Source of the DNA: Sphingomonas sp. LC-1
GTDB lineage: Bacteria; Pseudomonadota; Alphaproteobacteria; Sphingomonadales; Sphingomonadaceae
DNA: 64,000 nt
Assembly (NCBI RefSeq): GCF_025371035.1
Contig: NZ_JANZXB010000001.1
Span: 62,001 to 126,000, forward strand
Direction of reading: 5' to 3'
The notes under the pieces are model-generated. The model searched no databases and was not told the origin of the DNA. It was given only the letters and a program-made list of their open reading frames with translations. Made by a program: the position numbers and the translations under genes. The stretch's first letter is position 1. The number at the start of each line of letters is the position of its first letter. This document shows, piece after piece, positions 1 to 64,000 of the stretch.

Positions 1-2817
1 CAGCTCGACGCCATAGATATGCGCGTCGCGGTTATTGATCGGCGTGTTCACCGCAAAGTTGAACAGCGGATCGCTGGCATTCGGACTGATGTCGACCTGG
101 CTGAGGATCGAGTCGACGAAGCCCTGGTTCAGGGCACGGCTCTGCGTGTTGTAATTGGCCGCGAACTGCGCGTTCGCCGCCGCAACATTGCCGTTATTCT
201 GCTGAAGCAGCGCGGTATAGGTGAACAGATTGACGTCGGTGATGTCGGCGCCGAACGTGTTGGTCAGTTGCTCGCGCGCTGTGCCCGACCGCGTGCCGGC
301 CTGACCCGATGTGGCGTCGCGCAGGCCGAACAGGTTGCGGTTCACAACGGTGTTGCCGATGAAGTTGTGCACCCGCTTGTCGAAGAAGCCCGCCGACAGG
401 AAGACGTCCTTGCGCGGATACCATTCGACCGACAGGTCGATATTGTCCGACGACAGCGGCAAGAGGCCGGTATTGTTGGACGAGCCCGTCGCGATGCCAC
501 CGATCGCGGTCGGCCGCCCGGGCGCACCGACGCCGGTCGAGGCGAACAGGTTGCCGTAAGGGGCACGCGAGATCGTCTTGCTGTACGAGGCGCGGGCGAA
601 CAGATTGTCCAGCACCTCGATCTTGGCGTCCACCGCTGGCAACCAGTTGCTATAGGATCCGCGCGCGGAGATCGCCTGCTGATCGGTGCTGTTCTGGACG
701 ACGAAGTCGTTGTCCGCCGTCCACACGATCGCCAGCGGCACGGGTTGCAGCGACACCGCTCGCACCTTGGTATTCTCGTAACGCAGGCCGGCGACGATCT
801 GCACGTTGCGGCCGAAAACTTGCCCGTTCCAGCTGCCCTGGAGGTATCCGGACCAGATATTCTCGCGCACCGAATTGTCGCTGTTCGCATCGATATTGTT
901 GCGGTGATCGACGCCGTCGTTCGTCACGCCGGAATAATAGTCGAACAGCGTGTTGTAGAGCTTGGTCGCATCCTCCGTGCGGAAGGCGATTTGCGTGTTC
1001 GGATCGGCGTTCGGATTGTTATGCTCGAACTTGCAGGTGTTGCAGAACTGGAAGACCTGCCCCGGTGCCAGCCGCGCGATGTCGGGCGGCAGCGAGTTGC
1101 CCCAGTCGCCCAGCACCTGACGCGTGTTGAACTGGGTCTGGCGGGTGGTGGTGGTGCGGTAATCGGCGCCCGCGTCAAAGCGAATCTGGTCGGTGACTTC
1201 CCAGGCGGCATCGGCGCGCAGCTCGCGGATCCGCTGCGTCTGGTTCGAAGCGAATTGGCGCTGCACCGCGCTCGCCAGATCGCCGACGTCCAGTATACCG
1301 TTGTTGTTGCCCTTGATGAAGGACTGGCCGGTCGGGGTCGTGCTTTGCGTACCATCGTTGATCGTCAGCGTCTGCTGAGGGAAGCCCTTATCGGTCCAGC
1401 GCAGCGTATGCCCGGTGACGACCGGCGCGTTGATCGCGACGGTGGTCGAGGTTTGGCCATTGGGATTGTCGGGCAGGCTCTGCGCCTCGCCGATATGACC
1501 GTCGATCGACAGGGTGAAGCGGTCGCTCGGCTTCCATTCGATATTGCCGCCGACATCATACAGCCTGTTCTTCTGCGCGCGATAGGCCTGTTCGAAGGCC
1601 GCATCCTTCACGCCGTTGATCGTCTCGGCCAGGAATTGGGTGGTGGCAATGCCGTTGCTGGCATCGTCGAACGTCACCTCGCTGAACGGCCGGTTGAACC
1701 AGTTGGACTGGCTCGAGCGTCGCTCGGACTGGCGCAACTGGGCATAGAGACCATCGGCGGTGAAGGTCAGCGTGTCAGTCGGGCGGAATTGCAGGATCGC
1801 CTGGCCGTTGATCCGCTCGCGGCTGGCCTCGGAGAAGTGATAGCGGAAGTCGTTGGGCACCGAAACCAGCGGGTTGCCCGTCGGACGGTTGTTGATCTTG
1901 GTCGCGCCGTTCACGAAGCCGTTGGACGGGTTCAGGAAATCGTTGAGCGAGCGAATATTCCAATTGTCGGGCGCAACGCTCGCAAAGCTGAAATTGCGTT
2001 TCTGGTAGCTGCCGAACAGCGACACGCCCACGCGCTTTTCGCTGTCGGACCAACTGACCGTGCCCGAGGCTTCGGGCGTGACCCGCGCGCCGCAGTCGAT
2101 GCAATCAGCGGAGCTGTTGTCATAGCTGCCCTTGACGCCCATCGACCCGACCAGACCGGTATCGGCATTGTCGAGCGGGCGGCGGCTGACCACGTTGACC
2201 GTCGCGCCGATGCCGCCCGACGGGATCGCGGCGCGCCCCGTCTTGTAGACCTCCAGCGTCTTCACCCCTTCCGAGGCGAGGTTGGAGAAATCGAACGAGC
2301 GCCCGAAGCCGCCCGCGCCGTCACCGCCCTGGTCGCCGCCGACCGCGACGATGTTGGATGTCGCGAGCTGGCGGCCGTTGAGCGTCACGAGATTATATTG
2401 CGCGCCGAAACCTCGGACGGTGACTGTCGAGCCCTCGCCGTTGCGTCGGTCGATCGAAACGCCGGTGATGCGCTGCAGCGACTCGGCGAGGTTGGTGTTG
2501 GCGAACTTGCCGATATCCTCGGCGCTGATGGCATCGACGACGCCGTTCGAATCGCGCTTGATCGCGATCGAGCGTTCCAGTGACGCGCGAACGCCGGTGA
2601 CGACGATGTCATCGGAACTGGTTTCGGGCTGGGGATTGGTCGGGCTGGCCTCACCCGGCGGGAGTGTCTGACTGCCCGTATCCGCCTGGGGAGTGCCCTG
2701 TTGCGGGTCGATCGGCGCGGTCTGTGCCTGGCCCTGCGAGGCCAGCAGCAACCCCGCCGTCAGGCTCAAAACCGATGTCGAGCGCACGAGCACGCGCGCA
2801 AGCGTCTTCCCCTTCAT
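1..2817 (-). CDS. TonB-dependent receptor (3' end outside window)
   Basis: Outer-membrane active-transport barrel, probably for an oligosaccharide. The reading frame is open from ATG 2817 to the window edge (939 codons), so only the last barrel strands are missing. Residues 1-32 form a signal peptide ending ASQGQAQ. A TonB-box-like DDIVVTG sits at 69-75. The plug follows, with AISAEDIGKFANTNLAESLQ and a TVTVRGFG motif typical of the Caulobacter/Xanthomonas/Sphingomonas TonB receptor subfamily. Many aromatic, Asn-rich barrel strands come after it. The last visible residues, HIYGVEL, match the motif near the C-terminus of such receptors. It lies downstream of a GH3 glycosidase on the same strand and has its own operator-like palindrome at 2908-2921, which suggests control by the neighbouring LacI protein. 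The substrate is inferred, not shown. Confidence 0.93.
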   Translation of the reverse strand, partial: MKGKTLARVLVRSTSVLSLTAGLLLASQGQAQTAPIDPQQGTPQADTGSQTLPPGEASPTNPQPETSSDDIVVTGVRASLERSIAIKRDSNGVVDAISAEDIGKFANTNLAESLQRITGVSIDRRNGEGSTVTVRGFGAQYNLVTLNGRQLATSNIVAVGGDQGGDGAGGFGRSFDFSNLASEGVKTLEVYKTGRAAIPSGGIGATVNVVSRRPLDNADTGLVGSMGVKGSYDNSSADCIDCGARVTPEASGTVSWSDSEKRVGVSLFGSYQKRNFSFASVAPDNWNIRSLNDFLNPSNGFVNGATKINNRPTGNPLVSVPNDFRYHFSEASRERINGQAILQFRPTDTLTFTADGLYAQLRQSERRSSQSNWFNRPFSEVTFDDASNGIATTQFLAETINGVKDAAFEQAYRAQKNRLYDVGGNIEWKPSDRFTLSIDGHIGEAQSLPDNPNGQTSTTVAINAPVVTGHTLRWTDKGFPQQTLTINDGTQSTTPTGQSFIKGNNNGILDVGDLASAVQRQFASNQTQRIRELRADAAWEVTDQIRFDAGADYRTTTTRQTQFNTRQVLGDWGNSLPPDIARLAPGQVFQFCNTCKFEHNNPNADPNTQIAFRTEDATKLYNTLFDYYSGVTNDGVDHRNNIDANSDNSVRENIWSGYLQGSWNGQVFGRNVQIVAGLRYENTKVRAVSLQPVPLAIVWTADNDFVVQNSTDQQAISARGSYSNWLPAVDAKIEVLDNLFARASYSKTISRAPYGNLFASTGVGAPGRPTAIGGIATGSSNNTGLLPLSSDNIDLSVEWYPRKDVFLSAGFFDKRVHNFIGNTVVNRNLFGLRDATSGQAGTRSGTAREQLTNTFGADITDVNLFTYTALLQQNNGNVAAANAQFAANYNTQSRALNQGFVDSILSQVDISPNASDPLFNFAVNTPINNRDAHIYGVEL

Positions 2818-2907
2818 CCCACCTCTCCCATTTACGGCAATGTCACGCCGCCTGTTCGCCGACTATTTCGGCTAATTATTTTCTTTATAGTTCATTGCTA
2901 TACCGAC

Positions 2908-2921
2908 CGACATCGGTGTCA
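2908..2921. promoter_or_regulatory. LacI-type operator candidate upstream of the TonB receptor
   Basis: CGACATCGGTGTCA is a near-perfect palindrome with a central CG, the hallmark of LacI/GalR operators. Its centre is about 97 bp upstream of the receptor start. It fits TGACAnCGnTGTCA with one mismatch, the same pattern as the site at 5350-5363. Binding by the LacI protein encoded at 5534 is inferred. Confidence 0.6.
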
Positions 2922-2955
2922 ATCAAAATGCCGCAGCGGCGTGGCGCCCGATCAA

Positions 2956-5217
2956 TCAACCGGGCGACTGTGCTTCCGCCGCCACACTCACCTCTCCATT
3001 GGCGACCGGGCTCTGGGCATCGGTGGCGAGCGTCAGGCGATAGCGGCCGGGCGCGATCGCCCAACCACGGCCTGCCGTCCAGCGCGACAGGATCCGGGGA
3101 TCGACGGGGATCGCCAGTGTCTTCGTCTCGCCCGGTGCCAGCGAAACCCGCTGGAATCCCGCCAGGCGCATGGGCCCCTGCCCCGTGCCCGCGAGATAGA
3201 GTTGCGGGACGATCACGCCCTGCCGCTTACCGATATTGGTGACGGCGACTTCGACGGCCGGGGCCGTGCCGCCCGTGAACCGGGCATCGCCGAAGCGAAA
3301 GCGCGTATAGCTGAGGCCATAGCCGAAAGGATAAAGCGGCCGGTCACCGCGCGCGGCGTACCAGCGATACCCGACATTGCTGCCTTCCGAATAATCGACC
3401 GGGAACGGGGCGAGATCGCCGGTGTCGACGACGCCCGCGTTGCTCGACGCGTCGGTCAATGCGGTCACGCCAGCGGGCAGCACCGGGTTCGGTCGGGGCA
3501 GTTGGGCGGCACGGACCGGAAAGCTGATCGGCAGACGGCCCGAAGCGTCGACCTGACCCAATAGAACACGCGCGATCGCTTCGCCCCCGCGCTGGCCGGG
3601 ATACCAGGCCTGGACAATCCCCGCGACCTGATCGGCCCAGGGCATCAGGACCGGCCCGCCGGTCTCCAGCACGACGACGCTGCGCGGGTTGGCCTTTGCG
3701 ACCGCCGCGATCAGCGCGTCCTGATTATCCGGCAGCGACAGCGAAGTCGCGTCCTGCGCTTCGGTCTGCCACTGGGTCGCGAACACGATCGCAATGTCGG
3801 CCGACTTGGCCGCCGCCGCAGCAACAGCAGGATCGCGACCGTCGACGAAGGTGACCTGCGCACCGGGGGCCAGCGCCCGCATCGCACGCAGCGGTGAGGA
3901 GGCGTGATAGGTGATCCGCGCGAACGACGCCGCCGCGCCCTTGGTCAGCGGAATCTCGATCGGCGCGCCGCCGACCGAGCGAACCTGGCTCGACCCGCCG
4001 CCCGACAATACGCCGACATCGGCATGGCCGCCGATCAGCACGATCCGCCGCACCGTCGCGGCCAAAGGCAGGACGTCGCGGTCGTTCTTCAGCAGCACGA
4101 TTCCCGCCTCCGCCGTGCGCTGTGCGACATCGGCATGGGCGGCATAGTCGATCGCCTGTGCGGTCGCAGGGGTCGGATCATCGTACAGCCCGCTGGCGAT
4201 GACGCCGGTCAGGATCCGCGTGACCATCTCATCCAGCCGCGCCTCGGGCACGCGACCGCTGGCAATCGCATCCGCCAGCGGCTTGCCGAAATAAATCTGC
4301 TTGTCGAGTTCCTGGCCCGATTCCTGATCCAGTCCGGCGAGCGCCGCCTTCTCGGTCGAATGGACGCCGCCCCAGTCGCTCATGACGAAGCCGGGATAGC
4401 GCCATTCGTCGCGAAGGACCTGGGTCAGCAGGAAACGGTTCTCGCACGAATAGTCGCCATTGACCTTGTTATAGGCGCACATGACCGACCCGGGCCGTCC
4501 CCCGTCGATGGCGATCTTGAACGCGAGCAGATCGCTTTCGCGCAGCGCCTTCTCGTCGATGCGCGCGTCCAGGATGTTGCGCCCGGTTTCCTGCGCGTTC
4601 AGCGCATAGTGTTTGACCGTGGACACGATATGCTGGGACTCGACGCCACGGATCGACGCACCTGCCATGATTCCGGCCAGCAGCGGATCTTCGCCCAGAT
4701 ATTCGAAGTTCCGCCCGTTCCATGCATCACGCGTCAGGTTGACGCCGCCTGCCAGCAGTACGTTGAAGGTCTTGGCGCGCGCTTCCGCCCCGATCATCGC
4801 TCCCCCGGCATAGGCGATGGCGGGATCGAAACTGGCCGCCGTCGCCAGGCTGGAGGGCAAGGCGGTGGCGGTGTCGCCCTTTCGCTGTTCGACCTGATTG
4901 GCGACGCCCAGGCTCGCATCGCTTTCCCGCAACGTCGGGATGCCCAGACGCGGCACGCCGGGCACATAGCCGGCCGAGGGTATCATGTCGGCATGACGTT
5001 CCTTGGTCATGGGCGGGAACAGGCCATGGACATAGGCCAGCTTTTCGGCGCGGGTCATCGCCTTGACCAGCGCGCGGGCGCGTTCGACCGCCGGAGCCGC
5101 CTTGTCACGCCATGCGCCCTCAGTCGCCTGAGCCTGCGACGAGGTTTGCTGCGCCGATGCGACGACCGGCGCGGCCCCCGCAAGGAGCGCGACGACAAGG
5201 GCGTGACGATAGGACAT
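2956..5217 (-). CDS. GH3 family beta-glucosidase-type glycosidase, exported
   Basis: Hydrolyses terminal non-reducing sugar residues from oligosaccharides, probably in the periplasm. The protein has 753 residues. The start at 5217 gives a clear signal peptide (ALVVALLAGAAPVVASAQ). Upstream in-frame codons to 5364 would put 49 charged residues ahead of it and are not used. The GH3 N-domain contains VKHYALNAQETGRN (KH at 202-203) and the catalytic nucleophile in VMSDWGG (Asp281). The (alpha/beta)6 domain and a C-terminal fibronectin-III-like domain (LAGFQRVSLAPGETKTL) follow. It lies 138 bp upstream of the TonB receptor and diverges from a lacI-type gene. An operator-like palindrome is in its promoter region. 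Exact sugar specificity cannot be read from the sequence. Confidence 0.93.
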   Translation of the reverse strand: MSYRHALVVALLAGAAPVVASAQQTSSQAQATEGAWRDKAAPAVERARALVKAMTRAEKLAYVHGLFPPMTKERHADMIPSAGYVPGVPRLGIPTLRESDASLGVANQVEQRKGDTATALPSSLATAASFDPAIAYAGGAMIGAEARAKTFNVLLAGGVNLTRDAWNGRNFEYLGEDPLLAGIMAGASIRGVESQHIVSTVKHYALNAQETGRNILDARIDEKALRESDLLAFKIAIDGGRPGSVMCAYNKVNGDYSCENRFLLTQVLRDEWRYPGFVMSDWGGVHSTEKAALAGLDQESGQELDKQIYFGKPLADAIASGRVPEARLDEMVTRILTGVIASGLYDDPTPATAQAIDYAAHADVAQRTAEAGIVLLKNDRDVLPLAATVRRIVLIGGHADVGVLSGGGSSQVRSVGGAPIEIPLTKGAAASFARITYHASSPLRAMRALAPGAQVTFVDGRDPAVAAAAAKSADIAIVFATQWQTEAQDATSLSLPDNQDALIAAVAKANPRSVVVLETGGPVLMPWADQVAGIVQAWYPGQRGGEAIARVLLGQVDASGRLPISFPVRAAQLPRPNPVLPAGVTALTDASSNAGVVDTGDLAPFPVDYSEGSNVGYRWYAARGDRPLYPFGYGLSYTRFRFGDARFTGGTAPAVEVAVTNIGKRQGVIVPQLYLAGTGQGPMRLAGFQRVSLAPGETKTLAIPVDPRILSRWTAGRGWAIAPGRYRLTLATDAQSPVANGEVSVAAEAQSPG

Positions 5218-5533
5218 GGTGGCGCTCCGAACAGGGGTTCGGGAAACCCGGCCGAGGCATATGGAGCACGGCCCGATGCGCGGCGCGCATCGTCGGCGTG
5301 ACGATCCTCTCCCGGTCTTCCCGTTTTCAGCGCCTGTTGTCCGCAAGACTGACAACGATGTCAACGGTCAATCCTCCGCCGTCGCCTTCGACTGCTCGTA
5401 GCGACCCGTAATGGCACCCTGCACCCGATTGCATAAGATCGCGGCATGTGGGACGCTTTGCCGTCGTTCTGCACCTCTCATCGGCTAGGCCGATCCAGCA
5501 TGCCGCTTTTTTGTCTTTCGACCGGATGTTTCC
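5218..5533. promoter_or_regulatory. Divergent control region between GH3 and lacI-type genes
   Basis: A gene-free stretch of 316 bp carries the start regions of the leftward glycosidase and the rightward regulator. The only clear structured element is the operator-like palindrome at 5350-5363. I see no RNA gene or convincing small coding sequence in it. Confidence 0.6.
5350..5363. promoter_or_regulatory. LacI-type operator candidate upstream of GH3
   Basis: TGACAACGATGTCA has perfect 5-bp arms (TGACA/TGTCA) around a central CG, as expected for a LacI/GalR operator. Its centre is about 139 bp from the glycosidase start and about 177 bp from the regulator start. It matches the site in front of the TonB receptor, so one regulator probably controls both genes and perhaps itself. 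Confidence 0.7.
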
Positions 5534-6544
5534 ATGAAGGCGCTTACCATCAAGGACGTGGCCCGACAGGCCGGCGTTTCCCCCAAGACCGTTTCCCGCG
5601 TCATCAACGGCGAAGCGCATGTCCGACCGGCGGTACGAGAGGCTGTCTCGCGCGTGGTGGCGGAGATGAATTACCAGCCGAACGCCTTTGCCCGTAGCCT
5701 GTCAAGCGCGCGCTCCTTTCTGATCGGCCTGTTCTTCGACGATCCGGCATGCAGCTATGCCAATGACGTACTGCTTGGCGCGCTCGACCGCGCGCGGTCG
5801 CTGGGCCGCCACGTCGTCATCGAGACCGTGGCGCTCGACCGTCCGGATTGGCAGGCCCGGCTGGAGGAAAGCCTGGTCGGGTTGAAACTGGGCGGCGCGA
5901 TCCTGACGCCGCCGATCTGCGACTGCGAGGGACTGATCGCAATTTTCGAGCGGCACGGTGTGCCGTTGGTTCGGATTGCGCCGGGTACCGACGTCGATCG
6001 CACGCCCCATGTCAGGATTGACGACCGCGCGGCGGCGCGCACCATGGCGGAGCATCTGATCCATCTCGGCCACCGCGACATCGCTTTCATCAAGGGCAAC
6101 CCGACCCATCATTCCGCCCATCGCCGTTGGCTAGGGTTTCAGGATGCCTTGGATGCTGCCGGTATGACGCTCGACGAACAGGCGGTGTTGCAGGGGGACT
6201 TCACCTTCCGATCCGGCATCGTCGCCGCCGAGGCTCTGTTACATGGTGCACGCCGACCGAGCGCCATTTTCGCGAGCAACGATGAAATGGCCCTGGGCGT
6301 GCTGGTGGCTGCGATGCGGGCACAGATCGCGGTACCCCAGAAATTGGCCATTGTCGGGTTCGATGATGCCCAGCTGGCACGCATGGCCTGGCCACAGCTG
6401 ACGACGATCCGGCAACCCAATAGCGAGATGGCGGCTGCCGCCGTCAGCCTGCTGGCAGAACGAAGCGATGGTCCCGATGGCGCAAGATCCTCGATCGAAC
6501 TCCCCTATGAGCTGATGGTCAGAGCGAGTTCCTGTAGCCCGTGA
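5534..6544 (+). CDS. LacI/GalR family transcriptional regulator
   Basis: Sugar-responsive DNA-binding repressor of 336 residues, a normal family length. The N-terminal helix-turn-helix reads TIKDVARQAGVSPKTVSRVI, followed by the hinge helix and a periplasmic-binding-protein-like effector domain. That domain contains HLGHRDIAFIKG and the typical segment PSAIFASNDEMALGVL. The C-terminal dimerisation part includes IVGFDDAQLARMAWPQLTTI. It is divergent from the GH3 glycosidase and TonB receptor. Two matching palindromes in those promoters make it their likely local regulator. The inducing sugar is unknown. Confidence 0.95.
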   Translation: MKALTIKDVARQAGVSPKTVSRVINGEAHVRPAVREAVSRVVAEMNYQPNAFARSLSSARSFLIGLFFDDPACSYANDVLLGALDRARSLGRHVVIETVALDRPDWQARLEESLVGLKLGGAILTPPICDCEGLIAIFERHGVPLVRIAPGTDVDRTPHVRIDDRAAARTMAEHLIHLGHRDIAFIKGNPTHHSAHRRWLGFQDALDAAGMTLDEQAVLQGDFTFRSGIVAAEALLHGARRPSAIFASNDEMALGVLVAAMRAQIAVPQKLAIVGFDDAQLARMAWPQLTTIRQPNSEMAAAAVSLLAERSDGPDGARSSIELPYELMVRASSCSP

Positions 6545-6680
6545 TTGGGTAGCGCGAATGCCGGTATCGCTATGTAGTACGGGCCGGGTGGAAGCTGGCC
6601 GGAACGAGGCCAAAGCAGGCAGCCAAGCTATTCCCCGCATCTGGCCCTAGCCCGGATAGCAGGTCCCCGTTTCGCGGGAA

Positions 6681-6700
6681 GGCAAGGGCCCATCCTTGCC
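6681..6700. terminator. Stem-loop between lacI-type gene and epimerase
   Basis: GGCAAGG-GCCCAT-CCTTGCC is a perfect 7-bp inverted repeat with a 6-nt loop between two convergent genes. No strong T-run follows on either strand. It may be a shared weak or Rho-assisted terminator. Confidence 0.4.
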
Positions 6701-6712
6701 ATCTCGTTTGGC

Positions 6713-7690
6713 TCAAAGCCGGTGATAGTCCCGGAACCACGCTACGAACCGCCCCAGTCCCTCTTCTAGGGCGACCTGGGGCCGATAGCCGGTGATCGCG
6801 TGGAGCCGAGACGTGTCGGCATAGGTCGAGGTGACGTCGCCGGGCTGCATCGGCTTCATGATCTTGATCGCCTCGCGTCCGATTGCGGCCTCGAGCGTAG
6901 CGATCATGCTCATCAGGCCGACCGGATGGCTGCCGCCGATATTGAGGATGCGGTGTTCGCCATTCGCATGCGGGCGGTCCAGCACGCCCAGGATGCCGTC
7001 GACGATATCGTCGATATAGGTGAAATCGCGCGCCATTCGCCCCTCGCCGAAAATCTCGATCGGCTCGCCCGCCAGGATGCGCCGGGTGAAGGAGAAATAG
7101 GCCATGTCGGGCCGCCCCCATGGGCCATACGCCGTAAAGAAGCGAAGCCCCGTCTGCGCAAAGCCGTAGAGTGTGGCATAGGACTGGCTCATCAACTCGC
7201 CTGCCCGCTTGGTGGCGGCATAGAGCGAGACGGGCGAGACGGCGGGTTCGTCCTCCCGAAAGCCCTGCCCACCCATCGGCTTGTCGCCATAGATCGAGCT
7301 CGACGAGGCATAGACGAGATGCGCGAAGCCCGGCTGGTGGCGGCACGCCTCCAATATGGCCAGATGCCCGGCAAGGTTCGACCGCTCATAGGCGAAGGGC
7401 TGATCGATGCTGTGGCGGACGCCCGCTTGCGCCGCCAGATGAACGACGCGGGTGATGCCGTGCCGACGCATCACGGCGGCGACAGCATCCGGCTCGGCTA
7501 TGTCCAATTGGTGGAAGGTGAAACCGCGGGTCTGCGCGAAGTTGGCCAGCCGCGCCTGTTTCAGGGCCGGGTCATAATAATCGTTGAGAATATCGACGCC
7601 GATCACCGTCTCCCCGCGCGCCAGCAAACGCTGGGCGGTGGCATGACCGATAAAGCCGGCGGCGCCGGTAACGAGGATGGGAGACGTCAT
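6713..7690 (-). CDS. NAD-dependent sugar epimerase, UDP-glucuronate 4-epimerase-like
   Basis: Short-chain dehydrogenase/reductase-fold nucleotide-sugar epimerase of 325 residues. The NAD-binding motif GAAGFIG is at 9-15. The segment GVDILNDYYDPALKQARL (31-48) is characteristic of bacterial UDP-glucuronate 4-epimerases of capsule and LPS loci. The catalytic YxxxK is YAATK at 157-161. Likely reaction: UDP-glucuronate to UDP-galacturonate in the cytoplasm, supplying surface-polysaccharide precursors. It stands alone, convergent with the lacI-type gene, about 10 kb from the polysaccharide island. Family assignment is strong; exact substrate is inferred from the N-terminal signature. Confidence 0.88.
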   Translation of the reverse strand: MTSPILVTGAAGFIGHATAQRLLARGETVIGVDILNDYYDPALKQARLANFAQTRGFTFHQLDIAEPDAVAAVMRRHGITRVVHLAAQAGVRHSIDQPFAYERSNLAGHLAILEACRHQPGFAHLVYASSSSIYGDKPMGGQGFREDEPAVSPVSLYAATKRAGELMSQSYATLYGFAQTGLRFFTAYGPWGRPDMAYFSFTRRILAGEPIEIFGEGRMARDFTYIDDIVDGILGVLDRPHANGEHRILNIGGSHPVGLMSMIATLEAAIGREAIKIMKPMQPGDVTSTYADTSRLHAITGYRPQVALEEGLGRFVAWFRDYHRL

Positions 7691-7866
7691 GCCGTTCAGC
7701 GTCCGACGATCCCGTCACGACAGGAAGACCGTTTCATCATTCGGCCAACAACGCGCATTAAAGACCACTCCATATCATCTGGGGGAACCGCCGCACCGCC
7801 CGTCGGACGGGCAAGCGACGCTTCCTTAACCCTGCCGTATCAAGACTAATGAAAAGATACCGGCGC

Positions 7867-8637
7867 TCAGATGCCGTCCGGGACGACACGATGCCCGGCC
7901 TTCTCCAGCGCCTGGGTCAGCGCGTGGATACAGGCCTCCGCCACCGCCGGGTCGGCGCTCCGCACGACGAAGTTCGCCCCGGTACGGCCTTCGCGGAAAA
8001 AGGGGTAGCTCCCGATGGCGACGCCCTCATGCGCCTTTTCAGTCGCGCCCAGCAGGTCGGCGACTTCGCTTTCGCCCACCCAGCAGCCGATCGTCCGGGA
8101 TATGACCGGTCGGCCACCCTCCAGCGTGCCGGTCAGCGCATCGAGCATTCCGGCGGTGATATGCGGAACCCCCGCCATGACGAAGATATTGCCGATCCGG
8201 ATACCCGGCGCGCCCGAGACGCGGTTCGGGATCAGCGAGGCCCCTTCCGGCGTCCGCGCCATGCGGGCCCGGGCCGCAGTCACGCCGCCCCGGTCCTGAT
8301 AATAATGGTCCAGGATCGCACGGGCCTCCGCATGTTCGATCACGGGGACGCCCAGCGCCTCGGCGATCGCATCGACGGTGATGTCGTCATGCGTGGGGCC
8401 GATGCCCCCGGTGGTGAACAGATAGTCGTTGCGCATGCGCAGGATATTGACCGCCTCGACGATTGCTTCGGTCCGGTCGGCGACGACACGCACTTCGGCC
8501 AGGCGAATACCCTGAACGTTCAACCAGCTCGCCAGCTGCGCCACGTTCCGGTCCTGGGTGCGACCCGACAGGATTTCGTCACCGATCACGACCAGCGCGG
8601 CGGTCCAGATACGCTCTTGATGGGGCAGGGATTCCAT
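7867..8637 (-). CDS. CinA-like molybdopterin-binding domain protein
   Basis: Stand-alone MoCF_biosynth (MoaB/MogA-like) domain protein of 256 residues, related to the N-terminal part of CinA. Key segments are ALVVIGDEILSGRTQDRN and TTGGIGPTHDDIT, the family hallmark loops. It lacks the C-terminal deamidase domain of full-length CinA. ATG 8637 is preferred because the next upstream in-frame start (8673) would extend almost to the map start (8688) on the other strand. It is divergent from map with about 50 bp between starts. Proposed roles of such proteins (pyridine-nucleotide repair or a cofactor-related role) are not established for this short form. Confidence 0.85.
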   Translation of the reverse strand: MESLPHQERIWTAALVVIGDEILSGRTQDRNVAQLASWLNVQGIRLAEVRVVADRTEAIVEAVNILRMRNDYLFTTGGIGPTHDDITVDAIAEALGVPVIEHAEARAILDHYYQDRGGVTAARARMARTPEGASLIPNRVSGAPGIRIGNIFVMAGVPHITAGMLDALTGTLEGGRPVISRTIGCWVGESEVADLLGATEKAHEGVAIGSYPFFREGRTGANFVVRSADPAVAEACIHALTQALEKAGHRVVPDGI

Positions 8638-8687
8638 GGGCAGGACATAGCCTCGCAAAATCGCCCGCGCCACGCTATATCGCGCGC

Positions 8688-9515
8688 ATGACCGATTATG
8701 TGACCGTTTCCGCCGACGCGCCCCAGGGGCGGACCGGCGCGATCAAGCTGTGGGGCCGCGAGGCGTTCGAGGGCATGCACAAGGCGGGCCGTCTGGCCGC
8801 CGAGACGCTGGATATGCTGGTGCCGCATATGGTGCCGGGCGTCTCCACCGCCGAGATCAACCGCCTAGTCCATGAATTCATCGTCGAGCGCGGCGGGGTT
8901 CCGGCCACGCTGGGCTATCGCGGCTATGCCCATTCGACCTGCATCTCGATCAACCATGTCGTCTGCCACGGCATCCCGTCCGAAAAGACGTTGAAGTCGG
9001 GCGATATCGTCAATGTCGACGTGACCCCGATCGTCGATGGTTGGCATGGCGACACCAGCCGCATGTACCTGATCGGCGATGTGCCGCTAAAGGCGCGCAA
9101 GCTGGTCGAAGTAACCTATGAATGCCTGATGCTGGGCATCGAGCAGGCCAAGCCCGGCAAGCATATGGGCGACGTCGCCCATGCCATCCAGCAGCATGCC
9201 GAAAAGCATCGTTACGGGGTCGTCCGCGATTTTTGCGGCCATGGCCTGGGCCTGTTGTTCCACGACGCGCCGGAAGTCGTCCATGTCGGTCGCCCCGGTA
9301 CCGGCCCGGAGCTGAAACCCGGCATGATCTTCACCATCGAGCCGATGATCAATATCGGCCGCCCCGACGTGAAGCTGCTGGATGACGGCTGGACGGCGGT
9401 GACGCGCGACCGGTCGCTGTCGGCGCAGTTCGAGCATTCGATCGGCATTACCGAAGAGGGCTGCGAGATTTTCACGCTCAGCCCGGCGGGCTACACCCAG
9501 CCGCCCTATATCTGA
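8688..9515 (+). CDS. map: Type I methionyl aminopeptidase
   Basis: Removes the initiator Met from nascent proteins; 275 residues. The pita-bread fold is evident from HSTCISINHVVCHGIPSE, the metal-ligand region VNVDVTPIVDGWHGDTSRMY, CGHGLGLLFHDAPEVVH and FTIEPMINIG. Start ATG 8688 begins MTDYVTVSADAPQ. The upstream open frame is not conserved-looking and overlaps the divergent gene. The next gene begins within 10 bp, so the two are probably cotranscribed. Confidence 0.96.
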   Translation: MTDYVTVSADAPQGRTGAIKLWGREAFEGMHKAGRLAAETLDMLVPHMVPGVSTAEINRLVHEFIVERGGVPATLGYRGYAHSTCISINHVVCHGIPSEKTLKSGDIVNVDVTPIVDGWHGDTSRMYLIGDVPLKARKLVEVTYECLMLGIEQAKPGKHMGDVAHAIQQHAEKHRYGVVRDFCGHGLGLLFHDAPEVVHVGRPGTGPELKPGMIFTIEPMINIGRPDVKLLDDGWTAVTRDRSLSAQFEHSIGITEEGCEIFTLSPAGYTQPPYI

Positions 9516-9522
9516 GGTCGTG

Positions 9523-11034
9523 ATGCTGGGCGCGATCCGGGTTGCGGCGCGCGACCGCGCCCGGCTGGCCGAGGTGATCGCGACCGCGTCGCGCTTCGGC
9601 CTGGACGTTCTATTGGCACGGTTGGGTCTCGACCCGTCCCGTCGCGATCCCGACGCCCTGCCCTTCGACCTGCCCGTCCGTACGCGACAGGCGATGGAGG
9701 CACTGGGCCCCGTCTGGGTCAAGCTGGGCCAGATCCTGGCCACGCGTGCCGACCTCCTGCCGCCAGAATGGATCGCCGAACTCGAAAAGCTGCATAGCGC
9801 CGCGCCCCGCCTGCCCTTCAACTCCCTTCGCGGACAGGTGGAGGCGGCATTGGGTGAGGCACCGGAGACGGCCTTTTCTCGCTTCGACCCAGAGCCGCTG
9901 GCCGCCGCGTCGATCGCACAGGTGCATCGTGCCGCGCTTCCCGACGGTACCGAGGTCGTCCTGAAGATAAGGCGGCCCGGCATCCGCCCCGTCATGGAAG
10001 CCGACCTCCGCCTGCTGACCCAATTGGCATCGATGGCGGAGGCCGCCAATGCCGAAGCCCGGCGCTATGGCACGACCCGGATGATTCGCGAGTTGGGGCG
10101 CGACATTCTGGAAGAACTCGATTTTACCAATGAAGGGCGCAACGCCGACCGGCTGCGACAGGATTTCGCGGGCGACCGCCGGGTCCTCGTCCCCGCCATT
10201 CACTGGAGCATGTCATCCGAAACCCTGCTGGTGATGGATTATGTCGAGGGCGTGTCACCTCGTAACGCTGCGGCGCTGGAGGCGGCCGGTATCGACCCGG
10301 CCGCCATCGCGTCGGCCGGGGCGGACATCGTGCTCGACATGACGTTGATCAACGGCCGGTTCCACGGCGATCCGCATCCCGGCAATCTTCTCTGCCTGCC
10401 CGGCAACCGCATCGCGATGCTGGACCTGGGCCTGATCGGCCATGTCAGCCCACGACGCCGGGAAGAAGTGATCGCCTTCACCCAATCCATCGCCAATAGC
10501 GATCCCGCGCTGCTTGCAGAGACGCTCAAGCAATGGTCGCAAACCGATGATATCGCGCCTGAACGCTTCCAGGCCGTGGCCGACCGGCTGGTGGTCCGCC
10601 ATGGCGGTGGCGCACTTCGGCTGACCGCGATCCTCGCCGACATCTTCCCCGTGCTGCGCGAAGAGCGGATCGTCCTGCAACCCGACATGCTGCTGCTGTT
10701 CAAGGCGCTGATCACCATCGACGGCGTGTTGAGCGGCATCCAACCCGATTTCGATCTGTCTGCCGCGCTGCGTCGCGCGAGCGCCAAGATCGTCGAGGCG
10801 CGGCTGTCCCCCGAACGATGGACCCGGCGCGCCGCCGCGCTGGCGCTGGAGTTGGATCGACTGGGCGACGACCTGCCCCGCCTGATCCGCGCCACGACGC
10901 GCAAGCTGGAAAGCGAGAATGCCGTGGTGCCAACCAGTGGGATCGAGGCCGCGATCCGCACCGGCACGGGCTGGATCGCCGCCGCCCTGGCGCTGTCGGG
11001 CGTGGCGATCGCCATCGCGATCCATCTGGGGTAG
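9523..11034 (+). CDS. ABC1/AarF/UbiB-family atypical kinase
   Basis: Membrane-associated atypical kinase/ATPase family linked to ubiquinone biosynthesis; about 503 residues. Diagnostic motifs are the KxGQ element in WVKLGQILATRADLLP, the Ala-rich loop AAASIAQVHRA, catalytic HGDPHPGNLL and LDLGLIGHVS in place of the DFG region. A C-terminal hydrophobic helix (WIAAALALSGVAIAIAI) would anchor it. A GAGG motif at 9514-9517 favours ATG 9523 over GTG 9520. It follows map closely. Whether this is the main UbiB or a paralogue cannot be decided here, so no symbol is given. Confidence 0.88.
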   Translation: MLGAIRVAARDRARLAEVIATASRFGLDVLLARLGLDPSRRDPDALPFDLPVRTRQAMEALGPVWVKLGQILATRADLLPPEWIAELEKLHSAAPRLPFNSLRGQVEAALGEAPETAFSRFDPEPLAAASIAQVHRAALPDGTEVVLKIRRPGIRPVMEADLRLLTQLASMAEAANAEARRYGTTRMIRELGRDILEELDFTNEGRNADRLRQDFAGDRRVLVPAIHWSMSSETLLVMDYVEGVSPRNAAALEAAGIDPAAIASAGADIVLDMTLINGRFHGDPHPGNLLCLPGNRIAMLDLGLIGHVSPRRREEVIAFTQSIANSDPALLAETLKQWSQTDDIAPERFQAVADRLVVRHGGGALRLTAILADIFPVLREERIVLQPDMLLLFKALITIDGVLSGIQPDFDLSAALRRASAKIVEARLSPERWTRRAAALALELDRLGDDLPRLIRATTRKLESENAVVPTSGIEAAIRTGTGWIAAALALSGVAIAIAIHLG

Positions 11035-11092
11035 CAACTTCGCGCGAGAGCGATAGTGACGAACCCGCGACACCACGTTAAAGGCGCGGGCC

Positions 11093-13314
<2,222 letters not shown>

Positions 13315-13318
<4 letters not shown>

Positions 13319-14721
13319 GACGATGCCGGAGCCTCGGCCGCGTGCCGGGGCTCCGCGCAACGCCGCAATATTCCATAGCCGATCGCCGCGGCCAGCAGCG
13401 ATGCGATCAATATGCCCAGCGACGCCGCCTCGCGCATCTCGCCAGCACCAAAGGCGAGCCCGGCGATGAAGAGCGAGATCGTGAAACCGATCCCCGCCAG
13501 CGCCCCCACGCCCACCACCATCGGCCAACTGACCCGATTGGGACGCTCGGCCAGACCCAGCGCGCTTGCCGCCCAGGTGAAGCCCAGAAAGCCCAAAGGC
13601 TTGCCCACCACCAGCCCCAGCACGACGCCCAGGACGAGCGGGCTGCCGATCATCGGCAGCAGATCGGCGGAGAAATGGATGCGGACATTGGACAGGGCGA
13701 AAAGCGGCAGCACGACATAATTCACCCAAGGCGTCAGTATCTCGATCAACCGGCTGCTCGCCACGCGGGTCGCCGATGCCATTTCCTGGAGATAGCCCAG
13801 ACGCTCCTCCGCCTGCTCGCGCAGTTGCCGTTCCTCCTCGCCATCGTCCGCGCTCTCCGCCGCGCCGTGCGCGCTTTGGAACTCGTCGACCCGGCGCTGG
13901 ACCCGCTGGGCGAAATCGCGCTGGTGGAGCCGCGGCGCGACGGGCACGGTCAGTCCGATCATGACCCCGGCGATCGTCGCATGGATGCCCGATTCCAGCA
14001 CCCCGCCCCAGACGATCAGCGCCAGCAGCACATAGGGAACCGACGATACCCAGCCGATCCGGCGGAGCCCGACGATCCCCGCCAGCGCAACCCCCGCCGT
14101 GATCAAACCACGCGGGTCGATCGCATCGCTATAGGCAAAGGCAATCACGAGCAGTCCGCCGACATCGTCGACCGCGGCAAAGGCCAGCATCAACGCCCGC
14201 AGACCCACCGGCAGGCTGGTCGCGAACAGGGCGATCAGCGCCAGGCCGAAGGCCGTGTCCGTGGTGATGACGCTGCCCCATCCCGGCGCGGCGGGCGTCC
14301 CACCGGCGACCAGCAGATATAACCCGACCGGAACCAGCATCCCGCCAACCGCGCCGGCCAGCGGAAAGGCCGCGCTACGCCAATGCGCCAGCGGCCCGGC
14401 AACCATCTCCCGCTTCACGTCCGCGCCGACGATGACGAAGAACAAGGGCAAAAGGGCATGGTCGATCCACTCGGCCAGCGTGTGCGACACCCCCGCCGCA
14501 CCGAAGCGGATCGCGACGGACGTATCCCAAAACCCCTCCACCGCGCGAGCCCAGGGGCTGTTGGTCAGGACCAACGCCAGGATCGTCGCCAGCAGCAGCG
14601 GACCGCCGGTCACGTCGGACCCGGCGAAAAACGGCTCGATCTTGCGCAGGAATGCCATGGCAGCCGGCGAGGAATGCGCGCGCGCGCTGGCGCGGCCGGT
14701 CAGGCGAGGTGACAATCCCAT
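13315..14721 (-). CDS. nhaA: Na+/H+ antiporter NhaA
   Basis: Inner-membrane antiporter exchanging sodium for protons. The 468 residues exceed the usual length of about 390. Hallmarks are [12 protein letters not shown], the paired ion-binding aspartates in [19 protein letters not shown], and [13 protein letters not shown] charged insertion between the two halves ([20 protein letters not shown] to [12 protein letters not shown]) accounts for much of the extra length. The first Met (14721) is used; Met22 (14658) is an equally plausible start. It is tail-to-tail with purL. Confidence 0.93.
13328..13354. terminator. Stem-loop in the 3' end of nhaA, possible purL terminator
   Basis: GGAGCCTCGG and CCGGGGCTCC pair over ten positions with one G-T wobble across a 7-nt loop. 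It lies 10 bp past the purL stop but inside nhaA codons on the other strand. No T-run follows, so its role as terminator is tentative. Confidence 0.35.
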
Positions 14722-14797
14722 GCCAAACCAATGCTTCGCCGGTCAGGCGGTTGCATCCTGCGCCTTGGCGGGTAAGCCCGCCCGACCTGTATGGAGC

Positions 14798-16039
14798 ATG
14801 TCATTGGCCGACGATCCCGCCCCCGCCCCTTTGCCTGCCGCCCAGATGGTGGGCGGGCGATGGGTAACGCTCGACGTGCTGAGGGGCGTGGCGGTGATGG
14901 AGATCCTGCTGGCGAACCTGCCTGGATTCGCCCTGCCCGATCCGGCCTATTCCAATCCCATGGCCTGGGGTGGGAGAAGATCGATCGATCTGGCCGTATG
15001 GTTCCTTACCGAGGTCTTCGTCAACGGGCGGATGCGCGGCCTCTTCTCGCTTTTGTTCGGGGCCTCGACCCTGTTAATCCTTCAGCGCGCCGACGCCGCC
15101 GGGCTGAACGGCGCGTCGGTCCATCTGCGCCGCATGGCCGTGCTGTTCCTGTTCGGGCTGGCCCATCTGACCTTCATCTGGTCCGGCGATATTCTGGCGC
15201 ATTACGCGCTGGTCGGGGTGGTCGCTCTGGGCTTTGTCGGGTTGAGCGCACGGACATTGTGCTGGACCGCGATCGCCATGGCCGGCTTGTCTATGGCGAT
15301 GGGATGGCTGGAATGTTTCGGCCTTTTCGCCGCCGCCGCGCGGGACACGCCGCGCTCGGTGGCGCTGTGGGACCTTTATCAGCGCGCATTCGGCACGCCT
15401 GACCCTACACAGCTTGCCCCTGAAATCGCGGCGATGCGCGGCCCTTGGGCGGTCTCGACCGCCTATCGGCTGGCGCACAACGGCAACCCCCTGTTCGACC
15501 TTATTCAGATCGGGCCGGACACGCTCAGCGCGATGCTGCTGGGCATGGCGGCACTCAAATCGGGTTTCCTAACCGGGCAATGGCCGCGACGAAGCTACAA
15601 GCGCTGGGCGATCATCGCCCTGCCCCTGTCCTGCGCGGCCTATGCCGGGATGGCGGTGGCGGTGATGGCGAGCGACTATGACGTGCGCGCCGTAACGCTG
15701 GTCGAATTGTTCCTCAATGTGCCGTTCCGGCTGATCGGAACGATCGGCTATGCCGCCCTCATCCTGCTGCTGTTGAGGCCGGGTGGCTGGTGGACGGGGC
15801 GAATCGCCGCCGCCGGACGGATGGCCTTCACCAATTATCTCGCGACCAGTGTCGTAATGACCCTGGTCTTCTACGGCCATGGATTGGGGCAGTTCGCGCA
15901 CTGGACACGGGCCAGCCTGTATCTTCTGATCCCTCCGATGTGGGGTGCGATGCTGCTCTGGTCCAAACCCTGGCTCGACCGTTTCGGACAGGGGCCGCTG
16001 GAGCAGTTATGGCGTCTGGCGGTCCGGGCGCGTCTCTAA
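14798..16039 (+). CDS. DUF418 domain multipass membrane protein
   Basis: About 413 residues with many hydrophobic segments. The N-terminal WVTLDVLRGVAVMEILLANL matches the R-x-x-x-LDxLRG start of the YeiB/DUF418 family. The C-terminal DUF418 region includes GRMAFTNYLATSVVMTLVFY. The proposed start ATG 14798 gives MSLADDPAP; no strong ribosome-binding site precedes it and earlier in-frame codons overlap divergent nhaA. Function is unknown; related proteins have been suggested to be acyltransferase-like or transporters. It lies upstream of bfd with a regulatory gap between them. Confidence 0.88.
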   Translation: MSLADDPAPAPLPAAQMVGGRWVTLDVLRGVAVMEILLANLPGFALPDPAYSNPMAWGGRRSIDLAVWFLTEVFVNGRMRGLFSLLFGASTLLILQRADAAGLNGASVHLRRMAVLFLFGLAHLTFIWSGDILAHYALVGVVALGFVGLSARTLCWTAIAMAGLSMAMGWLECFGLFAAAARDTPRSVALWDLYQRAFGTPDPTQLAPEIAAMRGPWAVSTAYRLAHNGNPLFDLIQIGPDTLSAMLLGMAALKSGFLTGQWPRRSYKRWAIIALPLSCAAYAGMAVAVMASDYDVRAVTLVELFLNVPFRLIGTIGYAALILLLLRPGGWWTGRIAAAGRMAFTNYLATSVVMTLVFYGHGLGQFAHWTRASLYLLIPPMWGAMLLWSKPWLDRFGQGPLEQLWRLAVRARL

Positions 16040-16064
16040 CCTGCCACCTAATATTTGCAAACGC

Positions 16065-16083
16065 ATCGCAACAGCCTTGCGAT
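16065..16083. promoter_or_regulatory. 19-bp palindrome upstream of bfd, candidate iron-regulator operator
   Basis: ATCGCAA-CAGCC-TTGCGAT is a perfect 7-bp inverted repeat with a 5-nt spacer, ending 35 bp before the Bfd start. A TCTCATTAGC segment at 16088-16097 resembles half of a Fur box. Bfd genes are commonly iron-repressed, so Fur- or other iron-regulator binding is plausible but unproven. Confidence 0.5.
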
Positions 16084-16118
16084 CCACTCTCATTAGCGCT
16101 AGACAAAGGATGCTGTTG

Positions 16119-16301
16119 ATGGAGAGCACCTTGGTCGTTTGCGTTTGCAATGCCATCCGGGAATCGCAGGTTCGCGATGCCGCACGGGCAGGTTCGATGA
16201 CTCCCTGTCAGATGTATCAGGCGCTGGGGCGGCAGCCCAAATGTGGCCAATGCGCCGTCATCGCCCGCGCGATCATCGACGAGGAACGCACCGCCGCCTG
16301 A
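16119..16301 (+). CDS. bfd: Bacterioferritin-associated ferredoxin (Bfd-like, 2Fe-2S)
   Basis: Small 60-residue [2Fe-2S] protein that helps mobilise iron from bacterioferritin. The four cluster ligands are visible: Cys8 and Cys10 (VCVCN) and Cys42 and Cys45 (KCGQC), spaced C-x-C-x31-C-x2-C as in Bfd. AAAGGA at 16105-16110 is correctly spaced for ATG 16119, which is preferred over ATG 16110. No bacterioferritin gene is adjacent. The palindrome at 16065-16083 supports iron-dependent control. Confidence 0.92.
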   Translation: MESTLVVCVCNAIRESQVRDAARAGSMTPCQMYQALGRQPKCGQCAVIARAIIDEERTAA

Positions 16302-16329
16302 TCTGGGCAGCGGCGAATTCGCCAAACGC

Positions 16330-16794
16330 TCAGACGGTGACCCGCACCGCGGCGGCGATCACGCCCCAGGACAGCACGCACGCCCCCCCAAGAACCATCA
16401 GCCGGGTCCGCACCCGCAGCTTATAGGGCTCCATGGCCCGCTCGTTCGCCATATCCTCGCCCGAAAGGGACAGGACATTGGTCGGCCCCTGCGCCGCCGT
16501 GATCGCGCCCGAGGGCAACGCCCGATCGAAGACACACCCCAGCCCCTCGACGCCCTGCCACACCGCGGTCGCCCGAACGCGACCGATATTCGCCAGCCCA
16601 ATTTCGATCCGGGATCCTTCGGCGATGGGCAGCTTGGTGTCGATCCGGCATCCCTCACGCGTCAGGTCGAGCACGACCACGTCATAGGGGCGGACATCGC
16701 CATCGATCCGAAGCACGCCGCGACGCTCCAGCAACGTCCGCTCCTCGGAGCGATCGTCCTGGCCGAAAGTGTCGACGACTTGAGCGAGTTTCAT
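16330..16794 (-). CDS. PilZ-like domain protein with C-terminal membrane segment
   Basis: 154 residues. The N-terminal half is PilZ-like: RGVLR gives the RxxxR arm and VVVLDLTREGCRI gives a (D/N)x(S/T)xxG-type core, here with Thr instead of Ser. PilZ domains bind cyclic di-GMP, so a signalling role is possible. The C-terminus has one hydrophobic helix (LMVLGGACVLSWGVIAAAV), suggesting inner-membrane anchoring. ATG 16794 (MKLAQVVDTF) is chosen over upstream frame extension. Its nearness to the polysaccharide island suggests, but does not show, a link to exopolysaccharide control. Confidence 0.75.
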   Translation of the reverse strand: MKLAQVVDTFGQDDRSEERTLLERRGVLRIDGDVRPYDVVVLDLTREGCRIDTKLPIAEGSRIEIGLANIGRVRATAVWQGVEGLGCVFDRALPSGAITAAQGPTNVLSLSGEDMANERAMEPYKLRVRTRLMVLGGACVLSWGVIAAAVRVTV

Positions 16795-16920
16795 GCCCGT
16801 TAACCTTTGAAGGATGCTGCGTGAGGCTCGGGAGGGGAGCCGAGGGTGACGAAGCCGGATCGCGACGCAAGGTGGAGGCGATTCCAGCCTCTTGTCTCGA
16901 TCCGGGACATAACGAAATTT

Positions 16921-16938
16921 GGGCGTGCCCCCACGCCC
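16921..16938 (-). terminator. Stem-loop downstream of the small membrane protein
   Basis: On the minus strand GGGCGTG-GGGG-CACGCCC forms a perfect 7-bp stem 12 bp past the stop at 16950, followed by AAATTTCG. This is a plausible but weak intrinsic terminator. Confidence 0.45.
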
Positions 16939-16949
16939 GGCGGAAAAAT

Positions 16950-17246
16950 TCAATAAAGCCCGGCAATCGACCCGGCATAGAACAAGGCCCAGCCGCCGAC
17001 CGCGCCGGACAGTACCAGCACAGGGGTCTTCAGCCAGTTCGTACGCGATGGCGTCACCGCCTGCTTCGCGCTGAAGCTGTCGAAGACCGCCTGCTCACGC
17101 TCACTATCGAACTCGTTCCAAAGCCTTTCCTGGAGGCTGTGGACCGGCGAACCCGAATTGGGGCCCTGCCAGGCATCAGTGCGCTCGCCCGCCTTGGTTG
17201 CGGTCGCAGCGTCTAGCTTCTTCGTTTGGGCCAGGTTGTTTCGCAT
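16950..17246 (-). CDS. Small single-pass membrane protein, function unknown
   Basis: 98 residues and no family recognised. The N-terminal two thirds is polar and charged (SLQERLWNEFDSEREQ). A C-terminal hydrophobic segment (PVLVLSGAVGGWALFYAG) ends the protein almost at the tail. It lies divergent from the polysaccharide export gene at 17421 and upstream of the PilZ gene on the same strand. Coding is supported by codon pattern and a following hairpin. Confidence 0.65.
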   Translation of the reverse strand: MRNNLAQTKKLDAATATKAGERTDAWQGPNSGSPVHSLQERLWNEFDSEREQAVFDSFSAKQAVTPSRTNWLKTPVLVLSGAVGGWALFYAGSIAGLY

Positions 17247-17420
17247 GACGATTTCCAGACGGTCTAGTGCACTGAAACCGATTTAGCCGTTTGCGCTTAG
17301 ACGAGGCTTAATCCGGCTGGTTAACGCAAAATTAGCTACGAATTGGCTTATCCTGGATCGCCTTGTCGAGCGATAGTCATCTATGCCATTTGCGGATCAG
17401 AAACGGATCAAGGGGATTCC

Positions 17421-18011
17421 ATGTCGACCTTTCAGCGGCTTACCCGACTGCGCCCGGCGATGATCGCACTGATGACCGCCAGCGTCGCCCTGGCCGGCTG
17501 TGCCTCGACCAGCGCCCCGCCCCTGCCCGCGTCCGAGATCGGCAAGGCCCGCCAGCCCTATACATTGGGGGTCGGCGACAAACTGCGCGTTAACGTTTAT
17601 CGCGAGCCCGAATTGAGCGGTGAGTTCGCCGTCGGCGGAGCCGGATCGATCGCCATGCCGCTGATCGGCGAAGTCCCCGTCAAGGGCATGACCCGCGCAC
17701 AGGTCGAGGCGGAACTGGCCCGGCGGCTGGGCAACGGGTTCGTCCGCAATCCCAGCGTCTCGGTCGAGGTCTACGACTTCCGCACCTTCGCGATCCTGGG
17801 CGAAGTTCAGCGTCCCGGGGCGTATCCTGCGCGCGAAGGCACGACCCTGACGTCGGCGGTCGCGCTGGCGGGGGGCTATACCTATCGCGCCAACGAGCAC
17901 CGCCTGTTGCTGCGCCGGGCCAATGGACCGACTTTCTACAGTGTCGATGCCGACGCCGATGTCGAGGTGCAGCCGGGCGATACGATCCGCGTGCCCGAGG
18001 TTCATTTCTGA
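17421..18011 (+). CDS. Polysaccharide export outer-membrane lipoprotein (Wza/GumB-like)
   Basis: Forms the outer-membrane exit for exopolysaccharide; 196 residues, the short form seen in sphingan and xanthan loci. The lipobox VALAGC gives a lipoprotein signal. The Poly_export domain starts at QPYTLGVGDKLRVNVYREPE. A SLBB-like domain follows (FAILGEVQRPGAYPAREGTT). AAGGGGA at 17411-17417 serves ATG 17421. It begins the polysaccharide operon; the outer-membrane barrel gene starts 15 bp after its stop. It resembles the D component of gellan-type clusters, but no gene name is given because the cluster differs. Confidence 0.92.
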   Translation: MSTFQRLTRLRPAMIALMTASVALAGCASTSAPPLPASEIGKARQPYTLGVGDKLRVNVYREPELSGEFAVGGAGSIAMPLIGEVPVKGMTRAQVEAELARRLGNGFVRNPSVSVEVYDFRTFAILGEVQRPGAYPAREGTTLTSAVALAGGYTYRANEHRLLLRRANGPTFYSVDADADVEVQPGDTIRVPEVHF

Positions 18012-18025
18012 CAAGGGGTTATCGG

Positions 18026-19573
18026 GTGATCCGTTCTCCCCTGGCGGGCTCCGCCACGCTGATGCTGATGTCGTCGCTCGCCATGCCCGTCATGGCGCAG
18101 ACGACGCCGACGCCCCGCCCGCGCTCGACGGTGCCGGGGCGGCTGACATTGCCGGCGCAGAGCGACCCGATGGCGACGCAACAGCCCGCCACGCCGGTCC
18201 CGCCGCCGCTGGTCGATCCCCAGACCGGGCGGCCGGTCGACACGCCGCCGCGCGCCAGCGGTGTCGCGAACGAGACGGCCGCGGATGCGACCCCAGCGAG
18301 CGACGTACCCCCCGTCCCCGCTTATATCCCCCTTCCCTCGGGTTCGACGCAGCAGACCGAACTGCCGACCGCCCGCATCGCCGATCGCGCGCTGAGCGCC
18401 ACGCGGCTGCCGGGTGACACGGTATTGCTGCGACGACGGCCCGGCTACGACGCACCCGGTCTTCGCGTCGGTGGGCTGGTCGTCCACCCCTATATCGATG
18501 CGGGTCTGGCCTATGACGCGAACGTCTATGCCGAAGAGAATCCGCGGACCGACATTTTCGCGCATCTCCTGACCGGCTTCGACGCCGCATCCGATTGGGG
18601 GCGGCATCGCGCCGTGATCAGCGGCTATATCCGCCGCCGCGAATATGCCCGCTATACCTCGGAAAATACGACCACCTATCGGCTGGTCACGGCCGGACGC
18701 TATGACGCGACCTCGCACGTGTCCTTCACCACCGAGGCCTCGCACCAGCGGATCCAGTTGGAGCGAGGCGCGGTCGAGGAAGTATCGAGCCTGGCGCTGC
18801 CCAGCCTGTATGATCTGACTGTAGGCCAGTTGGGGACTAGGATCGAATATGGCCCGACGCGGCTGACCGCCAGCGGCGGCGTGTCTCGGACCGATTTCAC
18901 CGACAACCGCTCGCTGACGGGACAGCTCACCGATCAGCGTTTCCGTACCTTCACCGGCTATACCGGCGAGGCGCGGATCGAGCATGACGTATGGGGCACC
19001 CGCGCCCTGTACGGCCAGTTCAACTTCGAACGACGCCGTTTCGAGACGGCGGAGGCCAAGCGGCTGAGCAATGCCGATGTCTATGCGCTGACCGCCGGTC
19101 TGCGCGGGGCGCTGACCCAGTTGATCCGTGGCCATGTCGGTATCGGCATCATCCGCGTCGACTTTCAGGATCCCAGCGCCAATTCGATCTCCAGCCTGAC
19201 CTTCGACACCCAGGTCGACTGGCTGGTTCGGGACCGCACGACCATCTCGCTGTCGGGTGCGCGCGAGTTGCGCACCGCGGCGCAGCGTGGCGTGCGGGCG
19301 GCGCTTTTCTCCAATCTGACGATCAGCGCCAATGAGGAAGTTCGCCGCAATCTGATCCTGTCGCTCGGCATTCGTCAGCAATGGACGGACTATATCAACG
19401 ACATCCGCCGCGCTTCCGCGACGGGCGTGACGTTGGGCGCGAACTGGTTGCTCGACCGGCATTGGACGATCAAGCCCTTGATAAGCTATCTTCGCCGTAC
19501 CGACCGGGGCTTCAACCTCGATCTGGGGCCGGAGGATGCGCAGGTCGCGGTCAGCGCTTCCTACCGGTTCTGA
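18026..19573 (+). CDS. Outer-membrane beta-barrel protein of the polysaccharide locus
   Basis: 515 residues with a signal peptide ending MPVMAQ, a Pro/Thr-rich linker to about residue 130 and a long C-terminal region of alternating barrel strands. The protein ends in VAVSASYRF, the aromatic C-terminus typical of outer-membrane barrels. It resembles the putative beta-barrel porin 2 family (BBP2_2) found in exopolysaccharide clusters. It follows the Wza-like lipoprotein directly, so a role in polymer export is likely. Exact mechanism is unknown. Confidence 0.82.
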   Translation: MIRSPLAGSATLMLMSSLAMPVMAQTTPTPRPRSTVPGRLTLPAQSDPMATQQPATPVPPPLVDPQTGRPVDTPPRASGVANETAADATPASDVPPVPAYIPLPSGSTQQTELPTARIADRALSATRLPGDTVLLRRRPGYDAPGLRVGGLVVHPYIDAGLAYDANVYAEENPRTDIFAHLLTGFDAASDWGRHRAVISGYIRRREYARYTSENTTTYRLVTAGRYDATSHVSFTTEASHQRIQLERGAVEEVSSLALPSLYDLTVGQLGTRIEYGPTRLTASGGVSRTDFTDNRSLTGQLTDQRFRTFTGYTGEARIEHDVWGTRALYGQFNFERRRFETAEAKRLSNADVYALTAGLRGALTQLIRGHVGIGIIRVDFQDPSANSISSLTFDTQVDWLVRDRTTISLSGARELRTAAQRGVRAALFSNLTISANEEVRRNLILSLGIRQQWTDYINDIRRASATGVTLGANWLLDRHWTIKPLISYLRRTDRGFNLDLGPEDAQVAVSASYRF

Positions 19574-19652
19574 TCCAGGATCGGCACGAGGCCCTCCGTG
19601 GTCGGATGAAGTTCGCCGCGCGGCGGTGTCGCGATAGCCTGTGGAGGTTGGA

Positions 19653-21053
19653 TTGACGGATCAAGCACTGGCGGCCCCGGGGGTGACGACGGCCGAGCCC
19701 TGGCGCCGTGCCGAGTCCGCGCGTGCCGCGCAGATCGCAAAGTTCGTGCGCATCTATCTCGTGCTGCCCGCCGCGATCATCGCCATCTATCGCAGCACGC
19801 AAATGTGGTATGGATACCCCACGTCGCAGACGGAAAACGCATCCAACGATCCGTTTCTGATGCAGCTGGTGCTCTATTCGCTGGTGCCGCTGACGGGCCT
19901 CGCGACGGTCCTGCTTCCCCGGATGGCGGGGCGTGCCATGATACGGATGGGGCCGCTCGTGGCCTTGCTGGGCATATTCCTCATCGGGTCGATCGTGGCG
20001 TCCGATGACCGGATGAGTTCATTGCGCGGCTTCATCGCCATGATGCTCATCGTCATCCCGATGCTCTATCTCGCATCCTGCTTCGGCGTGAAGGCATCCT
20101 TCGATCTCGTATGGCGGGTCATGGCGGTGCTGCTGGTCGTGAACTTCGCCTATTCGATCCTGTTTCCCCATTTCGCGTTCATGAGCGGATCGTTGAATGG
20201 TACGATGCGCGGCATGTTCAGCCACAAGAACGCCTTCGGTGCCTATTGCGCGCTGACCTTCGTCATGCTGCTGCCGCCCGATTTCGACATTCGGCGCTGG
20301 GACCGACTGCTTCGCCTCGTGCTATGCGCGGTCGCGGCCGTGGGGGCTAAGCTCTCGCTGTCCTCGACGGCGATCGTTCTGCTGATCGTCGGCACCGGGA
20401 TGGTGGTCGTGACGGGGTTCCTGAGCCGCATCGAACAGCGCACGCTGCGCGCGCTCGCGTTCGCCTTCGCGCTCTCCTTCGTCATCCTGCTTGCCAGCGG
20501 CGCCGGGGTCGCGCTTCTGGGCGAGGTGGCGGGCAGTTTCGGCAAGGACGTTACCCTGTCGGGGCGCGCCGAGATCTGGGAGGCGCTTTGGCCGGTGGCA
20601 CTGGACAAGCCCTGGCTGGGCCATGGCTTCGCCATCTTCCGCCAGACCAGCTATTTTCAGCAATTCACCAGCACCATCGCATGGGGCCCGCGCTCGACGC
20701 ATAACACCTATCTGGAGATCGCGCTGAATTCGGGGTTTCCGGCGTTGTTCGTCTGGCTGGCGATCATGCTGGCGGCGATCTTTCGCGGCATCCTGCTGAT
20801 CGATCCGTCCTCACCGGATTATCGGCCCATCCAAAAAGGGATCGCGGCGATCGTGATGGCGCTGCTGGTCTCGACCAGCGAAGCAGGGCAGATGCTGGCG
20901 CCTCTATCGACCTGGCCCATCCTGGTGCTGTCGCTTTATTGCATTGCGATTTCGGACGGCACCCGACGCGTGCGAAGGGCTAGTTCGGTCGCACCCCTCG
21001 GCGAGGGAATGTCGAAGGCCGCCTGGACCTCCGCAAACCGGCGAGCGGTGTAG
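19653..21053 (+). CDS. O-antigen ligase/Wzy-type polymerase, multipass
   Basis: About 466 residues and ten or more membrane segments. The Wzy_C/O-antigen-ligase region contains GRAEIWEALWPVALDKPWLG and STHNTYLEIALNSGFPALF, the periplasmic loop typical of the family. It probably polymerises or ligates polysaccharide repeat units at the inner membrane. GGAGG at 19643-19647 is well placed for a TTG start at 19653; GTG 19641 is the alternative. Its last 118 bp overlap the convergent acyltransferase gene antiparallel, which is unusual. Confidence 0.87.
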   Translation: MTDQALAAPGVTTAEPWRRAESARAAQIAKFVRIYLVLPAAIIAIYRSTQMWYGYPTSQTENASNDPFLMQLVLYSLVPLTGLATVLLPRMAGRAMIRMGPLVALLGIFLIGSIVASDDRMSSLRGFIAMMLIVIPMLYLASCFGVKASFDLVWRVMAVLLVVNFAYSILFPHFAFMSGSLNGTMRGMFSHKNAFGAYCALTFVMLLPPDFDIRRWDRLLRLVLCAVAAVGAKLSLSSTAIVLLIVGTGMVVVTGFLSRIEQRTLRALAFAFALSFVILLASGAGVALLGEVAGSFGKDVTLSGRAEIWEALWPVALDKPWLGHGFAIFRQTSYFQQFTSTIAWGPRSTHNTYLEIALNSGFPALFVWLAIMLAAIFRGILLIDPSSPDYRPIQKGIAAIVMALLVSTSEAGQMLAPLSTWPILVLSLYCIAISDGTRRVRRASSVAPLGEGMSKAAWTSANRRAV

Positions 21054-23020
21054 ATCGCCCCAGCCTTTGAGAGGTGATGCGTGTCGGCGTAGAAGACATG
21101 ACGCTGACCAGCGCGGAATTTGCAGCCGAGCCGATCGCACAAGGACGGCACGGGATCGAACAGCAAGACGCCTGATCGTCCCGCCGCCACGTCGGCAACC
21201 GCCGGGCGCGCCGGATCAGACACTACGGCGCTCCATGGAAGCCGGTCCTGCCGGGTCCTGTTTGGCCAAGTGGCGAACCTGTCGGCCAGTGCCGTCCGGA
21301 CCGGCATCAGATCGTTCAAGGCCGCGCTATAGGGATTGACCGAAAAACGCGGGACATCCTGCATGACGATAACCGTCCGCCCCATCCGGTGGAGGGCGGT
21401 GATCATCCGATCGAGCCCGGACGCGAGCGTCATTCGCCTCTCCGCCACGCTGACACCGTCCGAACTCCCGCTCCCCATTGCTCCGACGGGAGGGGTTTCC
21501 AGCATCGAGGACCAGTAGCCGGCCAGAATGACGACCCGGATACGGGGCTGCGTCCGAATGATCGACAAGGCCTTTGTCAGGAAGGCGGCACATTCCGCCG
21601 CATGGGTCGGATGATTGACCAGGAAATGATCGTAACCCAGGATCGGCTGACAGGCCGATTTGGTCATCTGATACAGCGCCAATGAATGATCCGCGGCCAG
21701 TCCGGCGATCCCCGCCGCCATGGCATTGGCATGACTGTCACCGACCAGGGCGACGGCTGACCCCCTGCCCGACGGCAGGCATGCCTCGGTCGAACGCGGA
21801 GAGGATGCGCCATAGGCAACGAGACAGTTGTTATCCAAAGCGCCGCGAACGTCCGCGTCCAATTGTCGGACCGAGAGCGAAGCCCAGCGCGTGACCCCGC
21901 CGCTGATGACCAGCAGAACGAGTGCGGCGACGCCCCCGCCCCAAAGCGGAGCGTAGCGCCGCAGGCTGATACCGCCGCCGGTTCGCCTGTGCTGGAACGG
22001 CAGTTCAATCGCATAATAGCTCGCCACGGCGACGAGCAGCGTTCCGATCATCAGGGCGGCCCGAACGACCGGGCTGGCGTCGATCCCCAGTATATGCAGC
22101 GCAGCGACGGGCGGCCAATGCCATAGATACCAGGAATAGGAGATACGACCCAAACCGACCAAGGGGGGCGCCCCCAATATCCCAAGGGCTGTGCCGGATA
22201 CGCCCGGCATGACGATCATCGCCGCCGCAGCGACGGCCAGGACCTGCCGGAGCAACACGGGCTGCCCCTCCGGCAGGAACAGCGCAAGCGCCAGAAGCAC
22301 TGTGGCCGCCACCATCCTGTGTTGCCGCGTCAGCGGGTGCGCAAAGCTCGGTAACGGATGAGCCGACCGCAACGCGATCAGTCCACCCACCCCGATCTCC
22401 CAAAAGCGGAACGGCATGAGGTAATAGGCCGCTGCCGGCCGATAGAGCTGGATCAGCGCGGCCAGCCCGAAAGACAGGACGACCGCAGCCAGCATAGCCG
22501 CGCGCAGCCAATGGCCGCCCCTTCGGACACCGATCAGAATGAGGGGCGGCAGAACGAGATAGAATTGCAATTCGACCGAGAGCGACCAGCCCATCAACAG
22601 CAATTGCCGAACGGCCTTGGGCGAAAAATAATCGGTGAACGCCACGAAAACCACGTTGGAAACACCGGTCAACGTCGCAATTGCCGTGATCGCGTAAATC
22701 TTCAGTTCATATGGGGTCGAAATCGCATATGCGATAAGTGTCGTGAAGATGACGACGCAAAACAGAGCAGGCAAGAGCCTGCACGCGCGGCGAATGTAGA
22801 AGTAGCGGTAGCGAAACCGCCCGGCCTGTACCGATCGAAAAAGAATATCGGTAATCAGAAAACCGCTGATGACGAAGAATATGTCAACACCGACATATCC
22901 CGCCGAGAATGACGGCGTTTCATAGTGAAACAAAACGACCAAGAGAATGGCAACCGCACGCAAACCATCCAAGTCGCGGCGATAGGCCGTATCGATCGCT
23001 TTCGGCGCCACGGCCTCCAT
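20936..23020 (-). CDS. Acyltransferase 3 with C-terminal SGNH domain (OafA-like)
   Basis: Inner-membrane O-acyltransferase of 694 residues that would acetylate or acylate surface polysaccharide. The N-terminal acyltransferase-3 domain shows YRRDLDGLRAVAILLVVLFH and YVGVDIFFVISGFLI. The C-terminal periplasmic SGNH domain has block I GDSHAN and block V YADTHHLSKAG with the catalytic Asp-His pair. It is convergent with the polymerase gene and shares its last 118 bp with it. Placement in the export locus suggests decoration of this polymer. Confidence 0.93.
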   Translation of the reverse strand: MEAVAPKAIDTAYRRDLDGLRAVAILLVVLFHYETPSFSAGYVGVDIFFVISGFLITDILFRSVQAGRFRYRYFYIRRACRLLPALFCVVIFTTLIAYAISTPYELKIYAITAIATLTGVSNVVFVAFTDYFSPKAVRQLLLMGWSLSVELQFYLVLPPLILIGVRRGGHWLRAAMLAAVVLSFGLAALIQLYRPAAAYYLMPFRFWEIGVGGLIALRSAHPLPSFAHPLTRQHRMVAATVLLALALFLPEGQPVLLRQVLAVAAAAMIVMPGVSGTALGILGAPPLVGLGRISYSWYLWHWPPVAALHILGIDASPVVRAALMIGTLLVAVASYYAIELPFQHRRTGGGISLRRYAPLWGGGVAALVLLVISGGVTRWASLSVRQLDADVRGALDNNCLVAYGASSPRSTEACLPSGRGSAVALVGDSHANAMAAGIAGLAADHSLALYQMTKSACQPILGYDHFLVNHPTHAAECAAFLTKALSIIRTQPRIRVVILAGYWSSMLETPPVGAMGSGSSDGVSVAERRMTLASGLDRMITALHRMGRTVIVMQDVPRFSVNPYSAALNDLMPVRTALADRFATWPNRTRQDRLPWSAVVSDPARPAVADVAAGRSGVLLFDPVPSLCDRLGCKFRAGQRHVFYADTHHLSKAGAIYTARRFAEVQAAFDIPSPRGATELALRTRRVPSEIAMQ

Positions 23021-23186
23021 TCCCTATCGTCCCGTCAAAGCGCCCGACCTGTCGATCTGTTCCTCTCAGAGACGGCGATTTTCGTCCATGTGCTGGAGCA
23101 ATCCTGCCCTGTGCTATAGCCGAAACGATACACCACTTGCCGCACCGGAGCGTGGCAGGGGCTGCAAGGCGTCGCCAAACGGCAAT

Positions 23187-23213
23187 GGGCGAGCCGACAT
23201 TGCCGGCTCGCCC
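23187..23213 (-). terminator. Strong stem-loop downstream of the beta-helix protein gene
   Basis: GGGCGAGCCG and CGGCTCGCCC form a perfect 10-bp stem with a 7-nt loop, 56 bp past the stop at 23269. No long T-run follows, so it is terminator-like rather than a textbook intrinsic terminator. The rest of 23021-23268 holds no gene I can support; it includes the acyltransferase start region. Confidence 0.55.
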
Positions 23214-23268
23214 ACCCCTTCGATTGCTCATGACCGGCGAGGCTTGCCCCCCGCCGGCGAGACGCGCG

Positions 23269-25257
23269 TTACAGGACCAGCATGTCCCCGGCATTCAGAT
23301 GCGGGGTCAGGTCGATGACCAACGCGCCCTGATCATAGCTTCCCCCCAGCGCCGCCTTGTAGACGAAGCTGTCGCTCGTCTTGTGGTCGGCCACCATCCG
23401 CGCATTGGCGTCGGCATCCAGCGTATAGGTGAAGGCACCGGTGCCATCGATGTGCAGCGTGCCATAGGCGCCCTTCAGATCGACCGCGCCCTTGTTCAGC
23501 TGTTGTCCGCCCACGGTGCGCAGCGACAGGGTGCTGCCGTCCGAAGTCAGGTCGTTGGTCGAGACATTGCCGACGACCGTCTGGCTGTTGGCGGCGATCT
23601 TGTAGAAATCGTCCACCGCCTTCGCCTTCTCGATCGGCTGCCCGGCCTTGAGCGCGGCCTTGGCGGCGGCACTGGTCGGATCCTGCGTCCGGATATAGGC
23701 GGACAGATCGATGGTCAGGTTCGACGAGACGACCTTGCCATTGTCATTGGCCTTATACTGGAAGCTTTCGGTCGGTGCGCCGACATTCTTCAGCTTGGCG
23801 AGCGCATTGCTGTCCAGGCTATAGGTGAAATGGCCATTCTGGTCGACGTGCAGCGTACCGAAGCTGCCCTTCAGGTCGAGGCCATTGGTACCGATGCGGG
23901 TGCCGTTGAACGAGCTGAGCGACAGCTTGCTACCCGCCGCGTTGACGTCATTGTCCATGATGTTGCCGGCAACCTTGGTGCCCGACACGTCCACGGCATA
24001 TCGGTCGGCATTGATCCCGACCTTCAGCGCCTTGTTCAGATTCTCGCTATAGCTTTCTTGAAGCAGCTTGGCGGCCGCGGCATCGGCCTGTGCCTTGGCA
24101 ACCGCCTCTGCCTGAGCCTTGGCGGCGGCATCGACCTGCGCCTTGACCGCGGCCGCGGCTTCGGCCTGCAACCCGGCGGGGGCCTGTGCCGCCGTCGTCA
24201 GGACGTTATTGGCCACGTTGAACGCCCCGGTCAGGCCGCTGCCCTTGATCTGCGACACGGTGCTGTCGATCACCACATTATCGTGGAAGGCGCCGGTCGC
24301 CTGTTTGTCGATCTTCAGCGCGGCGGTCGCGACGCTGACGAAGGTGTTCTTGCTGATGTCGATATTCTGGCGTGTCACGTCGCCGTCGCGCGACAGACCG
24401 GTCAGCGCCACGCCGAAGTTCGATCCGACGATCTCGTTGCCCGAAATCTTGTAATTGCCCAGGTTGATACCCGCGCTCGCCATGATCGCCGACGACCAGC
24501 CATATTTGTTCTGGCCGCTCAGCTTGTTGTTCGTGATCTCGACGTCCCAGCCGTTGATCGCGATGCCGAAGCTGCCGCCCTTCACCTCGTTGCCCGAGGC
24601 GACGACGTTGGACGAGGAGTTGACGATGATCCCGCCCTTGGTCGAATCGGGCGACGTGCTCTGGTCGATGACGTTGCCGGTCATGCGCACGTTCGACGAC
24701 CCGGTGACCTGGATGCCGTCGGCGGTGCCGCCCTTCAGGTTCGTCATGACATTGTTGACGATCTTCACGTCGGTCATGTCGACGACGTAGATGCCGTCAT
24801 TCGACACATGATCGAACTTGCTGTTCGAGATCGTGACGTTCTTGCTCGTCTTCATCGAGATGCTGCCGGTGCCCGTCGCGGCGCCGGCGTTGATCAGCGA
24901 GACGTGATCGATCACCCAATTCTCCGCCTGCGCGGCATAGATGGCGTTCGAGCTGGTCGAGAAGGTCAGGTCCTTGATGACGATGTTCGTCGCCTTGGTC
25001 CCGTAAATGCCCTGCTTGCCGACGAAGGTCGGGTCCGTCCCCTGGCCATAGGCGCCGATGGTGATCGGTTGGTCGGTCGTGCCCGAGCCATTGATGGTCA
25101 GCATGTCGGCAAAGCTGCTGCCGCGCGCCAGCAATATGGTGTCGCCGGCCTTGAGCTTCATACTGGAAATCTTGGCGACGGACTGAAACGCCGTGCCCGC
25201 ACTCGTGCCGCTGTTCTTGTCCGAACCGTTGGCGGCATCGACATAATAGGTCGTCAT
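23269..25257 (-). CDS. Leaderless beta-helix protein with two VCBS-like repeats, candidate type I substrate
   Basis: 662 residues starting MTTYYVDAANGSDKNSGTSA, with no signal peptide. About residues 90-350 form parallel beta-helix (PbH1-like) coils with repeated NxxxxN/GI patterns, as in pectate-lyase-like and surface proteins. Residues 356-400 are an Ala/Gln/Lys-rich, probably coiled-coil linker. Two VCBS/cadherin-like repeats follow (about 418-520 and 545-655), each with a GTLHxDxxGxFTYxLD core. The C-terminus DMLVL (acidic residue then hydrophobics) resembles the end signal of PrtD-type type I substrates. A type I system is encoded 5 kb away. It could bind or cleave the exopolysaccharide, like the R proteins of sphingan clusters; no catalytic residues are evident. 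Confidence 0.82.
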   Translation of the reverse strand: MTTYYVDAANGSDKNSGTSAGTAFQSVAKISSMKLKAGDTILLARGSSFADMLTINGSGTTDQPITIGAYGQGTDPTFVGKQGIYGTKATNIVIKDLTFSTSSNAIYAAQAENWVIDHVSLINAGAATGTGSISMKTSKNVTISNSKFDHVSNDGIYVVDMTDVKIVNNVMTNLKGGTADGIQVTGSSNVRMTGNVIDQSTSPDSTKGGIIVNSSSNVVASGNEVKGGSFGIAINGWDVEITNNKLSGQNKYGWSSAIMASAGINLGNYKISGNEIVGSNFGVALTGLSRDGDVTRQNIDISKNTFVSVATAALKIDKQATGAFHDNVVIDSTVSQIKGSGLTGAFNVANNVLTTAAQAPAGLQAEAAAAVKAQVDAAAKAQAEAVAKAQADAAAAKLLQESYSENLNKALKVGINADRYAVDVSGTKVAGNIMDNDVNAAGSKLSLSSFNGTRIGTNGLDLKGSFGTLHVDQNGHFTYSLDSNALAKLKNVGAPTESFQYKANDNGKVVSSNLTIDLSAYIRTQDPTSAAAKAALKAGQPIEKAKAVDDFYKIAANSQTVVGNVSTNDLTSDGSTLSLRTVGGQQLNKGAVDLKGAYGTLHIDGTGAFTYTLDADANARMVADHKTSDSFVYKAALGGSYDQGALVIDLTPHLNAGDMLVL

Positions 25258-25554
25258 TTTCCGGCTTCTCCGGGGAAGAGAGCAGAGGTCTTCCCGATGA
25301 GGAGCATGTGCCAGCGACGGTGGAAACGACGGGTTACATCCTAGGGTTAACGTTTCGTACACGGTAAAACATTGCCGAAACGCGGTAAATTTCGTGAAAG
25401 GCAATCCGTATTAAGATCTGTCACCGGCGCGCGAGCGGATCGCCAGTGACGCGGCGGACGCGTGCCGTGCGCCGAACGCACAAACGCCGGCGACCTTTCG
25501 GTCACCGCCGTTCGGCATATCCATATCGGCCGCCACGAGGCGGCCGATCGGGAC
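25258..25554. other. Gap between the two VCBS-repeat genes
   Basis: The stretch holds the promoter and ribosome-binding region of the beta-helix gene (GGAGA 9-13 bases ahead of ATG 25257 on the minus strand) and the hairpin following the upstream VCBS gene. I see no further gene. Confidence 0.5.
25525..25548 (-). terminator. Strong stem-loop just after the VCBS-repeat gene
   Basis: ATCGGCCGCC-ACGA-GGCGGCCGAT is a perfect 10-bp stem with a 4-nt loop beginning 7 bp after the stop at 25555. It is probably a terminator or mRNA-stabilising hairpin; there is no T-run. Confidence 0.6.
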
Positions 25555-26295
25555 TCAGATGGCCGGAGCAGCCGAGTTGAACGCGATGTTCAGCAGGGCA
25601 TAGTCGGTGTTGTTGCCTTCACCGTTCTGGCCGTCATGCGGCTTGTAGGCGAACTTCTCGACGCCCTGCGCGCCGTTCAGCGCGAGCGTGTCGGGGTCGG
25701 TATAGTCGACCGCATAGCTGAAGGCGCCGTTGCTGCTGATCGTCAGGGTGCCGTACACGCCCTTGATCTGCACGTCGCTCATGCCGGTGATGTGATAGTT
25801 GGTGTTGGTGGCGAGATCGATCACGCCGCCGACATGCAGCGTATCACCATCGGGATCGCTGTCGTTGGCAAGGACGTTGCCGCCGACGACGCCCGAGTTG
25901 GTCGAGACGAAGTCATCAACCGCGACCGGCTTGCGGTTGGCGGCACCGGCGATGTCGAAGGTCAGAAAGGCCTGATCGTACATGCCGCTGCCGTCGCGGA
26001 TCTTGATCTTGAAGTCTTCGACCATGGTCTGGCCGTTCTTAATGTTCAGGCCAGCGTTCAGCTCATAGGTATAGCTGCCGTCCTGGGCGATGGTCAGCGT
26101 GCCATACTTGCCCTGGAACACGTTGCCACCCTTGCCGCCGCCGATCTGGCCGGCGACATAGCCGTCGTTGACGCGTGCGACAGTGATCGTGTCACCATCG
26201 GCATCGGTCGCGTTGCTGAGGATGTTGCCCGACATCGTACGGGTGTTTTCGTTGAACGAAATCGTCTGGTCAGGAAGGTTGGGCTTGCTCGCCAT
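25555..26295 (-). CDS. Leaderless VCBS/cadherin-like repeat protein
   Basis: 246 residues made almost entirely of two VCBS/cadherin-like units (about 15-115 and 118-240). Each has a D-x-DGD motif (ATDADGDTITV; NDSDPDGDTLHV) and a YGTLTIxxxGxxxY core. Such domains are calcium-binding adhesin modules. There is no signal peptide, so export by the nearby type I system is a reasonable inference. AAGGGGAG lies 9 bases before ATG 26295. It shares its repeat type with the next gene downstream and ends in a hydrophobic-poor tail (AAPAI), so its secretion signal is less clear. Confidence 0.8.
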   Translation of the reverse strand: MASKPNLPDQTISFNENTRTMSGNILSNATDADGDTITVARVNDGYVAGQIGGGKGGNVFQGKYGTLTIAQDGSYTYELNAGLNIKNGQTMVEDFKIKIRDGSGMYDQAFLTFDIAGAANRKPVAVDDFVSTNSGVVGGNVLANDSDPDGDTLHVGGVIDLATNTNYHITGMSDVQIKGVYGTLTISSNGAFSYAVDYTDPDTLALNGAQGVEKFAYKPHDGQNGEGNNTDYALLNIAFNSAAPAI

Positions 26296-26987
26296 TGTTC
26301 GGGACTCCCCTTGTTCTGCTTATCAAAGCATTTGGATTGCAGTGCTGGCCACGAGGCCGGTGTTGATGACCAGATGGTAAGCGATCCGTTAACCAAAAAC
26401 AGCGAAAATGTTTCCCGCTTTTTGGCGGGTGTCCCATGATGAGGCGGATGACGATCGCAGCCCAAATGCTTCGCGGCGCACAATTAATTCGGACGGAACA
26501 AGGTGCCGATTGCTGGGTTTAACGGCCCTTTTTGCCTGTCTCATCTGGTGCTTGGGAAACGTCGACACCCCGCCTCGGCGCAAACGGCGACAGAACTCGT
26601 GTCGACACCGTAAGGACGGCGGTTTTCTGCGGACTTCGACCGCATGATATGCGTAACGATGCCGTAACGGATAGCCGCTATGATCCTGAACAACGGCTGT
26701 CTGATACGGCGATTTATGCCATCAAAGGGGTCGTTTATCCCTGAAATGACACCGCCTGCCCCCGTCGATGAAAATAAAGTCATGGACGATGAAAACAGCG
26801 TCATTTTTTGCCGCCTAGCCCGACGAACGACGCAATTTCCAAACGCGAAAAAGATATTAGGAGGCTGTTCCTCGCCTTGGCGCTCAAAAACCTCGCTTTA
26901 CCGCAACGCATTGATTCGGGCCGATTCGAAAAAAATCGGCCCGGCATCGAGATTTTCGGTGCCAGGCCGTCAAAAGCCGTCATTCCC
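26296..26987. other. 692-bp gene-poor gap with lower GC
   Basis: Between the VCBS-repeat gene and the SGNH gene I find no convincing coding region. It contains a direct repeat GTCGACACC (26561-26569 and 26601-26609), A/T-rich stretches around 26390-26420 and 26770-26840, and a hairpin at 26918-26942. The left end must carry the VCBS gene promoter. Confidence 0.5.
26918..26942 (-). terminator. Stem-loop downstream of the SGNH-like gene
   Basis: GGGCCGATT and AATCGGCCC form a perfect 9-bp stem around a 7-nt loop that is T-rich on the minus strand, 45 bp past the stop at 26988. Likely the end of the two-gene spike-like operon. Confidence 0.5.
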
Positions 26988-28562
26988 TTATCGCAACTGG
27001 GCCTTGCCGGATTGCGGCACCCGTTCGGCGATCGCTCTGATCATCCGGGGCCTGGGGTGGGTGCCGGTACGCGGCGAGCCCGCGCCGTCATTGGCATTGG
27101 GTGCGAACACCTCTCCTCCCGCCGCCACGACCGTACGCGATCCGTTATAGTGAAGCTTGCAGGTCCAGTTGCCCGGCTGGCCACTGATCCCGATCACCGT
27201 TGCGAAGGCCGACGTTCCGCCCGCCGCCCATTGAAGCGTATCGCCCAATTCCGGCGCGTCGGCCAATATGATCGTGTCATAGGTGGCCGCGCCATCGGTC
27301 CCCGCCTGCTGAGCCAGGGTCGTGACGAAGAAGGGCTCGGGCCATTTCCCTTGTGTATCGGCCAGGCCGCTGGCGCGCATGACCTCTATATAGCCGGCCA
27401 GCGAGCCGTCCATTCCAGCTTCCTTGTCCGCCTCCAGTTGATAGCGGACGCCGCTCGGCCATTCGCCACCGGCCTGGTAACCCTGATTGGCGAGCGTGCG
27501 GAACCCGTCGGTAGAATTGGGATGGATGACCTGCCCCACCGCGACGATCGGTATGCCCGGATGACGCGCGAGCACACGGTCGTTCAACGCCTTCCAGTTG
27601 CTGCGGGTCGTCGCATAGCTGCTGCTGTCATAGTCGTTACGCCCCATTTGGTTGAGGATACAGGTGAAGGGCCGCCGCCCACCGTTCATCGTCACCACCT
27701 GATCGACAATGTCCCAGCGCTTGGCGGAATTGGTCGAGATCAACTCGCGCTTCGATGCCGCACCGGGCATGCCGATCACCATATGCGGAATACGGCCATA
27801 GGTCCCATCGCGATCGAGCCAACGGCGCAGCCAGCCCATATTGCGCCGCGCATCGGCCGCCAGCGGGTGGTCGGACTGCCGCTCGCCAATCGAATCGCAG
27901 ACGACCAATGGCACCGGCCGCCCGTCCCATCCCTTGGCGACCATGAAATCCGGGCCGTAATAGGCCGGAAAGGATGGCCCATCCAGCGAGGCGGTGCTGG
28001 CCGTGTCGGTCCCGATCAGTGCGGTCAGCGCCGCCGCATTGTCCGCGCCCCAGACGCGCTCGCCCCGCTGTCGCATGATCTGATGCACCGGGATCTGTTT
28101 TTCCCCAGCGGCAGTCATATAGAGCGTGTAGACCGTCACCTGCGCGAGCGGCGGAACCGCGAGCGAGAGGTCGTCGGTCCAGGCCCCCAGCGCGCCGCTG
28201 GCGATGCTGGTCCCCGCCGCCCCGCCGAAACCGCACGACAGGGCCGGACCGCCATTTACCGCGATCCATACGCCGTGGATCACAGTGGCATTGCCCGGCA
28301 GGACCGTCTCCTGCGGACTATTGCCCCCTTCGGTGCAGGCGAAGCCCGAATAATGAAGTCGCAGATGGTCGATCGCATATTGCGGCGAACCGAAGATCAG
28401 TTTCGTCATGATGAAGCGCGTGTCCGACTGCGCGGTCAGCAACGCCCCGGACGGCATCCGCGCGCCGGTCGCCCAGAACATATAGCGGTCCTGGTCGGCC
28501 GGCATGCGCGGATTGCCAAAGGCCGGGCGATTGCCCGCATAGGCCCCTGCCATATCGCTCAC
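26988..28562 (-). CDS. SGNH-hydrolase-like protein, candidate head-spike fibre homologue
   Basis: 524 residues without a signal peptide. A central SGNH-type core is suggested by VVCDSIGERQ (block I-like, Ser224, Gly of GDS replaced by Cys), NQMGRND (block III-like Asn/Asp at 304-310) and a late His in RTGTHPRPRMI (His502). SGNH enzymes are esterases or carbohydrate deacetylases. Residues 1-220 look like beta-rich, non-catalytic sequence. It starts with GTG at 28562, overlapping the stop of the upstream small gene by four bases, so the two are translationally coupled. That partner resembles the GTA spike base, so this may correspond to the spike fibre. Family homology is my inference. Confidence 0.65.
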   Translation of the reverse strand: MSDMAGAYAGNRPAFGNPRMPADQDRYMFWATGARMPSGALLTAQSDTRFIMTKLIFGSPQYAIDHLRLHYSGFACTEGGNSPQETVLPGNATVIHGVWIAVNGGPALSCGFGGAAGTSIASGALGAWTDDLSLAVPPLAQVTVYTLYMTAAGEKQIPVHQIMRQRGERVWGADNAAALTALIGTDTASTASLDGPSFPAYYGPDFMVAKGWDGRPVPLVVCDSIGERQSDHPLAADARRNMGWLRRWLDRDGTYGRIPHMVIGMPGAASKRELISTNSAKRWDIVDQVVTMNGGRRPFTCILNQMGRNDYDSSSYATTRSNWKALNDRVLARHPGIPIVAVGQVIHPNSTDGFRTLANQGYQAGGEWPSGVRYQLEADKEAGMDGSLAGYIEVMRASGLADTQGKWPEPFFVTTLAQQAGTDGAATYDTIILADAPELGDTLQWAAGGTSAFATVIGISGQPGNWTCKLHYNGSRTVVAAGGEVFAPNANDGAGSPRTGTHPRPRMIRAIAERVPQSGKAQLR

Positions 28563-28819
28563 GCCTCCCCGATCAGGTCGGCCGCCGTGGTGCCGGTCGC
28601 GCGGACGAAGCCGGGGCGGACGTTCAGATAAACGCCGCTGGCGACATTGCGATAGACGACGTCCGCGACGCCATCGACGCCGCGAAGCGTGACATGCCCT
28701 CCGGTCCCGACAAAGAGACGCTTGGGCACGATGGCCAGGGCACCCGTGTCGCTGGGAATGATAACAAATGGTGCGCGCGACGGCGCGCTGAGGCTGTCGA
28801 TGTTGAACGGGTCGGCCAT
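28559..28819 (-). CDS. Spike-base-like small protein (RcGTA Rcc01079/GhsA family resemblance)
   Basis: 86 residues. The pattern FVIIPSDTGALAIVPKRLFV, then VGTGGHVTLRG, VVYRNVASGVYLNVRP and a final VRATGTTAADLIG matches my recollection of the spike base protein family of the Rhodobacter gene transfer agent and related phages. There, a small base protein and a larger fibre bind the host capsule. Here it sits in an exopolysaccharide and type I secretion island with no capsid, portal or tail genes nearby. It is coupled to the SGNH-like gene by a GTGA overlap. The family call rests on recognition and needs a profile search. Confidence 0.62.
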   Translation of the reverse strand: MADPFNIDSLSAPSRAPFVIIPSDTGALAIVPKRLFVGTGGHVTLRGVDGVADVVYRNVASGVYLNVRPGFVRATGTTAADLIGEA

Positions 28820-28993
28820 GGCTGTTCTTCCCCCCTATAAAGGCCCGGACACGATGGTCCGGGACAATGTTCCTCTTATGTTCCTTTTATAGCTGTAGGA
28901 AAGCCCCGACAGAGCGGGTATCGGCAGCGCGTCACATCAGGGTCTTCGGGTCAGCCAGCGGCGCCATTCCAGCCGCAGCGGGAATAGGATAGC

Positions 28994-30499
28994 ATGAGCA
29001 ACACAGCCGGGGGTGTCGGAAAGCGGATCGCCAAGGGGAGCATGTGGCTGTCGGCCGCTCGGGTGGTCGTCAATCTTTCGGGCATGGTCAGCACGGTGCT
29101 GCTCGCGCGACTGCTGGTCCCGGCGGATTTCGGCCTGGTCGCGATCGCAGCGACGTTGATGCAGATCGTCACGTCGATCACCGAAATGTCATTGTCCCAG
29201 GCGCTGATCCGGCTGGACGAGCCGACCGATACCGATTTCCATTCCGCCTGGACGCTGTCGATGCTGCGCGGCGTGACGATCGCGGTGGTGCTGTCCGCCT
29301 CGTCGCCGTTCGTCGCGCATCTCTATGGCGATCAGCGGCTGATACCGATCCTGATCGTGCTGGGCGGCGGCGCGCTACTGTCCGGTCTTGCCAATCCCTG
29401 GCTCGCGGTATTCCAGCGGCGGCTGGTCTTCTGGCAGGAGTTCGTCCTGTCCACCGCATCGAAGATGAGCAACGTCATCGTCGCGGTCGGCGTCGCCTGG
29501 TATTTCCAAAGCTATTGGGCGATCGTCGCGGGGATCGTGGCGATGTACGCCTCCAACGTCATCGTTTCCTATTGCATCCTGCCCCGCCTGCCCCGTTTTT
29601 CGCTGGCGAGCTGGCGGACCCTGTTGTCCTTCTCGGTCTGGACCAGCGCGTCGCAGCTCGTGAACGCGCTGAACTGGCGCGCCGACCAGTTGATGGTGGG
29701 CAAGATCGCGACGCCCACGGTGCTCGGCTATTATAATGTCGGCTTCAACCTCGCCAATCTGGCGACGCGTGAGACGACACTGCCGCTGACGCAGACGCTG
29801 TTCCCCGCCTTCGCCTCGATCAAGCACGACAAGCCGCGGTTGAAGACCGCCTATATCAAGGCGGACCGCCTGCTGGTCGCGCTCGGCGTGCCGGTGGGCG
29901 TCGGCTTTGCGTTGGTCGCGGAGCCGATGGTGGCGCTGTTCCTCAACACCAAATGGCTGCCCGCCGTCCCCATCATCCAGGCCTTTGCCGTGATCTTCGG
30001 CCTGCAAGGCGTCGCCGGGCTGGTGACGCCGCTGGGCATGGCGATGGGACAGGTACGGATGCTCTTCCTGCGCGACGTTCAGGTCCTGCTCGTCCGCCTG
30101 CCGCTGATGGCGTTGGGAGCCATATTCTTCGGGGTGCCGGGTCTTGTCGCCGCGCGGGTCGTCACCGGACTCTATCAGGTCGGCATCGCGATGCAGCTTG
30201 CGCGCCGTCTGGCCGGGGTGCCGATCCTGCGCCAGTTTGCGACCCACCTCCCCACCTTTATCGGATGCGTTGCCATGGCACTGGGCGTCTGGGCGGTCGC
30301 GGATCGGGGGCTGCGCGTGATCGCGGGCTTCGATCTGGCGCAGGAGCTGGTCTTGCGCGTGCTGGTCGGCGGCCTCGTCTATCTGGTGACCCGCTTCGCC
30401 ATCTGGTTCGTGACGGGTCGTCCCGAGGGGCTGGAGCGGGACGCGCTGGCGATGCTCGGCAAGCTACGGCGCAAGCGGGCGGCGGCCACCATGGCATGA
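28994..30499 (+). CDS. Wzx-type polysaccharide flippase (MOP superfamily)
   Basis: Inner-membrane flippase of 501 residues with about 12-14 hydrophobic helices. It matches the WzxC/RfbX-type pattern: KGSMWLSAARVVVNLSGMVS at the N-terminus, VPADFGLVAIAATLMQIV, and the central SASQLVNALNWRADQLMVGK. It would translocate undecaprenyl-linked repeat units to the periplasm for the polymerase at 19653. It is divergent from the spike-like pair and precedes the type I secretion genes. Confidence 0.9.
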   Translation: MSNTAGGVGKRIAKGSMWLSAARVVVNLSGMVSTVLLARLLVPADFGLVAIAATLMQIVTSITEMSLSQALIRLDEPTDTDFHSAWTLSMLRGVTIAVVLSASSPFVAHLYGDQRLIPILIVLGGGALLSGLANPWLAVFQRRLVFWQEFVLSTASKMSNVIVAVGVAWYFQSYWAIVAGIVAMYASNVIVSYCILPRLPRFSLASWRTLLSFSVWTSASQLVNALNWRADQLMVGKIATPTVLGYYNVGFNLANLATRETTLPLTQTLFPAFASIKHDKPRLKTAYIKADRLLVALGVPVGVGFALVAEPMVALFLNTKWLPAVPIIQAFAVIFGLQGVAGLVTPLGMAMGQVRMLFLRDVQVLLVRLPLMALGAIFFGVPGLVAARVVTGLYQVGIAMQLARRLAGVPILRQFATHLPTFIGCVAMALGVWAVADRGLRVIAGFDLAQELVLRVLVGGLVYLVTRFAIWFVTGRPEGLERDALAMLGKLRRKRAAATMA

Positions 30500-30718
30500 C
30501 CGCCCCGTCATGGTCGTGTCATTTGGGGACAGAATTGACCCGGGAGTCGATTCCCCGCGTGGCGAAGCGCGCCTAGACCTGCGAATATCGTGGCATTGCG
30601 ACCAGTTGGGGTAGTGCACGCATGGGCCCGTTAACCAATAGGGCCTATAGCCCATGGACATGACGGCGCCGGGGACATCTGGCGCGGCGTGACATGTGGC
30701 GTAAGGAAGGGCCGGGTT

Positions 30719-32467
30719 TTGCGTACAGCCGACGGGGGACAAGACGATCTGCGCATGGCCATGCGCCGGTTTCGATCGGTCTTCGGCATGATCGTGGCGG
30801 TCAGCGCCATATTGAACGTGCTGTTGCTGGCCGGGTCCATCTACATGATGATGGTCTACGACTCGGTGCTGCCGGGCCGGTCGATCCCGACTCTGGTGGG
30901 CCTGCTGATCATGGTCACGCTGGCCTATGCCTTTCAGGGGTTGTTCGAGAATTTGCGCGCCGGCCTTTTGTCCGATGTGGGCAACGGGCTGGACCGGGCG
31001 CTGTCGCGCCGGGTGCAGGGCGCGATGGGGCAGATGTCGCTCGACGGGCGGGTGACGCAGGGCGACGGCCTGGGCCCGATGCGCGATCTGGACCAGGTGC
31101 GCAGCTTCATCAGCGGCACCGGCCTGGCGACGATGATCGACCTGCCCTGGATCCTGTTCTTCCTGGGCGTGCTGTTCATGCTGCACGTCTGGCTGGGCGT
31201 CACGACCCTGATCGGAGCGCTGATCCTGCTGGCGCTGACGCTGGTGACCAACCGGGTCATGAAGAAGCCGTCGGCTGACCTCCACCAGATGTCTTCGGTC
31301 CGCAACGCCATGGCCGAATCGAACATGCGGCATGTCGAACTCTTCGCCGCGCTGGGCATGCGCGAGCGGATGCGAGACCGGTGGGAGCGGGTGAACAACC
31401 AATATGTCACCCTGTCCAACCGCGTCTCACGCGAAAGCGCCAAGCTGGGCGGGGTCAGCAAGGTCCTTCGCCTGCTGCTGCAATCGGTCATCCTCAGCGT
31501 CGGCGCACTGCTCGTCATCAACGGCAAGGCCAGCGGCGGCGTCATCTTCGCCTCGTCCATCCTGTCGGGCCGCGCACTGGCGCCGGTCGACCAGGCGATC
31601 GCCAATTGGCGCAATCTGGTCGGCGCGCGTCAGGGTTGGGCACGGCTGAAGCAGCTTTTCTCGCGCGTCCCGGCCGCCGATCACGGCATGACTCGCCTGC
31701 CCGCACCGCATCAAAGCCTGCTCGTCGAAAATCTGGTCGTCGGCCCACCGGGCACGCAGCGGGTCACCCTGCACGGCGTCCAGTTCCGGCTGAACCCCGG
31801 CGATGCGCTCGGCCTGATCGGGCCCAGCGGCGCGGGCAAGACCACGCTCGGTCGCGCGCTGATCGGCTTGTGGCAGCCTCAGGCGGGCGCGGTGCGGCTC
31901 GACGGCGCGGCGCTCGACCAATGGTGGCCGGACGATCTGGGTCGGTGGCTCGGCTATCTGCCCCAGTCGGTGGAACTGGTCGGCGGCACCATCGCGCAGA
32001 ATATCGCCCGCTTCGATCCCGAAGCCACGTCGGAAGCGATCATCGCCGCCGCGCGCGACGCCGGAGTCCACGCGCTGATTACCAGCCTGCCCGCCGGCTA
32101 TGACACCCAGATCGGCGAGGATGGCCGCGAGCTTTCCGCCGGTCAGCGCCAGCGTATCGGGCTGGCACGGGCGCTTTATGGCGATCCCTTCCTGATCGTT
32201 CTGGACGAGCCCAATTCCAATCTCGACGCCGAGGGCGAGGCCGCTCTGGCCGCCGCGATCGGCTCGGTCCGCAACCGTGGCGGCATCGTCGTCGTCATCG
32301 CCCATCGTCCCAGCGTTTTGGGACAGGTCAACAAGATCATGTATTTGCGCGACGGCCGTATCGAGCTATTCGGCCCCAGCGATCAGGTCATGGACCATCT
32401 GACGCGCGCGGCGCTGCCCAACGGCACGCCCACGCCCGAGCGTACCCTTGAGGAAAGCAAGTCATGA
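30719..32467 (+). CDS. Type I secretion ABC transporter (PrtD-like permease/ATPase)
   Basis: Inner-membrane exporter of a type I secretion system; about 582 residues, the PrtD-like length without a peptidase domain. The membrane domain starts AMRRFRSVFGMIVAV and includes SIYMMMVYDSVLPGRS. The nucleotide-binding domain has Walker A GPSGAGKTT (about 368-376), signature ELSAGQRQR and Walker B LIVLDEPNSNLD, all intact. AAGGAAGG at 30703-30710 favours a TTG start at 30719; GTG 30689 is the alternative. The downstream HlyD gene overlaps by four bases. Substrates are probably the leaderless proteins at 23269-26295. Confidence 0.9.
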   Translation: MRTADGGQDDLRMAMRRFRSVFGMIVAVSAILNVLLLAGSIYMMMVYDSVLPGRSIPTLVGLLIMVTLAYAFQGLFENLRAGLLSDVGNGLDRALSRRVQGAMGQMSLDGRVTQGDGLGPMRDLDQVRSFISGTGLATMIDLPWILFFLGVLFMLHVWLGVTTLIGALILLALTLVTNRVMKKPSADLHQMSSVRNAMAESNMRHVELFAALGMRERMRDRWERVNNQYVTLSNRVSRESAKLGGVSKVLRLLLQSVILSVGALLVINGKASGGVIFASSILSGRALAPVDQAIANWRNLVGARQGWARLKQLFSRVPAADHGMTRLPAPHQSLLVENLVVGPPGTQRVTLHGVQFRLNPGDALGLIGPSGAGKTTLGRALIGLWQPQAGAVRLDGAALDQWWPDDLGRWLGYLPQSVELVGGTIAQNIARFDPEATSEAIIAAARDAGVHALITSLPAGYDTQIGEDGRELSAGQRQRIGLARALYGDPFLIVLDEPNSNLDAEGEAALAAAIGSVRNRGGIVVVIAHRPSVLGQVNKIMYLRDGRIELFGPSDQVMDHLTRAALPNGTPTPERTLEESKS

Positions 32468-33819
32468 ACGGCATCGTCACCACCGGCGGCCCCGGCACGC
32501 GCCTGACCGCGATCGACGAAGAGGCCCCCCTCTATGATCCGCTGCGGAGTGCGAAGCGCCAGTTCCGCATCGCGCTGACCGCGATCCTCGTGCTAGTGCT
32601 GGGCTTCGGCCTGGCGGGTGCGCTCATCCCGATCGGCGGCGCGGTCATCGCGCCCGGCCAGGTCGGGGTGAAGAGCCGGATCAAGCGGATCGCGCATCCC
32701 GCGGGCGGCGTCATTTCCGAAATCCTGGTCGAAAATGGCCAGCGCGTGCGCAAGGGCCAGGTGCTGATGCGCTTCGACGACCGCGTCACCGACGCCGATG
32801 CCCGCTATTCCAGCCTCAGCGTCGACCAGTTGCTCGCCCAGCGCGCGCGGCTGGAGGCGGAGCGTCTGGGCGCGCCGAGCATCAGCTTCCCCGCCGAACT
32901 GGTCAATGGTGGCGAGGGTGCCCAGCGCGCCATGGCGGACGAGCGCAAGCTTTTCACCATCCGCAAGACCGAACAGTCGGGCCTGATCGCCCAGCTCGAA
33001 TCGCGCGTGCGGCAATATGAGCAGCAGATCGGCGCCTATCGCGCGCAGATCAACGCGCTGGAACAGCAGACCGCGCTCATCAATCCCGAGCGTCAGGGCG
33101 TGAAGGATCTGTGGGAAAAGGGGCTGGTCACGATCAGCCGCCGCAACCAGCTCGAACGCACGGCCGCCGATCTTCAGGGCAATGTCGGGGCGCTCCAGGC
33201 CAATATCGCCTCGACCCAGGCGCGTATCACCGAGGCGCGCGAACAGATCATCCAGCTGGGCGAGACCCGCCGTTCGGAAGCGGGCACGCGCCTGGCCGAG
33301 ATCAACAATACGCTGAACCAGCAACAGGTGCGCAGCGTCTCGGCGGTCGATGCGCAAGACCGCAGCGTCCTGCGCGCGCCCTATGACGGCGTCGTCGACA
33401 AGCTGGCCTTCAACACCATCGGCGGCGTCGTTCGCGGGGCCGAGGTCATCATGGAAATCGTGCCCGATAGCGACGAGCTGATGGTGGAGGCGGGTGTCTC
33501 GCCGCTCGACATCGATCAGGTGCGGGTGGGCCAACAGGCGCGTATCCGTTTCAGCGGATTGAACTCCACCGCGACGCCGGAAATCCATGGCCGGGTGGTG
33601 ACGGTGGCCGCCGACCGGTCGATGGATCAGGAGGGCAAGCAGGCCTTCTACCCGGTCCGCGTCGCGATCGAGGAGGCCGAGTTGCGCCGCTATCCCGAAA
33701 TCCAGCTGCGCCCCGGCGTGCCGGCCGAGGTGTTCATCGAAACCGGCCACCGGACGATGATCTCTTACATCACGAAACCCCTGCGCGATCAGTTCGAGCG
33801 GGCTTTCCGAGACAATTAA
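32464..33819 (+). CDS. HlyD-family type I secretion periplasmic adaptor
   Basis: 451 residues. A single N-terminal membrane helix (FRIALTAILVLVLGFGLAGA) is followed by a lipoyl half (VKSRIKRIAHPAGGVISEIL), a long coiled coil and the second lipoyl/beta-barrel region (LRAPYDGVVDKLAFNTIGGV). The tail TMISYITKPLRDQFERAFRD is typical of type I adaptors (PrtE/LapC-like). It bridges the ABC transporter and TolC. The ATGA overlap with the ABC gene indicates translational coupling. Confidence 0.94.
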   Translation: MNGIVTTGGPGTRLTAIDEEAPLYDPLRSAKRQFRIALTAILVLVLGFGLAGALIPIGGAVIAPGQVGVKSRIKRIAHPAGGVISEILVENGQRVRKGQVLMRFDDRVTDADARYSSLSVDQLLAQRARLEAERLGAPSISFPAELVNGGEGAQRAMADERKLFTIRKTEQSGLIAQLESRVRQYEQQIGAYRAQINALEQQTALINPERQGVKDLWEKGLVTISRRNQLERTAADLQGNVGALQANIASTQARITEAREQIIQLGETRRSEAGTRLAEINNTLNQQQVRSVSAVDAQDRSVLRAPYDGVVDKLAFNTIGGVVRGAEVIMEIVPDSDELMVEAGVSPLDIDQVRVGQQARIRFSGLNSTATPEIHGRVVTVAADRSMDQEGKQAFYPVRVAIEEAELRRYPEIQLRPGVPAEVFIETGHRTMISYITKPLRDQFERAFRDN

Positions 33820-33836
33820 TTCGACGGAGTGGGGCA

Positions 33837-35495
33837 ATGATGGTGAACAGGGGGAAGGCGCTGGGGCTGCGCGCCGGTTTGACGATGCTGGCCTTGATGG
33901 GATCGGCATCGGGCGTCGCGTTGGCGCAGGTGCCGACCGCTGCCGGCATGCCGCAGCCGCTGGAGCCGCAACTGCCGCGCGAGACGCCCGAGGGCGCGCT
34001 GGCGGCGAATGCGACGCCGACGCTGACCACGCTGGAGGCCGCGATCGCGCGGGCTTATTGGAGCAATCCGACACTGGTCGCAGAGCGTTCGACGCTGAAG
34101 TCGGTCGACACGCTCTATCCGCTGGCGCGGGCGAGCTATGGCCCGCAGATCACGCTTCAGGGTTCGCACCAGTTCACCCGTACCCGCAGCGAAATCTACC
34201 CCGGTCTCTTCAACCGGCCCGAGGGTTTCTCGAGCACCGCGCAGCTGGTCTTCTCGCAGCCGGTTCTGTCGTTCGGGCGGCGCGCATCGGCCGAGCAGAA
34301 TGCGCTCGCGCAGATCGCGCTGGAGCGTGAGCAGCTTCGACTGGTCGAAGCATCGACCATGTACAACGTGATCTCGGCCTATGTCGGGGTGATCCGCGAC
34401 CGCAATATCGTGGAACTGGCGCGACAGAACCTGGCGCTGCTCGAGCGCCAATATAGCGATGGCCGCGCGCGGTTCGCGGTGCGCGACATCACCTCCAGCG
34501 ATTTGCAGCAGGTACAGACGCGCGTCGAATTCGGCCGCGCACAGCTGCTGAACGCGCAGGGGCAATTGGGTTCGAGCCAGTCGCTGTTCCTCCAGGCGAC
34601 GGGCGGCCTGCCCGGCGATCTGGCAGTGCCGCCGCAATTGGCCCTGGGCGTCGGTTCGCTCGACGCGGCCTATGGCATCGCCGAAAATGCCAGCCCGATC
34701 ATTCGCGGCGCCCAGTCGCGCGAAAAGGTGTCGCGCGCCGCCGTCGCCGCCGCCAAGGCCGAGCAGAACCCCAATGTCTCGCTGGAAAGCAGCGGCACCT
34801 ACGGCCCGACCTCGATCTACCAGAACCAGCTTCGCACCACCGACCTGCGCTCGTCGGTGGTGGTGACGATGCCGCTGATCGATTCGGGCACGCGCCGCCT
34901 GTCGATCGAGCGGGCGCGTCAGCAGAATGACGCTGATTGGCGATTGGTGGATGCAGCCCTGCGCGAAACGCGCCAGTCGGTCGCGCAGGCCTGGGACGCG
35001 CACCGCGCCGCGCTGGCCTCGCTCGACCATCTGCGCGCTGCCTCCGCTGCGGCGCAGGCGGCCTATGACGGAGCCGTCATCCAGGAAAAGGCCGGCGACC
35101 GCACGACCCTCGACGTGCTCGACCTGGCGCGCGACCTGCTGAACATCCGCACCAGCTATGCCACGGCCGAGGCGAATGAATATATTGCGCGGGCGCAGCT
35201 CCTGTCCGCCATGGGCAATCTGGAGGCGCCCAAGCTGATCTCCGGCCTGCCCGCCTATGACACCAACGCCAATTTCGATCGCGTGAAGCGGCGCGGCGAC
35301 GTGCCGTTGCTGACCCCGCTGCTGTCGGGGGCGGACAATCTGGTGAGCGGCAACGTGATCGCGCGCGAGCGTCCGATCCGCGACCCGTCGGGCGCGCTGC
35401 GGGTCGAAACGTCGGTCACGCCGCTGGAGGTGCCGCCCGCGCCCCCGGTGACGGAGGCGACGACCCCCGCCCCGGCGAAGCCGCCGCGACGCTAA
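33837..35495 (+). CDS. TolC-family outer-membrane channel for type I secretion
   Basis: 552 residues with a signal peptide (LGLRAGLTMLALMGSASGVA) and the duplicated TolC/OEP repeats. One starts TLEAAIARAYWSNPTLVAER and the second half includes QARQ- and DRTTLDVLDLARDLL-type helices. The C-terminal tail is Pro/Ala-rich. It follows the HlyD gene by 17 bp and completes a three-gene type I secretion operon. Confidence 0.93.
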   Translation: MMVNRGKALGLRAGLTMLALMGSASGVALAQVPTAAGMPQPLEPQLPRETPEGALAANATPTLTTLEAAIARAYWSNPTLVAERSTLKSVDTLYPLARASYGPQITLQGSHQFTRTRSEIYPGLFNRPEGFSSTAQLVFSQPVLSFGRRASAEQNALAQIALEREQLRLVEASTMYNVISAYVGVIRDRNIVELARQNLALLERQYSDGRARFAVRDITSSDLQQVQTRVEFGRAQLLNAQGQLGSSQSLFLQATGGLPGDLAVPPQLALGVGSLDAAYGIAENASPIIRGAQSREKVSRAAVAAAKAEQNPNVSLESSGTYGPTSIYQNQLRTTDLRSSVVVTMPLIDSGTRRLSIERARQQNDADWRLVDAALRETRQSVAQAWDAHRAALASLDHLRAASAAAQAAYDGAVIQEKAGDRTTLDVLDLARDLLNIRTSYATAEANEYIARAQLLSAMGNLEAPKLISGLPAYDTNANFDRVKRRGDVPLLTPLLSGADNLVSGNVIARERPIRDPSGALRVETSVTPLEVPPAPPVTEATTPAPAKPPRR

Positions 35496-35528
35496 AACCG
35501 ATACCCACCTCAAAGACAGGAGCGCATC

Positions 35529-36254
35529 GTGGCCCGGACCTCCATCTACGTCGTCAGCCTGGACAGTGCGACCGAACGACGCGCCAGCTTCACGGGACAT
35601 GCCGAAGGGGCCGGACTGACCTGGCGCTTCTTCGACGCCCATCGCGAACCGCAGGGGTTACGCTATGACGAGGCGGCGGCCATTCGTGAACATGGCCGAC
35701 CGCTCCAGGCCGGCGAATTGGGCTGCTATTCCAGCCATGCCGGGCTGTGGCGGCAGCTTCTGTCCGATCCCGATGCCGACCAGTATCTGATCCTGGAAGA
35801 CGACGTCATCGCAGACTGGGGCGCGCTCCGCCTGCTTTGCGATGTCGATTATGCGGCTGAAGGCGTCGATTATATGCGGCTCTTCTACAAAAAGCCGTCA
35901 CCCCATCTGCCATGGCGGCGCAACTGGCCCGCGTCCGATCTCTATGTCGTCCGCCTCTATGGCAAGCCCTATGGCACCCAGGGTTATTTCATCACCCGCA
36001 AGGGGGCGGAGCGGTTCCTGGAACTCTACACCGATGCGGTTCGGCCCGTCGACGACCAGATGGACCGGTTCTGGGAAAGCGGCATTCCCAACCTGTGCCT
36101 TTTCCCCTTCCCCATCATGGAGGCCTATCGCCCCTCGACCATCGGGGCGGCCCGATTTGCGGGCAAGCAAACGCGCGGAGCCAGGATGCGGCTGACCGCT
36201 GACCGGATGCGGCGCAAACTCGCTTTCATGGTCGATCGCACGCTCAAACGCTGA
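35529..36254 (+). CDS. Glycosyltransferase family 25 protein
   Basis: 241 residues. IYVVSLDSATERRASF at the N-terminus, AGELGCYSSHAGLWRQL and LILEDDVIADW (the DxD-like metal site) are characteristic of GT25, the LPS galactosyl/glucosyltransferase family. It probably adds a sugar to LPS, exopolysaccharide or a surface protein in the cytoplasm. AGGAG at 35518-35522 serves GTG 35529. It may be cotranscribed with the type I operon (33-bp gap). Confidence 0.9.
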   Translation: MARTSIYVVSLDSATERRASFTGHAEGAGLTWRFFDAHREPQGLRYDEAAAIREHGRPLQAGELGCYSSHAGLWRQLLSDPDADQYLILEDDVIADWGALRLLCDVDYAAEGVDYMRLFYKKPSPHLPWRRNWPASDLYVVRLYGKPYGTQGYFITRKGAERFLELYTDAVRPVDDQMDRFWESGIPNLCLFPFPIMEAYRPSTIGAARFAGKQTRGARMRLTADRMRRKLAFMVDRTLKR

Positions 36255-36260
36255 TCGCGG

Positions 36261-37220
36261 TCATGCCGGGTCGGGCTGGACGAACAGCTCGGCCCGGATC
36301 GCGCGGTGGTCCGACCCGGTAAAAGGCAGGGCATCGACGCGCCCCGCAACGATGCCGCGCCCGACGAAAATCTGATCGATCGGCAGGAGCGGCACGACCC
36401 AGTCACGCCCGGCGACCCGTGCCGGAAAGCTGAACATCGCGCGCGTCACACGCGTCATCGGCCACAGCCCCCGGTCCAGCATCGCCATCCCCTGCCCCCA
36501 GGGCGTCAGGTTGAAATCGCCGGTCAGGACCAGATGATCGGTCGGTCCCTGCCGAACGGCATCGATCAGCGACGACCGGAACCGCGCCTGCGGCCCCGGC
36601 GGGAAAGGCCATGGTGCATGAACCGTCGCGACCGTGAGCGATCCCAGGCCCCGCAACGGGATTTCGGCGCGGAACAGCGCAGGACCGACCAGGCCGCCCT
36701 GTCGCCCTGGCAGACGCCAGCGAACGGGCCCCATCGGCCGCCGCGACAGGATCGCCAACTGGCAGCCCCGGCACGCGCTGCGATAGGGAAAGACGTTCGA
36801 GAGCTTCTCGAAAAGCGGCTCGGCCCCGCCCGCCTCCTGAAGCAGCAATATGTCCGCGCCGCTGTCGATCAGGACATTCGCGGTCCGGTCAGGGCTGGTC
36901 CGGCCACCATGAAGATTGTGGGTGACGAGGACGACCCTCGCCGCCCCAGTGGGCACCGCGTTGACCGAGGGACGTTCCGCGATTTCGCGCGCGATCGGCC
37001 AGGCGATCAGCGCCGTCGCCCCGATCGCCCCCGCCACGAAGGGCCAGTGCCTGCGATGCGGCGACACCAGGAGCCCCGCGATCAAGGGAATGGCCGCCAG
37101 CGGTAGAAACGAGGCGAAGGCATCCGCCCCGGGCCAGACTCGTCCCAGCCAAGGGCAAAGTGCCAGGCCCCATGCCAGGGCCAGGAGCATCCAGCCGACC
37201 ATCGCGCCAAGCCGTTTCAA
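36261..37220 (-). CDS. Membrane-anchored endonuclease/exonuclease/phosphatase family protein
   Basis: 319 residues. Three N-terminal hydrophobic helices (residues about 5-75) are followed by an EEP-superfamily domain. Catalytic segments are VTHNLHGG, LLLQEAGG, TGDFNLTPWG, LPIDQIFV and the final GSDHRAIRAEL. It is probably a periplasm-facing phosphodiesterase or phosphatase; substrate unknown. It is convergent with the GT25 gene (6-bp gap) and divergent from the degenerate ABC transporter. Confidence 0.88.
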   Translation of the reverse strand: MKRLGAMVGWMLLALAWGLALCPWLGRVWPGADAFASFLPLAAIPLIAGLLVSPHRRHWPFVAGAIGATALIAWPIAREIAERPSVNAVPTGAARVVLVTHNLHGGRTSPDRTANVLIDSGADILLLQEAGGAEPLFEKLSNVFPYRSACRGCQLAILSRRPMGPVRWRLPGRQGGLVGPALFRAEIPLRGLGSLTVATVHAPWPFPPGPQARFRSSLIDAVRQGPTDHLVLTGDFNLTPWGQGMAMLDRGLWPMTRVTRAMFSFPARVAGRDWVVPLLPIDQIFVGRGIVAGRVDALPFTGSDHRAIRAELFVQPDPA

Positions 37221-37252
37221 TCATTGACCCCTTGCCAATCGCCAGCGCGCTA

Positions 37253-37270
37253 TAGAAGGGCCCCGGATCG
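37253..37270 (+). repeat. 18-nt element shared with the band-7 promoter region (copy 1)
   Basis: TAGAAGGGCCCCGGATCG occurs identically here and at 50205-50222. In both places it lies between a TATAG/CTAG-like -10 region and a rightward gene start, here 92 bp before ATG 37362. It may be a shared transcription-start or leader element. Confidence 0.5.
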
Positions 37271-37361
37271 TGTCAAACCGAGCCGCCCGTCCATCCCGCC
37301 GCCGCTGTCGGAGCTTGCGGGAGCATGTTACAGCCGGGCCGGAAAAAAGGACCAAAGACCA

Positions 37362-39089
37362 ATGGCACGCGTAATCTGGGGTGAGAGCACATCGGCCTTG
37401 TCGGCCGCGCCGGACGACCGTGCGGTCCTGTCCTCGACCCTGCGGCGGGGGGTGATGGCGGCGGTGGCCATCGGCGTGGTGTTGCAAGTCATGCTGATGT
37501 TCGGTGCGCTGCTCGTCGGGGTGCTGGCCGATGCGGCCGTGCCGGGACGCAATGTCGCGACGCTGTGGGGCTTGCTGCTCCTGGGTGTCTTGTTGTACGG
37601 TGTGTTCGGCCTGCTCGACACGCTGCGGGCGCGTCTGCTTTTCGACGTGGCCGGGGCAGTCGACCAGCAACTGGCGCCGCGCATCCATGACGGGGTCGCC
37701 TTCGTCGCGCGGACCGGTGTGCTGGAGGGCGACGGGCTGGGTCCGGTCCATGACGCCGATCGCTTGCGCCACTTCCTGACCGGCCCCATGCCCGCCGCGC
37801 TGATCGACCTGTGCCTCGCCCCGATCGCGCTGATCATGCTGTTCGCCCTGCATGTCTGGCTGGGCGTGGCGGGCCTGGCCGCCATGATCCTGATCGCCCT
37901 GATCGGCTGGGCGATGGGCGGATCGGCGGGACGGCGCGCCGAATGGCTGGCCGAGATGCACCCGCTGCGCTGGTTGTCGGCGGAGGAAGGACGTCGCCAC
38001 GCCCTGACTGCCCGGGCCATGGGGATGGAAGGGCGTCTGCGCCAGCGCTGGCTGGGCATGGCACAGGATATGATCCTGACAGAGCGGGCGATGCATCGGC
38101 GCTCGGTGGGGCTGGCCGGTGCCGCGCGCGGCCTGCGGCTGATGATGTTCATCACGCTCTTGTCGATCGGGGCAGGTTTGGCGTTCAGCGACCGGGCGGC
38201 CTGGAGCACGGCCCTGATCGCCGCGCTGCTCTTCTATCAGTTGCTCGCACCGCTGGATCAGGTGGTCAGCGGCTGGGGTACGGTGAAGACGGCGCGGATG
38301 GCGCTCGATCGCCTGAACGTCCTGCTCGGCCAGTTGCCGATGCGCGACGTGACCACCCTTCTGCCCCGTCCCGAGGCGGAGATGTCGACCGACCAGTTGT
38401 TCGTGCTGGCGCCGGGCGTGCAGCGTCCGGTCGTCAGCAATGTCGGCATCGTCCTGAAGGCCGGGGACTCGCTCGGCATCATGGGTGCGCCGGGATCGGG
38501 CAAGACCGCGCTGCTCAACGCCTTGGCCGGAGTCTGGCCGGCGGCGCGCGGCGTGATCCGCCTGGACGGCGCGGCGCTGGATCAATGGGATACGGAGGAA
38601 CTCGGCAAATATATCGGCTATGTTCCGCAGCAGATCGAACTCATCGACGGCACGGTGGCGCAAAATATCGCCCGCTTCGATGCCGATGCCTCGACCGACG
38701 CAATCATCGCCGCCGCGCGGCGGGCCGATGTGCACGAATTGATCCTGCGCCTGCCCGAGGGGTATGAGACGATGGTCGGTCGTGACGGGCTGCATCTGCC
38801 CGGCGGGATGCGCCAGCGTATCGCCGTCGCGCGGGCGGTCTTCGGCAAACCGTTCCTGATCCTGCTCGACGATCCGACGTCGAACATGGACGGCGATGGC
38901 GAGAAGATGCTGTGCGAACTGATCGCCGATATGTGCGACGAGGGCAGTATCGTGGTCGTCGTCACGCACCGGCCGCCACTGCTCAACCGCGTCGATCACA
39001 TCATGCAGATGGAAGGCGGATCGATCGGCGCCTTCGGTCCTCGCGGACAGATCATGCAATTCCTGCAGGATCAGCGCGCCGCCGGGTGA
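37362..39089 (+). CDS. Second PrtD-like ABC exporter with degenerate ATPase motifs
   Basis: 575 residues with the same layout as the type I ABC protein at 30719: membrane domain, then a nucleotide-binding domain. Walker A is normal (GAPGSGKT, about 375-382). The signature is LPGGMRQR rather than LSGGQ, and Walker B reads LILLDDPTSNMD, with Asp where the catalytic Glu is expected. The H-loop His (VVVTHRPP) remains. This suggests reduced ATPase activity, perhaps in a heterodimer with the first ABC protein. ATG 37362 is chosen over an upstream Pro/Arg-rich extension. No HlyD or TolC gene of its own follows. Confidence 0.88.
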   Translation: MARVIWGESTSALSAAPDDRAVLSSTLRRGVMAAVAIGVVLQVMLMFGALLVGVLADAAVPGRNVATLWGLLLLGVLLYGVFGLLDTLRARLLFDVAGAVDQQLAPRIHDGVAFVARTGVLEGDGLGPVHDADRLRHFLTGPMPAALIDLCLAPIALIMLFALHVWLGVAGLAAMILIALIGWAMGGSAGRRAEWLAEMHPLRWLSAEEGRRHALTARAMGMEGRLRQRWLGMAQDMILTERAMHRRSVGLAGAARGLRLMMFITLLSIGAGLAFSDRAAWSTALIAALLFYQLLAPLDQVVSGWGTVKTARMALDRLNVLLGQLPMRDVTTLLPRPEAEMSTDQLFVLAPGVQRPVVSNVGIVLKAGDSLGIMGAPGSGKTALLNALAGVWPAARGVIRLDGAALDQWDTEELGKYIGYVPQQIELIDGTVAQNIARFDADASTDAIIAAARRADVHELILRLPEGYETMVGRDGLHLPGGMRQRIAVARAVFGKPFLILLDDPTSNMDGDGEKMLCELIADMCDEGSIVVVVTHRPPLLNRVDHIMQMEGGSIGAFGPRGQIMQFLQDQRAAG

Positions 39090-39165
39090 TGCCAAGGGGC
39101 GGGCCCGGATGCTTTCCGGCCTGTCCCGTCACTCTCTTGACTGGAAGACGGGTATCGACCGGTGA

Positions 39166-39606
39166 TCAGGCCGCCTGTTCCCAACGGCCCTGATCGTTCT
39201 GCTTCCAGTAACGGCGCTCCACCCCCTCACGCTCCGCCAGCGCGCGCCAGGCGGAGCGGGCCTCGCCGATGCGATCGCCATCGAAGAAATGGAAGGCCCG
39301 GTCGAAGGTCAGCGCTTCGTCGCGCCAGACGCCATCGGCCAGCGCGACATGACGCGCGCCGTTGGTGGCATTCGTATCCGGCGCGATCAGCACCGGCTGG
39401 GCCGCATCGTCCCCCTCGCCAGCCTGCGCATGGGGAAGAAAGCCGTCCGCCGGGATCATCCACAATTGCCGGTCCAGCGCCGCCCGCTGCTCCGCATCGC
39501 CGCTGACGATCAGCAGGCGGTTTCCCCCCGCCATCACCCGTTCGGCGATCACGGGCAGCAACCGGTCGAGCGGCGCGATCGTCAGATGATAAAAGTCGAC
39601 CTGCAC
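39166..39606 (-). CDS. holC: DNA polymerase III chi subunit
   Basis: Clamp-loader accessory subunit of 146 residues. It opens VDFYHLTIAPLDRLLPVIAE and contains LLIVSGDAEQRAALDRQLW, then a C-terminal RYWKQNDQGRWEQ typical of alphaproteobacterial HolC. GTG start at 39606, 17 bp after the pepA stop, so pepA-holC form an operon, a common arrangement in proteobacteria. Confidence 0.92.
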   Translation of the reverse strand: MQVDFYHLTIAPLDRLLPVIAERVMAGGNRLLIVSGDAEQRAALDRQLWMIPADGFLPHAQAGEGDDAAQPVLIAPDTNATNGARHVALADGVWRDEALTFDRAFHFFDGDRIGEARSAWRALAEREGVERRYWKQNDQGRWEQAA

Positions 39607-39623
39607 GACCGCACCGTTCCCGT

Positions 39624-41090
39624 TCAGGCCTCGAACCGGTCCGCGACGAACCGGTCGAGCAGGCGCACGCCATAGCCGGTCGCGCCCTTGTCGTGGTTGA
39701 CGCCCGGCTTGTCCGACCAGACCATGCCCGCAATATCGAGATGCGCCCAGGCGACGCCCTCGTTGATATAGCGCTTCAGGAACTGCGCCGCCGTGATCGA
39801 GCCGCCGCCGCGCGGACCGACATTCTTCATGTCGGCGATCTGGCTGTCGATCAGCTTGTCATAGGCATCGCCCAACGGGAAACGCCACAGCTTGTCGCCG
39901 GTGGTCGACCCCGCGGCCAGCAGCGCCTCGGCCAGCGAATCGTCATTGGCGAACAGTCCGCCATGCTCGTTGCCCAGGCTGATGATCATCGCACCCGTCA
40001 GCGTGGCGAGATCGACGATGGTCGAGGGCGAATGCGTCTTCTGAACCCAGGTCAACGCGTCGCACAGGACCAGGCGGCCTTCCGCGTCGGTGTTGATGAC
40101 CTCGATCGTCTGGCCCGACATGGAGGTGACGACGTCACCGGGACGCTGCGCATTGCCGTCGGGCATATTCTCGACCAGGCCCATGACGCCGACCACATTC
40201 GCCTTGGCCTTGCGGGTGGCGATCGCCTTCATCGCGCCCGCCACGGCACCCGCGCCGCCCATGTCCCACTTCATGTCTTCCATGCCGGCCGCAGGCTTGA
40301 TCGAGATGCCGCCCGTGTCGAAGGTCACGCCCTTGCCGACCAGCGCCAGCGTCTCGGCATCCGCGCCGCCGCCATTCCATTTGAGCACCAGCAGCCGCCC
40401 CTCGCGGACCGACCCCTGGCTCACGCCGAGCAACGCGCCCATGCCCAAGTCGCGCATCTGCGCCTCGTCCAGCACGGTGACTTCCAGCCCAAGCCCCTCG
40501 ACATCGGCCAGCACGCGCTCGACGAAGCTTTCGGGGTAGAGCTTGTTCGGCGGCTCGGACACCAGAGTACGGGTCAACTCCAGCCCGCCATTGACCGCAT
40601 GGACTCCGGCAAAAGCCGCTTCGGCATCCGCGCCGGCATCGACGATCGCGATCCGGGTCAGGGTCGGCTTCGACGTCTCGGGCAGCTTGGTCCGGTACAC
40701 GTCGTGGCGCCAGCCGCGTTGCACTGCCGCGCCCGCAAAGCCCGCAATCGCCTCGGCCGAAGGCTTCGTACCCAGCCCGGTCAGCACCACCGCCGCCGCG
40801 GACGCGCTGGTCAACAGCTTGGCGGTCAGTGCGCCGCCCGCCTTGCGCCATTCGGTATCCTTGCCCTCGCCAACGCCCAGCAACAGAACGCGACGCACGC
40901 CGCCATCGACGGGAGCGAAGACCTCGACGATCGTTCCGGCCTCGCCCTTGAAGCGCGCGGCGTCGGTCGCCGCCTTGGCGATCGCCGCCATCTCCTCGCC
41001 ACCGATCGATCCGGTGGCCGCGCCGTCCTTGGGGATCGGAAGGACGAGAACGTCACTCGCATCGGCGGCGGAGGTAAAGGCGATCTGCAT
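39624..41090 (-). CDS. pepA: Leucyl aminopeptidase (M17)
   Basis: Cytosolic zinc/manganese aminopeptidase of 488 residues. The metal and catalytic segments are LVGKGVTFDTGGISIKP and the M17 signature NTDAEGRLVL, and IVDLATLTGAMIISLG follows. The N-terminal domain starts MQIAFTSAADASDVLVLP. It is divergent from lptD and upstream of holC. Confidence 0.97.
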   Translation of the reverse strand: MQIAFTSAADASDVLVLPIPKDGAATGSIGGEEMAAIAKAATDAARFKGEAGTIVEVFAPVDGGVRRVLLLGVGEGKDTEWRKAGGALTAKLLTSASAAAVVLTGLGTKPSAEAIAGFAGAAVQRGWRHDVYRTKLPETSKPTLTRIAIVDAGADAEAAFAGVHAVNGGLELTRTLVSEPPNKLYPESFVERVLADVEGLGLEVTVLDEAQMRDLGMGALLGVSQGSVREGRLLVLKWNGGGADAETLALVGKGVTFDTGGISIKPAAGMEDMKWDMGGAGAVAGAMKAIATRKAKANVVGVMGLVENMPDGNAQRPGDVVTSMSGQTIEVINTDAEGRLVLCDALTWVQKTHSPSTIVDLATLTGAMIISLGNEHGGLFANDDSLAEALLAAGSTTGDKLWRFPLGDAYDKLIDSQIADMKNVGPRGGGSITAAQFLKRYINEGVAWAHLDIAGMVWSDKPGVNHDKGATGYGVRLLDRFVADRFEA

Positions 41091-41271
41091 GGGAAACCCC
41101 TGATGAACTGGTAACTGATGCTATCATCTAGGCCGAAAGCCCCGTGTGGCAAGCGCGCGATTGCAGCAAGCCGCCGGTGATGCGATAGGCGGACCCTTCA
41201 CGGCGTCGCCCTGCCCGGGGCGGCTTTCTCATCGTGTCGGCAAGGACGGACCAGATATCATCGTGTTGCGA

Positions 41272-43512
41272 ATGACGCTTCTGACCGGCAGCGCCCTGCC
41301 CTTCACCCTGTCCCTGGCCCTGCTGGCGGCCGCACCCGCTGTCGCGCAGGACCTGCAGGACCGCGCCGTCTCGCCCCCGCCATCGGAAGGCCCCGCGCCC
41401 GAAGACCCCAACCAGGTGCGGTTCAGCGCGAACCAGCTCGAATATGACATCGACGCCGACATCGTCACCGCGACCGGCGAGGTGCGGATGTTCCGCGAGG
41501 GCGAGCGTCTGCGCGCCGAGAAAGTCACCTGGAACCGCAAGACGGGCAAGGTCCTGGCGACCGGGAACATCGCCATCACCAACCCAGAGGGCGACATCGC
41601 CTATGGCGATCAGATCGAGCTGACCGATTCGCTGAAGGACGGCGTGGTCGACAACATGCTGGTCGTGCTGGAACAAGGCGGGCGCCTGGCCGCCGATCGC
41701 GGCACGCGGCAGGCGGACGGCACCGTCAATCTGGAACGCGCCGCCTATACGCCTTGCGCGGTCGAAACCTCCGAAGGCTGCCCCAAGGAGCCGTCCTGGA
41801 AGATCACGGCGGTCCGCGTCACCTATCGCCCCGACCGCGAGCGCGTCTATTTCAACGGCGCGCGGTTGAACCTGTTCGGCCTGCCCACCATTCCGCTACC
41901 GCGTCTGTCGGCCCCCGTCGGATCGGGGGGCGATAGCGGTTTCCTGACCCCCGATATTCGGCTCGACCGGGTCAACGGCGTCGAAGTGGCGGTGCCCTAT
42001 TACTGGCGGCTGGCCCCCAATAAGGGGCTGACCGTCACGCCGCATGTGTTCACCGCCGTGCTGCCGATGCTGGAGGCGCAATATGAGGCGCTGAGCACCA
42101 AGGGCGCATTCCGGGTCACCGGCTATGGCACCGCCAGCCGCCGCAGCGACGACCTGAACACGCTGAACCCCACCGACACCACCCAGGCGTTTCGCGGCTA
42201 TCTGGATGCGGTCGGGCGCTACCAGTTCTCGCCCGAATGGAGCCTGTCGGGCTCGATGCGGATCACCACCGACCGCACCTTCCTTCGCCGCTACGATATT
42301 TCGCGCGACGACCGGCTACGCACCACCGCCAGCCTGGAGCATATCGACAAGGACAGCTATTTCTCGCTGACCGGATGGTATGTCGAAACGCTGCGCGTCA
42401 ACGATCCGCAGGGACAGCAGCCGATCGCGCTGCCCGAGATCGACTATCGCCGCCGCTTCGACGACGGCCTGCTCGGCGGCAAGTTCGAGATGCAGCTCAA
42501 CACCCTGGCGATCAGCCGCACGGCGGGCCAGGATACCCAGCGTGCCTTCGCCAGCCTGCGCTGGGACCTGCGCCGTCTGACCAACTGGGGCCAGGAGGTG
42601 ACCTTCACCGCCTATGGCCGCGGCGATGCCTATAATTCCAACAACATCGTCTCCACCCCGCTCGTCTATCAGGGGCTGGAAGGATTTCAGGGGCGCGCGA
42701 TCGGTGCGGTCGCGGTCGACGTGAAATGGCCATTCGTCGGCGAACTCTGGGGCGGCAGCCAGCGCTTCACCCCGCGCGTGCAGATCGTCGCCAGCCCGAA
42801 GATCAAGAATATCGAAATCCCCAACGAGGATGCCCGCTCGGTCGATCTGGAGGATTCGAACCTCTTCGCGCTCAACCGCTTCCCCGGTTACGACCGATTC
42901 GAGGATTCGACCCGCATCACCTATGGCGCGCAATGGTCGCTGACCCTGCCGGGCTTCACCTTCGACACGATCGTCGGACAGAGTTTTCGCCTGAACGACC
43001 GCCCGACCATCCTCTATCCGGGCACCGGCCTGTCGGATCGCTGGTCGGACATCGTCGGGCGGACCGAGTTGCGGTTCCGCGATTTCGTGTCGCTGACCCA
43101 TCGCTTCCGCCTGGACAAGGACAGCTTCGCCGTCCGCCGGAACGAGATCGACGCCACGGTCGGCTCCCGCTCCACCTATTTCCAGGCGGGCTATCTGCGG
43201 CTGAACCGTAACATCTTCACATCGATCGAGGATTTGCAGGATCGCGAAGAGGTCCGGTTGGCGGGCCGGGTCCAGTTCGCACGTTTCTGGTCCGCCTTCG
43301 GGTCGACCGTGATCGATCTGACCGACCGGGCGGAAGACGCATTGTCGCTGTCCAACGGCTTCGATCCGATTCGCCACCGGCTGGGCGTGCAATATGAGGA
43401 TGACTGCCTTCGCCTGGGCTTCACCTGGCGGCGGGACTATGTGAACACCGGCGACGCGCGTGCAGGCAACAGCTTCCTGTTGACGCTGGCGTTCACCAAT
43501 CTCGGCCGCTAA
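41272..43512 (+). CDS. lptD: LPS-assembly protein LptD
   Basis: Outer-membrane barrel that inserts LPS into the outer leaflet together with LptE; 746 residues. A signal peptide (SLALLAAAPAVAQ) leads into an OstA/LptA-like periplasmic domain (QLEYDIDADIVTATGEVRMF) and then the large LptD barrel. The extreme C-terminus LLTLAFTNLGR is barrel-like. ATG 41272 is chosen because it begins the signal peptide. It heads an lptD-surA-pdxA-rsmA group, a conserved order. Confidence 0.95.
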   Translation: MTLLTGSALPFTLSLALLAAAPAVAQDLQDRAVSPPPSEGPAPEDPNQVRFSANQLEYDIDADIVTATGEVRMFREGERLRAEKVTWNRKTGKVLATGNIAITNPEGDIAYGDQIELTDSLKDGVVDNMLVVLEQGGRLAADRGTRQADGTVNLERAAYTPCAVETSEGCPKEPSWKITAVRVTYRPDRERVYFNGARLNLFGLPTIPLPRLSAPVGSGGDSGFLTPDIRLDRVNGVEVAVPYYWRLAPNKGLTVTPHVFTAVLPMLEAQYEALSTKGAFRVTGYGTASRRSDDLNTLNPTDTTQAFRGYLDAVGRYQFSPEWSLSGSMRITTDRTFLRRYDISRDDRLRTTASLEHIDKDSYFSLTGWYVETLRVNDPQGQQPIALPEIDYRRRFDDGLLGGKFEMQLNTLAISRTAGQDTQRAFASLRWDLRRLTNWGQEVTFTAYGRGDAYNSNNIVSTPLVYQGLEGFQGRAIGAVAVDVKWPFVGELWGGSQRFTPRVQIVASPKIKNIEIPNEDARSVDLEDSNLFALNRFPGYDRFEDSTRITYGAQWSLTLPGFTFDTIVGQSFRLNDRPTILYPGTGLSDRWSDIVGRTELRFRDFVSLTHRFRLDKDSFAVRRNEIDATVGSRSTYFQAGYLRLNRNIFTSIEDLQDREEVRLAGRVQFARFWSAFGSTVIDLTDRAEDALSLSNGFDPIRHRLGVQYEDDCLRLGFTWRRDYVNTGDARAGNSFLLTLAFTNLGR

Positions 43513-43570
43513 GCCGGTATTCAGCATGGTCGAGCCATATCGCGACGGTTACGCGCCCCATTCAGGCGCG

Positions 43571-44953
43571 ATGAGGATCACAGACACGGTGAAGAACGAC
43601 ATTCGTACCAAGGGCCGCTTTCTTCGCGCGGGCGTGACGATGATGATGGCCGCCGCGGCGGCGAGCACGCTGGCGCAGACCGTGCCGGATCAGGCCGTGC
43701 CGGATACCGGCGGGCTGAACATCCCCTCCAACCTGCAATTGTTTGGCAAGCTGGACCCCAATGTCCGCAAGCCCACCGCCATCGTCAACGACACGGTGCT
43801 GACCCAGACCGACATCGATCAGCGGATGGCGCTGGCCATGGCGCTGAACAACGTGACGAACCTGTCGCCGGAGGATCGCGACCGCCTTCGGATGCAGATC
43901 CTGCGTCAGTTGATCGACGAAACGCTGCAGATCCAGGAGGCGAAGACCGCCGACATCACGGTCACGCCGGACGAGATCAACCAGGCCTATGCCCGTTTCT
44001 CGCAGCAGTTCGGCAAGACGCCGACCGCGATGACGACCTTCCTGCGCTCGGTCGGTTCGTCGGATCGTTCGATGCGCCGCCAGATCGAGGGCGAACTGGC
44101 CTGGAGCCGCTACCTGCGCAAGCGGGTCGAACCGTTCGTCAATGTCGGCGACGAAGAGGTGAACGCGATCCGCGCCCGCCTCGAAGCCGCCAAGGGGACC
44201 GAGGAATATAACCTCAAGGAAATCTTCCTGTCCGCCAACGAGGCGACGCAGCAGCAGGTCTTCGCCAATGCGCGCCAGATCATCGCCGAGATCCAGAAGG
44301 GGCAGCAGCCCTTCGAATATTTCGCGCGCAGCTTCTCCGAGGCGTCGACCCGTGCGGTGAACGGCGACTTGGGCTGGGTCCGCGCCGCGCAGCTTCCGCC
44401 AGAGCTCCAGGCGGCGGCGCAGCAGATGCAGGTCGGCCAGGTCGCCGGGCCGATCCAGATTCCGGGCGGCTTCTCAATCCTGTACCTGACCGACAAGCGT
44501 CAGGTCCTGACCGCCGATCCGCGCGACTCGCGCCTGTCGCTCAAGCAGCTGACCGTGAAGTTCCCCGCCGGTACGACCCAGGCACAGGCCAGCGCCCGCG
44601 CGGCGGAATTCGCCAAGGCGACGCAGGCGATCCGCGGCTGCGGCGACGTACAGCGGGTCGCGACGACCCTGAAGGCCGAAGTGGTCGATAATGATCAGGT
44701 CACCATCCGCCAGCTCCCCGCCCCGCTCCAGGAAATCCTGCTGAAGCTGCAGATCGGGCAGGCGACCCCGCCCTTCGGTTCGCCAGAGCAGGGCGTCCGC
44801 TCGCTGGTGCTGTGCGACCGCGAGGAACCGCGCTCGGGCAATCTGCCGACCAGCGACCAGATCCAGAATCAGGTCGAGCAGCAGCGGGTCAACCTGCGCG
44901 CCAACCAGAAGATGCGCGACCTCCGCCGCGACGCGGTGATCGAATATCGTTGA
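43571..44953 (+). CDS. surA: Periplasmic chaperone/peptidyl-prolyl isomerase SurA
   Basis: Assists outer-membrane protein folding; about 460 residues. A hydrophobic signal region (AGVTMMMAAAAASTLAQ) precedes the SurA N-domain (PTAIVNDTVLTQTDIDQRM). A parvulin domain follows (EYNLKEIFLSA to GWVRAAQLPPELQ) and the second parvulin-like part looks degenerate (RQLPAPLQEILLKLQIG). ATG 43571 is the best start by spacing from lptD; GTG 43589 is possible. It lies between lptD and pdxA, as in many proteobacteria. Confidence 0.93.
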   Translation: MRITDTVKNDIRTKGRFLRAGVTMMMAAAAASTLAQTVPDQAVPDTGGLNIPSNLQLFGKLDPNVRKPTAIVNDTVLTQTDIDQRMALAMALNNVTNLSPEDRDRLRMQILRQLIDETLQIQEAKTADITVTPDEINQAYARFSQQFGKTPTAMTTFLRSVGSSDRSMRRQIEGELAWSRYLRKRVEPFVNVGDEEVNAIRARLEAAKGTEEYNLKEIFLSANEATQQQVFANARQIIAEIQKGQQPFEYFARSFSEASTRAVNGDLGWVRAAQLPPELQAAAQQMQVGQVAGPIQIPGGFSILYLTDKRQVLTADPRDSRLSLKQLTVKFPAGTTQAQASARAAEFAKATQAIRGCGDVQRVATTLKAEVVDNDQVTIRQLPAPLQEILLKLQIGQATPPFGSPEQGVRSLVLCDREEPRSGNLPTSDQIQNQVEQQRVNLRANQKMRDLRRDAVIEYR

Positions 44954-44966
44954 TGAGGATAGGGCG

Positions 44967-45962
44967 ATGATCCGGCCACTCGCGATCTCGATGGGCGACC
45001 CGGCCGGAATCGGGCCGGAGATCATCGCCAAGGCCTGGGCCGCACGCCACGAAGCCGGAATGCCGCCCTTCCTGGCGGTGGGGGACGCGCGCGCGATCGA
45101 ACGGGTTTGGAGCGGTCCGACCGCCCGCGTATCGGACATGGCGGCCGCCGTCGCCGCGTTCGACCAGGCGTTGCCGATCCTGTCGGTCGATGATGGTGGC
45201 GAGATCCATCCCGGTCAGCCGGACGTTGAGGGTGCGCGATGCGCCCTTCACGCGCTGGAACTGGCGGTGGGGCTGGTCCGATCGGACGCGGCCTGCGCGC
45301 TGGTGACCGGCCCGGTCAGCAAGGCCCAGCTTTACGGCATCGGGTTCACTCATCCCGGCCAGACCGAGTTCGTCGCGGAGCGTTGTGGCGTGGCGGGTGC
45401 CAATGCGGTGATGATGCTGGCGGGGCCGTCGCTTCGCGTCGTGCCGATCACCACCCACGTCCCGCTTGCCGCGGTTTCCGGGCTGCTCTCGATCGACTTG
45501 ATCGTGGCCAAGGGACGCGCCACCGCGCGAGGGCTGTGCCGTAATTTCGGCATCACCGCCCCACGCCTGGCGTTCGCCGGGCTCAACCCCCATGCGGGCG
45601 AGAGCGGGGCGATCGGTCGCGAAGAGATTGAGTTGATGGAGCCCGCGATCGCACAGCTTCGCGCTGAGGGGATCGACGCGACCGGCCCCTTCGCCGCCGA
45701 CACGCTGTTCCACCCGCGTGCGCGGGAGGCCTATGACGCGGTGCTGTGCTGCTATCACGACCAGGCGCTGGTGCCGCTCAAGACCTTGCATTTTGATGAG
45801 GGCGTGAACATCACGCTGGGCCTGCCGATCGTTCGCACGTCGCCCGATCACGGCACCGCCTTCGGCATCGCCGGGCAGGATCGCGCGCATCCGGGCGCGA
45901 TGATTGCTGCGATCGCGATGGCGGGTGATGCCGCCAAGCGCCGGGCCGAAGCCGCCGCCTGA
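44967..45962 (+). CDS. pdxA: 4-hydroxythreonine-4-phosphate dehydrogenase
   Basis: NAD-dependent enzyme of pyridoxal-5'-phosphate synthesis; 331 residues. It begins [17 protein letters not shown] and carries [20 protein letters not shown] and [12 protein letters not shown], the substrate and metal-binding segments. [18 protein letters not shown] and [12 protein letters not shown] complete the PdxA signature. It is tightly linked to rsmA (1-bp gap). Confidence 0.97.
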
Positions 45963-45963
45963 C

Positions 45964-46788
45964 ATGGATCCCGTCACGCCCCTGCCGCCCCTGCGCGAGG
46001 TGATCGCGCAGCATGGCCTGTCCGCCTCCAAGTCGCTGGGACAGAATTTTCTGTTCGACGGACAATTGCTGGCCCGCATCGCCGCGATCCCCGGCGACCT
46101 GACCGATCAGGAGGTGCTGGAGATCGGTCCCGGCCCCGGTGGCCTTACCCGCGCCCTGCTGATGGCGGGCGGGCGGGTGACCGCGATCGAGCGCGACCGC
46201 CGGTGCATTCCCGCGCTGGCAGAACTGGCCGAGGCTTTCCCCGGCCGGTTGAAGGTGATCGAGGGCGATGCCCTGCGCATCAACGCGCCGGAGCTGTTCG
46301 AGACCAAACCGCATATCGTCTCCAACCTGCCCTATAATGTCGGCACGCCGCTGCTTGTCGGCTGGCTGTCGGGCGCGTGGCTGCCCTGGTGGCAGTCCTG
46401 CACGCTGATGTTCCAGAAGGAAGTGGCGGAGCGGATCGTCGCTGCGCCTGATCAGTCCGCTTATGGCCGTCTGGCCGTGCTGACCCAGTGGCGGAGCGAA
46501 TCGCGGATCGCGATGCCGGTCCATCGCTCCGCCTTCACGCCGCCGCCCAAGGTCATGTCGGCGGTGGTGCACATCACCCCCAAGCCCGCCCCCGAGGCCG
46601 TGAGCTTCCGCACGCTGGAACGCCTGACCGCCGCCGCCTTCGGCCAGCGCCGCAAGATGCTGCGCCAGAGCCTCAAGCCGGTCGCGGGTGCGGTCGAGGC
46701 GATGGAGTCGATCGGCATCGACCCGGCCCGCCGGGCGGAGACGCTGTCGGTGGCGGAGTTCGTTGCCCTGGCGCGCGCGTTGGGTTGA
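45964..46788 (+). CDS. rsmA: 16S rRNA dimethyladenosine methyltransferase
   Basis: RsmA/KsgA dimethylates two adjacent adenosines near the 3' end of 16S rRNA; 274 residues. [12 protein letters not shown], the SAM-binding [15 protein letters not shown] and the catalytic NLPYN in [15 protein letters not shown] are all present. The tail has the [11 protein letters not shown] helix typical of KsgA. It starts one base after the pdxA stop. Confidence 0.97.
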
Positions 46789-46794
46789 GATGTT

Positions 46795-46813
46795 CCTCCC
46801 CTGCGCGGGGAGG
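46795..46813. repeat. Small REP-like palindrome after rsmA
   Basis: CCTCCCC-TGCGC-GGGGAGG is a perfect 7-bp inverted repeat just past the rsmA stop. With GTCACGTGCAGGGGGGAGG around 46890 it resembles intergenic GGGGAGG-type palindromic repeats of sphingomonads. It may also end rsmA transcription. Confidence 0.45.
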
Positions 46814-46915
46814 TGGCACGCGATAGGCCAGGCGCAGGCGTATCGCCCCCGCGATGGCGGGATACCGTCGCCCGCGTCGCAGCGCACCCGTCACGTGCAG
46901 GGGGGAGGACAAGCC

Positions 46916-47419
46916 TTACGGCTTGGGCGGTGCCTTCGTGTCGAGCTGCGCGGTCGTCACTGGGGCGGGCGGCCCCTTGGCGATCTGCGCGGCCAGAGCG
47001 GTCGCATCGGCGCAGTCGGATTTGCACAGCGTCTTGATCTTGGCGAGATTGTCCTTGGCGCGCGCCACGGCACCGCGCTGGACCAGCGCCTCGCCCTGCC
47101 CGCGCAGCGCCCGCAGGTCGTTGGGGTCGAGCAGCAGCGCCTCGCGATACAACCGGATCGCCTTGCCCGGCAGGCCACGCGCGTCCGCGACCTCCGCCAG
47201 CAGCACGAAGGCGGCGCGATTGCGCGGATCGACCGTCACCGCCGTCTCCAGAATGTCGGTCGCGCCCTCCAGATTGCCTGCGGCCTTCAGACTGCGCCCC
47301 TGCTCGAGCAATTGCAGCGAACGGGCATCGATCTGGCTGTCGGGGCGCTGGCCGCTGAGCGAGGTGGAAACGGAAACCACTGCCAGGGCGGCGGCGGCGG
47401 CCAGGGACGTCAAACGCAT
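46916..47419 (-). CDS. Exported tetratricopeptide-repeat protein
   Basis: 167 residues: a signal-like N-terminus (MRLTSLAAAAALAVVSVSTS) followed by about two and a half TPR units (LLEQGRSLKAAGNLEGATDI; ALLLDPNDLRALRGQGEALV). TPRs mediate protein-protein contact. No partner is evident. ATG 47419 is used; the frame is open further upstream but runs into the methyltransferase gene. It follows that gene by 32 bp on the same strand and may be cotranscribed. Confidence 0.8.
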   Translation of the reverse strand: MRLTSLAAAAALAVVSVSTSLSGQRPDSQIDARSLQLLEQGRSLKAAGNLEGATDILETAVTVDPRNRAAFVLLAEVADARGLPGKAIRLYREALLLDPNDLRALRGQGEALVQRGAVARAKDNLAKIKTLCKSDCADATALAAQIAKGPPAPVTTAQLDTKAPPKP

Positions 47420-47451
47420 GAGGAACTCCGGACTGGGCACTGAACCGGATG

Positions 47452-48639
47452 CTAGCATGGCGCCCGGAGGCAGGCGACAAAAAAGCCGTCGGTGCCATGG
47501 GTCGCCGGATCGAGGCGATAGCCCGGCCCGTGCGGCGTTCCGACCGCCGCCTCGATCGGCTCGGTCGACCAGCCGGGATGGCGCGTCAGGAATGCCGCGA
47601 CCTGGTCGCGCCCTTCCGCATCCAGCAGCGAGCAGACGATATAGACCATCCGCCCGCCCGGTTTGACCAGCAAGGCCCCGACGCCCAGCACCTGCTCCTG
47701 CATCGCGCGCAACCGGTCGAGACGCTCGGGCGTCAGCCGCCAACGGGCCTCCGGATTCCGGCGCCAGGTGCCGGTGCCCGAACAGGGCGCGTCGATCAGC
47801 ACGCCATCGGCCCTACCCGTCCAGTCGGACAGCATGTCCGCCTCATGCCCGGGATTGAGCAAGCGGCTTTCGACGATCGTCGCCCCTGCCCGTTCGGCAC
47901 GCGGGGGCAGCTTCTGCAAGCGCGCGCGGTCGATGTCGCAGGCGAGCAGCGCGCCGCGATTGTCCATGGCCGCTGCGATCTGCAATGTCTTGCCACCGGC
48001 ACCGGCGCACAGATCGACCAGCCACTCTCCCGGTTTCGCCGACAGCGCCGCGCCGACGATCTGGCTCCCCTCGTCCTGCACCTCGACCAGTCCGGCACGA
48101 TAGATGTCGGACTGTTCGACCGCCGTCCCATTGGCGAGGCGAAGCCCCAGCGGGGACACGGGTGTGGGCGCGGCCTCCGGCCACTGCGCCAGCACCGCGT
48201 CGCGGGTGGTCGCAAGCGTGTTGACCCGCACATCCAGCGGAGCGCGGTCGACCAGCGCCGTCTGTTGCACCGCGTCCAGCCCCGATGCCGACAGCGCCTC
48301 GACCAGCCAGGCAGGAGCGATCCCGCCCTGGGCACGGGGCTCCTCGGCGGTGATCGGTGCCGGTCCATGGCCCTGACCGTCGAAGGTCGCGGCGATGGTC
48401 GGATCGCTATCCGCCACCGCCACCATTGCGGCCCGGCCCGATACCGGCACCGGCCCGGCCTGGCGGATGGCGGCATAGACCAGTTCGCGCACCGCCCGCC
48501 GATCCTTTGACCCGGCATAGCGGCGCGTCGCGAAATAGCGGGCGATCAGCGTGTCCGCCGCCGCCCCGCCGCTCGCCGCAGCGGCGACGATCGCGTCGAG
48601 CAACTCGATCGCCGCCTGGGTACGTGCGGCAGGCGTCAT
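47452..48639 (-). CDS. RsmB/NOP-family SAM-dependent rRNA methyltransferase
   Basis: 395 residues. A NusB-like helical N-domain is followed by an RsmB-type catalytic domain with VDLCAGAGGKTLQIAAAM, VLIDAPCSGTGTWRRNPEAR (the first conserved Cys) and MVYIVCSLLDAEG (the catalytic Cys). It probably forms m5C in 16S rRNA. I give no symbol because the alphaproteobacterial family includes paralogues with different targets. It is followed downstream by the TPR gene and preceded by guaB on the same strand. Confidence 0.92.
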   Translation of the reverse strand: MTPAARTQAAIELLDAIVAAAASGGAAADTLIARYFATRRYAGSKDRRAVRELVYAAIRQAGPVPVSGRAAMVAVADSDPTIAATFDGQGHGPAPITAEEPRAQGGIAPAWLVEALSASGLDAVQQTALVDRAPLDVRVNTLATTRDAVLAQWPEAAPTPVSPLGLRLANGTAVEQSDIYRAGLVEVQDEGSQIVGAALSAKPGEWLVDLCAGAGGKTLQIAAAMDNRGALLACDIDRARLQKLPPRAERAGATIVESRLLNPGHEADMLSDWTGRADGVLIDAPCSGTGTWRRNPEARWRLTPERLDRLRAMQEQVLGVGALLVKPGGRMVYIVCSLLDAEGRDQVAAFLTRHPGWSTEPIEAAVGTPHGPGYRLDPATHGTDGFFVACLRAPC

Positions 48640-48657
48640 GCGCGAATATCCCTAGGA

Positions 48658-51211
<2,554 letters not shown>

Positions 51212-51215
<4 letters not shown>

Positions 51216-51661
51216 CGATCGGCGAACTCGATCCCGCCGCGCTGTGGTTGGCGGCGGGGCTGGCGCTCGGGATTGCCGAGTTGCTGGTGCCGGGGGTATT
51301 CCTGATCTTCCTGGCCATCGCGGCCGGTGTCACCGCACTGACGGCCTGGGCTATCCCCGACCTGCCGATCGGGCTTCAGCTTGCCGAATTTGCCGTGTGG
51401 AGCGTGGTCTGTGTCGTGATCGGGCGGCGCTGGTACCGGGACTTTCCGGTCGAGAGCGACGCGCCGGTGCTCAATGCGCCCGCGCTTCGGTTGCGGGGAC
51501 AGGTCGTGACCGTGACGACGCCGATCGTCGGTGGCGAAGGCCGGGCACGGCTGGGCGATGGCGAGTGGCCGGTGCGCGGGCCGGATGCGCAGAGCGGCAC
51601 CCGCTTGCGGGTCGCGCATGTCGATGGCGGCGTGTTGCTGGTCGAGCCTCTCGCGGATTGA
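51212..51661 (+). CDS. NfeD-like membrane protein
   Basis: 149 residues. Three hydrophobic helices (residues about 9-72) are followed by a small soluble OB-like beta domain ([20 protein letters not shown] to [16 protein letters not shown]). This is the short NfeD form that partners stomatin-like proteins. It starts within the end of the band-7 gene (GTGA overlap). Confidence 0.92.
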
Positions 51662-51678
51662 GGCTGGGGTCGGGGCGT

Positions 51679-51759
51679 GGCCTTCGACTTTGCTCAGGCT
51701 GAACGGGGTTTTGGACAGTCCGTAACAACGGCCGTTCAGCCTGACCAAGGTCAAAGGCC
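51679..51759. repeat. Large inverted repeat between nfeD-like gene and pckA
   Basis: Two 28-nt arms (51679-51706 and 51732-51759) pair at 25 of 28 positions around a 25-nt loop. Each arm contains a TTCGACTTTGCTCAG-like core followed by GCTGAACGG. It sits between two convergent genes, so a bidirectional terminator is likely. The core is shared with 58797-58873. Confidence 0.75.
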
Positions 51760-51800
51760 AAGGGAGGACGCCCACTGCGGGCGCCCTCCGCCATCATCAA

Positions 51801-53408
<1,608 letters not shown>

Positions 53409-53505
53409 AGAGCCTCCTCGTTCCCCTTGATGCCGGTCGCGATGGCCCGGACACCATTTTCATCACACGCCCATCAGCCATGCGTTCACCATGTCATAGC
53501 GAATT

Positions 53506-53523
53506 TGTTTAACACGTCAAACA
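53506..53523. promoter_or_regulatory. Imperfect palindrome in the pckA-chvI divergent region
   Basis: TGTTT and AAACA flank an 8-nt centre 98-115 bp from the pckA start and 98-116 bp from the chvI start. It is a candidate site for a shared regulator, possibly ChvI; the evidence is only its symmetry and position. Confidence 0.3.
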
Positions 53524-53621
53524 CGCCGATGCGTGAAGACGGTTGAGCCGTGCCGCGCTTTGGCTTAACCGATGCGCATGGCGGTTCCTTCGCACGCAAC
53601 GCTCAAGGCCAGGGTCATCGC

Positions 53622-54329
53622 ATGACCGCGACGATCGCGCTGGTCGATGACGACCGCAACATCCTGACATCGGTATCGATCGCGCTTCAGGCGGAGGGTT
53701 TCGTCACCCGTGTCTATGCCGATGGCGAGGCTGCGCTGAAGGCGTTGATCGACAATCCGCCCGATCTGGCGATCTTCGACATCAAGATGCCGCGCATGGA
53801 CGGATTGGAACTGCTCCGTCGCTTGCGTGAGAAGAGCCAGATTCCGGTCATCTTCCTGACCAGCAAGGATGACGAACTGGACGAGGCGCTGGGCCTGGCG
53901 ATGGGGGCGGACGATTATATCGCCAAGCCCTTTTCCCAGCGCCTGCTGATCGCGCGAATCCGCGCCATCCTGCGCCGTTCGGAATATGTCGGCACGGCGC
54001 AAGGCACGCCCGCCGCCGATGCGCAGGGTCCGCTGTCGCGCGGCGCCTTGTCGATGGACCCGGCCCGCCACCGCGTGACGTGGAAGGGCGAGCCGGTGAC
54101 GCTGACGGTCACCGAGTTCCTGATCCTCGAAACGCTGGCGCAGCGGCCCGGCATCGTGCGCACCCGCAACCAGTTGATGGATGCCGCCTATCAGGACGAC
54201 ATCTATGTCGATGACCGCACCATCGACAGCCATATCAAGCGCCTGCGCCGCAAGTTCCGACAAGTAGACCCCGAATTCGATGCCATCGAGACGCTCTATG
54301 GCGCCGGCTACCGATTCTCCGAGGAGTGA
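53622..54329 (+). CDS. chvI: Two-component response regulator ChvI
   Basis: OmpR/PhoB-type regulator of 235 residues. The receiver domain starts [20 protein letters not shown], with the phosphoacceptor Asp53 in [12 protein letters not shown]. The C-terminal winged helix contains [20 protein letters not shown] and [15 protein letters not shown]. ChvI proteins control envelope, acid-stress and polysaccharide genes in alphaproteobacteria. Its end overlaps the start of the partner kinase. Confidence 0.95.
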
Positions 54330-55863
54330 AGCCCCCGACCTGGCGTTGCGCTGGTCGGGTCAGATTTCGCTGACGCAGCGGATTCTGGCGATCAACATCT
54401 TCGCCCTGCTGTTGCTCGCAGGCGGCTTCTTCTATCTCGACTCCTACCGGACCCGGCTGCTCGACAATCGCGTGGCGCAATCGCTCCGCGAAGTCCGGTT
54501 GATGGGCGAGGCGCTGACCTCGGTGCGCAGCGAGGCGCGTGATCTGTTGATCGATCGCCTCGCCCGCGACACGGGGGCCCGTATCCGGCTGTACGATGCG
54601 AAGGGACGATTGGTCGGTGACAGCCGGGCGCTGGGGGTCCGCAATGTCGTACTGCGGGATCCCGACAAACAGGATCTGGGGCAATCCATCGCCCGCTTCC
54701 TCGACGCCGGAATCGACACGGTGGTCGGCGCAGCCCGCCCGCCGCTCTATCGCGAACGGCGCCAGGGGGCGGAATGGCCCGATGTCCGCGCTGCGCGACA
54801 GGGTGACGTCTCCGCCTCAGTCTGGCGCGCGCCGGACCGCACCCCCGTCATCACCGCCGCGGCTCCCCTGCCCAGCGGCGGTGCGATCATGGCGACCGAA
54901 AATGCCCGCTTCATCACCGCGACCGTTCGGATCGAACGGTTCCGGTTGAGCGTAGTGCTGGCGCTCGTCTCGCTGATCTCGGTCCTGCTGTCGCTCTTCC
55001 TCGCTCGCACCATCGTCCGCCCCCTGCGGCGTCTGGCACGCGCGGCGGTCCGCGTCCGGCTGGGGCGTGCACGCGAAGTCGTCGTGCCGCGCCTGCCCGA
55101 TCGTCGCGACGAACTGGGCATGCTCGCCCGCGCGCTGTCGGACATGAGCCTGGCCCTGCGCGCCCGGATCGACGCGACCGAGGCCTTTGCCGCCGATGTC
55201 ACCCACGAGCTCAAGAACCCGCTGGCATCGCTTCGCTCCGCAGTGGACACGCTGGAGACGGTGCACGACCCCGATCTGCAAGCGCAATTGCTGGCGATCG
55301 TGCGCGACGATGTGCGGCGGCTCGACCGGCTGATTACCGATATTTCGGACGCGTCGCGCCTGGACGCGCAGTTGAGCCGCGCCAAATTCGACCCCGTCGA
55401 TCTCCACGCCCTGCTCGCCGGGCTGATCGACCAGCGCGAGGCGCGCGGCGTCGAACGGGGCATCCGCCTGCGCTTCGACGCGACGGAGCCGGGGCCCGCC
55501 CTTATCGCCGGCGAAGGCGCACGGCTGGAGCGGGTGTTCGAAAATCTGATCTCCAACGCCCTGTCCTTTTCCCCCGACGAAGCCGTGGTGGCGATCAGCC
55601 TGTCGCGCGAGCAGGACGATCTGGTCGTCCGGGTCGAGGACGAAGGCCCGGGCGTGCCCGACGAGGCGCGCGAGGCGATCTTCCGCCGCTTCCATTCGAT
55701 CCGCCCGAGCTCGGAGGGGTTCGGCCAGCATTCTGGCCTGGGCCTGGCCATCGCCCGCACCATCGTCGAGGCGCATCAGGGCCGCATCCATGTCGAGTCG
55801 CGCGAGGATCGGCTGAGCGGTGCGCGCTTCGTCGTCCGCCTGCCGCTCGCCCCGGTGGCATGA
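54298..55863 (+). CDS. chvG: Sensor histidine kinase ChvG
   Basis: About 521 residues. Two membrane helices ([16 protein letters not shown] and [20 protein letters not shown]) flank a periplasmic sensor region. HAMP, the H-box [18 protein letters not shown] (His303) and an ATP-binding G-box ([16 protein letters not shown]) follow. The pair senses envelope or acid stress. ATG 54298 ([10 protein letters not shown]) overlaps the chvI end; 54280 is possible. It is followed directly by hprK. Confidence 0.95.
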
Positions 55864-56315
55864 TGGCGGATACTAACCCACGGGACGGCGGCGAACTGGT
55901 CCATGCCTCCTGCGTGATCGTCGGCGAAACCGGCCTGCTATTGCGCGGGCCCTCCGGCGCGGGGAAATCCGATCTGGCGCTTCGGCTGATCGATCGCGGC
56001 GCGATGCTGGTCGGCGACGATTATGTGCGGGTCGAGCCGGTCGAGGGGCGGCTCCGCGCGACCGTAGCGGACAGGATCGCGGGGCTGATTGAGGTGCGCG
56101 GCGTCGGGATCGTTACCCTGCCCCATCGCCCGACCGCAACCATCGGGCTGGTGATCGACCTGATCGCCGAGCCCATCGAAGAGGAACGCTTGCCCTTTGG
56201 GTGCGAAACGGTGATCGCAGGCGTCGCACTTCCGCTCTATAGGCTCAATCCTCTCCCTGCTTCGGCGCCGATCAAGGTCGAGCTATGGGTCACGCGCCTC
56301 AAGGATCGCTTGTGA
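55860..56315 (+). CDS. hprK: HPr kinase/phosphorylase, short alphaproteobacterial type
   Basis: 151 residues comprising only the C-terminal kinase domain of HprK. Walker A GPSGAGKS is at 30-37, followed by LVGDDYVRVE and GLIEVRGVGI, the HprK signature. It phosphorylates or dephosphorylates HPr on Ser. ATG 55860 overlaps the chvG stop. Its substrate HPr is encoded at 57649 in the same operon. Confidence 0.94.
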   Translation: MMADTNPRDGGELVHASCVIVGETGLLLRGPSGAGKSDLALRLIDRGAMLVGDDYVRVEPVEGRLRATVADRIAGLIEVRGVGIVTLPHRPTATIGLVIDLIAEPIEEERLPFGCETVIAGVALPLYRLNPLPASAPIKVELWVTRLKDRL

Positions 56316-57226
56316 TGGATCGCAAACGCATATTGTTGGTCACCGGCATGTCCGGCGCCGGCACCTCCACGACTCTCAAGACACTGGAGGATCTGGGCTG
56401 GGAGGTGGTGGACAATCTGCCGCTCTTCCTGCTCGACGGGCTGCTGGAGGCAGCACCGCCGCGCGGTATGGAAGGCAAGAACCGGCCGCTGGCGATCAGC
56501 ATCGGCGTACGGACCCGCGACTTCGCGCCCAATCAGATCACCCAGAGCATCCGCCGCCTCAACGAGAGCCCCAATCTGGCGATCGAGACGTTGTTCCTGA
56601 ATTGCGGTGGCGAGGAATTGAAGCGCCGCTATGCCGAGACGCGGCATCGCCACCCCCTGGCGATAGACCGTGCCGCCGATGACGGCATTGCGCATGAACG
56701 CGCTTTGCTGGCCCCGGTACGCGACATGGCGGACCGGCTGCTCGACACCACCAACATGACCAGCAACGATCTGGGCGGTTGGATCCGTGCCAATTACGCG
56801 GTCGAGGGATTGAGCGAGCCCGTGCTGACCGTGATGTCCTTCGGCTTTTCCAAGGGGCTGCCGCGCAACGCCGACCTGGTGTTCGACATGCGGTTCCTGC
56901 GCAACCCCCATTGGTCGGCCGAGCTGCGCCCCGGCACCGGACTGGATCAGGGGGTGATCGACTATATCCGTCACGACCCGGCCTATGAGACATCGCTGAA
57001 ACAGATCGAGACGCTGCTGGACACGCTGGTCCCCCGTTACATCGCGTCGGGCAAATCCTATATCACCATCGCGATCGGGTGTACCGGAGGGAGACATCGC
57101 TCCGTCCATGTCGCCGAACGGATCGCGCAACGGTTGCGCCGGGGCGGTTTTTCCCCCACGGTGGTACATCGTGATTTGGGTGCCGTGCCAAAAGACTCAC
57201 TGGAAGCCGGGCCGGCCAAGCAATGA
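56315..57226 (+). CDS. rapZ: RapZ-like nucleotide-binding protein with altered Walker A
   Basis: 303 residues. In enterobacteria RapZ is an RNA-binding adaptor controlling glucosamine-6-phosphate synthesis. LEDLGWEVVDNLPLFLLDGL, ISIGVRTRDFAP and the C-terminal IAIGCTGGRHRSVHVAERIA are diagnostic. The Walker A reads GMSGAGTS: the invariant Lys is Thr17 (codon ACC), so nucleotide binding may be weak or lost. The start ATG 56315 overlaps the hprK stop by one base. It is in the conserved PTS-regulation operon. Confidence 0.94.
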   Translation: MDRKRILLVTGMSGAGTSTTLKTLEDLGWEVVDNLPLFLLDGLLEAAPPRGMEGKNRPLAISIGVRTRDFAPNQITQSIRRLNESPNLAIETLFLNCGGEELKRRYAETRHRHPLAIDRAADDGIAHERALLAPVRDMADRLLDTTNMTSNDLGGWIRANYAVEGLSEPVLTVMSFGFSKGLPRNADLVFDMRFLRNPHWSAELRPGTGLDQGVIDYIRHDPAYETSLKQIETLLDTLVPRYIASGKSYITIAIGCTGGRHRSVHVAERIAQRLRRGGFSPTVVHRDLGAVPKDSLEAGPAKQ

Positions 57227-57235
57227 TGGATATGC

Positions 57236-57652
57236 GTGTCTGACATGATCGGTCTGGTTCTGGTGACGCACGGGCGGCTCGCCGATGAGTTCGTGACCGC
57301 GATGATTCACGTGGTCGGCCCTCAGGAGCGGATCGCGACCATCGCGATCGGGCCGGAGGACGATATGGAGGAGCGGCGGGCCGACATCGCCGCCGCCATC
57401 GCCACGGTCGATGCGGGTCGCGGCGTGATCGTGCTGACCGACCTGTTCGGGGGTACGCCCTCTAACCTTGCCATTTCGCTGATGGAGCGCGGCCGGGTGG
57501 AGGTGATCGCGGGGATGAACCTGCCGATGCTGATCCGGCTGGGGTCGGCGCGCAAGTCGATGCAGGTGGTCGATGCCGTCGCCGCCGCGCGCGAGGCGGG
57601 GCGCAAATATATCTCGGTCGCTTCCGAAGTGCTCGGCGAGGCCGCCGCATGA
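57236..57652 (+). CDS. PTS EIIA component, mannose/fructose family (ManX-like)
   Basis: 138 residues. The active-site His12 is in GLVLVTHGRLADEF. VLTDLFGGTPSNLAISLM and VIAGMNLPMLIRL are characteristic of EIIA-Man. No EIIB or EIIC sugar-transport component is nearby, so this is a regulatory PTS protein, not a sugar importer. GTG 57236 is preceded by GATGGA; ATG 57245 is an alternative. It overlaps ptsH by four bases. Confidence 0.94.
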   Translation: MSDMIGLVLVTHGRLADEFVTAMIHVVGPQERIATIAIGPEDDMEERRADIAAAIATVDAGRGVIVLTDLFGGTPSNLAISLMERGRVEVIAGMNLPMLIRLGSARKSMQVVDAVAAAREAGRKYISVASEVLGEAAA

Positions 57653-57921
57653 CGGAGCAGTCGCGGTCGGTTCTCATCACCAATCGCCGGGGCCTTCACG
57701 CCCGCGCCAGTGCGAAATTCGTCACCCTCGCCTCCGCACAGCCATGCGAGGTGCGCGTCGGCAAGGATGGCAGCACGGTGACGGGCACCTCGATCATGGG
57801 GCTGATGATGCTGGGCGCCGCCATGGGCGATACCATCACGATCAGCGCGGAGGGCGACGGCGCGGACCAGACGGTCGAGGCGCTGGCCGCGCTGGTGGAA
57901 GCGAAGTTCGGCGAAGACTGA
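57649..57921 (+). CDS. ptsH: PTS phosphocarrier HPr
   Basis: 90 residues. The phosphoacceptor His17 is in RRGLHARASAKF. Ser48 in GTSIMGLMML corresponds to the HprK target Ser46. It relays phosphate from an EI-type enzyme to EIIA-Man and is regulated by HprK, both encoded just upstream. No ptsI/ptsP follows in this window; the next gene is unrelated. Confidence 0.95.
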   Translation: MTEQSRSVLITNRRGLHARASAKFVTLASAQPCEVRVGKDGSTVTGTSIMGLMMLGAAMGDTITISAEGDGADQTVEALAALVEAKFGED

Positions 57922-57922
57922 C

Positions 57923-58735
57923 ATGCCGCGCGAAATTACCGCTTATTCCAACCCGCTGATCAAGTGGGCCCGCGACCTGCGCGACAAGCGCCATCGGAAA
58001 CAATATCGGCAGTTCCTCGCCGAGGGTCTGCGCATCCTGACCGAAGCGCGCGAGACGGGCCGCCTGCCCACCCTGCTATTCTACGCCAAGCCTTCCGCCG
58101 GCCATCCGCTGGTCCGCGAATTGATCGAGGCGGTCGAGGCGTCGGAGGGCGAGGCGATCGAGACGACGCCCGACATCCTGTCCAAGCTGTCGGGCAAGGA
58201 CAATCCCCAGGCGGTGGTAGGGGTGTTCGAGGAATTCGCCGTTCCGCTCGATTCGCTCGATCGGTCCAAGGCGGGCATATGGCTGGTCGCCGAGCGGCTT
58301 CGCGATCCAGGCAATCTGGGCACGATCCTGCGCACCGGCGATGCGGTCGGCGCGGGCGGCCTGATCCTGATCGGCGAATGCGTCGACCCCTTCTCGGTCG
58401 AGGCGGTTCGCGCCAGCATGGGGGCGCTGTTCACCGTGCCGATCGTGCGCAGCGAATGGCAGCCCTTCCTCGACTGGCTGCGCCAGGGACCGGGCCAGTT
58501 GGTCGGCCTGAGCCTCGACACCGATTCGGACTATCGCGCCGCGCGCTATGCCGCTCCGACCTTCCTTCTGACGGGTAACGAGGCCCAGGGGATGCCGGAC
58601 GACTATGCCGCCGCCTGCGATACGTTGGTCAAAATCCCGATGCTGGGCAAGGCGGACAGCCTGAACGCGGCGGTGGCGACCGCAGTCATGGCCTATGAGG
58701 TGCTGGCGCAACAGGGCGGCGCAAAGGCGGGCTGA
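57923..58735 (+). CDS. TrmH/SpoU-family RNA 2'-O-methyltransferase
   Basis: 270 residues. An N-terminal substrate-binding domain (KQYRQFLAEGLRILTEA) precedes the SpoU knotted domain with LRDPGNLGTILRTGDAVGAG, VEAVRASMGALF and LTGNEAQGMP plus KADSLNAAVATAV. It methylates 2'-OH of rRNA or tRNA; the target is not determined. It begins one base after ptsH. Confidence 0.93.
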   Translation: MPREITAYSNPLIKWARDLRDKRHRKQYRQFLAEGLRILTEARETGRLPTLLFYAKPSAGHPLVRELIEAVEASEGEAIETTPDILSKLSGKDNPQAVVGVFEEFAVPLDSLDRSKAGIWLVAERLRDPGNLGTILRTGDAVGAGGLILIGECVDPFSVEAVRASMGALFTVPIVRSEWQPFLDWLRQGPGQLVGLSLDTDSDYRAARYAAPTFLLTGNEAQGMPDDYAAACDTLVKIPMLGKADSLNAAVATAVMAYEVLAQQGGAKAG

Positions 58736-58796
58736 CGAGCCTGGCGTCGTTCGGTGGGGTAAGGGTGGTTGCCGCGGGGACAGCAATGCCCTTGCA

Positions 58797-58873
58797 CTTC
58801 GACTTCGCTCAGTGCGCCCGGTGCTGAGGCTGTAGCCGCCCCCCACCTTCGTCCAACATGAGCGAAGTCGAAG
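58797..58873. repeat. Perfect 15-bp inverted repeat between SpoU gene and rmuC
   Basis: CTTCGACTTCGCTCA (58797-58811) and TGAGCGAAGTCGAAG (58859-58873) are exact reverse complements across 47 bp of GC-rich spacer. The TTCGACTT-GCTCAG core is shared with the repeat at 51679-51759. It separates two convergent genes, so it likely acts as terminator or is a dispersed sphingomonad repeat. Confidence 0.75.
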
Positions 58874-58913
58874 GCGATGCGCCGCCGCTCGCCCCGGCCG
58901 ACAGGGCCTCCCC

Positions 58914-60386
58914 TTACCCGGAGACTTCCTCCCCCTCGCCCGCACCGGCGAGTTCCGCCACCGGCATCAACTTCGTCAACGGCCGCACCGCCTGTTCGCC
59001 AATGGGCGGCGAATCAATGCTCTTGCCACCGGTGTCGATGTTCAGCGTCTCGAACCGTCGCGCGCTGGTCAGTACCTGGCTTTCCAGGCTGCCGACAAAG
59101 GCGTTGTAGGCCGTCATCGCGGTGTCGAGATTCTTGCCCAGCTTCGACACATGCCCGCCCATCACGGCGAGACGCGCATAGAGCTCCTTGCCCAGCGCCC
59201 CGATCTGCCGCGCTTCCTGCGCCAGCTTTTCCTGCCGCCACACGGCCGCGACCGTCCGCGCGATGGCGATCAGATTGGTTGGCGTTGCCAGCAGCACGCG
59301 TTTGTCGAACGCGAAATCCCACAGCGTCGGGTCATGCTCCAGCGCCGCCGACAGGAAATGCTCGCCCGGCACGAACATGATGACATAGTCGGGCGCATCC
59401 TCGAACTGGTTCCAATAGCTCTTGTTGCCCAGGCCATTGACGTGCGCGCGCATCGCGGCGGCGTGGCGCGATAGCCCGGCTAGTCGCTCGACCTCGTCCA
59501 CCGCGCCGAACGCGTCCTGATAGTCGTTGAGCGAAACCTTCGCATCGATGACCAGCGCCTTGCCGCCCGGCACGCGCACGATCGCGTCGGGGCGCAGCCG
59601 CCCGCCCTCGCCATCGTCCACGCTGACCTCGGTCTGGAAATCGGCATGTTCGGACAGCCCACAGCTTTCCAGAACGTTGCGCAACTGCTGCTCGCCCCAG
59701 CGCCCGCGTGCCTTGGGGGCGTTGCGCAGCGCATTGACCAGCTTGGCCGCCTCGCCCGACACCCGCTCCTGCCCGATCCGCATCGCCTCGATCTGGCCCT
59801 TGAGTTCGCCGAACGCGTCACGGCGTTCGTCCTCAACCTTGCGGACGCCTTCCTCGTAACGCTGGAGCCGCTGGTGTACGGGATCGAGCAGGGCCTTGAG
59901 CGTCTGCCCAGAGGCCTCCTCCGATTGGCGGAACCGGGCCTCGGCGCGTTCGAGGAACTGGCGCTGCGCCACTTCCAGCGCCCGCGCCGCCGCCTCGCCG
60001 AATTGCGTGTTGATCTGCTCGCGCGCCTTGCCCAGCGCCTCCAGCGTCAGCGCATGCGCCGCCTCGCGCTCCTGCGCCCGCGCCTGAAGCTCGGCCAGAT
60101 CGCGCAACGCCGCGTTGCGCTCGGCCTCCACCGCATCGCGTGCCGCCCGGATCACGTCCAGATCGGCCGCGCGACCGCGCAATTCGGCCAGCGCCTGGAG
60201 CGCCTCGCTCTTGTCGCGTTCGGCACTATCGCGGGCGGCGCGCAGCGGATCGATCTCCGCCGCGCGTGCCTTCGCCGTCGCCAGCTCGGCGGCCAGCCCA
60301 TCGGCCTTTCGCCGTCCGGCCAGCCAGCCGGCCAGTCCCCCGACAAGGAGCGCCAGAAGCGCGACGACGATCAATTCGGGCATCAT
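58914..60386 (-). CDS. rmuC: DNA recombination protein RmuC
   Basis: 490 residues. One N-terminal membrane helix (LIVVALLALLVGGLAGWLAG) is followed by a very long coiled coil (about 30-190). The RmuC nuclease-like domain follows, with LRNVLESCGLSEHADFQTEV, DAIVRVPGGKALVIDAKVSL and IMFVPGEHFLSAALEHD. RmuC limits DNA inversion events; mechanism is not fully known. It is convergent with the SpoU gene. Confidence 0.95.
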   Translation of the reverse strand: MMPELIVVALLALLVGGLAGWLAGRRKADGLAAELATAKARAAEIDPLRAARDSAERDKSEALQALAELRGRAADLDVIRAARDAVEAERNAALRDLAELQARAQEREAAHALTLEALGKAREQINTQFGEAAARALEVAQRQFLERAEARFRQSEEASGQTLKALLDPVHQRLQRYEEGVRKVEDERRDAFGELKGQIEAMRIGQERVSGEAAKLVNALRNAPKARGRWGEQQLRNVLESCGLSEHADFQTEVSVDDGEGGRLRPDAIVRVPGGKALVIDAKVSLNDYQDAFGAVDEVERLAGLSRHAAAMRAHVNGLGNKSYWNQFEDAPDYVIMFVPGEHFLSAALEHDPTLWDFAFDKRVLLATPTNLIAIARTVAAVWRQEKLAQEARQIGALGKELYARLAVMGGHVSKLGKNLDTAMTAYNAFVGSLESQVLTSARRFETLNIDTGGKSIDSPPIGEQAVRPLTKLMPVAELAGAGEGEEVSG

Positions 60387-60484
60387 GTAAACCTGTCAGA
60401 ACCAAGGACAGGTCGGAACATAGAACGAACGACCGGGATCGAACAGGGGTTAATCGCCCCCCGCCCGATCGATCCGGGCCGCGA

Positions 60485-61006
60485 TCAGGCTTTGCGCAGC
60501 TTGCCCAGCTTGCGCATCAGCATGTCACGCTTCAACCGGCTGACATGATCGATGAACAATACGCCGTTCAAATGGTCGATCTCATGTTGCATACAGGTGG
60601 CGAGCAGGCCGTCGAGTTCGGCCTCATGCGCGTCGCCCTTCTCGTCCAGCCACTTGACCTGACAGCGCGCAGGCCGCTTCACCTCGGCATATTGCTCGGG
60701 GATGGACAGGCAGCCTTCATTATAGGTCGACAGCTCGTCGCTGACCGACAGGATTTCCGGATTGATATAGGCGCGCGGGTTCTTGACCGGCTTGCCCTCT
60801 TCATCCTCTTCCTCCTGAAGGTCGATGACGAGCACCCGCTTGTCGACGCCGACCTGGATCGCCGCCAGCCCGATACCGTGCGCGTCATACATGGTGTCGA
60901 TCATGTCGGTAACGAGCTGACGGATCGAGTCATCGACCGCCTCCACAGGCTTGGAGACGAGACGCAGGCGGGGGTCGGGAACTTCGACGATAGGAAGAAT
61001 GGCCAT
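60485..61006 (-). CDS. def: Peptide deformylase
   Basis: Removes the N-formyl group from nascent peptides; 173 residues. The three motifs are intact: [10 protein letters not shown] (Gln51), EGCLSIP (metal ligand Cys99) and QHEIDHLNG (His141, Glu142, His145). ATG 61006 gives the usual MAILPIV start. An acidic insertion ([12 protein letters not shown]) lies between beta strands, as in many alphaproteobacteria. It lies downstream of recR on the same strand. Confidence 0.97.
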
Positions 61007-61051
61007 GACGGTTTCGCTACGGTGCGGGCCGGGGACCGTCAAGACGGCGCA

Positions 61052-61648
61052 TCAGACCACGGGACGCCGCGCCCGTAGCGCCTGTGCCAGCGTTCCCTCG
61101 TCCAGATAGTCGAGTTCGCCGCCGACCGGCAGGCCATGCGCGAGCTGGGTCACACGCACCGGAAAGCGCTCGATCCGCTCGGCGATGTAGTGGGCGGTGG
61201 TCTGACCCTCCAGCGTGGCGTTCATCGCTAGCACGACCTCGTCGATGCCGCCTTCCTCGATCCGGCGGACCAGCGCGTCGATCGCCAGATCCTCGGGCCG
61301 CACGCCCTCCAGCGCCGACAGCCGTCCACCCAAAACGTGGAAGCGACCGGGGAACAGCCGCGACCGCTCCAGCGCCCAGAGGTCGGCGACCTCTTCCACC
61401 ACGCACAAGGCACCCGCATCCCGCCGCGGATCGACACAGATGGCGCATGGATTGGCCGTGTCGATATTGCCGCACACCGCGCAGGTTTCCAGCCGCTCCT
61501 CCACCGCGCTCAACGCCGACAGCAAGGGAGCCAACGCCGCCTCGCGCTTCTTGAGCAGGTGCAAAACCGCGCGCCGGGCCGACCGGGGGCCAAGGCCGGG
61601 AATACGCGCCAGCGCCTGGGTCAGCGCCTCGATCTCGGGGGATGCCAT
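61052..61648 (-). CDS. recR: Recombination protein RecR
   Basis: RecFOR-pathway protein of 198 residues. The helix-hairpin-helix [17 protein letters not shown], the zinc finger with four Cys ([16 protein letters not shown]) and the Toprim domain ([26 protein letters not shown]) are all present. ATG 61648 begins [10 protein letters not shown]. It is divergent from fmt. Confidence 0.97.
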
Positions 61649-61702
61649 GATGAACAGATAGGGGCTTGCGCGCCATCCCGCCAGCGAAGAGAGACCTTCG
61701 CC

Positions 61703-62608
61703 ATGCGGATCATCTTCATGGGTACGCCGGGCTTTGCCGTCCCGGTTCTGGACGCGCTGGCACGGGCCGGACACGACATCGTCGCCAGCTATAGCCAGCC
61801 GCCGCGTCCCGGCGGACGGCGCGGGCGGCAACTCGTCCCCTCGCCGGTCCAACAGGCGGCGGAGGCACTGAACATCCCCGTCCTGACGCCGGTCAGCCTG
61901 CGCCATGCGGAGGAGCAGGCGCGCTTCGCCGGGTTCGAGGCGGATGTCGCGGTCGTGGCCGCCTATGGCCTGATCCTGCCGCCGCCGATCCTGGCCGCGC
62001 CACGCCTGGGGTGCCTGAACGTGCATGGCTCGCTGCTGCCGCGTTGGCGCGGCGCCGCGCCGATCCACCGGGCGATCCTGGCGGGGGACGCGGTGACGGG
62101 CGTCGGGATCATGCAGATGGAGGCGGGGCTGGATACCGGCCCGGTCCGGCTGGAGGGATCGACGCCGATCGGGCGCAAGACCACCGGCGAACTGACCGAC
62201 GAACTGGCAGTGATGGGGGCCGAACTGATGGTCCGTGTGCTGGCCGATCCGGATCGCTATCCGGTGCGGCCCCAGCCGGCCGAAGGCGTCACCTATGCCG
62301 CCAAGATCGACAAGGCGGAGACACGGATGGACTTTACGCGGGAAGCCGTCGAACTGGAGCGACAGGTTCGCGCCTTCCACCCCGCCCCCGGCGCCTGGTT
62401 CGAGCATCAGGGGGAGCGGATCAAGCTGCTGTCCGCCGACATCGAGAACGCATCGGGTGCGCCGGGAGAAGTTCTGGACGACCGGCTGACCATAGCGTGC
62501 GGCACGTTGGCCCTGCGCCCGCTGATCGTTCAGCGCGCGGGCCGTGGCGTGTCGAGCGCAGAGGAATTGCTGCGCGGCTTTGCGATCCCGGCGGGCACCC
62601 GGCTTTGA
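61703..62608 (+). CDS. fmt: Methionyl-tRNA formyltransferase
   Basis: Formylates initiator Met-tRNA; 301 residues. [20 protein letters not shown] at the N-terminus, the active-site region [16 protein letters not shown] and [13 protein letters not shown] are diagnostic. The C-terminal OB-like domain ends [12 protein letters not shown]. It pairs with truA by a TTGA overlap and is close to def and recR, a common clustering. Confidence 0.97.
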
Positions 62609-63354
62609 CGCGCTTTGCCCTGACGGTCGAGTATGACGGGCGGCCCTTCATGGGCTGGCAGCGTCAGTCGCACGGACCCAGCGTCCAGCAGGCGCTGGAG
62701 GACGCCATCCATGCCGTGACGGGGGAGCGGACCGCCGTCCATGCGGCAGGGCGGACCGATGCGGGCGTGCACGGGCTGGCGATGCGGGCGCATGTCGATA
62801 TCGAAAAGGCGATCACGCCGTTCCGACTGATGGAGGCGATCAACGCCCGCGCCCGCCCCGCCCCCGTCGCGGTGCTGGAATGCGTCGAGGTCCCCGACGA
62901 CTGGCATGCGCGCTTTTCGTGCATCCGACGGTCCTATGAATATCGCATCGTCAACCGCAGAGCGCCGCTGACGCATGAAGCCGGGCTCGCCTGGCAAATT
63001 CCCCAGCCGCTGGACGAGGCCGCCATGGCGGATGCCGCGGGCCGGCTGGTTGGGCGGCATGACTTCACCACCTTTCGCTCGGCGCATTGCCAGGCGGACA
63101 GCCCGGTGCGGACGCTGGACCTGCTATCGGTCGAGCGAAACGGGCCGCGGCTTCTTATCCGAGCGGCGGCCCGTTCGTTCCTCCATCATCAGGTGCGGTC
63201 GATGGTCGGCTGCCTTGCGCTGGTCGGCATGGGCCGCTGGGCGCCCGACGATGTCGCGGCGGCACTGGCGGCGCGCGACCGGGCGCAACTGGGACTGAAC
63301 GCGCCGTCCGACGGGCTGTTCTTCGTCCGGGCGGATTACCCGGACGAAGCCTGA
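62605..63354 (+). CDS. truA: tRNA pseudouridine synthase A
   Basis: Forms pseudouridine at positions 38-40 of tRNA anticodon arms; 249 residues. The catalytic Asp52 is in [34 protein letters not shown] and [19 protein letters not shown] are conserved. The TTG start at 62605 overlaps the fmt stop, so it is translationally coupled. Its last 19 bp overlap the convergent methyltransferase gene. Confidence 0.96.
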
Positions 63355-64000
63355 CGCACGAACCGCGCCGCCAGTTCGACATGGGTCGACCAGCGGAACT
63401 GGCCCACCGGCTGGACCCATTCGAGCTGCCATCCCTGATCGACCATCGCCCGCGCATCCCGCGCAAAGCTTGCCGGATTGCACGAAACATAAGCGACGGC
63501 ACCGACATCGGCGCTGGCCAGCGCATCCGCCTGGTCCCGCGCACCCGCACGCGGCGGGTCGAGCACGATGGCGTCGAAACGGTCCAGCTCCGCCTTGGTC
63601 AGCGGGCGACGATACAGGTCGCGATGCTCTGCAAAGACCGGCCGCCGCTGCGCATTGGCGGCGCCCTTCAGCGACAGGATGGCATCCCGCGCGCCCTCCG
63701 CCGCATAAACCTTCCCCGGCAACGCGAGCGCGAAGGTGCCGAGCCCTGCGAACAGATCCGCCGTGGTGCGCGGTTGGCCGACCGCCTCCAGCACGGCGGC
63801 GACCAGGGCCGCCTCTCCGTCCGGCGTCGCCTGTAGAAAGGCACCGGGCGGCAGGGGGACGCCGATCCCGCCCAGGGTGATGGTCACCGGCTCCGGCTCC
63901 CACCGGGTCTCCGGGCCCAGCCCGTCATCGACCGACAAGCGCGCGACGCCGTGCCGCTCGCAGAAACCGATGATCGTCTCCGCCGCTTCCAGCCCCTCGG
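63336..64000 (-). CDS. RlmD/TrmA-family SAM-dependent RNA m5U methyltransferase (5' part outside window)
   Basis: The C-terminal about 220 residues are visible and the frame is open to the window end; the N-terminal TRAM region lies beyond. [33 protein letters not shown] (SAM site), [13 protein letters not shown] and the catalytic Cys in [13 protein letters not shown] are typical of RumA/RlmC/RlmD. The exact target uridine in 23S rRNA or tRNA is not determined. It is tail-to-tail with truA, overlapping by 19 bp. Confidence 0.92.

Follow-up and report, generated by a model that had tools for sequence, protein, structure and literature searches.

The analysed stretch of DNA, referred to here as the window, comprises 64,000 nucleotides of Sphingomonas sp. 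LC-1 (G000:C1:62001-126000; the source genome is 4.15 Mb in 48 contigs) and carries on its reverse strand two adjoining genes for a small spike base and a larger fibre, set inside an exopolysaccharide (EPS) island (Table 1). A preliminary description of the sequence had proposed the two open reading frames as a head-spike-like pair, and both were recovered where it had placed them, with no capsid or portal gene near them in the window. The pair is flanked by genes for repeat proteins on one side and by a divergent Wzx-like flippase gene on the other, beyond which lies a type I secretion system whose ABC and HlyD components score above the cut-offs of TIGR01842 and TIGR01843, and which reaches 208.3 bits with TIGR01844, under its cut-off of 225.15.

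Table 1. Positions in the window of the spike cassette, its upstream elements and its neighbours
Feature	Position	Strand	Basis or remark
EPS export/polymerisation block	17343..21053	+	Pfam
Wza-like	17343-18011	+	Pfam
BBP2 porin	18026-19573	+	Pfam
Wzy/O-antigen ligase	19641-21053	+	Pfam
Acyltransferase-3 + SGNH protein, candidate for polymer acylation	20936..23020	-	PF01757, PF19040
Beta-helix + VCBS/cadherin repeat protein, EPS island	23269..25404	-	Pfam PF13229, PF17963
Cadherin/VCBS repeat protein, downstream neighbour	25555..26295	-	Pfam PF17803, PF17963; syntenic in G064, G067
Fibre gene, two-domain, carbohydrate-esterase-like, 524 aa from GTG (521 aa from ATG 28553)	26988..28562	-	
Spike base gene, 86 aa, Rcc01079 family	28559..28819	-	NF048002, 6tb9, dN/dS
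GAACATAAGAGGAAC, GAAC-N7-GAAC direct repeat, LexA-box-like	28869..28883	-	follows the promoter element
Cassette promoter element CTTTCCTACA	28894..28903	-	its TTTCCTAC starts 83 nt upstream of the base start codon
Wzx-like flippase, divergent neighbour of the cassette	28994..30499	+	PF13440, PF01943
Type I secretion system: ABC, HlyD, TolC	30689..35495	+	TIGR01842, TIGR01843, OEP PF02321

The spike base and fibre genes

The 86-amino acid protein is, by profile and by predicted structure, a head-spike base of the Rcc01079 family with an RcGTA-like jellyroll fold, in agreement with the spike-base pattern first noticed in it. The curated profile NF048002 (spike base protein, RCAP_Rcc01079 family) matches it at 79.7 bits (E 1.4e-22), far over the cut-off of 28, and it also matches PDB chain 6tb9_E3 (Rcc01079) in a sequence search (E 4.1e-8) and PHROG 12296 (E 5e-11). 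The structure predicted for the base alone (pLDDT 81.6) has 6tb9_A1 as its top Foldseek match, with E 6.2e-6 and TM scores of 0.78/0.80.

Two genomes of the same genus, G064 and G067 (the latter Sphingomonas yabuuchiae DSM 14562, where the pair occupies locus L335), hold the base and fibre pair at the equivalent position of the EPS island. The base is 91% identical to its G064 orthologue and 84% to that of G067, the corresponding values for the fibre being 88 and 79%. Comparison of the window with the sister species shows that the pair is under purifying selection, with dN/dS of 0.11 and 0.12 for the base and of 0.10 and 0.17 for the fibre. Relatives of the fibre are found at E 1e-10 in 5/201 genomes of the genus and at 79% identity or more only in the window genome, G064 and G067, which are the same three of the 201 that contain the neighbouring beta-helix protein at E 1e-40. 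A GTGA overlap had been read as coupling translation of the two genes; it is present in the window and in G064 and absent in G067, where the junction is TAAGCCATG. Because the start common to all three orthologues is the ATG at 28553, which yields a fibre of 521 amino acids, the overlap is not a conserved feature.

The fibre protein belongs with PHROG 8480, annotated as lysophospholipase L1-like esterase (E 4.3e-78), and a tblastn search of 50,697 phage records places its relatives in 70, every one of them a Rhizobium phage, with query coverage of at least 80% in 44 of the 70 matches and 33-41% identity among the 20 of the 70 matches listed. Pfam GDSL_2 (PF13472) scores 16.6 bits, under its gathering cut-off of 32.9, and no match to PDB sequences is obtained at E 1. 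Predicted alone, the fibre adopts a carbohydrate-esterase fold of medium confidence (pLDDT 72.5) that lies nearest to polyvinyl-alcohol esterase (9kr0, E about 1e-11) and to the acetylesterase PbeAcXE (7tog, E about 1e-10), enzymes that combine an SGNH domain with a CBM-like domain and that are 10-14% identical to it. In a 12-sequence alignment (A2) residues Ser-224, Gly-267, and Asn-309 are invariant and His-502 is nearly so, and we take these to be the residues of the SGNH blocks. In a difference from 7tog and 9kr0, the DxxH block reads T-G-T-H in all three orthologues, a threonine replacing the usual catalytic aspartate, and for this reason catalysis by the fibre is uncertain. Four Rhizobium phage proteins have Asp at this position, L008, L028, and L029 have Glu, and L030 has Ser. 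The earlier designation of the protein as SGNH-like thus holds for the predicted fold and for the retained Ser, Gly, Asn, and His, and is qualified by the Pfam score and by the substituted aspartate; the fold supports an SGNH-like protein whose esterase activity is uncertain.

The Rhizobium phage proteins of PHROG 8480 resemble the window fibre, and in two of these phages the gene is found among head genes. In RHEph01 the esterase gene (gp54) comes after the major head gene, separated from it by a small ORF, and precedes a tail gene, and in RHph_TM3_3_3 it lies between portal and head. The four Rhizobium phage loci examined contain no detectable Rcc01079-type base, whereas the window fibre gene is paired with one.

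In RcGTA the fibre is held to the base by an Ile/Leu-Gly star peptide (PMC7296036). The N terminus of the window fibre, MAGAYAGNRPAFGNPRM, has no such alternating hydrophobic/Gly anchor peptide. An alternative anchor is possible for the window-type fibre, since the segment GNRPAFGN from its N terminus recurs in L187 and, partially, in L336 and L337, three loci with bases 66-76% similar to those of the group to which the window base belongs.

Cassettes across the family and their promoter element

At its cut-off the NF048002 profile detects a base in 74/397 family genomes and in 13/387 genomes across the class, numbers that rise to 81 and 14, respectively, at E 0.001. A further 67 family loci with NF048002 scores above about 50 bits were collected and their ORFs grouped by similarity, and a locus was called EPS when it had at least two EPS-labelled and fewer than two phage-labelled ORFs within 9.5 kb, the reverse defining a GTA/phage-like locus. 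The rule divides the 67 loci into 38 EPS, 13 GTA/phage-like, and 13 other, with three (L191, L194, and L195) dropped as their base fell outside the base cluster. The ORF labels were assigned by eye and ten representatives were checked with Pfam, which returned Poly_export, Wzz, Wzy_C, a sugar-nucleotide dehydratase and two glycosyltransferase families on the EPS side and Phage_portal, Phage_capsid, Terminase_6, and a TIM-barrel/DUF2460 tail protein on the phage side. A base and fibre cassette in an EPS locus is present in 47 genomes of the family, a set in which the rule supplied 44 loci, while L095 and L155, each with a single marker, were assigned manually and G064 (L025) was included on account of its synteny; L099 and L097 come from other families and are excluded.

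The arrangement of the two genes is uniform, with a fibre ORF of at least 246 amino acids starting between -10 and +5 nucleotides from the end of the base in 46/46 tabulated cassettes, and the fibres themselves are diverse, falling into 20 families by BLAST among the 46 cassettes. An alternating hydrophobic/Gly peptide (e.g. MPGFGYGFGIG) is found at the N terminus of 27/46 cassette fibres and is lacking from 18/46. When ten cassette fibres were compared with Pfam, seven gave no family, one a sialate-acetylesterase, one an SWM repeat and one a sub-threshold DUF1565 match, suggesting that the cassette fibres are not generally esterases. Within genera the similarity of two fibres tracks the EPS genes shared by their loci (Spearman rho 0.55, 90 pairs, p 0.002, from 2,000 within-genus permutations that ignore kinship inside genera). 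A single base per genome is seen in 41/45 sampled cassette genomes and in 13/13 genomes with an in-cluster base.

Upstream regions of 250 nucleotides from 46 cassettes were searched against 400 upstreams of other ORFs from the same loci. The motif TTTCCTAC, which occurs in the 64-kb window once, at the cassette, is present in 39/46 cassette upstreams and 0/400 of the others, and CTGTCCTACA is found in five of the seven cassettes that lack it, so that one or the other precedes 44/46 EPS cassettes and 0/730 control upstreams. The element has a median position 64 nucleotides before the start and is followed by a -10-like step, with T at +24 in 26/39 and A at +25 in 30/39. The full ten-mer CT[TG]TCCTACA is carried by 30/46 cassettes, 5/11 orphan cassettes, and 0/730 controls; upstream of other bases and clusters it is found at 0/13 in-cluster GTA bases, 0/8 prophage-type bases, and 1/31 GTA clusters. 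Over the whole length of the GTA stretches there is a single copy of it among the 20 base-less loci (in L199, ahead of the first gene), another among the 13 in-cluster loci, and three copies among 56 viral GTA loci. In a second set of at least 38 named loci, T[TG]TCCTAC is present, among the matches listed, at 16/17 EPS cassettes (15/16 after removal of L335, which already belongs to the first set), at 0/9 GTA-cluster bases, and at 1/12 others, the one being the orphan L149. The matches listed for TTTCCTACA together with the word promoter in the open-licence literature are all unrelated.

The direct repeat that follows the element in the window, GAAC-N7-GAAC, is presumably the alphaproteobacterial LexA box. 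It is present in 17/46 EPS cassettes and 15/730 control upstreams, five of the 17 sites being near-identical copies beside the start codon in one genus. The exact repeat is found in 0/31 GTA-cluster upstreams, and with one mismatch allowed it occurs in 10/31 of these compared with 119/730 controls (p 0.028); a near match to the GAACATAAGAGGAAC repeat lies upstream of the window genome's own GTA cluster. A different motif, AACC-N5-GG, is found in 22/31 GTA-cluster upstreams, 12/46 cassettes, and 22/730 controls, and full CtrA sites (TTAA-N7-TTAA) are at a fraction of 0.000 in both the 46 cassettes and the 730 controls. A weight matrix of the cassette element applied to the 31 GTA-cluster upstreams gives one clear match (L199, 22.3 bits) and weak scores elsewhere. 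As a group these upstreams outscore random stretches (Mann-Whitney p 6e-7), with 3/31 exceeding the 95th percentile, and the raised scores may reflect A+T-rich promoter DNA. Direct comparison of cassette and GTA upstreams within one genome gives 18/22 identical nucleotides in the window genome (matched by 3/60 random stretches) and 16/22 in G067 (5/60), and in G064 the likeness is equalled by 25/60 random stretches, so the resemblance within genomes is suggestive only. From these motif distributions the cassettes look like a regulated unit that has a partial regulatory overlap with the GTA and a different promoter. GTTCN7GTTC and LexA are mentioned together in the literature.

The gene transfer agent cluster of the same genome

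A search of the genome for GTA structural genes located a cluster (L196) on contig C23, with a strong capsid match at C23:45475. The genes run in the order TerS, TerL, portal, protease, capsid, tail genes, DUF2460-type protein, hub, NlpC, and tail tip, and L196 is on this basis a GTA-like head-tail cluster in the usual gene order. Such clusters are already described in Sphingomonadales (PMC9765227). The GTA_TIM domain (PF13547) is absent from the window genome and from eight other genomes of the family that were tested, from which it had at one point been concluded that the genome has no GTA; the capsid search overturned this conclusion. L160 encodes a fusion of DUF2460 with a TIM barrel (PF23845).

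No spike base lies within the 20 kb of L196 examined, and none was found in the GTA stretches of 15 other cassette genomes and four cassette-free genomes, the stretch of L215, one of the latter, being incomplete. In 13 other genomes the base is located inside the GTA cluster, between capsid and g6 in both clusters that were mapped (L158 and L168). These in-cluster GTAs share the base family and the type of GTA cluster with the window genome and differ from it in the position of the base gene and in the absence of the cassette element upstream of it (0/13).

The distribution of GTA markers was surveyed in 80 genomes, comprising 47 with a cassette, eight with an in-cluster base, and 25 cassette-free controls, taken as the lowest-numbered cassette-free genomes from G586 on. 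A strong capsid match (249-310 bits) was obtained in 37/47, 8/8, and 14/25 of these, respectively (Fisher p 0.058, kinship ignored), and a tail marker, the 771-amino acid tail protein of L196 at a threshold of 650 bits or more, in 38/47, 8/8, and 14/25 (Fisher p 0.031, kinship ignored). The intact tail marker is missing from nine of the 47 cassette genomes (G932, G909, G937, G324, G813, G943, G538, G810, and G802, the last holding fragments of it), and all nine retain TTTCCTAC or CTGTCCTACA. A recent loss of the GTA is suggested for these genomes because seven of the nine belong to a genus that includes another cassette genome with the marker, though a role of the cassette in the cell is also compatible with this pattern.

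The base of the window aligns with a score of 248 to the nearest GTA base (L162) and of 229 to the nearest phage base (L216). Identity to GTA bases is 57-61%, and L216, the best viral tblastn match to the window base, is about 59-60% identical; its locus has no GTA marker and by eye is that of a contractile-tailed phage. The bases of 37/47 EPS cassettes, including the window's, have higher alignment scores with in-cluster GTA bases than with those of phages, by a classification that in leave-one-out tests is correct for 56/58 GTA and 36/46 phage bases, L221 being counted as a GTA cluster. For the window base the GTA affinity derived from these scores is weak, and since identity fails to separate the GTA and phage groups for it, base similarity is not strong evidence.

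Function of the pair and alternative explanations

The pair is probably the head-spike operon of the gene transfer agent encoded by the same cell, detached from the head-tail cluster. The preliminary description had suggested either a spike operon serving a GTA encoded elsewhere or a module reused by the cell, and the former is the better supported, with a base-less GTA cluster in the same genome and a layout that recurs across the family. The base family and fold, the own GTA cluster without a base, the genomes that contain one base, and the enrichment of the GTA markers in cassette genomes speak for the operon, as do the anchor peptide of 27/46 fibres, the purifying selection, the tracking of fibre with EPS genes, the shared regulatory motifs, and the RcGTA precedent. 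Against it stand the nine marker-less genomes that keep the element, the rarity of the element at GTA clusters, the missing anchor peptide of the window fibre, the phage base L216 that is about as similar as GTA bases, and the 14/25 cassette-free genomes in which the GTA marker is present and a base is undetected.

The closest precedent is the RcGTA spike (GhsA/GhsB, Rcc01079/Rcc01080), which the window pair resembles in base family and fold, in forming a two-gene unit off the head-tail cluster and in having polysaccharide genes as neighbours. The R. capsulatus rcc01079/80 genes are described as separate from the head-tail cluster and as adjoining capsule genes with which they share regulation (PMC10218006), so the position of the window pair among polysaccharide genes is not unique. 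The same source describes better binding of the tagged fibre to capsulated cells, and control by GafA and CtrA is described in PMC9638019. The window fibre is set apart from Rcc01080, going by the description of the latter as 325 amino acids in length (PMC7296036), as an esterase-like protein of 521 residues without the Ile/Leu-Gly anchor peptide, and the window pair is embedded inside the EPS island. The available text of PMC10218006 and PMC7296036 holds no description of the cassette promoter element for the RcGTA spikes.

In a detached GTA spike operon, base pentamers would occupy the fivefold capsid vertices once the GTA is made, each pentamer holding one esterase-like fibre through the fibre N terminus. 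The fibre would bind the EPS of the surrounding locus and may strip acyl groups from it, and the particle would thereby dock on kin with the same polymer. Neither base nor fibre has an evident signal peptide by eye, and release by lysis in particles is for that reason likelier than secretion. With both sets of genes in one locus, spike and EPS would be inherited or exchanged together.

A wider proposal is plausible but distinctly more tentative, namely that across Sphingomonadaceae the receptor-binding GTA head spike has moved into the EPS locus and become an exchangeable cassette under a promoter element of its own (CT[TG]TCCTACA, in some cases accompanied by a LexA-like repeat), the spike being matched to the locally encoded polymer. 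If true, spike and polymer genes would form a linked badge and reader that directs DNA to kin and travels with the slime type. The proposal bears on why bacteria retain gene transfer agents and on whether the DNA is aimed at relatives, and kin-directed transfer would become directly testable if the spike that reads a polysaccharide is encoded beside the genes that make it. The promoter element would also serve as a DNA signature for GTA spike genes located at a distance from the head-tail genes, which cluster-based surveys would miss. Detached spikes beside capsule genes are already known from RcGTA; a search of the open-licence literature found neither the promoter element nor spike cassettes embedded in sphingomonad EPS loci, nor the diversity of their fibres, described before.

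The reuse of the pair by the cell, as a domesticated EPS module in which the base is a multimeric platform and the esterase modifies or binds, at the cell surface, the EPS that the cell itself makes, with no particle involved, is less supported and appears unlikely. The location inside an EPS island with synteny in three species, the carbohydrate-esterase fold of the window fibre, and a fibre type that follows the EPS genes would suit such a module, as would the 9/47 cassette genomes that lack an intact GTA marker and in every case keep the promoter element. For seven of these nine, however, a recent loss of the GTA is suggested, the base has its relatives in GTA clusters and phages, a LexA-like repeat precedes the cassette, no secretion signal is evident by eye in base or fibre, and the ten fibres compared with Pfam are not generally esterases.

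More doubtful still is that the pair equips a prophage resident in the cell in place of the GTA. The genome has prophage-type capsids on contigs C3 and C48, the esterase family is frequent among Rhizobium phages, and the window base resembles the phage base L216 as closely as it does GTA bases. The C3 and C48 prophages, however, have a base of their own, followed by the start of an anchor-peptide fibre at the contig end, and the window base is 39-42% identical to these; nor is there a second base in 41/45 sampled cassette genomes. A relic of a prophage inserted in the EPS locus would account for phage-type proteins with no other phage genes nearby and is very improbable given the dN/dS of 0.10-0.17, the synteny in three species, the conserved promoter element, and the recurrence of this layout, with unrelated fibres, in dozens of genomes. 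A second, more distant pair in G067 lies in a prophage-like stretch (L028) and is seen too in a viral contig (L054).

Esterase and acylation genes

The window esterase has paralogues at ~50% identity in its own genome (L008, G000:C45) and in G064, a relative carrying the syntenic pair (L029, G064:C67), and no spike base was detected adjoining the paralogue in L008 or L029. The fibre of another cassette, in locus L189, contains a sialate-O-acetylesterase-like domain (PF03629), which is a second esterase type on a spike, unrelated to that of the window. The acyltransferase-SGNH gene of the window exopolysaccharide (EPS) island shares 64% identity with G064 and 45% with G067, the other syntenic relative named here, and diverges faster than the adjoining genes, suggesting from sequence comparison that acylation of the polymer is in flux.

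Positions of the features discussed
Feature	Location	Strand
Acyltransferase-SGNH gene	window 20936-23020	
L189 fibre	L189 8061-9881	-
L006 and L007, two prophage stretches of the own genome	ends of contigs C3 and C48	
L196, GTA-like head-tail cluster of the own genome	G000:C23:36000-55999	
L216, viral locus	8001-10572	

Spike bases in prophages, viral loci and cassettes outside EPS loci

In each of the two prophage stretches, lysis genes resembling those of the other are followed by a spike base and then, where the contig stops, by the start of a fibre (MPGLGIGLGIGLGG); the contig ends probably mark an assembly break inside one fibre gene common to both. Upstream of the cassettes in L143 (at a contig end), L147, L149, L173 and L174, all outside recognised EPS loci, lies CTGTCCTACA. 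The spike base of L216, judged by eye to be a contractile-tailed phage locus, is 59% like the window base and is accompanied by a fibre of 767 amino acids; the base family therefore serves further virion types too.

Gene transfer agent clusters, markers and a candidate operator

When 120 viral loci from IMG/VR (L216-L334 and L054) were screened for markers of gene transfer agents (GTAs), 56 proved to be GTA head-tail clusters that the catalogue lists as viral contigs; the IMG/VR locus L221 is also such a cluster, assigned by similarity. In L160, the tail protein related to that of L196 is a fusion of DUF2460 with a TIM barrel (PF23845). GTA_TIM (PF13547) is absent from all same-family genomes tested (9/9) and is thus a poor GTA marker in these genomes. 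The element AACC-N5-GG[TC][TA], a candidate GTA operator, occurs in 22/31 GTA-cluster upstreams (L196-L215 and others) compared with 22/730 control upstreams, and in several GTA-cluster upstreams it is placed directly before a TTGACA-like box.
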